Of a DNA stretch of 33,833 bases, positions 1-33,833 are shown piece after piece. The notes under the pieces are model-generated. The model had not been told where the DNA came from. It saw only the letters and a program-made list of their open reading frames with translations, and made no database searches. This DNA comes from Pseudoselenomonas ruminantium (GTDB lineage: Bacteria; Bacillota; Negativicutes; Selenomonadales; Selenomonadaceae). A program made the position numbers and the translations under genes. Where the stretch lies: positions 1-33,833 of the forward strand of contig NZ_FOQK01000033.1 in the NCBI RefSeq assembly GCF_900113715.1. The letters run 5' to 3'. The first letter of the stretch is position 1. Each line of letters begins with the position of its first letter.

Positions 1-1
1 G

Positions 2-28
2 CCCGGCGGCGCGGTATTCTACGAATAA
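2..28 (+). CDS. Possible C-terminal end of an upstream gene (partial)
   Basis: Frame 2 of the first bases reads through to a TAA stop as PGGAVFYE and is followed, 42 bp later, by a strong terminator hairpin. This would fit the last codons of a plus-strand gene whose body lies outside the window, convergent with the RND pump gene. Eight residues are too few to name a family or prove coding. Confidence 0.25.
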   Translation, partial: PGGAVFYE

Positions 29-70
29 ATTCCTGGTAATTACAAACTGCAAGTTATCGCTTGGTCACAC

Positions 71-120
71 AAATGGAGGAGGTCCGCTGACATCGTTGTG
101 TCAGCGGACCTCCTCCATTT
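71..120. terminator. Bidirectional intrinsic terminator
   Basis: A perfect 20-bp inverted repeat (71-90 and 101-120) with a 10-nt loop begins with AAA and ends with TTT. It lies just after the end of the RND pump gene and could serve both that gene and a gene entering from the left. The T-tract is short, so the strength is uncertain. Confidence 0.75.
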
Positions 121-139
121 ATGACAGGGCAATCCCCTT

Positions 140-3100
140 CTATTCTCTTTTGACCTTATACGCCACGGCATACATCGCCGGCAGCACCAGCAACGTCAGC
201 ACCGTCGCCACGAGCAGGCCGCTGGCGATTGCCACTGCCATCGGCCCCCAGAAGCGGCTGAACATCAGCGGCAGCATGCCGAGGATCGCCGCGGCCGCCG
301 TCAGCATGATGGGACGGAACCGCAGGATGGCCGAGTCAACCACGGCATCCCACGGCGTCTCGCCATCGGCCAGATGCTTCTGGATCTGATCGATCAGTAT
401 GACCGAGTTGCGGATAATCATACCGGAAAGCGCCAGGATGCCAAGCTCCGCCACGAATCCCATAGCTGAATTTGTCAGCAACATGCCCCAGCTGACGCCA
501 ATGATGCCCAGTGGCGCAGTAAGCACCGTCAGTACCATCTGCTTGACACTGCCAAGCTGGAACATCAGCAGCGTCATAATGATGAAGATCATCATCGGTA
601 TCGGCTTCATCAAGTACCCTGCACTGTCCTTGCTGTCAGCCAAGGCACCAGCTGGCTCGATGCGGCAGCCAAACGGCAAGTCTTCACGCAGCTCCTTGGT
701 GGCATCAAAAGCCTTTTGCGTCGCATCGTTCGCCGTCCCGGCATGGATTTCGGCCTGCACCGTAACCGTTGGCATCAGATCACGGCGCTCGATATAGCCG
801 TCCTCTGCCTCATACGAAATCTTTGCGAGCTGCTCCAGCGGCACGTAGCCAGCCTGCCCGAGATAGATGGGCAGGCTCTTTATTTTCGACAGATCCTGCC
901 GGTCCTCGCTCGCCAGACGCAGCTTGATATCGATGGTGCGGTCGCCCGCATAGAACTGGGCAGCCGTAGCACCGGTAATTGACGTATAGAGCTGCTGGGA
1001 AACCGCCTGGCTGCTGACGCCGAGCGAGTTCAATTTATCCTGGTCAAGTTCTAAATGCATGACCTTGCTCTTATCGCCCCAGCTCATATTGACGTTATAA
1101 TTGTTCGGGTCCTCGGCGACGATATCTGCGACCTTGCGCGCCAGTTCCTTGGCCTGATCTGACGTATAGCCCGTCACGCGCAGCATAACCGGATAGGCCG
1201 CTGGCGGCCCCGTCTGGATGAACTGCATCTTCGCCCGGACATCGGCAAAATCATCGGCAAAGGCCTTATTCAGCTGCTCCGTCAGCTTTTCACGTGCCTC
1301 TGTATCCTTTGCCACGAGCACGAACTGCGCGGCATTATCGCGTTCTGCCTTCGGGTCGATGGTCAGCACGAAACGCGGCGCATAGCGGCCAACATAATAC
1401 GAATAGTTAGCCAGCAAGTCCTGCCGCGCCTGCAGCCAGTCTGACATGCGGTCGCAGACCTCCTGCGTGGCCGCCATCGAGGAGCCTTCGGGCAGCTTGA
1501 GCTCGATGAGCACCTCCGGACGGGTCGACGTCGGGAAGAATTCCTGTTTGACAAATTTCAGCATTCCCACTGATACGAGGAATAGGACTGCCGTGACCCC
1601 CAGCACCAGCCGGCGATGGTCGAGGAACCAGACCAACACCTCGCGGAACCAGCGGTAGAACTTGCTCTGATAGGGATCGAACTTACCCGCTTCATCCGTT
1701 TTGACTTCGACCTGTATCAAATGATAGCCAAACAGCGGCGCAATCATGACTGACACCAGCCAGGATAGCAGCAGCGCCGTAGCAATGACTGGGAACAGTG
1801 CCCGGCAGAACTCGCTGGCCAGGCCCTCCGAAAAGGCCACGGGGATGAAGCCGGCGCAGGTGATCAGCGTGCCGGTGAGCATCGGCTTGGCCGTTGCCCG
1901 GAACGCATAGCAGGCCGCATCAAATCGGTTCAGCCCCATCTCCAGCTTGACGCTCATCATCTCCACGGCAATGATGGCATCATCGACCAGCAAGCCCAGC
2001 GCAATGATCAGCGCGCCCAGCGACACCTTATGCAAATCAATGCCTGCCATATACATGATGCAGAAAACGCCGCAAAGTACCAGCGGAATACACCCCGCAA
2101 CGACCATGCCTGTGCGCACGCCCAGCGACAGGAAGCTGACCGCAAGCACGATGACGATGGCTTCGACCAATGTCTTGACGAAGTCATGGATGGAGCCATC
2201 GACGACCTTCGGCTGATCGGAAACCTGATGGATCTCCAGACCCACCGGCACTTCCTGCTGGATCTTGCCGATCTCCTGCCGCAGCTGCTCGCCGAGCTCC
2301 AGGATATTGCCGCCCTCCTCCATCGACACAGCTATGCCGATAGCCGGTTCGCCATTGAAATACATCTTTGGCTTCGCCGGGTCGATGGACTGGCGCTGCA
2401 CGCGGGCGATATCGCCAAGGCGAAGCACCTTGCCATTGGCATTGATCGGCATCTCCCGGATGGCATCGATATCATCGAAAACACCGCTGACACGCAGGAA
2501 GACATCGTTGGTACTCGTCTCCACCTCACCAGTCGCCGTCATATTATTCTGCGTCTTGAGCGCATTGGCGATAATCTGCGGATTGATGCCCAGCTCAGCG
2601 ATCTTATCGCGCTGCAGCTCGACATACACGACATCCGGCTGCTCGCCAATGAGCTCTACCTTCTGCACGCTCGGGATGTGCAGGAGGTCACGGCGCGTCT
2701 TCTCCGCATACTGGCGCAGCTCCTCATAGCTGTAGCCATCGCCGGTCACAGCATAGATCGAGCCATAGACATCATCGAAGCGGTCATTGTAATACGGACC
2801 ATAGACGCCCTCAGGCAGATCTTTCTTGACTGCCTCGCCAAAATTATGGACGTCGCGCCAGATGGGGCGGATTTGCTCCTTGGACACCTCAGGCTTCAAG
2901 GCTACATAGATGACCGTCTGGCCCGCCCGCGTCTCACTGTTGATATGGTCAAGGCCCGGCACATCCTGGAACTTCTTCTCAAGCTTATCCGTTACCTGTT
3001 CCTGCATCTGCTCGGCCGTCGCGCCCGGCCAAGCCGCCGTGATGACCATCTGCCGGATGGTGAACTGCGGGTCCTCCATGCGGCCCAGCTGAAAATACGC

Positions 3101-3184
3101 TGCCACGCCGCCGATGGCCGTCATGATGATGAAGTACCAGACCAGCGCCCGATGCTTCAGCGATATTTCTGTCAGATTCGTCAT
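140..3184 (-). CDS. RND-family efflux transporter permease (AcrB/HAE type)
   Basis: A 1014-residue inner-membrane proton-driven efflux pump, full length for the AcrB family. An N-terminal membrane helix (about residues 12-30) is followed by a large periplasmic porter domain, a helix bundle (about 335-500), a second porter domain and a second bundle (about 865-1010). The proton-relay aspartates of TM4 are present as D401-D402 in GLLVDDAIIAVE. The position of the AcrB TM10 lysine is an arginine (about R925, in SGMIIRNSVILI), as in some non-HAE1 RND pumps. Its start codon overlaps the stop of the adaptor gene upstream (TGATG), so the two are translationally coupled. No outer-membrane TolC-like partner is encoded here. 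The substrate cannot be told from sequence; drugs or other amphiphiles are likely. Confidence 0.93.
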   Translation of the reverse strand: MTNLTEISLKHRALVWYFIIMTAIGGVAAYFQLGRMEDPQFTIRQMVITAAWPGATAEQMQEQVTDKLEKKFQDVPGLDHINSETRAGQTVIYVALKPEVSKEQIRPIWRDVHNFGEAVKKDLPEGVYGPYYNDRFDDVYGSIYAVTGDGYSYEELRQYAEKTRRDLLHIPSVQKVELIGEQPDVVYVELQRDKIAELGINPQIIANALKTQNNMTATGEVETSTNDVFLRVSGVFDDIDAIREMPINANGKVLRLGDIARVQRQSIDPAKPKMYFNGEPAIGIAVSMEEGGNILELGEQLRQEIGKIQQEVPVGLEIHQVSDQPKVVDGSIHDFVKTLVEAIVIVLAVSFLSLGVRTGMVVAGCIPLVLCGVFCIMYMAGIDLHKVSLGALIIALGLLVDDAIIAVEMMSVKLEMGLNRFDAACYAFRATAKPMLTGTLITCAGFIPVAFSEGLASEFCRALFPVIATALLLSWLVSVMIAPLFGYHLIQVEVKTDEAGKFDPYQSKFYRWFREVLVWFLDHRRLVLGVTAVLFLVSVGMLKFVKQEFFPTSTRPEVLIELKLPEGSSMAATQEVCDRMSDWLQARQDLLANYSYYVGRYAPRFVLTIDPKAERDNAAQFVLVAKDTEAREKLTEQLNKAFADDFADVRAKMQFIQTGPPAAYPVMLRVTGYTSDQAKELARKVADIVAEDPNNYNVNMSWGDKSKVMHLELDQDKLNSLGVSSQAVSQQLYTSITGATAAQFYAGDRTIDIKLRLASEDRQDLSKIKSLPIYLGQAGYVPLEQLAKISYEAEDGYIERRDLMPTVTVQAEIHAGTANDATQKAFDATKELREDLPFGCRIEPAGALADSKDSAGYLMKPIPMMIFIIMTLLMFQLGSVKQMVLTVLTAPLGIIGVSWGMLLTNSAMGFVAELGILALSGMIIRNSVILIDQIQKHLADGETPWDAVVDSAILRFRPIMLTAAAAILGMLPLMFSRFWGPMAVAIASGLLVATVLTLLVLPAMYAVAYKVKRE

Positions 3185-4278
3185 CAGTCAGCCGCCTCCG
3201 TCCGCACACTCTGCCCTGCACGCAGCTTATGCACGCCAGCCGTGACCACCAGATCCGTGGGCGCCAGTCCCTGTACCAGGACTTGATTATCCCCAAAGTT
3301 CTCGACAGTAACCGGCTTGAGGCTAACCGTATGATCATCACCGACCACCCAGACCTGCGGCGTATCGCCATCCTGATAGATGGCCGACAACGGCAAAAGC
3401 GCCGTGCCCGCACTGCCAGCATCCTCGGCGGCAGCTTTCGGCGTCAGGGCAACATTGGCCGTCATGCCAAGCTGCATACCAGCTGGCGGCTCCGGCACTG
3501 ACACGCGCACGCGATAGGTGCGGGACGCGCTATCCGCCATCGGCGCGATTTCACGCACTACACCTTCAGCCCGGTCATGGATCGCCCAGAACTTGACAAC
3601 CGCCCGATCGCCTACGGCAATCCCGGCCACGCGGTTCTCCGGCACCTGGATTTCAATCTCCAGCTCGTTTGTCTGCACGAGCGTCAGCACCGTCTGGCCA
3701 GCACCTACCACCTGGCCCTCCTCGGCCGTGATGGATGATACGACGCCATTTGCCCCGGCGGTGAGATTCGTATAGCCCATGGCATTATGTCCCTGCGCCG
3801 CCTGGGCCAGTGCATTCTGATAGGCTGCAAACGCCGCATCGTAATTAGCCTGATACTGGTCAAGCGTCGCCGCAGCCACAGCATTTTCCTGATACAGCTG
3901 GCTGTAGCGGGAAAGATTGCGTTGCGCAAGGTCAAGCTGGGCCCGCGCCTGAGCCACCTGGGCATCCCCTTGATTGGACTTCTGCACGACATCACGGCTG
4001 TCGATCGTCATGAGCACATCGCCGGCGCGTACAGACGAGCCCACCTGCACATTGCGGCTGATGATCTGCCCGCCGACCTGAAACGACATATTCGTCTCAT
4101 ACCTGCCGCGGACAGTCCCCGAATATGAGCTGTTATCCGCCAGCGAACTGCTATCCGCCTGCTGGGTCTTGACCAGTGGTGCCCGCTCCTGCTCCTGCTC
4201 CTTGCTGCCGCAGCCAGCAAATACCAGATTCATCATTGCCAGCAGGCAAACCGCCGCACATAGCTTATAGCCTTTCAT
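3184..4278 (-). CDS. RND efflux periplasmic adaptor lipoprotein (HlyD/MFP family)
   Basis: A 364-residue membrane-fusion protein that would link the RND permease to an outer-membrane channel. The N-terminus is a lipoprotein signal peptide with lipobox VFAGC (acylated Cys23). The order is as in AcrA/MexA: first half of the lipoyl barrel (VQVGSSVRAGDVLMTID), an alpha-helical hairpin rich in Ala/Gln (about 100-165), the second lipoyl half (GVVSSITAEEGQVVGAGQ), then beta-barrel and membrane-proximal domains. It overlaps the regulator gene upstream by 14 bp and the pump gene downstream by one base. A typical adaptor; only the substrate is open. Confidence 0.93.
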   Translation of the reverse strand: MKGYKLCAAVCLLAMMNLVFAGCGSKEQEQERAPLVKTQQADSSSLADNSSYSGTVRGRYETNMSFQVGGQIISRNVQVGSSVRAGDVLMTIDSRDVVQKSNQGDAQVAQARAQLDLAQRNLSRYSQLYQENAVAAATLDQYQANYDAAFAAYQNALAQAAQGHNAMGYTNLTAGANGVVSSITAEEGQVVGAGQTVLTLVQTNELEIEIQVPENRVAGIAVGDRAVVKFWAIHDRAEGVVREIAPMADSASRTYRVRVSVPEPPAGMQLGMTANVALTPKAAAEDAGSAGTALLPLSAIYQDGDTPQVWVVGDDHTVSLKPVTVENFGDNQVLVQGLAPTDLVVTAGVHKLRAGQSVRTEAAD

Positions 4279-4747
4279 GAACCTCGCCTCCTGTCGGCAC
4301 TTTCTTTGCTAAATCCACGATGTTCGCCGCGCAGGCACGCGTGACAAGCTCGTTAAATCCATTGAACAGGGTATGGATCTCGTTGGGATTCATATCGCGG
4401 ACCAGATAGTCCACCCAGCCCTGGATGATATTGCGCAAAAATTGATGCTGCTCCTTGCCATACGAAGTCAGGAAGATATGTTTGACACGGCGATCGGCCG
4501 GATCGACTTCCCTATAGATGAAACCTTTGCCCTCCAGCAGGTTTACCGTCCGCGTAACTACCGCTTTGTCAAGATACAGCATACTCGCGAGCTCATCCTG
4601 CTTTGCGCCCTCATGATCAAAGATGCGGATCAGCATGATGTATTCCGAAAAGGTAAGGTCAAGTTTCTGGCAGGCCTCCACCACAAACAGCTGCGATCGC
4701 CGATGCAGGATGGAAAACCAGCGTCCAACATTTACATAATCATCCAT
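4265..4747 (-). CDS. MarR-family transcriptional regulator of the RND operon
   Basis: A 160-residue winged-helix regulator. The start chosen is the ATG at 4747, because GGAGG lies 8 nt upstream; a longer frame to 4810 has no ribosome site and would add residues encoded by the promoter. The MarR core is visible: LTFSEYIMLIRIFDHEGAKQ, then the recognition helix region ASMLYLDKAVVTRTVNLLEGKGF and the wing EVDPADRRVKHIFLT. It is the first gene of the operon and overlaps the adaptor gene by 14 bp, so it most likely controls its own operon, as MarR proteins usually do by repression relieved by a small ligand. Two palindromes in the intergenic region just upstream are candidate operators. Confidence 0.9.
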   Translation of the reverse strand: MDDYVNVGRWFSILHRRSQLFVVEACQKLDLTFSEYIMLIRIFDHEGAKQDELASMLYLDKAVVTRTVNLLEGKGFIYREVDPADRRVKHIFLTSYGKEQHQFLRNIIQGWVDYLVRDMNPNEIHTLFNGFNELVTRACAANIVDLAKKVPTGGEVHERL

Positions 4748-4797
4748 AAACGTATTCCTCCCACCACTCCGTAGTATATAATAAGGTTTGTATGTTG

Positions 4798-4842
4798 TTG
4801 ACTTTATCAAATAATTTTACTAAAAATGATAATAAAAGTCAA
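4798..4842. promoter_or_regulatory. marR promoter inside a dyad (possible MarR operator)
   Basis: On the minus strand TTGACT (4842-4837), a 17-bp spacer and TAAAAT (4819-4814) form a good sigma-A promoter for marR. The same -35 is one arm of an inverted repeat: TTGACTTT at 4798-4805 mirrors AAAGTCAA at 4835-4842, and ATCA/TGAT extends the symmetry. The left arm is therefore also a -35-like TTGACT on the plus strand. A MarR dimer bound here would cover the promoter. Confidence 0.55.
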
Positions 4843-4866
4843 TCATATAAGGCTTATTAATCCGAC

Positions 4867-4899
4867 CTTAATATATATATACTTGCTAGATATATTAAG
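4867..4899. promoter_or_regulatory. AT-rich inverted repeat, candidate operator
   Basis: CTTAATATAT (4867-4876) and ATATATTAAG (4890-4899) form a perfect 10-bp inverted repeat with a 13-nt spacer. It overlaps a possible plus-strand promoter for the glycosyltransferase operon, TTGCTA (4883-4888), 17 bp, TAAACT (4906-4911). Whether a regulator binds here is unknown. Confidence 0.4.
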
Positions 4900-4954
4900 A
4901 TTTGCTAAACTAAACTTTCGAGAGAGTACGCATTTAGGAGGTACATGAAATATA

Positions 4955-6439
4955 ATGAATCAGAAAGAATTCCGGCTGTCTGTGCTGGCCCTTATCATCC
5001 TGCTGCTCGCCGGCAATGCCTGGCTGGCCATCACCGATCCGGTAGAATCAAACTACGCGCTGACCGCGCGTGAGATGCTCGAATCGGGCGACTTCATCTC
5101 GCCGCGCATCTACGGCAACTACTGGTACGATAAACCGATCTTCTTCTACTGGGAGCTCATCCTCGCCTTCAAGCTGTTCGGCGTCAACGAATTCGCCGCC
5201 CGCTTCTTCCCGGCGGTCTTCGCGTTCCTCAATGTCGGCCTCGTCTACTGGTTTGCCAAGAAGCTTTATAGCGCCAAGACTGCTATCTGCTCGGCGCTCG
5301 TCTTTGCCACGACGACAGGCTTTTTCTACCTGTCGCGTGCCGTCATCACCGACATGGCCTTTGTCTTCTTCTTCAACGCCGTGCTGGTCACCTTCTACCT
5401 GGCTTACAGCAGCGGCAACCGCCGTCTCTATCTGGGCTCCTTCTTCTTTGCAGGACTGGCCACGCTGACCAAGGGACCAATCGGCATTCTGATGCCGGGG
5501 CTCATCCTGCTGGTATTCCTCTGCATCCGCAAGCGTCCTGGCGAGCTATTACGCATGATGTGGCTGCCGGGGCTTGCCATCTTCTGCGCCGTCGGCGGCT
5601 ACTGGTACTATCAGATGTACCAGCTGCACGGCCAGGACTTCATCCTCAACTTCTTCGGCGTGCACAATTTCCTGCGCGCCACCGTCGCCGAGCATAGCCG
5701 CGACGACGTCTGGTACTACTACACGATGATCTTCCTGCTGGGCTTCTGCCCCTGGTCCTTCATCATGCTCTACCAGATCAAGAAACGCTGGCAGGAACTG
5801 CGCGAAAAAGTCCGTGCCCGCGCCGTAAGCGAACCCACGATTTTCCTGCTGCTCTGGGCCTTCCTGGTCAATTTCCTGTTCCAGATGATGGCGACGAAAT
5901 ACCTGACCTACACGCAGCCGTCGTTCCTGCCGCTGGCCATCCTCGCCGGCGTCCTGCTCAGCGAGCGCCTCACGATGGTCAAGAAGGTCGCCGCTGGTGC
6001 CTGGGTGCTCTATATGATTCTGACCTTCGCCGGTGCCATGCCGCTCTGCGACCAGCGCTCCGGCCGCCAGACGGCCGAGGCCCTCAAGGAGCTGAATCCG
6101 GAGCACCGCCTCGTCGTGAACTGCGGCGACTATCAGACTTCGACGGTCTTCTATTATCATGAGAACATCGCCGACCTCGGCTGGCGCGCCGACATCGAGA
6201 AAGCCAAACCTGGCGACATCAGCTGGAACGCCAAGAATGTCATGCCGTTCATGGCCTATGAAGACCTGCCGGTAGGCGAGCCCATCATCGTCACCGTACA
6301 GAATGACCGCGCTGACAACCTCAAGAAAGCCCTGCCCCGTGCCGAGCTGCGCACGCTGCGCACCCTCGACGCCTACAGTATCGTCGAAATGATCATCCCC
6401 GACGAAGCAGCCAAACAGAAAGGAAGCAATGACAAATGA
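4955..6439 (+). CDS. ArnT-like GT39 membrane glycosyltransferase
   Basis: A 494-residue polytopic membrane protein of the ArnT/PMT (GT-C) fold, which moves a sugar from a polyprenyl-phosphate carrier to lipid A or another cell-surface acceptor. The first helix (about 8-28) is followed by the family acidic loop motif, DPVESNYALTAREM, and by YWYDKPIFFYWE. Several further helices (about 80-430) precede a soluble C-terminal tail. AGGAGG lies 13 nt before the ATG, a somewhat long spacing. The stop overlaps the next gene by 4 bp (ATGA). The adjacent GT2 gene could make the polyprenyl-phosphate sugar donor, as ArnC does for ArnT. A family member with another sugar and acceptor is equally possible; aminoarabinose itself cannot be claimed, because no other arn genes are here. 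Confidence 0.88.
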   Translation: MNQKEFRLSVLALIILLLAGNAWLAITDPVESNYALTAREMLESGDFISPRIYGNYWYDKPIFFYWELILAFKLFGVNEFAARFFPAVFAFLNVGLVYWFAKKLYSAKTAICSALVFATTTGFFYLSRAVITDMAFVFFFNAVLVTFYLAYSSGNRRLYLGSFFFAGLATLTKGPIGILMPGLILLVFLCIRKRPGELLRMMWLPGLAIFCAVGGYWYYQMYQLHGQDFILNFFGVHNFLRATVAEHSRDDVWYYYTMIFLLGFCPWSFIMLYQIKKRWQELREKVRARAVSEPTIFLLLWAFLVNFLFQMMATKYLTYTQPSFLPLAILAGVLLSERLTMVKKVAAGAWVLYMILTFAGAMPLCDQRSGRQTAEALKELNPEHRLVVNCGDYQTSTVFYYHENIADLGWRADIEKAKPGDISWNAKNVMPFMAYEDLPVGEPIIVTVQNDRADNLKKALPRAELRTLRTLDAYSIVEMIIPDEAAKQKGSNDK

Positions 6440-7413
6440 TGAGAGGCAGCAGTTTGTCTATCGTAGTGCCCGTATATAATGAATCGGACAACCTGCGTCA
6501 TTTTTATGCAGCAATCTGTGAGGAAATGGCCAAGCTCAACTACGATTGGGAGCTCATCTTCGTAAACGATGGCTCCACCGATAACAGCAAGGAAATCCTG
6601 CTCGAACTCGAGCAGCAGGACAGCCATGTCCAGCCGATTTTCCTGGCCAAGAACTCCGGCCATCAGCTGGCGCTTACCTGCGGTCTGGATCACGCTGACG
6701 GCGATGCTGTCATCACGATGGATGGCGACATGCAGCACCCGCCAGCGCTGATCCCGACGCTTCTGGATTACTGGAATCAGGGCTATGACATCGTCCAGAC
6801 CATCCGCGAAGCCACCGAGGATGCCTCCTGGCTCAAGAAATTGACCTCCGCCGGATACTACAAATTGCTCAATATCATTTCCGAGGTTCCGGTCCAGCCT
6901 GGCGGCTCTGACTTCCGGCTCATGGATCATCAGGCCGTTGTCGCTTTCCGTCACTACCGCGAACACGCCCGTTTCATCCGCGGCATCATCGGTTCTATGG
7001 GCTTCAATCAAATACAGGTACATTTCACGGCTCCGCCGCGCTTTGCCGGCGTGTCGAAATTCTCGCCCAAGAAGATGCTGCGGCTGGCCGTCGACGGCGT
7101 CTTCACCTGCTCGACCTTCCCATTGCGCATTGGCCTCTACGCCGGCGTGGCCTCCATGTTTGCCAGCTTCCTGCTCATCCTGCACGTCCTCTATGAGACA
7201 TTCGTGCAGGAAGCTACCGTAGCCGGCTGGCCGAGCATCATGGCCTGCATCCTGTTCTTCGGCGGTATGCAGCTGTTGGTTCTCGGGCTCATCGGCGAGT
7301 ACCTCGGCCGCACCTACGAAGAGACAAAGCGCCGGCCGCTCTACTTGATCGAACGCGGCAAACCGCGCGATCAGAACAACAGATTCGCCATCAGCAAGGA
7401 GGAACGTCTATGA
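6436..7413 (+). CDS. GT2 polyprenyl-phosphate glycosyltransferase (ArnC/DPM1-like)
   Basis: A 325-residue GT-A enzyme with two C-terminal membrane helices (about 233-255 and 268-290), the architecture of ArnC, GtrB and DPMS-like enzymes that load a sugar onto undecaprenyl phosphate on the cytoplasmic face. Visible motifs are SIVVPVYNESDN at the N-terminus, FVNDGSTDNS, the metal-binding DGDMQHPP, and the interface-type sequence FSPKKMLRLAVDG before the helices. It starts inside the stop of the ArnT-like gene and ends inside the start of mqnA (both ATGA overlaps), so the three are translated as one unit. The donor sugar is not determined by the sequence. Confidence 0.9.
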   Translation: MMRGSSLSIVVPVYNESDNLRHFYAAICEEMAKLNYDWELIFVNDGSTDNSKEILLELEQQDSHVQPIFLAKNSGHQLALTCGLDHADGDAVITMDGDMQHPPALIPTLLDYWNQGYDIVQTIREATEDASWLKKLTSAGYYKLLNIISEVPVQPGGSDFRLMDHQAVVAFRHYREHARFIRGIIGSMGFNQIQVHFTAPPRFAGVSKFSPKKMLRLAVDGVFTCSTFPLRIGLYAGVASMFASFLLILHVLYETFVQEATVAGWPSIMACILFFGGMQLLVLGLIGEYLGRTYEETKRRPLYLIERGKPRDQNNRFAISKEERL

Positions 7414-8252
7414 CTTGCCCACGAGTCGGACATATCAATTTCCTGAATGTCCTGCCGCTGACCTGGAGCTACGCACACGGTGCTGACCAGGGCCTTGCCA
7501 TCACCCGCGGCGTACCGGCAGTCCTCAACAACGATATCGTCAATCACCGGCTCGACGTCAGCAATGTCTCCTCCATCATCTATGCCCGTGACAGCGAGGA
7601 GCTCGTCGTCCTGCCGGATGTCTGCGTGAGCAGCGATGGCGACGTGCAGAGCATCCTGCTCGTCTCGCGCAAGCCGATCGGCGACCTGCGCGATGACAAG
7701 ATCATCCTGACGGCCAAATCGGCCACCTCCCACTGCCTGCTCAAAATCATCCTGCGCGGTGCCTATGGTGCCATCCCGAACTACTACGTGCGCCATATAA
7801 CGCCCGAGGATCCGATTCCCGAGGATGCAGCCGCATCGCTGCTGATCGGCGATGACGCGCTCTGGCTCTACCACCATCAGCAGCCAGACCTCTACTACTA
7901 CGATCTCGGCCACGAATGGAAGCAGATGACAGGCAAGAAGATGGTCTATGCACTCTGGGTCGCCAACAAGGATTTTGCAGCGCAGAATCCCGCGCTGCTC
8001 CAGCTCGTCTACGACCGCATCCACCATGCCTTCCAGAACGGTCTTGCCCACAAGCGCGAGGCCATCGAGTCGATCCTTGCCGGCAAGCCGTTCACCTACG
8101 AGCAGCTCGACGACTACCTCGGCCCGACCATCCGCTGGGAGCTCACCGAGGAATACCTCGACGGCCTGCGCACCTTCTACGACCTCGCGCACCAGATGAA
8201 TCTCATCGAGCACATCCCCACCATCAAGCTGGCAGATGTGCAGCGCAGCTGA
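7410..8252 (+). CDS. mqnA: Menaquinone biosynthesis protein MqnA (chorismate dehydratase)
   Basis: A 280-residue periplasmic-binding-protein-like cytoplasmic enzyme; MqnA converts chorismate to 3-[(1-carboxyvinyl)oxy]benzoate, the first step of the futalosine menaquinone pathway. The N-terminus RVGHINFLNVLPLTW and VSNVSSIIYA (the family S-x-x-S-x-x-YA segment), then ILTAKSATSHCLLKIIL and LLIGDDAL, are typical. Full length. The ATG follows AGGAGG and overlaps the GT2 stop by 4 bp. Its place at the end of a glycosyltransferase operon is unusual; no other mqn gene is in the window. It is followed by a strong terminator. Confidence 0.92.
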   Translation: MTCPRVGHINFLNVLPLTWSYAHGADQGLAITRGVPAVLNNDIVNHRLDVSNVSSIIYARDSEELVVLPDVCVSSDGDVQSILLVSRKPIGDLRDDKIILTAKSATSHCLLKIILRGAYGAIPNYYVRHITPEDPIPEDAAASLLIGDDALWLYHHQQPDLYYYDLGHEWKQMTGKKMVYALWVANKDFAAQNPALLQLVYDRIHHAFQNGLAHKREAIESILAGKPFTYEQLDDYLGPTIRWELTEEYLDGLRTFYDLAHQMNLIEHIPTIKLADVQRS

Positions 8253-8265
8253 AAATCATATAGGC

Positions 8266-8316
8266 AAAAAAAGGAGCCAGTGCAATCTAGCGATAGATTG
8301 CACTGGCTCCCTTTCT
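8266..8316. terminator. Bidirectional terminator between mqnA and the convergent gene
   Basis: A perfect 17-bp stem (8273-8289 with 8294-8310) is closed by a GCGA tetraloop of the GNRA class. It is preceded by seven A and followed by CTTTCTATT, so it works best for the minus-strand gene and acceptably for mqnA. Confidence 0.85.
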
Positions 8317-8329
8317 ATTCCGCTGTTCT

Positions 8330-9040
8330 TCATTTGATGCGGATAACGCCAGGCTGGATGATCTTCCATTGCCCGTTGCGCTTCTGGAATTTCGCCGGCA
8401 GGCGGACCTGTATCTCCCGGCACTCTCCTTGCTCGTAATTCGAGGCGAAGGTCTCCTTCATGCCACCCTCGTTATGCAGCTGCTGATCATAAGGATGCAG
8501 GGGATTCGGCACGACGATATAGGCCCCGACAGCCTCAGGAACCGGCCACGCCCAATAGGTGCTCTGGGCGATATCCTCGACGGCCGCGAACTGCGGCATG
8601 GCCTGCCCATTCTCCTGCGCCGCATGGTCGGTGCAGACGAAGACCTCCAGCTCATTGGTCTTGACGAAGGCCTCGCAGGCCTGCTGCGCCTTGGGCACAT
8701 CCATGCTGGCCGCCAGATTGTTGTAGTCTGCGAGGAACGCATGCCAGACTTCCTTCTGCTTCTCAGCCAGGATAGCCTCCTGCTCCAGCGCCTGTTCCGC
8801 TTCTTTGGCTTCGGCCTCGGCCTGCGCTGCCGTCGCCTCAGCGGACAAGCGCGCCTTGAGCACCTTGACATCCTGCTTGAGGGCTGCCACCTCTTTTTCC
8901 AGTTCGGCGATCTTGTTGAACTGCTTGCGGCCGCTGATGATGACCGACCAGTTATACGCCACGCCGACCAGCGATACCACGCTCAGCACGCCGATCAATA
9001 CAATCAATACACCAGCCACAAGTGGTGGAAATAACTCCAT
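8330..9040 (-). CDS. Unknown membrane-anchored coiled-coil protein
   Basis: A 236-residue protein of no family I recognise. An N-terminal hydrophobic helix (about 6-33) with little before it suggests a membrane anchor. A charged, Ala/Glu/Lys-rich heptad region (about 40-100) should form a coiled coil. The remaining 130 residues look globular, with Trp-rich STYWAWPVPEAVGAYIVVPNP and a C-terminal beta-like segment ending WKIIQPGVIRIK. The start has AGGAAG upstream. It follows the 9070-9786 gene by 29 bp; that gene has the same plan (anchor, charged coiled coil, globular tail), so the two may be partners. Most likely acts in or at the cell envelope. Confidence 0.8.
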   Translation of the reverse strand: MELFPPLVAGVLIVLIGVLSVVSLVGVAYNWSVIISGRKQFNKIAELEKEVAALKQDVKVLKARLSAEATAAQAEAEAKEAEQALEQEAILAEKQKEVWHAFLADYNNLAASMDVPKAQQACEAFVKTNELEVFVCTDHAAQENGQAMPQFAAVEDIAQSTYWAWPVPEAVGAYIVVPNPLHPYDQQLHNEGGMKETFASNYEQGECREIQVRLPAKFQKRNGQWKIIQPGVIRIK

Positions 9041-9069
9041 AACTGCTGCTTCCTTTCTGCTGCACGCAT

Positions 9070-9786
9070 TTACTCTTTGCCGTTCAGGCGATCAGCCAGC
9101 TCCAGGATGTTCCGGATGCGTTTCGCCTCGGTCGCCGTCAGCATGCGGTCGTCGTTCGAGCCGCCCTCGACGCCAGGCATCGTGATCTTTGCCGCCAGCA
9201 CATCGCTGATCTCACGCATGGCCTTGCCGGTCTCCGCATCGACGGGCTGGTCGCACCATTCCATGATGCCGCTTTCCGTCTGGGTCGTCGCGACAGGCAC
9301 CTGAGCCCGGATATGATAGATCGCATCAGCCGTCGGCTGGAGGTCTACCCCCTGAAAGCCCATCGGCCGGTGGCCGCGATGACGCAGGATGACATGCAGG
9401 ACAGCTACGCCGTCTGCGCCCCGCACCAGATAGGGCTGGAAGAAGATACCATCCTCCGTCGGGTCTGCATAGCGATAATATGTCGCACCATCCTCCCCCT
9501 GGGAGATCTCCATATCGGCCGTCAGCCCGCGGATGACCTGATCCGGCTCCTCGGCACGGCCCAGCCGCTTATCGAGAAGTTCCTGCTTCTTGCGCGCCTT
9601 CTCCCGCAGCGCGGCCTCCTTGGCTTCCTTTTCCTGGCGGGCTGCCTCCTTTGCTGCCTCCTGCTTATCTTTCTCGGCCTGCACAATCTCCCGCGTCTGA
9701 TGATAGTGGATAGCCATCAGATATCCAGCTCCACCGGCTACAGCCAGGACCAGCACCGCCACGATCACATATTTGATTTTCCCCAT
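9070..9786 (-). CDS. Unknown membrane-anchored coiled-coil protein, first gene of pair
   Basis: A 238-residue protein. I start it at the ATG at 9786 (MGKIKYVIVAV), which has AAAGGAG 7 nt upstream, instead of 27 bp earlier at 9813. A single hydrophobic helix (about 4-25) is followed by a very charged Lys/Glu/Ala stretch (about 33-75, predicted coiled coil), then a globular region with ATYYRYADPTEDGIFFQPYLV and a helical C-terminus. No known domain is recognised. The positive residues before the helix suggest the N-terminus is inside and the tail in the periplasm. Probably co-transcribed with the 8330-9040 gene. Confidence 0.8.
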   Translation of the reverse strand: MGKIKYVIVAVLVLAVAGGAGYLMAIHYHQTREIVQAEKDKQEAAKEAARQEKEAKEAALREKARKKQELLDKRLGRAEEPDQVIRGLTADMEISQGEDGATYYRYADPTEDGIFFQPYLVRGADGVAVLHVILRHRGHRPMGFQGVDLQPTADAIYHIRAQVPVATTQTESGIMEWCDQPVDAETGKAMREISDVLAAKITMPGVEGGSNDDRMLTATEAKRIRNILELADRLNGKE

Positions 9787-9841
9787 CGTCAGGCTCCTTT
9801 CCCAGAATCCCATTTACTCTCTTCCATTTTTTATATACGAC

Positions 9842-9876
9842 AAAAAGGAGGGCTGTTCCTGCTCTCCTCCTAAAAA
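9842..9876 (-). terminator. Terminator after the Sua5/TsaC gene
   Basis: On the minus strand AGGAGG (9871-9866) pairs with CCTCCT (9851-9846 region), extended by a GC pair, and is followed by TTTTTG. It closes the prfA-prmC-Sua5 transcription block. The stem has a small bulge. Confidence 0.6.
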
Positions 9877-9881
9877 TCGCA

Positions 9882-10943
9882 TCATGCCATAAGCGTACGG
9901 AAACCGCTGGCCTTGTGCAGCCGATTCATTATGGCAAGTCCCAGCCCGTCTTCCGTCGTACCTTCGCCAAGCAGGACATCGGCTGGTTTATCATCAAAGC
10001 TGCGTAAAGCTTCATAGATATTGGCCGCAATGGCCGGCAAATCCTGCTGATGACCATAGTCGGCCATGAGATCTGCCGGCACCAGATCATAAAGCTCCTG
10101 CAGGACCTCGTGGCTCGCGATGACCCCCACCGTATGGCCCTCGGCCTGCAGGCGCCCGATTTCCCGCTGGAAGGCGCGGGCCATGCGCGTCGGCATGCCC
10201 TCGATAAGAGTCAGCGGAGCCTTGGGCGCATAATGCGTATACTTCATGCCCGGCGCCTTGGGCACTGCGTCTGCCCCGACAAGCGCAGGGTCGAGAGCGA
10301 CAGCCTCCTCGCCGATAAGCTCGGCGAGCATCTCGCGCGTCACCGCGCCAGGGCGCAGGATGACGGCTTTGCTGCCCGTGCAGTCAACAATTGTCGATTC
10401 GACACCGAAGCGGCAGGCGCCGCCATCGAGGATCAGCGGGATCCGCCCATCCATATCGCGGGCCACGGCCGCAGCAGTCGTCGGGCTGGGCCGGCCTGAG
10501 ATGTTGGCCGAGGGCGCAGCGACCGGCACGCCAGCCTCCTTTATCATCGCTCGGGCAACATCGTTTTCGGGCATGCGGACGCCTACCGTGTCAAGGCCGC
10601 CGGTGATGCGGTCCGGTACGAGGGCGCGGCGCTTCAAGATCAGCGTGATAGGCCCGGGGCAGAAGGCCGCGAGCAGCTTCTCCGCCAGTGGCGTCACCTG
10701 CACGGCGACCTGATCGACCATCGAACGGTTCGCCACATGCAGGATCAGCGGATTATCCGACGGACGCCCCTTGGCATCATAAATCCGCCCACAGGCATCA
10801 CCGTCAAGGCCATTGGCGCCGAGCCCGTAGACCGTCTCCGTCGGGAAGGCCACAAGACCGCCCTGCCGCAGGATTTCGCCTGCCTGCTGCAAAGTGGCCT
10901 TCTGCGCCTTCACATCTTCTATCTTCACAATTCTCGTATCCAA
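9882..10943 (-). CDS. L-threonylcarbamoyladenylate synthase (Sua5/YwlC type)
   Basis: A 353-residue two-domain Sua5 enzyme. It makes threonylcarbamoyl-AMP from threonine, bicarbonate and ATP, the donor for t6A37 of ANN-decoding tRNAs. The YrdC domain (about 15-205) shows GGLVAFPTETVYGLGANG, KGRPSDNPLILHV and PSANISGRPSPT; the C-terminal Sua5 domain (about 215-345) begins after the linker APGMKYTHYAPKAPL. The start is TTG (10943) with GAGGTG 7 nt upstream; a GTG five codons later is a weaker alternative. It lies 57 bp after prmC in the same direction; Sua5 next to prmC and prfA is a common Firmicute arrangement. Confidence 0.93.
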   Translation of the reverse strand: MDTRIVKIEDVKAQKATLQQAGEILRQGGLVAFPTETVYGLGANGLDGDACGRIYDAKGRPSDNPLILHVANRSMVDQVAVQVTPLAEKLLAAFCPGPITLILKRRALVPDRITGGLDTVGVRMPENDVARAMIKEAGVPVAAPSANISGRPSPTTAAAVARDMDGRIPLILDGGACRFGVESTIVDCTGSKAVILRPGAVTREMLAELIGEEAVALDPALVGADAVPKAPGMKYTHYAPKAPLTLIEGMPTRMARAFQREIGRLQAEGHTVGVIASHEVLQELYDLVPADLMADYGHQQDLPAIAANIYEALRSFDDKPADVLLGEGTTEDGLGLAIMNRLHKASGFRTLMA

Positions 10944-11000
10944 AATGCCACACCTCGCTTACCAAGCCGGCGCTCGTCCCGCTCCAGGGATGGGCGCTCC

Positions 11001-11882
11001 TTATTCCGCTTGTCTCCATGCTACGACCACGCGCTCGATGCCGGCGTAGTCCTTGATGATCTCTGTCCTGCCGATCAGCGGGTTCGCTGCGGCCAGAGCC
11101 GCGACATCCTGTGCCTGATGGATGCCGACCTCGAAGGCCATGAATCCGCCGTCCACGAGCATCGCCGGTGCCTCTTGGCAGAGACGGCGGTAGAAATCCA
11201 GCCCATCCGTACCGCCAGACAGGGCCGTCAGCGGCTCCTTGCAGCGGACCTCCGGAGCCAGCCCCGCAATGTCTGCCTCGGGGATATAGGGCGGGTTGGA
11301 CAGAATCGCCGCATAGCTGTTTTCCTTGATGGGGGCCAGCAGGTCGCCCGTATGGAAGACGATGCGGTCTGCCAGCCCGAGGGCTGCGGCATTCTCTTCA
11401 GCCACGGCCCGCGCCGCAGGGCTGATGTCGACGGTATCCGCCTTGGCCAGCGGCGTGAAGTTCAGCACCGACAGGCAGACTGCGCCTGTCCCGGTACCGA
11501 TGTCGGCAAAGCGCACCTCGCCTGCCGGCATAGCCTTGAGCCGCTCGACGGCCGCCTGCACCAGTATCTCCGTATCCGGGCGCGGGACGAGCGTATCCGG
11601 CGTCACCTTGAACGTCAGCCCCATGAATTCGCGCTCGCCGATGATGTACGCCACCGGCACATGATTCACACGCTGCTTCACCATCTCGCGATACGCGGCC
11701 AGTTCCTCTGCCTGCAGCGGCTCATCGAAATGCACGTAGAGATAGATGCGCTGCTTGTCCAGCAGATGGGAAAGCAGTACCTCCGCATCGAGGCGCGGAG
11801 ATTCCACGCCCTTCTGCTCAAAGTACTGCTCCGTCCATTTGAGGATTCTGCCAATGGTCCATATCTGATTGCTGTCTGCCAT
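11001..11882 (-). CDS. prmC: Release factor glutamine methyltransferase PrmC
   Basis: A 293-residue SAM-dependent methyltransferase that N5-methylates the glutamine of the GGQ motif of release factors 1 and 2. The N-terminal helical domain (about 1-85) contacts the factor; the Rossmann domain has the SAM loop FADIGTGTGAVCLSVL and the catalytic NPPY in AILSNPPYIPEADI. The start codon shares one base with the stop of prfA (TAATG), coupling the enzyme to its substrate. Full length and unremarkable. Confidence 0.95.
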   Translation of the reverse strand: MADSNQIWTIGRILKWTEQYFEQKGVESPRLDAEVLLSHLLDKQRIYLYVHFDEPLQAEELAAYREMVKQRVNHVPVAYIIGEREFMGLTFKVTPDTLVPRPDTEILVQAAVERLKAMPAGEVRFADIGTGTGAVCLSVLNFTPLAKADTVDISPAARAVAEENAAALGLADRIVFHTGDLLAPIKENSYAAILSNPPYIPEADIAGLAPEVRCKEPLTALSGGTDGLDFYRRLCQEAPAMLVDGGFMAFEVGIHQAQDVAALAAANPLIGRTEIIKDYAGIERVVVAWRQAE

Positions 11883-12949
11883 TACTTCACCTGTTTCAGC
11901 CGCTCAGCCTGATCCGCCGTGATGAGCGCATTCAATATCTCATCCAGCTCACCGCCGAGCACGGCATCGATTTTATGCAGGGTCAGGCCGATGCGATGAT
12001 CGGTCACGCGGCCCTGCGGAAAATTATATGTACGGATGCGCTCGCTGCGGTCGCCCGACCCCACCTGGCTGCGGCGGTCAGCGGCCACGGCATCCTCCTG
12101 CTGCTGGCGTGCCTGGTCGAGGATGCGCGCGCGCAGCACCTTCATCGCCTTCTCCTTGTTCTTGAGCTGGGACTTCTCATCCTGGCACTGGACGACGATG
12201 CCCGTCGGCAGATGGGTGATGCGGATGGCCGTCTCCGTACGGTTTACGTACTGGCCGCCTGCCCCGGAAGCGCAGTAGGTATCGATGCGCAGGTCATTCG
12301 GGTTGATGTCGATCTCGACATCCTCGACCTCGGGCAGCACAGCCACCGTGACCGCCGAGGTATGGATGCGCCCTCCCGACTCCGTGACCGGCACGCGCTG
12401 CACGCGATGGGTGCCGCTCTCATACTTGAGACGGCTGTACGCCCCAAAGCCCGTCACCATGAACGAGACTTCCTTGAAACCGCCGATCTCGGTCGCATTC
12501 GCATCGATGAGCTCCGTGCGCCAGCCCTGCTTCTCCGCGTAGCGCGAATACATGCGGAACAGGTCGCCGGCAAACAAGGCCGCTTCCTCCCCGCCAACAC
12601 CGCCGCGGATCTCGACGATGACATTCTTGTCATCGTTCGGGTCCTTCGGCAGCAGCAGGATGGGCAGCTCCTGATCCAGGACTTCCTTCTGGGCCGTGAG
12701 CTCCGCCAGTTCCTCCTCGACCATCTTGCGCATCTCATCGTCAAGGGGCTCGTCAAACATCGCCTTGTCCTCAGCGATGCCTGTGACCACGCGCTTGTAT
12801 TCGCGGAACTTCTCGACGACCGGTGTCAGGCTCGCGTGTTCCTTGCTGTATCGCTGCCAGCGGTCGATGTCCTGGATGGTGTCGGGATCGCTGATCAGCG
12901 ACTCGAGCTCCAAATATTTGTCCTCAACAGCCTGAAGTTTACTCAGCAC
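11882..12949 (-). CDS. prfA: Peptide chain release factor 1
   Basis: A 355-residue RF1, which ends translation at UAA and UAG. The stop-codon-reading tripeptide is P187-V-T189 ([11 protein letters not shown]), the RF1-type PxT motif. The peptidyl-tRNA hydrolysis motif is G231-G-Q233, in [18 protein letters not shown]; the residue after GGQ is Tyr where most RF1 proteins have His. The C-terminal [24 protein letters not shown] is typical of class I factors. The start is GTG (12949), preceded by GGGAGA and overlapping the end of the DUF1385 gene by 11 bp. Confidence 0.96.
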
Positions 12950-13856
12950 AACATTCTCCCTCTACTCTGATATATTCGCCGGTCCCCGCCACGATTTCTT
13001 CCTCAGGCAGCACGGCCTTCAACGACTCGATGGCCACCTCGACCATATCATCCTCCGGCGGCCGCGTCGTCAGATATTGCAGCCACAGGCCCGGCTTGAT
13101 GGCCGTCTGGATGATGGCATTCTGGCTGCGGCCGGCCAGCCGGATGAGCTCATACGAGAGTCCTGCCACTACCGGCAGCAGCAGGATGCGGCTCGCGATG
13201 CGCTCAATAAGCGACGGCCAGCCCAAAAACGCAAACACGAAAATCGACACGAGCATGACAATCAGCAGGAAATTCGTCCCGCAGCGCGGGTGCAGCCGCG
13301 AAAACTGCTGCACATTCTCCACCGTCAGCGGCAGCCCTGCCTCGTAGCAATGGATGGTCTTATGTTCTGCCCCATGATACTGGAACACACGGCGGATATC
13401 CTTCATACGCGAAATCCCCCAGATATATAGCAGGAAAATCGCCAGCCGCAGGAACCCTTCGAGCAGATTCAGGCAAAACGGGTCGCTGGTGATGTCATGG
13501 AAAAATTTTGCCGCCCCGGTCGGAATGGCGATGAACAGGATGCTCGCCAGTACTAAGGCAAACACGATAGTACCTGCCATCTCCCGTTCCGTGAGCTTCT
13601 CGTCCTCATCGCCAGCCATCTGGGCCGAATAGGACAGCGACTTCATGCCGATGACCAGCGACTCGATAAGCGCTACCGAACCGCGCAGCATAGGACGCTT
13701 CAAGATGGGGAACCGCTCCGTGATCGAATGGACGGGATTCACATCCACCTGTATCCTGCCATTCGGGTCGCGCACAGCCGTCGCCGTCAGCTTGGGCCCG
13801 CGCATCATGACTCCTTCGATGACGGCCTGGCCGCCAACCATCAATCTATCACTCAA
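12939..13856 (-). CDS. DUF1385 membrane protein (YqhQ family)
   Basis: A 305-residue integral membrane protein of the DUF1385 family, of unknown biochemical role, often found beside prfA/prmC in Firmicutes. The conserved start [15 protein letters not shown] and the central [13 protein letters not shown] and LHPRCGTNF motifs are present, with four to five hydrophobic helices (about 92-115, 130-150, 195-215, 220-240). The start is TTG (13856) with AGGAGG 8 nt upstream; an ATG at codon 6 is possible. The conserved His/Glu/Cys residues suggest a metal site, which is inference. Confidence 0.9.
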
Positions 13857-13929
13857 TGGTACTTCCTCCTTTTTTCGGGAATACCGATTATTTCAATATT
13901 ATGAATTGCCTCATAGTAGCCGCATAATA

Positions 13930-13963
13930 AAAGAAAGCAGAACAGATTGCTCTGCTCTGCTTT
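13930..13963 (-). terminator. rpmE terminator
   Basis: On the minus strand a 13-bp stem (13963-13951 with 13946-13934, one G-U pair) with a 4-nt loop is followed by CTTTTATT. It lies 13 bp after the rpmE stop, so rpmE is mainly a single-gene transcript and the DUF1385-prfA block would rely on read-through or a promoter in the short gap that follows. Confidence 0.75.
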
Positions 13964-13976
13964 ACCGTTCGTGCGA

Positions 13977-14177
13977 TTATTTCTTGGCCAGACGCTTGTT
14001 GAACTTCTCGATACGACCGCCTGCCTGTACGTCACGCTGACGACCCGTGAAGAACGGATGGCATTTGGAGCAGACATCGACGCGAAGCTCCTGAACCGTG
14101 GAACCCGTCGTGAACGTGTTGCCGCAGCCGCAAGTTACCTTAGCCTCGAAGTATTCCGGATGAATACCCTGTTTCAT
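13977..14177 (-). CDS. rpmE: 50S ribosomal protein L31 (zinc-binding type)
   Basis: A 66-residue L31 of the zinc-containing (C+) class. The four ligands are C16 and C18 (TCGCGN) and C36 and C39 (VCSKCHPF). The start [14 protein letters not shown] is standard, with GAGGTG 5 nt upstream. It has its own promoter, a long structured leader and its own terminator. The C+ type is the zinc-replete paralogue in species that have two L31 genes. Confidence 0.97.
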
Positions 14178-14317
14178 TATTACACCTCGCTTTCACCCCA
14201 AGAAACTGGGAATTGATACAAGCAAGCTATGCGCAAGCTTGGTTTAGACCTAGCTCCCCGTCGGGGTAAAGCCAGTCAAGTTTTTGACTTGGAACCAGAC
14301 GTCAGTACGTCCAGTAC
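14178..14317 (-). promoter_or_regulatory. Structured 5' leader of rpmE (possible L31 autoregulatory leader)
   Basis: The transcript from the promoter at 14324-14352 would carry about 140 nt before the rpmE start. This stretch holds several small hairpins: CCAGTACTGG, CAAGT-CAAAA-ACTTG, CCCCGACGGGG and a GCAAGC/GCTTGC pair near 14230. L31 leaders bound by the protein itself are known in several phyla; whether this matches one must be tested with a covariance model. Confidence 0.45.
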
Positions 14318-14323
14318 TGGAAT

Positions 14324-14352
14324 ATTATATCACGCAGAAACAGTGGATGCAA
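14324..14352 (-). promoter_or_regulatory. rpmE promoter
   Basis: On the minus strand TTGCAT (14352-14347), a 17-bp spacer and a perfect TATAAT (14329-14324). It overlaps the last bases before the PerR-type gene's 3' end and points to rpmE. Confidence 0.65.
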
Positions 14353-14370
14353 GGGAAAATCCATCACCGA

Positions 14371-14814
14371 TCAGTGTTTCTTCGCATTCTGGCAGGCAGG
14401 GCAAAGTCCGAAGAAGTACAGCTGATGCGCCGTGATGTCATAGCCCGTCGCAGCAGCCGCCTGCTGCTCGACGTCTGCCGCATCCAGATTCCCCATGATA
14501 TCGTCGACGCGGCCGCAGCAGGTGCAACGCACATGCGGATGGGTCGCCGTATTGGCATCATAGCGGAAAGCATCCTCGCCCACATTGAGCTCCTGCGCCA
14601 GCCCGACCTCGCAGAGGATCGCCAGGGCCTTATAGACCGTCGCCAGGCTCATCGTCGGATAGTAAGGCTGCAGCTCCCGGTAGAGCATCTCGGCATTCGG
14701 ATGCGCCGTGGTATGCGAAAGCGCCCGATAGACAGCCAGCCGCTGCGGTGTGACCTTGAAGCCGCGCTCGCGGAGCAGCGCCGTCACTTCCTGGGGTTTG
14801 AGCATCGCCTTCAT
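14371..14814 (-). CDS. perR: Fur-family regulator, PerR type
   Basis: A 147-residue metalloregulator. The winged helix (about 1-80) has the recognition helix SLATVYKALAIL. The structural zinc cysteines C97/C100 and C138/C141 are present. The regulatory ligands match PerR at a one-residue offset: H38, D86, H92, H94 and D105 (D in place of the Fur Glu), the set used to sense peroxide by iron-catalysed histidine oxidation. PerR represses peroxide-defence genes. The ATG has AAAGGA 7 nt upstream. A Per-box-like palindrome 30-50 bp upstream suggests autoregulation. Not proved: Fur and Zur share the fold, but the aspartates favour PerR. Confidence 0.85.
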   Translation of the reverse strand: MKAMLKPQEVTALLRERGFKVTPQRLAVYRALSHTTAHPNAEMLYRELQPYYPTMSLATVYKALAILCEVGLAQELNVGEDAFRYDANTATHPHVRCTCCGRVDDIMGNLDAADVEQQAAAATGYDITAHQLYFFGLCPACQNAKKH

Positions 14815-14842
14815 GACAAAATCCTTTCTTGCTCACAAACTA

Positions 14843-14865
14843 ACAAATAATGATTATCTATTTGT
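14843..14865. promoter_or_regulatory. Per/Fur-box-like operator
   Basis: ATAAT-G-ATTAT (14847-14857) matches the core of the 7-1-7 Per box, and a second, wider palindrome ACAAATA (14843-14849) / TATTTGT (14859-14865) encloses it. It lies 29 bp upstream of the PerR-type gene and is the expected place for autoregulation. Confidence 0.65.
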
Positions 14866-14908
14866 ATTTATTCTATCTTATCTCCGCACGCCTTGTCAAT
14901 ATCCAGGC

Positions 14909-14940
14909 AAAAGAAAAGAGAGCCGCGCGCCGCAGCTCCC
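14909..14940 (-). terminator. Terminator of the 49-residue small gene
   Basis: On the minus strand GGGAGCTGCG pairs with CGCGGCTCTC (two G-U pairs, 3-nt loop) and is followed by TTTTCTTTT. It starts 8 bp after the small gene's stop, which supports that gene being real and separately transcribed from the PerR gene. Confidence 0.8.
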
Positions 14941-14947
14941 TTGTGTT

Positions 14948-15097
14948 TTATGCAACTTCCGTCTTCTTGCGCTCAACCTGACCAGTCTCTACTGCGGCCG
15001 CACGACGCATCAGCCATTCGGCCCGCCGCGTCTGTACCTTGCGCTCATAGCAAACATAGTCATGATTCCAGTTGATGCTCTTCCTCATCTTCTTCAT
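14948..15097 (-). CDS. Small basic protein of unknown function (49 aa)
   Basis: An open frame begins MKKMRKSINW and ends ERKKTEVA, with GGAGG 7 nt before the ATG and an intrinsic terminator right after the stop. It is rich in Lys/Arg, carries one Cys and three Trp, has no signal peptide or membrane helix, and would be a soluble, basic, probably helical protein. The terminator and strong ribosome site are the main reasons to accept it. No family is recognised. It sits just upstream of the PerR operator, so it could be peroxide-linked, but the terminator separates it from the regulator. Confidence 0.7.
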   Translation of the reverse strand: MKKMRKSINWNHDYVCYERKVQTRRAEWLMRRAAAVETGQVERKKTEVA

Positions 15098-15172
15098 CGC
15101 AATCCCTCCATGTTCACAATATGTACGTATAAATCCCTATGAATAAGTCTCCCTGACTTTGGAGTTATTTTA

Positions 15173-16108
15173 TCATGTTTCAAAGGTATTGTCACGATAA
15201 AATTCAGTAATGGAAGCAGCCGGCAAGCATAGGCATCTGGCCGGCTTGCTGCCGGCAAGATCCTGGACGGCCCGGCATACGAGCACCGCATCCACCGGCG
15301 CATCACCCGCCAGCAGCTGGAATTTCCCCGCTGGCAATCCCTGGGCATAGGCCGTGAGGATACGTCCTTCGCGCTGAGTCTGCGACAGTGGTGCCGTATC
15401 ATCCTGCCCGATGACGAAATGGCGCACTACCCCCTTGCGCGTATAGTCGATCAGGCAGCGGTTCATCGACAGATTCTTGTCGCGGCGCGCCTGCCAGTCC
15501 TGCCAGACATCCGGCGGAACGGCATTCATGTGCCGGCTGAGCTCGGCCTGCTCGGCCCGGGTCAGCCCCTGGGTCTCCTGCTTGTCCACCAGCGCCGTAG
15601 CCGCAACGATATCATCCCCGTACTCCAGATAGTAGTCGGGACCGCCGCGGCCTGCCGCAGCATCCCCCGACGTCCGCATGAGGGACCCGAACACATAGAA
15701 CCGGATGTCCGGATACTTCTGGTGCAGCACGGCAAACTGCGCTACGCGCGCCGCCAGCAAGGGCTCTGGCAGCTCATGGCGGCGCGACGGTACCAGGCCG
15801 CCGTAGAGCAGGGCATCGGCAGACACCATCGCGGCATCGGCGGTGCCGATGTTTGCCCGCACCCAGGCCCAGAGCTTGTCCGGCTGCCCCGGACAAGCAG
15901 CGCCATCGCTCAGGAGCTCAGCCGGTGGCAGCAGGACTTCATAGCCACGGGAGCGGAGGCGCTCCACCGCCGCCTGATCTGCCAGCGCGCAGTTATCGTA
16001 TGGGACAAATAGCAGTTTTCCCTTGGCTGCTGCCAAGGATGCATCCACGGCCAGCAGACTGAACAGCCCGGCCAGGACAGCAGCCAAAATCATCCTTATC
16101 GTTTTCAT
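15173..16108 (-). CDS. DUF4127 family secreted protein, apparently C-terminally shortened
   Basis: A 311-residue protein with a signal peptide (cleavage probably after ASLA, residue 26) and the N-terminal part of a DUF4127 domain: LLFVPYDNCALAD, the conserved VSADALLYGGLVPSR, YVFGSLMRTS, and KNLSMNRCLIDYTRKGVVRHFVIGQDDTAP. From memory, DUF4127 proteins are about 500 residues or more; here the reading stops soon after the region equivalent to the family's GADE motif, which reads GDAPVDAVLVCRA. The last 20 residues look unrelated. It may be a decayed gene or a short variant. GAGGTGG precedes the ATG. The family function is unknown. Confidence 0.7.
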   Translation of the reverse strand: MKTIRMILAAVLAGLFSLLAVDASLAAAKGKLLFVPYDNCALADQAAVERLRSRGYEVLLPPAELLSDGAACPGQPDKLWAWVRANIGTADAAMVSADALLYGGLVPSRRHELPEPLLAARVAQFAVLHQKYPDIRFYVFGSLMRTSGDAAAGRGGPDYYLEYGDDIVAATALVDKQETQGLTRAEQAELSRHMNAVPPDVWQDWQARRDKNLSMNRCLIDYTRKGVVRHFVIGQDDTAPLSQTQREGRILTAYAQGLPAGKFQLLAGDAPVDAVLVCRAVQDLAGSKPARCLCLPAASITEFYRDNTFET

Positions 16109-16207
16109 AGCTCCACCTCATTGGCCGCATAGACTATCCTCTCGGTGTTTGCTCTTTAATTCGACATCGCCCTGCCAAAAACCTGCCATCGGCCGCCACG
16201 TTATTTG

Positions 16208-16216
16208 TGTTATAAT
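16208..16216 (+). promoter_or_regulatory. Extended -10 promoter of tex
   Basis: TGTTATAAT (TG at 16208, perfect TATAAT 16211-16216) lies 35 bp before the tex start. No good -35 is present, as expected for an extended -10 promoter. The leader would be under 30 nt. Confidence 0.6.
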
Positions 16217-16250
16217 GAAGACATTACGACAGAAAGTTGGTACTTACGCT

Positions 16251-18446
16251 ATGCTTACAAACGATATCAGCGCGGTCATCGCGAAAGAATTGAACGTCCG
16301 CCCGAAACAGGTCACGGCGGCCATCGAGCTGCTCGATGACGGCAACACGGTGCCCTTCATCGCCCGCTACCGCAAGGAAGCCACGGGCTCACTCGAAGAT
16401 GAGCAGCTGCGCGTGCTCGAAGAGCGCCTTGCCTATCTGCGCAACCTCGTCAAGCGCCAGGAGGAGATCCTCGGCAAGATCGAGGAGCAAGGCAAGCTTA
16501 CGGACGAACTGCGCACGGCCATTGAAAAGACTACGAAACTGCAAGACCTCGAGGATCTCTATCTGCCCTACAAGCAGAAAAAACGCACGCGCGCCCAGAT
16601 TGCCCGTGAGGCTGGCCTGGAGCCGCTCGCCAATGCCATGATGCTGCAAGCGCAGTCCAAGGGAACCGCACTTGCCGAGGCCGCAAAGTTCATCGATGCG
16701 GCCAAGGGCATCGAAACGGCAGAGGACGCACTGGCTGGCGCGATGGATATCGTTGCCGAAACCACGATGGAAGATGCGGCCCTGCGCAAGAAGATGCGCA
16801 CGCGCCTCTGGAACACGGCTGTCCTTACGACCAGCCTTGCCGATGATGCGGCAGAAGAGGACAAGCAGGTACTCGAGATGTACGCTGCGTACCGCGAACC
16901 TGTACATACCCTGCCCTCCCACCGCATCCTCGCCATCAACCGCGGCGAGAAGAAGGGCGCACTCAAGGTCAAACTCGAAACCGATCATGAAGAAAACTGC
17001 CGCCGCATCTATAACAGCATCCACCGCCAGCCATCCATCTGGGAGGAAAGCCTGCAAGCTGCCATCGCTGACGGCTATAAGCGCCTGCTGCTGCCCGCGC
17101 TCGAACGCGAGATCCGCAGCCAGCTCACAGAAGCTGCCGAAGCCCAGGCCATCAAGGTATTCGGTGCCAACCTGCGCCAGCTCCTGCTGCAGGCCCCGCT
17201 CGCCGGTCACACGGTCATGGGCCTCGATCCCGGCTACCGCAATGGCTGCAAGATGGCTATTGTCGATGCGACAGGACAGGTACTCGACTATGGTGTCCTG
17301 CAGATTACCCAGAGCGACCGTGCCAAGGCTGCCGCAGCCCAGACTGTGCTGGCCTCCATCCGCAAGCATCACGTCACACTGATTTCCATCGGCAATGGCA
17401 CAGCCTCCTATGAAACCGAGCAGTTCACCGCGGAACTCATCCGCGAAAACGCCCTCGACGATGTCCACTACATCATCGCCAACGAAGCCGGTGCCTCCGT
17501 ATACTCGGCTTCGGCGCTGGCCAAGGAGGAACTGCCCGAATACGATGTCGTCATCCGCGGCGCTGTATCGATCGCCCGCCGCGTACAGGACCCCCTCGCC
17601 GAACTTGTCAAGATCGACCCCAAAGCCATCGGTGTCGGCCAGTACCAGCATGACGTCAATCAAAAGGAACTTACGCATACCCTCGATGCAACCATCGAAA
17701 GTGCCGTCAATCATGTCGGCGTCGATCTCAACACGGCCTCAGCTGCCCTTTTGAAGCACATCGCAGGCATCAATGCGACGATTGCCAAGAACATCGTCGC
17801 CTACCGCAACGAGAACGGCAGCTTCCAAAACCGCCGTGCATTGCTCAAGGTGCCACGGCTCGGCCCTGCCGCTTTCACACAATGCGCGGGTTTCCTGCGC
17901 ATTGCCAGTGGCAAATTGCCGCTGGATAATACCCCTGTCCATCCCGAATCCTATAAGCTCGCTGAAGCGATTCTAGAAAAACTCGGCTTTGACCTTAGAG
18001 ACCTCAACGACAAAGATCAGCTCGCCCTGCTTGCCGCCAAGAGCAAACTCGTCGACTGTGCCAAGCTTGCCAAGGAACTCGACGCCGGCGAGCCGACAGT
18101 CAAGGACATCCTTGCAGCCCTTATCAAGCCCGGCCGCGATCCCCGCGAGGATTTGCCAGCCCCGCTGACACGGCAGGCCATCGTCAAGCTATCCGACATC
18201 CAGCCAGGCACCATCATGCGCGGTACCGTGCGCAATATCACGGATTTTGGCGCCTTTGTCGACATCGGCCTGCACCAGGACGGTCTTATCCATATCTCCG
18301 AGCTGTCCAAGAAACGCGTCAAGCATCCGCTCGATGTGCTCTCGATCGGCGATGTCCTAAACGTCATGGTCATCAGCATCGATGAAAAGCGCAACCGCAT
18401 CGGCTTATCGCTAAAACAAGTCCCAAAGGAGGCCCAGATCGGATGA
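16251..18446 (+). CDS. tex: Tex-family S1 RNA-binding transcription accessory protein
   Basis: A 731-residue Tex protein; the family acts with RNA polymerase and binds nucleic acid. I start at the ATG at 16251 (MLTNDISAVIAKELNVRPKQ), since the open frame further upstream includes the promoter. Order: N-terminal helix-turn-helix with DDGNTVPFIARYRKEATG (about 30-47), the YqgF-like RNase H fold (about 320-450, VMGLDPGYRNGCKMAIVD), helix-hairpin-helix repeats (about 490-570, NTASAALLKHIAGINATIAKNIV), and the C-terminal S1 domain (about 645-715, GTVRNITDFGAFVDIGLHQDGLIHISEL). The ribosome site is weak. The stop overlaps the next gene by 4 bp. Confidence 0.95.
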   Translation: MLTNDISAVIAKELNVRPKQVTAAIELLDDGNTVPFIARYRKEATGSLEDEQLRVLEERLAYLRNLVKRQEEILGKIEEQGKLTDELRTAIEKTTKLQDLEDLYLPYKQKKRTRAQIAREAGLEPLANAMMLQAQSKGTALAEAAKFIDAAKGIETAEDALAGAMDIVAETTMEDAALRKKMRTRLWNTAVLTTSLADDAAEEDKQVLEMYAAYREPVHTLPSHRILAINRGEKKGALKVKLETDHEENCRRIYNSIHRQPSIWEESLQAAIADGYKRLLLPALEREIRSQLTEAAEAQAIKVFGANLRQLLLQAPLAGHTVMGLDPGYRNGCKMAIVDATGQVLDYGVLQITQSDRAKAAAAQTVLASIRKHHVTLISIGNGTASYETEQFTAELIRENALDDVHYIIANEAGASVYSASALAKEELPEYDVVIRGAVSIARRVQDPLAELVKIDPKAIGVGQYQHDVNQKELTHTLDATIESAVNHVGVDLNTASAALLKHIAGINATIAKNIVAYRNENGSFQNRRALLKVPRLGPAAFTQCAGFLRIASGKLPLDNTPVHPESYKLAEAILEKLGFDLRDLNDKDQLALLAAKSKLVDCAKLAKELDAGEPTVKDILAALIKPGRDPREDLPAPLTRQAIVKLSDIQPGTIMRGTVRNITDFGAFVDIGLHQDGLIHISELSKKRVKHPLDVLSIGDVLNVMVISIDEKRNRIGLSLKQVPKEAQIG

Positions 18447-20362
18447 GCCTTCTCGAACAAACTATCGCCGTCATCCAGCCGGCCAGCCAGGAGACGGCCA
18501 CTGACGCAGCCGCCCGCCTTCAGCAGGTACTCGAGGGCGATGCTGCCGCCCTTGGCCGCCTGCGCGATTTGCTGCTGCGCTATCTGACCATAACCGGAAA
18601 GCGCCATCCCCAGCCGCCAGAAAAGTGCACGATCATCGCCTGCGCCGACCATGGCGTTGCTGCCGAAGGAGTCAGTGCCTATCCAGCCGAAACGACTGTG
18701 CAGATGACCCGCAACTATCTCATCAGCCGCGGCGGTGCTGCCAACGCTTTTTCTGATTATTGCGGTTCCGAACTGCTCATCGTCGATATGGGCATAGCCG
18801 CTGACACCAGTGACATTCCCGACCTCATCGATGCCCGCATTGCCAGTGGCACCGCCAATATGGCCCAAGGCCCCGCAATGACACGCGAGCAGGCCAGGCA
18901 GTCCATCGAGGCAGGCATCAGCATTGCCAACCAAGTCATTGACGAAGGCTTCGACTGCCTGCTGCCCGGCGAGATGGGCATCGCCAATACCACAGCCAGT
19001 GCAGCCATCACAGCTGTCTGCTGCGGCCTTTGTGCCGCCGATGTCACCGGACGCGGCACAAACATCTCCGACGAACGCCTGCAAAAGAAGACAAGCGTCA
19101 TCGAGCAGGCACTGTCCATCAACCAGCCAAGGCCGCATGACGGTCTCGATATCCTTGCCAAAGTCGGCGGCTTTGAACTGGGCGCTATTGCAGGACTGAT
19201 TCTCGGCGCAGCCGCCCGCCAATGCGCCGTCATCCTCGACGGCGCCAACACCGCAGCCGCCGCTCTCATTGCCCAGACACTGGCCCCCGACTGCACAGAC
19301 TATCTGCTTGCTTCCCATCTGGGCGCAGAAAAATCCCATGTCCACAGTCTCAAGAAGCTCGGGCTCGAACCGCTCATGGACCTCGACCTCAAGCTCGGCG
19401 AAGCCTGCGGCTCAAGCCTTGCGGCCGCCATGCTCGACGCCGTGCTCACAGCCTGGGATGTCCTCGACAAGCTGCCCCATGACCCGATCGAGACGCCATT
19501 CCATCACGAATACATGCGTCATACGGTCCCGAAGATTACGGATAAGACCTTCGACTTCTACCTGCGCACGATGCAGGATCTCGACCATCAAGCGATGGAG
19601 CTTTGCCAGCAGCGTATCGATAACCTCGCCAAGCCCATCTACAGCCTCGGCTACCTTGAGCAGATTGCCGTCGAGCTCGCCGGCATCATCGGCGACGAGC
19701 TGCCCGAATGCGGCATGGACAGAGCCCTGCTGGTCTTCACCGGCCGGCACACGAGCCCGCTGCAGTCGCAGCTCACCGCGGCCTTTGCCACCCATGCCGG
19801 TGCCGAAGTCACACTGGCCCACCTGCGCGACGGACTGCCGCCTACCGCGGCCTTTGACTTCGGCCGTGAGCATGCCGAGCTCCTGTCGCTGTCCTATCCG
19901 CTGCTCGGCCTGTCGCTGACGGAAATCGACGAAGATGCACCGTTCGGCACGGCCGCCAGCGAGCTGCGCGCCGCCTTGCTCAAAGAAGATGGCAGCCTGC
20001 GCTACGCTGCTGACGAGTTCCTGCAGCAAACACCGGAAACATATCAGCCTGCAGTCAGCGCCATAATCGGTGCGATAATCGCCGCCGCGCATAACAGCAG
20101 CTTCATCCTGCTAGACGACGAAGCCACGGAAATCATCGCGCGCTACACCGAGCTCTTATGCCCCGCTGTGCGCCCCTATATCCTGCATGTCCAGCCAGCA
20201 ATGCTTTTGACAGATATCACATTGCCCGGTGGCATCATCGCCAGCCTTGGCCTTGGCATCACCGAAGCAGCCATGCATATGCTGAACATCATGCGCACCT
20301 TCGCGGAAACAAAAGTAGCCGTCGCCAGCGACGGCCCCGGTGCCGGCCGGCAGCAACAATGA
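18443..20362 (+). CDS. cobT: Double CobT-like phosphoribosyltransferase (possible fused ArsA-ArsB)
   Basis: A 639-residue protein made of two CobT-like halves; CobT is normally about 350 residues and transfers ribose phosphate from nicotinate mononucleotide to the lower ligand base of cobamides. The first half (1-345) has ACADHGVAAEGVSAYP (D69-H70), GEMGIANTT, ILDGANTAAAAL and the catalytic-type glutamate E320 in KLGEACGSS, but lacks the N-terminal TKPxGSLGRLE signature. The second half (385-625) has that signature (LAKPIYSLGYLEQIAVELAGI) but no DHG motif, and the glutamate position reads PGG (about 596-598). The halves therefore look complementary. Sporomusa, also a Negativicute, has a two-protein ArsAB enzyme for phenolic ligands; this may be its fused form. 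It overlaps tex by 4 bp. Confidence 0.88.
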   Translation: MSLLEQTIAVIQPASQETATDAAARLQQVLEGDAAALGRLRDLLLRYLTITGKRHPQPPEKCTIIACADHGVAAEGVSAYPAETTVQMTRNYLISRGGAANAFSDYCGSELLIVDMGIAADTSDIPDLIDARIASGTANMAQGPAMTREQARQSIEAGISIANQVIDEGFDCLLPGEMGIANTTASAAITAVCCGLCAADVTGRGTNISDERLQKKTSVIEQALSINQPRPHDGLDILAKVGGFELGAIAGLILGAAARQCAVILDGANTAAAALIAQTLAPDCTDYLLASHLGAEKSHVHSLKKLGLEPLMDLDLKLGEACGSSLAAAMLDAVLTAWDVLDKLPHDPIETPFHHEYMRHTVPKITDKTFDFYLRTMQDLDHQAMELCQQRIDNLAKPIYSLGYLEQIAVELAGIIGDELPECGMDRALLVFTGRHTSPLQSQLTAAFATHAGAEVTLAHLRDGLPPTAAFDFGREHAELLSLSYPLLGLSLTEIDEDAPFGTAASELRAALLKEDGSLRYAADEFLQQTPETYQPAVSAIIGAIIAAAHNSSFILLDDEATEIIARYTELLCPAVRPYILHVQPAMLLTDITLPGGIIASLGLGITEAAMHMLNIMRTFAETKVAVASDGPGAGRQQQ

Positions 20363-20367
20363 CACAC

Positions 20368-20408
20368 AAAAAGCAGTTCAAATGTAAATGCATTTTGAAC
20401 TGCTTTTT
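20368..20408. terminator. Bidirectional terminator after the double cobT
   Basis: AAAAAGCAGTTCAAA (20368-20382) mirrors TTTGAACTGCTTTTT (20394-20408), a 15-bp stem with an 11-nt loop, U-rich in both directions. It lies between convergent genes. Confidence 0.9.
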
Positions 20409-20428
20409 TACTCTCATTTATTCATCAT

Positions 20429-20791
20429 TCACTTCATAACCACAGCAATCGTGCCATCCTCTTTTAGTATGATTTTATCCACTTTCATCAAATCGATATC
20501 GTACCATTCGATAGCAGATTCATCAGCGAAACATACCTTCAAATCATAAGACGGCACACCCGTGTCTTGCATACGCAGTCCAACGAGCTCATTATTCTTG
20601 AGCGTATCCGAACCGAGGATGCTCTTTCCCCAGTTGTTCGTTTTGGCGGGGCTGACAAAGATCTTGTGAATCGTATAGCCGATATGATTTTCTATCTCAA
20701 ACAGATGAGACGCCGCCTGGGCAACATTGGACAAAGCCATGACCAACATTACTGCAAGGATAAGCCCTTTTATCGCTTTATTTTTCTTCAT
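20429..20791 (-). CDS. Small secreted protein of unknown function
   Basis: A 120-residue protein; the ATG at 20791 is chosen because GAGGAG lies 8 nt upstream and a signal peptide follows at once (KKNKAIKGLILAVMLVMALS, cleavage likely after AQA at 25). The mature 95 residues have the pattern FEIENHIGYTIHKIFVSP, NNWGKSILGSDTLKNNE and YDLKVCFADES, resembling a widespread family of small exported beta-sandwich-like proteins with a WGxxxLGxxxL motif and no known role. One cysteine. It has an extended -10 promoter and a terminator-like hairpin directly upstream. Confidence 0.82.
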   Translation of the reverse strand: MKKNKAIKGLILAVMLVMALSNVAQAASHLFEIENHIGYTIHKIFVSPAKTNNWGKSILGSDTLKNNELVGLRMQDTGVPSYDLKVCFADESAIEWYDIDLMKVDKIILKEDGTIAVVMK

Positions 20792-20815
20792 AACTATTCT
20801 CTCCTCTTTGATAGT

Positions 20816-20837
20816 AAAAAAGGCCCATAATAGGGCC
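20816..20837 (-). terminator. Terminator-like hairpin in the leader of the small secreted protein gene
   Basis: On the minus strand GGCCC-TATTAT-GGGCC is followed by six T, ending 25 bp before the start codon at 20791 and starting only about 5 nt after the predicted transcription start. The stem is short (5 GC pairs) but has a full U-tract. It could attenuate the gene or protect the 5' end. Confidence 0.55.
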
Positions 20838-20848
20838 AACCATGAGAA

Positions 20849-20857
20849 ATTATAACA
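20849..20857 (-). promoter_or_regulatory. Extended -10 promoter of the small secreted protein gene
   Basis: On the minus strand TGTTATAAT (20857-20849), the same extended -10 as before tex. Transcription would start near 20842. Confidence 0.55.
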
Positions 20858-20881
20858 TTAATGGTTCTAAATGTACAAGCT

Positions 20882-20930
20882 AAAAATGCTGCGCAGCCAA
20901 CAGGACGATACGCCCAGCAGCTGCGCAGCA
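20882..20930 (-). terminator. Terminator of the chemotaxis receptor gene
   Basis: Perfect 11-bp stem, TGCTGCGCAGC (20887-20897) with GCTGCGCAGCA (20920-20930), followed on the minus strand by TTTTTA. Confidence 0.85.
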
Positions 20931-20962
20931 CGAGATGCTAAAACATATATTTACCTTTGGGG

Positions 20963-22678
20963 TCAGAACTTGAACTGACGCAATGCCTGTTTCTGCTCCG
21001 CAGCCATATGCGAAAGCGTGTCGCTGGCCGAGGCGATCTCTTCCGACGAAGCGGACTGCTCCTCGGTAGCTGCCGAAACCGACTCCATATGCTCCGAAAT
21101 CTCACGGCCCTTGGCGTTGATTTCCGCCACCGAATCGGAGATGTTCTGCGCATCCGCATTGACCTGACGAATTGCTGCATCCATTTCCTTGGTCTTAGCT
21201 GCACCGGACTGTACGAGCTCATGGATGCGCTCAAATACCGCCTGCAGCTCCTCGACCGACTTCGCACCGGTGACGACAGCATCGCACCCTTGCTTCATCG
21301 AATCGACAGCCTCAGCCGTATCCTGCTGCATCGCATTGATAAGGCCGGCAATCTTCTGCGCTGCCTCTTCCGACTGCTCAGCGAGCTTGCGGACTTCCTC
21401 GGCGACAACGGAGAAACCACGGCCCTGCTCGCCAGCACGAGCTGCCTCGATGGCAGCGTTGAGTGCCAGCAGGTTCGTCTGGCTGGCAATCTCCGAGATC
21501 GTATCGACGATTGCTCCGATTTCACCCGAGCGGCTGCCCAGACGGCTGACCATCTCAGCCGTGCTGCTGACCGTAGACTCGACATCGCGGATCTCACGCA
21601 CCGAGTCAGCCAGTGCCTTGTTGCCCTGTGCCGCCTCGCCAGCTGCCGTCAAGGAGTTTTCCGAAACCTCGCCAGCATGGGCACGCATCGTCTGGATGGA
21701 CGCATTGACCTTGTCCAGCAGTTCCTGGCTGGCCTTGAGCTTCTCTTCCTGCTCAATGACGATATGCGCAGCCTCACCGACGGCCTCAGCCGACTGTACC
21801 GAAGCCTGCGCGGACTGCAGCGAAGCCTCTTTGAGGTTGCCCGAGGAATCGCTGATATCCTGGATAGCCTTGTAAACACCCTTCATGTAAGCTGCGAGCT
21901 TATGCTGCATATCAGCCAGGACACCGGACAGATGACCGAACTCATCGCCGCGATCCAAAGCCGTTGCCGAACCGCGGAAGTCGCCATCGCGGAGCTTCTC
22001 GCAGACCGCACGCATCGAATCGAGTGCCGTCGTGATATTGCGCGCCGTCATCAGGCTGCCAACCACCTGCACCACCAGCGCAATCAGTGTGACAATCATG
22101 ATGAGCATCAAAGCACTGCTATTCGCATCCCGGCTGGCCTGCTCTCTGGCCTCCGCCTGCTCGTTGACGCGCTGCTGCTGGCCATGGAAAGCATCGCGCA
22201 GGCCGCGCGTTGCCGGCGAGCCTTCTTTCTCATAATAAGCCAAGGCGTCGGCCGCTTTGCCCTGATTCGACAGCTCGATGACATGTGTCATGACCTTCTT
22301 GTAGTTCGCCCACTGCGCATCGATCTCGCTGATATCCTCGATCGGCATGCCCTTGACGGTTTCCTTGTACTCAGCCAGAGCCTTCTCGACGTTGTCCGCA
22401 GCTTCCTTCTGCTGTTTAGATACCGTCTTCAAGCGGTCAGCATTATCGTGCAGCGTCACGATCTGCAAGGTCTTGACCATCATGACACGGCTGTACTCCA
22501 CAGCAGTTCCCAATTGCTGCACGCCCTTCATCTCATGCTGATACATGCTGTTCATTGCGTTATCCGCATTGCTCAGCGAACGATAGCCCGTGAAGCTGAT
22601 GCCCAGCATGGCGATCGCAGCCACGGCAACAATCATCATCAGCTTATAAGCTACCTTCAGATTATCAAATAATCCCAT
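20963..22678 (-). CDS. Methyl-accepting chemotaxis protein
   Basis: A 571-residue chemoreceptor. The ATG at 22678 has AGGAGG 8 nt upstream; a GTG three codons earlier abuts the ribosome site. The first membrane helix (about 9-31) is followed by a periplasmic four-helix-bundle sensor of about 150 residues (MCP 4HB type), a second helix (about 187-208), a HAMP domain and the long cytoplasmic coiled coil. The signalling tip is typical: [20 protein letters not shown], then [20 protein letters not shown]. It signals through CheW/CheA, none of which is here. The ligand is unknown. An orphan receptor with its own promoter and terminator; it implies a motile organism. Confidence 0.95.
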
Positions 22679-22708
22679 TTCTTGCACCTCCTAAAATGAT
22701 AGGTTTCT

Positions 22709-22737
22709 ATTATAACAATTTTATTTTACCATTGCAA
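22709..22737 (-). promoter_or_regulatory. Promoter of the chemotaxis receptor gene
   Basis: On the minus strand TTGCAA (22737-22732), 17 bp, TATAAT (22714-22709), with TG at the extended -10 position (TGTTATAAT). This is a vegetative-type promoter, not the sigma-28 type common for motility genes. Confidence 0.65.
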
Positions 22738-22760
22738 AAAAAAGCTCACTATTCTTTTCT

Positions 22761-22779
22761 ACTTATAACATATATAAGT
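22761..22779. repeat. Short inverted repeat between divergent promoters
   Basis: ACTTATA (22761-22767) and TATAAGT (22773-22779) form a 7-bp dyad with 5 bp between, in the region between the receptor and symporter promoters. It could be an operator; nothing else supports it. Confidence 0.3.
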
Positions 22780-22830
22780 TTTTCTTATAGTAAATTCCTC
22801 CCTTACCGCTAATATTTTTACACTTTCCTA

Positions 22831-22859
22831 TTGACATGCGCTTAAAGTGTCTATATAAT
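22831..22859 (+). promoter_or_regulatory. Consensus sigma-A promoter of the symporter gene
   Basis: A perfect TTGACA (22831-22836), 17-bp spacer and perfect TATAAT (22854-22859). A CACTTT (22821-22826) / AAAGTG (22844-22849) inverted repeat straddles the -35, so a repressor could act here. Confidence 0.8.
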
Positions 22860-22917
22860 GTAAACATATTAAACATGTATGATTTATCATTTCTTATTCA
22901 AGAAAGAAGGTATTCTT

Positions 22918-24228
22918 ATGGCAAACGAACACAATAACCGTGTCGACCAGGCCCGCGAAGAAGCCTTGCGCCAGCACAAGCCCGGCGCTAGCCGCCGGCA
23001 GATGTTTCTCTGGTTCGGCGCTTTGATTCTCGGCGGCATCCTCGGCACCCTCGGGCTGGCGCCCTTGAATGAATTGTTTGATTTCATTGCCACAGTCTTT
23101 ACGCGGCTGTTCCAGTTCATCGCCGTGCCGACCATCGCACTTGCCGTCATCACGACGCTCTCGGCCCTCGGCGGCAAGCGGGAAACCAAGACGATCTTCG
23201 CCCATGCAGTGACTTATACCCTGCTGACGACCTTTTCCGCCGCCGCAGTCGGCCTCGCACTCTACCTCTGGATCGCCCCGGGCAACCTGCCCGCCGAAGT
23301 AGTCGGCGCCGGCACAGCCGCCGTCCCCCTCGACAAGGTCGGCTCCCTTTCCTACTATGACCATATCCTCTCGGTCATCCCGAACAATATCCTGCAGCCC
23401 TTCCTGGCCGGCAATGTCCTCTCGGTCATGATCATCGCGGCGTCCGTGGGTTTGGCCCTGGCCTTTATGCCCCAGACTGAGAACCGCACCGTCCTGATCA
23501 AAGGGCTCTACGGAATACAGGAATTGCTGTTCACGCTGATCAAGGCGATTCTCTGGGCCCTGCCTGCCGGCATCCTGGCCTTCTCCGGCCAGCTCGCCGC
23601 CCAGATCCAGGCAGGTGTCATCGTCGGCGCCCTTGGCAAATACGTTGCCGTCGTCCTCGGCGGCAACGCCATCCAGTTCTTCGTCGTGCTGCCGCTGTTC
23701 CTGCTGTTGCGCGGCCTGAACCCCATCGACGTCTTCAAGAAGATGAGCCCGGCAATAGCCGTCGCCCTGTTCACCAAAAGCTCGGCCGGCACCTTGCCCG
23801 TGACGCTGGCTTCCGCTGAACAGAATCTCCAGGCGGATACGCGCGTATCACGCTTCGTCCTGCCGATCTGCACGACCATCAATATGAATGGCTGCGCGGC
23901 CTTTATCCTCGTGACTTCTTTGTTCGTAATGCAGAATGCTGGCTTCGAGCTATCGCTTGGCACGATGATTTCCTGGGTATTTATCGCCGTCCTCGCTGCC
24001 GTTGGCAATGCCGGCGTCCCGATGGGCTGCTACTTTTTGACCCTTTCCCTCATGAGCTCGATTGGGGCCCCCATTGGCCTTATGGGTGTCATCCTGCCCA
24101 TCTACACGATCATCGACATGATCGAGACGGCAGAAAACGTCTGGTCGGATGCCTCCGTATGCGCCATGACTGACCATGACCTCAAGGGCAAGCTTGCTCC
24201 CCAAGCGCCTGCAAATTCCCTTTCTTGA
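22918..24228 (+). CDS. Dicarboxylate/amino acid:cation symporter (DAACS family)
   Basis: A 436-residue membrane transporter of the GltP/DctA fold that takes up C4-dicarboxylates or acidic/neutral amino acids with Na+ or H+. The start at 22918 has GAAGG 7 nt upstream; a frame extending to 22879 would overlap the promoter leader. Eight helices and two re-entrant loops are expected. The hairpin 1 serine motif reads SSAGTLPVTLASAEQ, TM7 has NMNGCAAFI (NMDGT-like) and hairpin 2 has GNAGVPMGCYF. These differ from GltP consensus, so the substrate is uncertain. The first 28 residues form a long charged N-terminal tail. A single-gene unit with its own promoter and terminator. Confidence 0.9.
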   Translation: MANEHNNRVDQAREEALRQHKPGASRRQMFLWFGALILGGILGTLGLAPLNELFDFIATVFTRLFQFIAVPTIALAVITTLSALGGKRETKTIFAHAVTYTLLTTFSAAAVGLALYLWIAPGNLPAEVVGAGTAAVPLDKVGSLSYYDHILSVIPNNILQPFLAGNVLSVMIIAASVGLALAFMPQTENRTVLIKGLYGIQELLFTLIKAILWALPAGILAFSGQLAAQIQAGVIVGALGKYVAVVLGGNAIQFFVVLPLFLLLRGLNPIDVFKKMSPAIAVALFTKSSAGTLPVTLASAEQNLQADTRVSRFVLPICTTINMNGCAAFILVTSLFVMQNAGFELSLGTMISWVFIAVLAAVGNAGVPMGCYFLTLSLMSSIGAPIGLMGVILPIYTIIDMIETAENVWSDASVCAMTDHDLKGKLAPQAPANSLS

Positions 24229-24244
24229 AATATTCGCAAAAAAA

Positions 24245-24288
24245 ACTTTATATTCCCCTACACACTTTTCGCAGTTGCGGGATATAAA
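24245..24288 (+). repeat. Inverted repeat in the symporter 3' region
   Basis: CTTTATAT (24245-24252) plus CCC mirrors GGG plus ATATAAAG (24281-24288), with one unpaired T. It lies between the symporter stop and its terminator, with no U-tract. It could be a 3' structural element; function unknown. Confidence 0.3.
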
Positions 24289-24312
24289 GAACAGACAGCT
24301 GATCGATCTGCT

Positions 24313-24356
24313 CAGGCAGCCGGCACCGCAAGGCTTGTTGGCTGCCTGTTTTTTTA
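24313..24356 (+). terminator. Terminator of the symporter gene
   Basis: CAGGCAGCC (24313-24321) pairs with GGCTGCCTG (24340-24348), followed by eight T. The loop is 18 nt. Confidence 0.85.
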
Positions 24357-24444
24357 AGGAAAAAATTTTTTCGTCGATAATAATGGATAGAAGGTATTTT
24401 TCAGGATGAGAGGATCTTGCTGGTAAGAACGAGGAGGAATCAGT

Positions 24445-24987
24445 ATGCACAAACTGTTCAAGGCCCTATTGATCTCAATGGTAGCTTTTTCGGCCATTTT
24501 CCTGGCCACAGGCTGTTCGGCGGAAACTGGCAAACCTGCCCAGGAAACGGCAAACAGCAATAAGTTCCCGGCGTTCCAAACGGTAGATGTAGCGGGCAAT
24601 CCCGTTACGCAGGATATTTTCAAAGGCAAGAAAATCACTGTCGTAAATATCTGGGGAACCTTCTGCCCACCTTGCATTGCAGAAATGCCCGAGCTGGGAA
24701 AATGGGCTAGAGAAATGCCGCAAGATGCACAGATTATCGGCATTGTATGTGATGCCAGCGGCCCCAACGATAAGGAAACAAAAGCAGCAGCTATAAAGAT
24801 CTTAAACGAAGCCAACGTCAGCTTTGTAAATATTCTGCCTGACGATAACTTATTGAAATATCTGGAACGTGAAGATGCTGTCCCCACGACCATCTTTGTG
24901 GATTCTGACGGCAATGTCGTCGGCGAAAAGGTCGTAGGCGCTGATGTAGCTAAGTACAAACAGCAAGTTGCGAGGTATCTCAAGTGA
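24445..24987 (+). CDS. TlpA/ResA-like thiol-disulfide lipoprotein
   Basis: A 180-residue extracytoplasmic thioredoxin-fold lipoprotein. Lipobox FLATGC acylates Cys24; a short Ser/Asn-rich linker follows. The active site is C74-P-P-C77 in NIWGTFCPPCIAEMP, the cis-proline loop is AVPTTIFVD, and the insert between them is typical of the TlpA/ResA group, which are usually reductants of exported disulfides or sit in maturation systems. GAGGAGG lies upstream of the ATG. The stop overlaps the next start (GTGA), so the partners are coupled. In this cluster electrons probably come from the polyferredoxin membrane protein. Confidence 0.92.
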   Translation: MHKLFKALLISMVAFSAIFLATGCSAETGKPAQETANSNKFPAFQTVDVAGNPVTQDIFKGKKITVVNIWGTFCPPCIAEMPELGKWAREMPQDAQIIGIVCDASGPNDKETKAAAIKILNEANVSFVNILPDDNLLKYLEREDAVPTTIFVDSDGNVVGEKVVGADVAKYKQQVARYLK

Positions 24988-25124
24988 CCAGACTGGGCAA
25001 AGCCCGCAGCCTGCTATTGGCTCTGGCAGTCGGCTGCATACTCTGGGGACTGTGGCGCGGTGAGGCCCATATAATTTGGCAGAAGGCTGTGCGCGTGTGT
25101 ATGGAATGCATAGGATTGGGGTGA
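24984..25124 (+). CDS. CD1871A-type CxxC miniprotein (46 aa)
   Basis: A 46-residue membrane peptide starting at GTG (24984), which overlaps the TlpA-like stop by 3 bp. One hydrophobic helix (about 10-24, LLLALAVGCILWGLW) is followed by a short amphipathic stretch and the C-terminal CMECIGLG, the family's CxxCIGxG end. Such proteins are known between a TlpA-like thioredoxin gene and a 4Fe-4S membrane protein gene, exactly as here. The CxxC could carry electrons or bind a metal between the two; the role is not established. Confidence 0.85.
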   Translation: MTRLGKARSLLLALAVGCILWGLWRGEAHIIWQKAVRVCMECIGLG

Positions 25125-25128
25125 ACCG

Positions 25129-25992
25129 ATGAATATCACCCATTCTGTTAATCGCCGGTTTGTGCAGCTGCTGGCGGCCGTACTCACCAACCAACAATTG
25201 CTGAATCTTGCTTCCGGCCGGCTCTACAAGGGCAGTGCCAAGAATCTGTGCGCCCCCGGGCTCAATTGTTATTCCTGCCCGGCAGCCACCTTGTCCTGCC
25301 CGCTGGGCGCGCTGCAGGCAGCCGGAGGAACGGCTGGTTATGGGTTCAGCTTTTATGCCGGCGGCTTTTTGCTGCTGCTCGGTGTGCTCTGGGGACGGCT
25401 GGCTTGTGGCTTTCTCTGCCCCTTTGGTCTGTTGCAGGATTTGCTTAGCAAGGTGCCCGTGACGAAAAGGCAGCTATTTCCGCCGCTGCGCTATGTGAAA
25501 TACTTGCTGCTGGCAGTCTTTGTCCTCTTATTGCCAGTACTGCTCCTCATGCTCAATGGTGTGGGAGCACCGGCCTTCTGCGAATACATTTGCCCGGCAG
25601 GTACACTGGAAGCAGCTGTGCCACTGCTGCTGACGCATGCAGAGTACCGGCAAGCTATCGGCGGTTTGTTTGTCTTGAAAGCGGTTATATTGGCGGCGGT
25701 AGTCATCGGCTGCCTGTTTATCAGCCGTTTCTTTTGCAAAATGCTTTGCCCATTGGGGGCATTTTATGGCCTGCTGAATTCCGTCAGTATTTGCAGGCTG
25801 CACCTGGATGAAAAAAGCTGTGTAGCCTGCGGCCGTTGCCACAAAGTCTGTCCTATGGACATCAACCCGGCAGCGCAACCTCACTCCCCAGAGTGCATCA
25901 TGTGCGGCCAATGTGTCAAGGCCTGCCCGCAAAAAGCCCTGCATCTGGGAATCAAGGCGCCCAAGGCTAAGACTGCTACGAATACGCATTGA
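25129..25992 (+). CDS. Polyferredoxin-type membrane protein (NapH/CcdA-substitute-like 4Fe-4S protein)
   Basis: A 287-residue membrane protein with about five helices and many cysteines. Three CxxxCP motifs at membrane edges are visible (CGFLCPFG, CEYICPAG, CKMLCPLG), the NapH/RnfB-like signature, plus an early CYSCPAATLSCPLG. The C-terminal domain (about 222-275) carries two 4Fe-4S sites, CVACGRCHKVCP and CIMCGQCVKACP. It is likely to pass electrons from a cytoplasmic donor across the membrane to the TlpA-like lipoprotein. It starts 4 bp after the CxxC miniprotein. Confidence 0.92.
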   Translation: MNITHSVNRRFVQLLAAVLTNQQLLNLASGRLYKGSAKNLCAPGLNCYSCPAATLSCPLGALQAAGGTAGYGFSFYAGGFLLLLGVLWGRLACGFLCPFGLLQDLLSKVPVTKRQLFPPLRYVKYLLLAVFVLLLPVLLLMLNGVGAPAFCEYICPAGTLEAAVPLLLTHAEYRQAIGGLFVLKAVILAAVVIGCLFISRFFCKMLCPLGAFYGLLNSVSICRLHLDEKSCVACGRCHKVCPMDINPAAQPHSPECIMCGQCVKACPQKALHLGIKAPKAKTATNTH

Positions 25993-26016
25993 AGTACGAC
26001 AGAAGGAGGTATGCGT

Positions 26017-26178
26017 ATGAAACAGAAAATCTGTGCCCTGCTGCTGGCTTTGCTGGTTATGGCGGCAGCTGTTCCAGCCATGGCAGCAGAGAGTGATGCG
26101 CCCAATAGCAGCAGCTATCAGCAAAGCGATAATGACTGCAAAGACGGCGTATGCCCATGGCGAAAGGGCGGGAAATAA
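26017..26178 (+). CDS. Tiny secreted CX4C peptide at the end of the redox cluster (53 aa)
   Basis: A 53-residue open frame with AAGGAGG 7 nt before the ATG. A clear signal peptide (KQKICALLLALLVMAAAV, cleavage likely after AMA at 22-24) leaves a mature peptide of about 30 residues, polar and Ser/Asp-rich, ending DCKDGVCPWRKGGK. The two cysteines four apart could form a disulfide or be reduced by the TlpA-like protein. It lies 24 bp after the polyferredoxin gene and before the shared terminator, so it should be in the same operon. No family is recognised. Confidence 0.75.
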   Translation: MKQKICALLLALLVMAAAVPAMAAESDAPNSSSYQQSDNDCKDGVCPWRKGGK

Positions 26179-26194
26179 AAAGATTACTTGACAA

Positions 26195-26246
26195 AAAAGA
26201 AGGTGTGGTCAAAATGCTTGCTATGCATTTTGCCACACCTTCTTTT
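26195..26246. terminator. Bidirectional terminator after the redox cluster
   Basis: A 14-bp arm pair (26195-26208 with 26233-26246) continues, past a small bulge, into AAAATGC/GCATTTT (26211-26217 with 26225-26231). It has A-rich and T-rich flanks and serves both the redox operon and the convergent MFS gene. Confidence 0.88.
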
Positions 26247-26252
26247 GTTGTC

Positions 26253-27437
26253 TTATTTATGCGCTGGCGCAATCATCGTATAGAAACACAGTACGCCCAG
26301 CGCATAGCCGGCTACCATGATGATGCCCATCGGCACGGCCGTATGGTCGCCCATGATGCCAACTACCGGCATCATGCAGGCCCCAAGGATCATCGAGAAA
26401 AATCCCACGAGCGCACTGGCACTGCCAGCATTCTTGCCCTGGCGCGAAAGTGCCAGCGAAAAACTGGCTGAGCCCATGACCGACAGTGGCACGACCGTGA
26501 CGAACAGTACTGCCACCGTATAGCCAATGGGCGCATCCAGCACGAAGCCCGCCAGCAGGAATAGCGAACCTGCCAGCGGCAGCAATACCCCCGCCTTTAA
26601 GAGCTTTACATCAGGCACCCGGCCAGCCAGGCGTGCCGGCAGCAGCCCGGCCAGCATCAAGCCCAGGCCAATGAATCCGAAAATCAGGCTGAAAGTCTGC
26701 GGCGATACCTGATAGATATTCTGGAAGACAAACGACGACCCCGCCAAATACGAAAAAAAGGCCCCGAAGACAAAGCACTGCAGCAGGCAATGGCCGAGAA
26801 AATACCGGTCACGCAAGAGCTGCGGATACTTGCGGAACGATTCGCTGAGGCCCTTGAGCCGCTGTTCCTGCGGCAAGGTCTCCTTGTATACCAGCGTAGC
26901 CAAAGCCTGCAAAATACCGATAAACACCAGCACCACGAACACGCCGCGCCAGCTCGTGAACAGGAGGATCTGGCCGCCCAGCACCGGTGCAATGATCGGG
27001 GCCAGGCCATTCACCATCATCAACAGGGCAAAGAAGCGCGTGAGCTCTGCGCCCTCGCAGACATCGCGGGCAATCGCACGTGCGATGACAATGCCACTGG
27101 CGCCAGCAAAGCCAGCCAAAAAGCGGCAGAGCAGGAATAGCCGGATATCCTGCGCCCAAACGCAGCCCGCTGTCGCCAGAATGAACAGGAGCATGCCGAT
27201 AAACAGCGGACCACGGCGGCCATAGCGGTCACTTACCGGCCCCGTGAAAATCTGGCCGATTGCCATGCCGATGATGGTCATCGTCAATGTCAGCTGGGCC
27301 AGCGAAGCTGAAATCCCCAAGTCGTTCTGCACGGTCGGCAGAGCCGGCAAATACATATCGGTCGAAAGCGGCGCCATCGCTGACATGATGCCTAGAAACA
27401 CCGTCAGCCACAAGCGCGTCTTATTTGTCATTTGCAT
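26253..27437 (-). CDS. Bcr/CflA-family multidrug efflux MFS transporter
   Basis: A 394-residue 12-helix major facilitator of the DHA1 Bcr/CflA group. The start at 27437 is chosen for the AAAGGA 7 nt upstream. The family N-terminus (MAPLSTDMYLPALP) and the loop 2-3 motif DRYGRRGPL are clear, and TM5 has the antiporter-like GLAPIIAPVLGG. Proton-driven drug export is the known role. It lies beside a MerR regulator and a MATE pump, giving three drug-export-related genes together, though it has its own promoter region. Confidence 0.92.
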   Translation of the reverse strand: MQMTNKTRLWLTVFLGIMSAMAPLSTDMYLPALPTVQNDLGISASLAQLTLTMTIIGMAIGQIFTGPVSDRYGRRGPLFIGMLLFILATAGCVWAQDIRLFLLCRFLAGFAGASGIVIARAIARDVCEGAELTRFFALLMMVNGLAPIIAPVLGGQILLFTSWRGVFVVLVFIGILQALATLVYKETLPQEQRLKGLSESFRKYPQLLRDRYFLGHCLLQCFVFGAFFSYLAGSSFVFQNIYQVSPQTFSLIFGFIGLGLMLAGLLPARLAGRVPDVKLLKAGVLLPLAGSLFLLAGFVLDAPIGYTVAVLFVTVVPLSVMGSASFSLALSRQGKNAGSASALVGFFSMILGACMMPVVGIMGDHTAVPMGIIMVAGYALGVLCFYTMIAPAHK

Positions 27438-27510
27438 AACTTCGTCCTTTCTCATGCGCATAATGAGCCTATTTTAACAAGGTTTTCTTAAATATTTGAT
27501 TAGAACTGCA

Positions 27511-28350
27511 TTATAATTTCTGCACGGCAATCCGCGTGATGAACCCACGCGGATCATTCATGCTCATGTTCTCCAGAATGCTTTCCTCATAGGAAAAGGG
27601 GCCGGTTCTGCACCCATGCACCGCAATATAGCGGCGCAGCAGCGCATAAGCCTTGGCGGTGTCATCGTATTCCCCTTGGAAATACGTCACCAGATACGTG
27701 CCTGCCGGACGCCGATAGCGGTACTCGCGCGCAATGCCCCGATAGGAGCTGCCAACCACGGTGAAGAAATGGCTCAGAATGCCCTCAGTGCCCGCCTGCA
27801 GGAAATCGCGGGCTGCCACCATCGCCCCGACCCCGAAGCCGGCACTGATCTGCTGCTCCGCCACCTGCCGCTCATGCTCCGTCGCGATGCGCTCGACCAG
27901 CGGCCAGTCTTCCCGCGCTGCGGCACGCCGCACATCCCGCGACAGGACAAGCCGCGCCGCAGGCAGTTCCTGCTCCTCGACGCGGCCACAGACCACCGTC
28001 CGCGCCAGCGACAGGAGATGGCGCTGGCTTTCCACGACGCGCAGCTGCCGCCGGAGCTTTTCCTGCTCCGCCTCCAGCCACGCCTGCTGTTCAGCCAGCA
28101 GGCAATCGAGACGCTCGGGACTGCGGTTCTCCATGTACTCCTTGATTTCGGCCAGCTCCAGGCCCATATCCCGCAGCATGCGCAGGAGATAGAAGGGATA
28201 GAACTGCCGGAATGAATAGCTGCGGTAGCCATTCGGCTCAACATGATCGGGCTTGAAGATGCCCTGCTCATCATAATAATGCAGCGTGCGCTTGTTGACC
28301 CCGACAATCTTGGCAAACTCGCCCGTATGGAAGGTAACCCGCCGCTTCAT
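27511..28350 (-). CDS. MerR-family regulator with GyrI-like effector domain (BmrR-like)
   Basis: A 279-residue MerR protein. The start at 28350 (MKRRVTFHTGEFAKIVGVNKRTLHYYDEQG by position 1-30) has GGGGGAG 6 nt upstream; a GTG two codons earlier is too close to it. The helix-turn-helix (about 8-27), wing and coiled coil (about 80-118) are followed by a domain of about 150 residues that resembles GyrI-like ligand-binding domains (GTYLVTYFQGEYDD). Such proteins activate efflux genes on binding a drug. It is divergent from a MATE pump whose promoter has the unusual spacing MerR regulators need. Confidence 0.88.
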   Translation of the reverse strand: MKRRVTFHTGEFAKIVGVNKRTLHYYDEQGIFKPDHVEPNGYRSYSFRQFYPFYLLRMLRDMGLELAEIKEYMENRSPERLDCLLAEQQAWLEAEQEKLRRQLRVVESQRHLLSLARTVVCGRVEEQELPAARLVLSRDVRRAAAREDWPLVERIATEHERQVAEQQISAGFGVGAMVAARDFLQAGTEGILSHFFTVVGSSYRGIAREYRYRRPAGTYLVTYFQGEYDDTAKAYALLRRYIAVHGCRTGPFSYEESILENMSMNDPRGFITRIAVQKL

Positions 28351-28362
28351 CGCCACTCCCCC

Positions 28363-28393
28363 TTGACATTACAGTTACTGTATCCTTTAAGAT
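28363..28393 (+). promoter_or_regulatory. MerR-type promoter with 19-bp spacer driving the MATE gene
   Basis: TTGACA (28363-28368) and TAAGAT (28388-28393) are separated by 19 bp, and the spacer contains the palindrome TACAGT-T-ACTGTA (28370-28382). This is the classic MerR layout, in which the bound activator twists the DNA to bring the elements into register. The adjacent merR gene is the obvious source of the activator. Confidence 0.8.
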
Positions 28394-28430
28394 AACTATA
28401 CAAGAAACCCACAGGAAAGGAAAGGTACTT

Positions 28431-29831
28431 ATGCAAAATAGCGACTCCACACCGCTGGCGCAGCGGTTCACTATTTTCCCGCTGCTGCGCTTTGCCGCCC
28501 CCTCCATCGGCATGATGCTCGTCATCTCCCTCTACACGGTGACCGATGGCATCTTCATCGGCCGCTATGCAGGCGCCTCAGCCCTTGCAGCCTCCAACAT
28601 CGTCTATCCGGCCATCAATCTGATCTTCGGACTGGCCATCATGCTGGCCACCGGCGGCTCGGCCCTCGTTGCCAAGAACCTTGGCGAGCAGCGCACCGCA
28701 GCCGCCTCCCGCCGCTTCACCTGGCTTACCGTGGCTGCCGCAGCCACGGGCCTGCTGCTGGCCTTGGTCATCGCGCTGTTCTTCACGCCGCTATTGACTT
28801 TCCTCGGCGCCAGCCCCCAGCTGTTTGCCGACTGCCGTCTCTATCTCGGCCTGTTACTGCCCTTTTTCCCCGCCGCCGCCCTGATGGTCATCTTCAACGC
28901 TTTCTATATCGCCGACGGTCGTCCCAGCCAGGGCTTTCTCGTATCGATCTTCAGCGGCCTTGCCAATGCCGTCCTCGACTATGTCCTGCTGGCGCATGGA
29001 GGGCTCGGCATCGCGGGGGCTGCACTGGCTACAGGGCTGGCTGACCTGCTCGCCGCCACCATCGGCCTTGTCTATTTCACCCGTTTCAGCCGCACGCTGC
29101 GCTTCTGCGCCTTCCGCGCTGAATTTGCCGTGCTGCGCACAGCTTGCGGCAATGGCGTCTCCGAGCTCGTGACCCAGCTGTCCGTCGGACTTGTCACCTT
29201 GCTGTTCAACCGGATAACCTTCCAGCTGGCCGGAGAGGATGGCGTTGCTGCCATTTCCGTCATCCTCTATGCCGAAATGCTCCTGACCTCCATCCTCATG
29301 GGCTTCACCAATGGCGTCGCCCCCATCTTCTCCTACAACCATGGCGCAGGCAGACGCTCCGAGCTCGTCCGCCTGCTGCGGCTCAGCCTGGGCGTCATTG
29401 CCGTCTTCAGCCTGCTGGCCTTTTCGGCCGCGCGCCTGCTCGCATCACCGCTCATCACCTTGTTCCTGCCAGCTGGCGGTCACGTCTTTGCCCTCACCCT
29501 CACGGGACTGCTGCTGTTCTCGCTGAGCTTCCTGCTCGTCGGCTTCAACATCTTCGCCTCGGGCTTCTTCACCGCCCTGTCCGATGGCAGGACCTCTGCA
29601 CTGCTGTCCTTCGTGCGCAATCTCGCCGGCATCGTGATCTTCCTGCTACTCCTGCCCGGAGTGTGGGGCATCACCGGCGTATGGCTTGCCGTGCCAGCGG
29701 CCGATGCTGCCGCCCTGCTGCTGACAGCGTATTGCCTGCACAGCACCTGGAAAGCCCTGCAGCAAACAAAAGAGCCTTCCCCCAAGGGGAAGGCCCGGCA
29801 TGCCGCTGGCATGGTGCAAACCGAAAGTTGA
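28431..29831 (+). CDS. MATE-family multidrug efflux transporter
   Basis: A 466-residue 12-helix antiporter of the DinF/MepA-like MATE group. The first helices show LLRFAAPSIGMMLVISLYTVTDGIFIGRYAG and LAASNIVYPAINLIFGLAIMLATGGSALVAKNLGE; the second half repeats the pattern with a GVAPIFSYNHGAGR motif, typical of the MepA subfamily. AGGAAAGG precedes the ATG. Its promoter is a MerR-type element. The last 20 or so codons (KEPSPKGKARHAAGMVQTES) are hydrophilic and are encoded by DNA that on the other strand is the panD terminator, so the tail may be a late extension. Confidence 0.93.
   Translation: MQNSDSTPLAQRFTIFPLLRFAAPSIGMMLVISLYTVTDGIFIGRYAGASALAASNIVYPAINLIFGLAIMLATGGSALVAKNLGEQRTAAASRRFTWLTVAAAATGLLLALVIALFFTPLLTFLGASPQLFADCRLYLGLLLPFFPAAALMVIFNAFYIADGRPSQGFLVSIFSGLANAVLDYVLLAHGGLGIAGAALATGLADLLAATIGLVYFTRFSRTLRFCAFRAEFAVLRTACGNGVSELVTQLSVGLVTLLFNRITFQLAGEDGVAAISVILYAEMLLTSILMGFTNGVAPIFSYNHGAGRRSELVRLLRLSLGVIAVFSLLAFSAARLLASPLITLFLPAGGHVFALTLTGLLLFSLSFLLVGFNIFASGFFTALSDGRTSALLSFVRNLAGIVIFLLLLPGVWGITGVWLAVPAADAAALLLTAYCLHSTWKALQQTKEPSPKGKARHAAGMVQTES
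29764..29794 (-). terminator. panD terminator embedded in the MATE coding sequence
   Basis: On the minus strand GCCTTCCCC-TTG-GGGGAAGGC (29794-29774) is a perfect 9-bp hairpin with a 3-nt loop, followed by TCTTTTGTTT. It lies 50-80 bp past the panD stop and within the last 22 codons of the MATE gene. Confidence 0.82.
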
Positions 29832-29843
29832 TTTTCCGCTCAC

Positions 29844-30227
29844 TTACGAGGTCTGGCCGTGGTACTCCACCTGCCGGACTTCTTTTATTTTATTTTCAGC
29901 ATCGACCATAACGACCTTGGGCTTCCAAGCCCGCGCCTCATCTTCCGTAAAGAAAGCATAGGCCATGATGATGACGACATCGCCAACCTGAGCGCAACGG
30001 GCAGCCGCACCATTGAGGCAAATGACACCCGAGCCCCGCGGCCCTGGAATCGTATAGGTCTCCAGCCGTGCACCATTGTTGTTGTCGACCACCTGCACGC
30101 GTTCATTCGGCAGGATGCCCGCCTTCTCCATAAGCGCTTCATCAATCGTGATGCTGCCCATATACTGGAGATTGGCCTCCGTCACCGTCGCACAATGTAT
30201 CTTACCTTTGAGCAAATTGAGCATCAT
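29844..30227 (-). CDS. panD: Aspartate 1-decarboxylase
   Basis: A 127-residue pyruvoyl enzyme that makes beta-alanine from aspartate for pantothenate. The self-processing site is G-S in QYMGSITID (about residues 24-25), where the serine becomes the pyruvoyl group. [20 protein letters not shown] and [10 protein letters not shown] are family landmarks. The start [11 protein letters not shown] has GGAGG 9 nt upstream, inside the end of panC, and begins one base after the panC stop. Forms a two-gene panC-panD operon; panB is not in this window. Confidence 0.96.
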
Positions 30228-30228
30228 A

Positions 30229-31086
30229 TTATTCGCCCTCCTTGCCCAGGATTACATTATCGATCAGCCGCGTTGTCCCGATGCGTACCGCAATCGCCAG
30301 CAAGGCCTGCCCATCGACCGTTGCAATTGGCTGCAAGGCGGGGAACGAATAGATATCGACGTAATCAATGGCGGCCAACGGCTCCGTGGCAAGCGTATCG
30401 ATCACTACCTGCTTGATTTTCTCCGGCTCACGCTCGCCAAACGAGTACGCCTCCTTGGCCCGCTGAAGGCTGCGCGAAAGAATCAGCGCAGCTTCTTTTT
30501 CCTTTGGCGAAAGGTACTGATTGCGCGAGCTGCGCGCCAGGCCATTTTCCTCGCGCACGATTGGCACCATATGGATATGGACATTGATATTGAGATCCTC
30601 GACAAAACGGCGGATGACAACAACCTGCTGGGCATCCTTCTGACCAAAGAATGCCTCATCAGCCCGTGAAAGATTCATAAGTTTCGTGACGACTGTCGCT
30701 ACGCCGCGGAAATGCCCCGGCCGCTGTGCCCCGCAAAGCTTCTTGGTGATATCGCCCTCCACATTGACATACGTACAATACCCCTCAGGATACATTTCTG
30801 CCGGCTCTGGATGGAATACCGCGTCAACCGGCACCGTCGCCAGCTTCTCACAGTCTTCGTCAAAGCGGCGCGGATACGCATCAAAATCCTCATTCGGGCC
30901 GAACTGGGTCGGATTGACGAATACCGACGCAATGACGATATCGCATTTTTCCCGCGCTGCCCGCATAAGTGTCAGATGCCCCTCATGCAAAGCCCCCATA
31001 GTCGGCACAAGGCCGATGGTCTTGCCCGCAGCCTTCATATCTCCTGCATAGGCTTGGATCTCTTTGACCGTCCGTAAAATTTTCAT
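30229..31086 (-). CDS. panC: Pantothenate synthetase (pantoate-beta-alanine ligase)
   Basis: A 285-residue Rossmann-type ATP-dependent ligase that joins pantoate and beta-alanine. The nucleotide-binding motif is [15 protein letters not shown] (HxGH), then [19 protein letters not shown], and the KMSKS-like segment is in [10 protein letters not shown] full-length typical enzyme. GAGAGG lies 8 nt before the ATG. A terminator-ended RNA lies just upstream, so expression may be attenuated. A tiny ATG-AGA-TGA frame overlaps the start codon. Confidence 0.97.
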
Positions 31087-31151
31087 CTCATGTTACCTCT
31101 CTTCCTAGCACTGTAGATTTCGAGGCAAAAGAAGCAACTGGCCCAGCAACC

Positions 31152-31309
31152 AAAAAACGCCCTTCAGGCCAGACCTGAAAGGCGCACGAATACACGGATA
31201 TCCTTTCCTGTCTTAGTCCTATGGATCTAAGCAGTACCCCAATGATACGTAACTATGGATTGCTTGGGAAAAAGTATAACTCACCAGAGTGATGTCATCT
31301 TCTGCCACA
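31152..31309 (-). ncRNA. Structured RNA candidate (6S-like small RNA or panC leader/attenuator)
   Basis: A transcript of about 158 nt would start near 31309 from the promoter at 31316-31344 and end in a terminator (11-bp stem, 31184-31174 with 31168-31158, then six T). Inside are a hairpin CTTAG-a-TCC-ATA-GGA-CTAAG near 31218-31238, a long-range pairing of CTTTTTCC with GGAAAGG, and a weak closing stem of GCATG with CGTGC, a rod shape that would suit 6S RNA. GAAAGG could also pair with CCTTTC of the terminator arm, as in an attenuator. The next gene is panC, 66 nt on. No riboswitch consensus was recognised. Confidence 0.45.
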
Positions 31310-31315
31310 TGCTTT

Positions 31316-31344
31316 ATGCTAACACATCTGTCCCCAAATAGCAA
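31316..31344 (-). promoter_or_regulatory. Promoter of the structured RNA
   Basis: On the minus strand TTGCTA (31344-31339), 17 bp, TAGCAT (31321-31316), each four of six or better against consensus. It is the only placed promoter that would give an RNA ending at the terminator at 31152. Confidence 0.45.
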
Positions 31345-31356
31345 ATACACAGGGAC

Positions 31357-31508
31357 TTATCCACATTGTGTGGTTAAGTTCCTGTGTATATTGTGGATAA
31401 GTAGGTGACTTATCTGGCGGGAAAGCGCATTTATGCCCAAAATACAGCGGATAAACCACAAAATCCTGTGGATAACCTGAACCGCAGCGGGGATACGTTT
31501 TATCCACA
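31357..31508. repeat. DnaA-box cluster
   Basis: Four perfect TTATCCACA boxes: plus strand at 31357-31365 and 31500-31508, minus strand at 31392-31400 and 31467-31475. A fifth, TTAACCACA on the minus strand (31377-31369), has one mismatch. Two boxes are the ends of a perfect 15-bp inverted repeat (31461-31475 with 31500-31514). Four exact 9-mers in 152 bp is far above chance. No dnaA, dnaN or rpmH is nearby and the rRNA genes face toward it, so this is more likely a DnaA titration or regulatory cluster than oriC. Confidence 0.8.
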
Positions 31509-31599
31509 GGATTTATAATGCAATTATAACTATGCATACCAGTAGTTTTAATCAATTCCCTTTATAATTAGCGGACTAATCAATAAGGAGTGACTTTTC

Positions 31600-32979
31600 A
31601 TGTCCCGAATGAGCAAGAAATACCATATGCTGGCAGCAGCGCTTGCCATCACCATCTGTGCCAGCGTCAATAGCTATGGCGCCTGCCAGCCAGCTAACCA
31701 TGCCAACGGACCACTGAGCTTCAATCTGGCGGGCCCTGTGCCTGGGCCACCGCCAGCCATGCCAGCTGGCCCCGCGATGCGGGAGGTTGACGCCTCTGAG
31801 CTCACGGCCTGCCAGATCGTCGATGACGAGAACCTCACGGTGGACGGCCTCACCCTCAATGCCGGCCACCGCGATGAGAGCGCCTTCTTGGTCCGCAAGG
31901 GCGGTTCTATCACGCTGACCAACTCGGCACTGAACAAGACCGGCGACACCTCGAGCGCCGATGCCAGCAACTTCTCCGGCCAGAATGCTGTGTTCCTCGC
32001 TAGCAACAGCACCGCCATACTCCGCAACATCACGCTGACTTCCGATGCCGATGGCGCCAATGCGATTTTCGCCACAGGCCAGGCTGCCAATATCAAAGCA
32101 GAGCACATCGTCATCCACACAAAGAACAACTCCTCCCGCGGTCTCGATGCAACCTATGGCGGCACGATCGAGGCCCAAGATGTCGACATCACGACGGAAG
32201 GAGCACATTGCGGCGCCCTCGCCACCGACCGTGGCGAAGGCAACGTCATCGTAAATGGCGCCAAGCTTACGACGTCTGGCGAAGGCAGTCCTTGCATCTA
32301 CTCCACCGGCAATATCCAGCTGACCAACGGCAGCGGCGAGGCTGCGGGCAGCGAGATTGCTGTCGTCGAGGGTAAGAACTCCATCACACTGGATCATTCG
32401 TGCCTGACCGGTCATATCAAACACGGCATCATGCTCTACCAGAGCTTTTCGGGCGATGCCGGCATCGGCAAAGCCAGCTTCACGGCCAAGGATTCAACAC
32501 TCAACAATCAGTCTGCTGGCCCAATGTTCTACATCACCAATACCACCGCTGTTGCCAACCTCGAAAACACGCAGCTCTGCCAAACCGGCGATGTGCTTGT
32601 AAAGGCCACCAGCGACCGTTGGGGCAGTGAGGATAAGAATGGCGGCATCTTTACCCTGAATGCCTGCAACCAGCAGCTCAATGGCAAGATCCTGGCCAAC
32701 AACATCAGTCAGGTGACACTGAATCTTGGCAGCGGCGCAAACTGGACAGGCTCCTTCAACGAGGACTACCAGGCCGACAAGGCTGTGTTGCAGTTAAGCA
32801 AGGATGCTGTCTGGCATGTGACTGCTGACTCCTATCTCACAGTCATGAATGCAGAAGACAGCACCTTTGCCAATATCCAAAGCAACGGCCATAAAATCTA
32901 CTATGACAAGAATGCCAATCCTGCCCTTGGTGGCAAGACCTACGGCCTGCCTGGCGGCGGCAAGCTCTTGGCAAAGTGA
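31600..32979 (+). CDS. Secreted beta-helix-like surface protein
   Basis: A 459-residue exported protein. A signal peptide (about 1-27, KKYHMLAAALAITICASVNS) is followed by a Pro-rich stretch (GPVPGPPPAMPAGPAM, about 45-60). From about residue 65 the sequence repeats short strands rich in Thr, Asn and Gly (ITLTNSAL, AILRNITL, NIKAEHIVI, TIEAQDVDI, NVIVNGAKL, NIQLTNGS, SITLDHSCL), the pattern of a right-handed parallel beta-helix as in pectate lyases and adhesins. No catalytic motif is seen. It could be an adhesin or a carbohydrate-active protein. AAGGAG lies 9 nt before the ATG. It lies alone, ending at a strong terminator. Confidence 0.82.
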   Translation: MSRMSKKYHMLAAALAITICASVNSYGACQPANHANGPLSFNLAGPVPGPPPAMPAGPAMREVDASELTACQIVDDENLTVDGLTLNAGHRDESAFLVRKGGSITLTNSALNKTGDTSSADASNFSGQNAVFLASNSTAILRNITLTSDADGANAIFATGQAANIKAEHIVIHTKNNSSRGLDATYGGTIEAQDVDITTEGAHCGALATDRGEGNVIVNGAKLTTSGEGSPCIYSTGNIQLTNGSGEAAGSEIAVVEGKNSITLDHSCLTGHIKHGIMLYQSFSGDAGIGKASFTAKDSTLNNQSAGPMFYITNTTAVANLENTQLCQTGDVLVKATSDRWGSEDKNGGIFTLNACNQQLNGKILANNISQVTLNLGSGANWTGSFNEDYQADKAVLQLSKDAVWHVTADSYLTVMNAEDSTFANIQSNGHKIYYDKNANPALGGKTYGLPGGGKLLAK

Positions 32980-33012
32980 GTTTCCCCTATCCGCCAAACA
33001 AAACCCTAGCAT

Positions 33013-33070
33013 AAAAAGAAACGCTGCGAAGAGATGCCTCATGTTCCTCCTCTTCGCAGCGTTTCTTTTT
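33013..33070. terminator. Bidirectional terminator between the beta-helix gene and mscL
   Basis: A perfect 21-bp inverted repeat (33013-33033 with 33050-33070) with a 16-nt loop, beginning AAAAA and ending TTTTT. The stem core is ACGCTGCGAAGAG. Confidence 0.93.
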
Positions 33071-33112
33071 GTTGACATCCGTAGTCTGATGAATCCCTGC
33101 CCCGCTACGTCC

Positions 33113-33544
33113 TTAGAGCTCCGACGTGCAATGCGGGCATTTCGTCGCCTCGTCAGGAATCTCCGTCTTGCAGTAAGGGCAAAGACGCGGTTCCTTGGCA
33201 GGCTCCTCCTCCTTTTTCGGCATGATGCGGTTCACCTGCTTAATCAGCATGAAGATAGCAAAAGCCACGATCAGGAAATCAATGACCGCATTGAGGAAGG
33301 AACCATAAGCAATGACCGGTAAGCCTGCGGCCTTTGCTTCAGCCAATGTTGCCGCTGGCGTGCCCGACAGATTGATGAACAGATTGGAGAAATCCACTTG
33401 CCCCAAAATGAGACCAATCGGCGGCATCAGCACATCGTTGACAAAGGACGTGACAATCTTGCCAAAGGCAGCACCGATGATGATACCGACAGCCATATCA
33501 AGCACATTGCCACGCATGATAAACTTCTTGAATTCTTCTACCAT
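33113..33544 (-). CDS. mscL: Large-conductance mechanosensitive channel MscL with C-terminal zinc ribbon
   Basis: A 143-residue MscL, the tension-gated pore that releases solutes on osmotic downshock. The N-terminal helix and TM1 ([29 protein letters not shown]), the loop and TM2 ([21 protein letters not shown]) match E. coli MscL closely. After the charged [10 protein letters not shown] linker the usual C-terminal amphipathic helix is replaced by a zinc ribbon, C122-PY-C125 and C136-PH-C139. AAAGGAG lies 7 nt before the ATG. The ribbon could assemble the cytoplasmic end of the pentamer or bind a partner. Confidence 0.96.
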
Positions 33545-33596
33545 AGATATACTCCTTTCCTGGAGAGAAAATTGGAATGCACTCCCACGCTAAACA

Positions 33597-33668
33597 TATT
33601 CCACAAGGAATAAAAAATCCCTTCTGCCTGCAATACAAAAAAAGACATCCACAACGTGAATGTCTTTT
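33597..33668 (-). terminator. rRNA operon terminator
   Basis: On the minus strand AAAAGACAT (33668-33660) pairs with ATGTCTTTT (33648-33640), with CAC/GTG continuing the stem inside, and more T follow. It lies just past the 5S 3' end. A second small hairpin, ATTCC-ACAA-GGAAT, lies at 33597-33610 near the mscL promoter region. Confidence 0.8.
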
Positions 33669-33674
33669 GCTTAA

Positions 33675-33789
33675 CTGGCAACTCCCTATCCTCCCAGTCC
33701 GTCTCCAGACAAGTACTTTCGGCGTATATGTGCTTAACTACTGTGTTCGGTATGGGAACAGGTGGAACCACATAGCCAGCGTCACCAGA
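33675..33789 (-). rRNA. rrf: 5S ribosomal RNA
   Basis: Read on the minus strand it begins CTGGTGACGCTGGC, carries the universal loop CCCATACCGAACACAGTAGTTAAG (split here for brevity as CCCATACCGAACAC and AGTTAAG), and ends GGGAGTTGCCAG, which pairs with the 5' end. About 115 nt, typical for 5S. The ends are estimated within a few bases. The 23S gene should lie beyond the right edge; the last 40 bases of the window would be the 23S-5S spacer. Confidence 0.95.
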
Positions 33790-33833
33790 TATTTGATTGA
33801 ATGAACCATGTCCACTCAAAACTATACAGAAGA

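Follow-up and report, generated by a model that had tools for sequence, protein, structure and literature searches.

A single-chain fusion of the CobT homologs ArsA and ArsB in Pseudoselenomonas ruminantium and its relatives

Results

The window, that is, the whole 33,833-nt stretch of P. ruminantium DNA analysed here, contains an intact open reading frame with an ATG start (positions 18443–20362, forward strand), which encodes a 639-aa protein and joins, in frame, an ArsA-type (half 1) and an ArsB-type (half 2) member of the CobT family (Table 1); accordingly, the Pfam model of this family, DBI_PRT, matches the protein in two separate stretches. Sequence searches and phylogenetic trees support the assignment of this protein as a fused ArsAB. 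Both members of the pair are also present in the ArsAB of Sporomusa ovata, an NaMN:phenol/p-cresol phosphoribosyltransferase (PDB: 4hdk, 4hdm, 4hdn, 4hdr, 4hds), but there they are two chains, whereas here they form one. The fold and the family are shared with CobT, the NaMN:DMB phosphoribosyltransferase of Salmonella, Thermus, and Yersinia; however, most CobTs carry all motifs in one subunit, while the fusion divides them between its halves.

Table 1. Features of the fusion gene and its surroundings (coordinates of the window)
Feature	Coordinates	Strand	Evidence
Single-chain ArsA–ArsB fusion, CobT family, 639 aa	18443-20362	+	Sequence, Pfam, PDB sequence searches, trees
AGGAGG, likely ribosome-binding site	18427-18432	+	Sequence
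Half 1 N-terminal small-domain segment, aa 1–57; signature KP gone, relic ALGRL (~36–40)	18443-18613	+	Domain-loss comparison, alignment
Half 1 large domain, aa 58–316; kept in 70/70 fused chains	18614-19390	+	Domain-loss comparison
D69 H70 G71 (half 1)	18647-18655	+	Alignment, sequence
Y80, equivalent of CobT position 80 (S80Y in 4kqj, p-cresol-bound CobT mutant)	18680-18682	+	Alignment
M88, equivalent of CobT position 88 (Q88M in 4kqj)	18704-18706	+	Alignment
E177 M178, equivalents of CobT E174 and position 175 (L175M in 4kqj)	18971-18976	+	Alignment
Half 1 C-terminal segment, aa 317–343; presumed catalytic E320 at 19400-19402	19391-19471	+	Alignment, domain-loss comparison
Linker joining the halves, aa 344–366	19472-19540	+	Domain-loss comparison
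Half 2 N-terminal small-domain segment, aa 367–420, AKPIYSLGYLE signature; kept in 70/70 fused chains	19541-19702	+	Alignment, domain-loss comparison
K397 P398 of the half 2 signature	19631-19636	+	Alignment
Half 2 large domain, aa 421–588; without DHG and glutamate; missing in five Pectinatus genomes and four permuted relatives	19703-20206	+	Alignment, domain-loss comparison
Half 2 C-terminal helix and ArsB-type tail VAVASDGPGAGRQ, aa 589–639; kept in 70/70 fused chains	20207-20359	+	PDB sequence search, domain-loss comparison
Upstream tex-like gene, 4-nt overlap with the fusion ORF	16023-18446	+	Pfam

Identity of the Two Halves

According to the PDB sequence search, the best solved relative of half 1 is ArsA (348 bits; the best CobT scores 232 bits), and that of half 2 is ArsB (85 versus 31 bits). 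In the 186-row tree, half 1 falls into an all-ArsA clade that includes ArsA of S. ovata (83 rows, support 99), and half 2, into an ArsB clade comprising 60 out of 62 ArsB rows (support 100; the two rows left outside belong to family code f3 and are ArsB-like). The clean appearance of the ArsB clade is favored by the sparse sampling of half 2: since heavily reduced halves are difficult to align, 35 of the 70 fused chains entered the tree as half 1 and just 14 as half 2. Thus, neither half branches inside ordinary CobT, and the fused pair proposed in the original prediction is confirmed at the level of clade membership. A protein encoded by one genome (G131) matches the solved ArsB of S. ovata at 350 out of 350 residues, and hence the characterised pair sits inside the ArsA and ArsB clades. 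In the tree built from ArsAs only, half 1 joins the half 1 sequences of 28 other fusions (support 95), followed by the split ArsAs from families f25 and f28 (support 90), ArsA of S. ovata being in a different ArsA subclade. The second CobTs discussed below (cobT2, 12 rows) form one clade with support 100.

Complementary Loss of Motifs

The halves had been predicted to lack complementary CobT motifs. This holds for half 2, which retains the signature (DNLAKPIYSLGYLE, aa 393–406), has no DHG, and reads LPGGII at the glutamate site, as seen both in the sequence and in the alignment. In half 1, the catalytic glutamate and the DHG region are indeed intact (D69 H70 G71, E177, K216, E320), but the claimed absence of the signature is only partial, since the KP pair is gone and the ALGRL relic stays. 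Neither half, therefore, unites the KP signature, DHG, and glutamate in the manner of a CobT subunit, half 1 being without KP, and half 2, without both DHG and glutamate. The glutamate at the place of CobT E317 is common to half 1 and S. ovata ArsA, and the C-terminal tail is common to half 2 and S. ovata ArsB; however, in half 2, DHG, the glutamate, and the preceding loop are all gone, whereas S. ovata ArsB keeps them in part, as DNG and E.

The same division is seen in other fused chains: in one alignment, DxG, glutamate, and KP are found, respectively, in 34, 35, and none out of 35 half 1 sequences, and in none, four, and all out of 14 half 2 sequences. The division is less complete in split pairs, with 48, 48, and 20 out of 48 for ArsA, and 24, 33, and 47 out of 48 for ArsB. 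Ordinary CobTs outside the class carry these motifs in 24, 25, and 17 out of 25 cases, this set being a selection from at least 80 loci identified by the contig search (13 of the 80 loci among the matches listed carry members of the class, most others being ordinary CobTs).

The complementary pattern is not due to chance, because fusions of full length and comparable size are found repeatedly in the genus and the family and, in six pairwise comparisons, dN/dS stays below 0.5 in every gene part for which it is defined, both halves thus being under constraint. A frameshift or assembly artefact was also rejected, as half 1 has a match in 148 out of 151 family genomes, mostly in open frames longer than 580 aa (not every sequence was inspected).

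Domain Loss and Predicted Structure

Fused arsAB genes were found in Selenomonas, Pectinatus, Schwartzia, Anaerovibrio, and Quinella; in the class, such chains are spread over nine family codes, a distribution that requires no fewer than six changes by fusion or fission. We compared 70 fused chains (seven same-genome duplicate loci, L031, L059, L080, L083, L085, L221, and L223, were dropped). The large domain of half 1 (255–268 aa) and both small-domain segments of half 2 are retained in all 70, whereas the N-terminus of half 1 is gone in 13, the large domain of half 2, in nine, and both, in four. The latter four are permuted proteins of 385–394 aa, three of them from different species of a single genus and the fourth from another genus; the half 1 search found no second CobT in these relatives. 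These natural deletions are consistent with a single composite active site, and this reciprocal loss lends support to the earlier suggestion that one site may be completed by the other half.

The one-chain structural model of the full protein, suggested in the original prediction, is confident (AlphaFold, pLDDT 90.1, pTM 0.91), as is that of the reduced Pectinatus protein (pLDDT 91.6, pTM 0.93), and both models agree with a site shared between ArsA and ArsB parts. In the structure comparison ArsA chains rank first for both models, half 1 aligning to ArsA with 46% identity over 330 residues; the fold alone barely separates ArsA from CobT (Z 52.1 versus 51.0 for Yersinia CobT with the full protein). 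Half 1 matches 4kqj, the CobT mutant with bound p-cresol, at all three residues (80Y/88M/175M). The same set is also found in 16 of the 25 ordinary CobTs sampled from outside the class, and therefore Y80, M88, and M178 were rejected as proof of phenolic specificity.

Second cobT–cobS and Lower-Ligand Synthesis Genes

The same genome, which we place in Selenomonas, carries a second cobT–cobS inside the ethanolamine operon. Throughout the class, such second cobT–cobS genes are mostly found no farther than 6 kb from those for ethanolamine ammonia-lyase or diol dehydratase, both of which need base-on cobamides; the enzyme next to the second tail-making gene of this genome is reported to be inactive with a phenol-tailed cofactor. 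Among 130 genomes, 36 have both cobT2 and a base-on enzyme, 14 have only cobT2, seven, only the enzyme, and 73, neither (Fisher p 6e-14), where G057 and G112 were scored as lacking cobT2 although in each a further CobT lies no more than 5 kb from eutB, a PduC row of G069 below the cut-off was not counted, and neither were eight out of 101 ArsA rows without a genome covered by both searches. The 14 genomes with cobT2 and neither EutB nor PduC are six from f4, a family with no ArsA match, six from f25, G131 (S. ovata by the ArsB identity), and its neighbor G142. Five of the 130 genomes (G038, G045, G085, G124, G128) have EutB or PduC, but in these no CobT was noticed beside the ArsA/ArsB pair. 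In Selenomonas, the second cobT and second cobS are present in seven out of seven genomes with EutB and in none of 15 without it (two of the 15 being incomplete), and the cobT2 cassette is absent as one block from the nearest relative.

No BluB scored over the cut-off in 60 genomes (this one and 59 relatives), though DMB may be scavenged. BzaB (TIGR04386) was not found over the cut-off in these genomes either, in a search without a positive control (none out of 14 named genomes over the cut-off). The TIGR04386 match in this genome (634 of the 700 bits needed) was rejected as BzaB, as it is ThiC (670 bits, over the ThiC cut-off); two other TIGR04386-matching proteins tested likewise score higher as ThiC. 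Rfam models at the gathering threshold identified no cobalamin riboswitch in the window, the sole matches being 5S rRNA and the pan motif. The upstream tex-like gene has a match at 47 loci out of 231, a total that includes duplicates and many loci with little or no flank.

Discussion

Taking all this into account, we consider it probable that the protein is a single-chain ArsAB with a shared active site, acting on a phenolic base, in a cell where a second cobT–cobS serves ethanolamine ammonia-lyase. Half 1 would bind nicotinate mononucleotide and the base and supply the catalytic glutamate E320, while half 2, having lost its own catalytic apparatus, would mainly lend its small domain (aa 367–420 and the C-terminal helix). 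In dimeric CobT, the active site is closed by the neighboring subunit, and the small domain of half 2 may close the site of half 1 in a similar way. The phosphoribose would then be moved from NaMN to phenol or p-cresol, yielding the lower ligand of the main cobamide of the cell, and thus we infer, from sequence data, a phenolic substrate and the production of phenolyl cobamides by this organism. The second cobT–cobS would make a different, cobalt-coordinating cobamide for ethanolamine ammonia-lyase, in a presumed division of labor between the two systems.

The protein might instead be a duplicated ordinary CobT, with half 1 acting as a normal phosphoribosyltransferase for DMB or benzimidazole and half 2 as a degenerate stabilizing domain, the product being a benzimidazolyl or purinyl cobamide. 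Indeed, half 1 exceeds the cut-off of NCBIfam TIGR03160 for DMB phosphoribosyltransferase (380 versus 319 bits), so that the NCBI model labels the fusion a DMB enzyme, the Y/M/M residues recur in outside CobTs, and ArsAB is reported to activate benzimidazoles, including DMB (PMC8123684, accessible part). Yet the halves sit in the ArsA and ArsB clades, the searches for BluB and, with the caveat given above, BzaB yielded nothing over the cut-offs, and the cobT–cobS that base-on enzyme operons of these genomes often include would be superfluous if the main enzyme already made a coordinating cobamide; we regard this explanation as unlikely. A fused ArsAB whose half 2 large domain has taken a new role, in regulation or ligand binding or as a dimer scaffold, and whose base may be another phenolic or a purine, seems improbable to us. 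In its favor, none of the other six parts of the protein is as conserved within Selenomonas as this domain (mean identity 77.7%, compared to 73.5% for the large domain of half 1), its dN/dS is low, and blocks such as LDDEATEIIARY are kept in many family members; in view of its identity and dN/dS, the idea that half 2 is undergoing decay in Selenomonas was rejected, and thus some role beyond a passive one is implied there. However, the domain is missing in all five Pectinatus genomes and four permuted relatives, and hence seems dispensable for the core reaction.

As for the link between cobT2 and the ethanolamine and propanediol enzymes, it is a serious possibility, though we lean against it, that B12 genes in general cluster or are transferred together with the enzymes that use B12, rather than answering a need created by phenolyl cobamides. 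B12 genes adjoin pdu operons in species without ArsAB, such as Salmonella, and both the 14 genomes with cobT2 only and the five with no CobT noticed beside the ArsA/ArsB pair conform to it. On the other hand, ArsAB and a cobS are already present in Selenomonas, yet the second pair tracks EutB, and the cassette is missing as a block in the nearest relative.

Similar arrangements are known. According to PMC8123684, Veillonella parvula also has arsAB and a separate cobT in one organism, produces p-cresolyl and benzimidazolyl cobamides, and is, with S. ovata, the sole known producer of phenolyl cobamides, which are reported to constitute 20–34% of bovine rumen corrinoids; its arsA and arsB are counted there among tandem genes, whereas in the present genome the two form a single gene, and the ethanolamine operon holds the second cobT. 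In Propionibacterium freudenreichii, CobT is fused to a lower-ligand enzyme as well, BluB/CobT2 (PMC4657239), but the partner is BluB and not a second CobT-family half. In the open-licence literature, covered mostly by titles, beginnings of abstracts, and passages, we found no description of fused or permuted ArsAB; ArsAB is not mentioned in PMC9561151, and the accessible part of PMC10881866 has nothing on phenol or cresol.

For Selenomonadaceae, we give about even chances to a broader scenario, in which a CobT-family circular permutation arose via duplication (ArsA and ArsB fused, reciprocal loss followed, and a single ArsA large domain followed by a relocated ArsB small domain was left with one active site), and in which, moreover, there is a class-wide split between ArsAB, making phenolyl cobamides for base-off enzymes, and dedicated cobT–cobS in the operons of base-on enzymes.

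The published criterion for ArsAB is two adjacent cobT-like genes, which gave 27 species (PMC6461909, accessible part), whereas here ArsA and ArsB are encoded together by one. Fused arsAB would escape this criterion, and the set of producers may be wider than 27 species. The deletion series provides a natural test of active-site sharing by two CobT subunits, and the cobT2 link offers a testable reason for one bacterium to keep two lower-ligand enzymes.

Identity of the fused protein

The studied ORF, whose ATG lies in a 4-nt overlap with the stop of a tex-like gene, encodes a protein with two stretches matching the CobT family (Pfam). The motifs given in the original prediction are in place: half 1 carries DHG (69–71) and E320, and half 2 keeps the KP signature and reads LPGGII at the glutamate site; the claimed loss of the N-terminal signature from half 1 holds for KP, but a relic of the signature remains. 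In sequence searches against solved structures, half 1 scored 348 bits against ArsA, 232 against the top-scoring CobT, and 160 against ArsB, and half 2 scored 85 bits against ArsB, the next match being a CobT at 31 bits. The tail VAVASDGPGAGRQ is common to half 2 and the solved ArsB.

Coordinates of the features discussed
Feature	Locus and positions	Strand	Remarks
ArsA–ArsB fusion ORF, 639 aa	window, 18443–20362	+	sequence; ATG start
pan motif (Rfam)	window, 31204–31301	-	44.8 bits
Ethanolamine operon	L079 (own genome, C12:4000–23900), 2694–10040		order: permease, EutA, EutB, EutC (assigned by eye, ORF between EutB and CobT2), CobT2, CobS2, alpha-ribazole phosphatase
Remnants in the nearest relative	L230 (G002:C37:12000–31000), about 8888–9512		cobS2 tail, residues 216–251 of 257; phosphatase, residues 35–213 of 218, first 34 absent
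cobT2 of G131 (Sporomusa ovata by ArsB identity)	L200 (G131), 4945–10444		near arsenite methyltransferase and ACR3 arsenite exporter; no EutB/PduC match in genome

The main tree (FastTree, 186 rows, local supports only) places half 1 with ArsA and half 2 with ArsB, in line with the fused pair of the original prediction. All 83 ArsA-type rows (48 split, 35 fused halves) form one clade with support 99, and 60 out of 62 ArsB-type rows (46 out of 48 split, 14 out of 14 fused halves) form another with support 100, the remaining two being proteins of family f3; the 12 rows of additional CobTs (cobT2) make a third clade, support 100. One of the ArsB sequences, from genome G131, is identical in 350 out of 350 residues to the solved ArsB of S. 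ovata, and thus the characterised enzyme falls within these clades. A tree of ArsA alone, from a quick IQ-TREE search on 89 rows, unites the 26 half-1s of Selenomonadaceae at 99 and joins them to three further fused families at 95 and then to the split ArsAs of families f25 and f28 at 90; the f25 gene set is the one reported for Veillonella.

The single-chain AlphaFold model, proposed earlier as a check, is confident (pLDDT 90.1, pTM 0.91), and the ArsA chains of ArsAB structures rank first in fold comparison (Z 52.1; 46% identity and rmsd 1.5 over 330 residues). With Yersinia CobT only slightly lower at Z 51.0, however, ArsA and CobT are hardly told apart by fold alone. The gap is wider for the Pectinatus protein (48.8 vs. 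45.8; pLDDT 91.6, pTM 0.93), in whose model the half-2 remnant is nearly all helical. Sequence, trees, and natural deletions support the reading as a fused ArsAB, and by its sequence the 639-aa protein is a single-chain variant of ArsAB.

Sequence constraint

Among the matches listed, an uncultured Selenomonas relative has 76% identity to the protein over 637 residues. When 20 Selenomonas sequences are compared in seven parts, conservation is highest in the half-2 large domain (mean identity 77.7%), the half-1 large domain and N-terminus having 73.5% and 60.8%, respectively. In six pairwise comparisons, dN/dS is below 0.5 in all parts where it is defined, and the half-1 N-terminus has the highest value in four (0.07–0.49). 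The high identity and low dN/dS rule out decay of half 2 in Selenomonas and count against a purely passive remnant. Compared with the locus of the nearest relative (L003), the large domains differ in dS, with 0.06 for that of half 1 but 0.38 for that of half 2, which suggests recombination inside the gene.

Natural deletions and the active site

Domain loss was analyzed on an alignment of 70 fused chains, a part being considered lost at ≤15 aa for the half-1 N-terminal segment and ≤25 aa for the half-2 large domain. The half-1 large domain (255–268 aa) and the half-2 N-terminal (36–58 aa) and C-terminal (30–56 aa) segments are kept in every chain. Thirteen chains lack the half-1 N-terminal segment (L043, L084, L091 from Quinella, L093, L102, L114, L195, L216–L218, L224–L226), and nine lack the half-2 large domain, namely those of five Pectinatus genomes (L041, L086, L219, L220, L222) and again L195 and L216–L218. 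These last four chains, 385–394 aa in total, have lost both parts and come from three congeneric species (G156, G173, G185) and from G155. The half-1 search found one CobT match in each of these genomes, and a second could be missed in the former three, 85–91% complete. The starts of L195, L216, and L217 are chosen internal methionines; the G185 match crosses two stops, taken as upstream of the start because the 393-aa ORF is intact. In all four, the large domain precedes what in CobT-family proteins is the N-terminal small-domain segment, an order resembling a permutation through duplication and loss.

In CobT, the active site is closed by the small domain of the neighbouring subunit. The lost parts are those of the would-be second site, that is, the half-1 small domain and the half-2 large domain, and thus match the prediction of a composite site; one such active site would fit the pattern of losses.

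Spread of the fusion

The half-1 search gave a match in 148 out of 151 genomes of the family. Fused chains occur in nine families (f1, which is Selenomonadaceae, f2, f5, f7, f10, f14, f16, f17, f24), with split pairs as well in f14 and f24. On the ArsA tree, at least six switches between fusion and separate genes are required, the starred branches by themselves forcing three or four. Shelton and colleagues took arsAB to be two adjacent cobT homologues and found it in 27 species (PMC6461909), a rule that the fused gene fails; the portion seen of the predicted-producer table of PMC8123684 contains no Selenomonas or Pectinatus. Among the loci listed, L108, L116, L124, L150, and other Streptomyces loci have CobT within mechanical open frames of more than 1000 aa, which may point to a fusion or result from high G+C.

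Base substrate

Structure titles give the CobT mutant S80Y/Q88M/L175M with p-cresol bound, and half 1 has Y80, M88, and M178 at these places. All three residues are found in 32 out of 35 fused half-1s and 45 out of 48 split ArsAs, but in none of 12 cobT2 proteins (all with Gln at 88). As 16 out of 25 CobTs from outside the class share them too, the set is weak evidence for a phenolic base. BluB (TIGR02476) had no match over the cut-off in 60 genomes, the own one included (three out of 14 controls had one), nor had BzaB (TIGR04386), for which the controls also gave 0 out of 14 and hence no positive control; the protein behind the TIGR04386 hit of the own genome (634 of 700 bits) is a ThiC. Use of a phenolic base would follow from descent from ArsAB.

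Additional CobT and base-on enzymes

A further CobT (29% identity) is encoded on contig C12 of the same genome, in an ethanolamine operon (see the table); this genome has arsAB and another cobS too. Among 22 Selenomonas genomes, the own one included, the seven with EutB are the same seven with CobT2 (Fisher p = 6e-6; two out of the 15 lacking both, G006 and G007, are incomplete). In the nearest relative, with a 97% identical ArsAB, the flanks of the ethanolamine site are 93% and 89% identical, but the stretch that begins with the permease and takes in most of cobS2 is absent, leaving remnants.

Across 130 genomes of the class, 36 have both cobT2 and EutB or PduC, 14 cobT2 only, seven the enzymes only, and 73 neither (p = 6e-14); the genes lie within 5.7 kb in 34 out of 36 and on separate contigs in two. 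Pairs of independent branches mostly agree (means 6.5 the same way vs. 0.3 the other, 11 pairs; median p = 0.03, range 0.008–0.45), as in a second set (6.6 vs. 0.0, 10 pairs; median p = 0.016, range 0.008–0.22). Against the link stand the cobT2-only genomes (six f4 without ArsA, six f25, S. ovata, and one near neighbour) and five out of seven enzyme-only genomes (G038, G045, G085, G124, G128), where no CobT was found beside the ArsA/ArsB pair; in the other two (G057, G112) a different CobT lies no more than 5 kb from eutB. In four f25 genomes (G080, locus L203; G110, G120, G146) PduC is flanked by two cobT2-type genes, and six genomes of that genus without PduC have one listed.

Ethanolamine ammonia-lyase takes cobamides in the base-on form, and p-cresolyl cobamide is not functional in it (PMC7733943), nor does the latter support growth dependent on this enzyme (PMC12013260); non-coordinating cobamides are inactive in base-on enzymes, and methylmalonyl-CoA mutase bound two phenolyl cobamides about as well as cobalamin (PMC6759758). 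Where ArsAB is the main enzyme, base-on enzymes would require another CobT or outside supply. B12 genes cluster with pdu operons also without ArsAB, so that a need for cobT2 created by ArsAB is put forward as a hypothesis.
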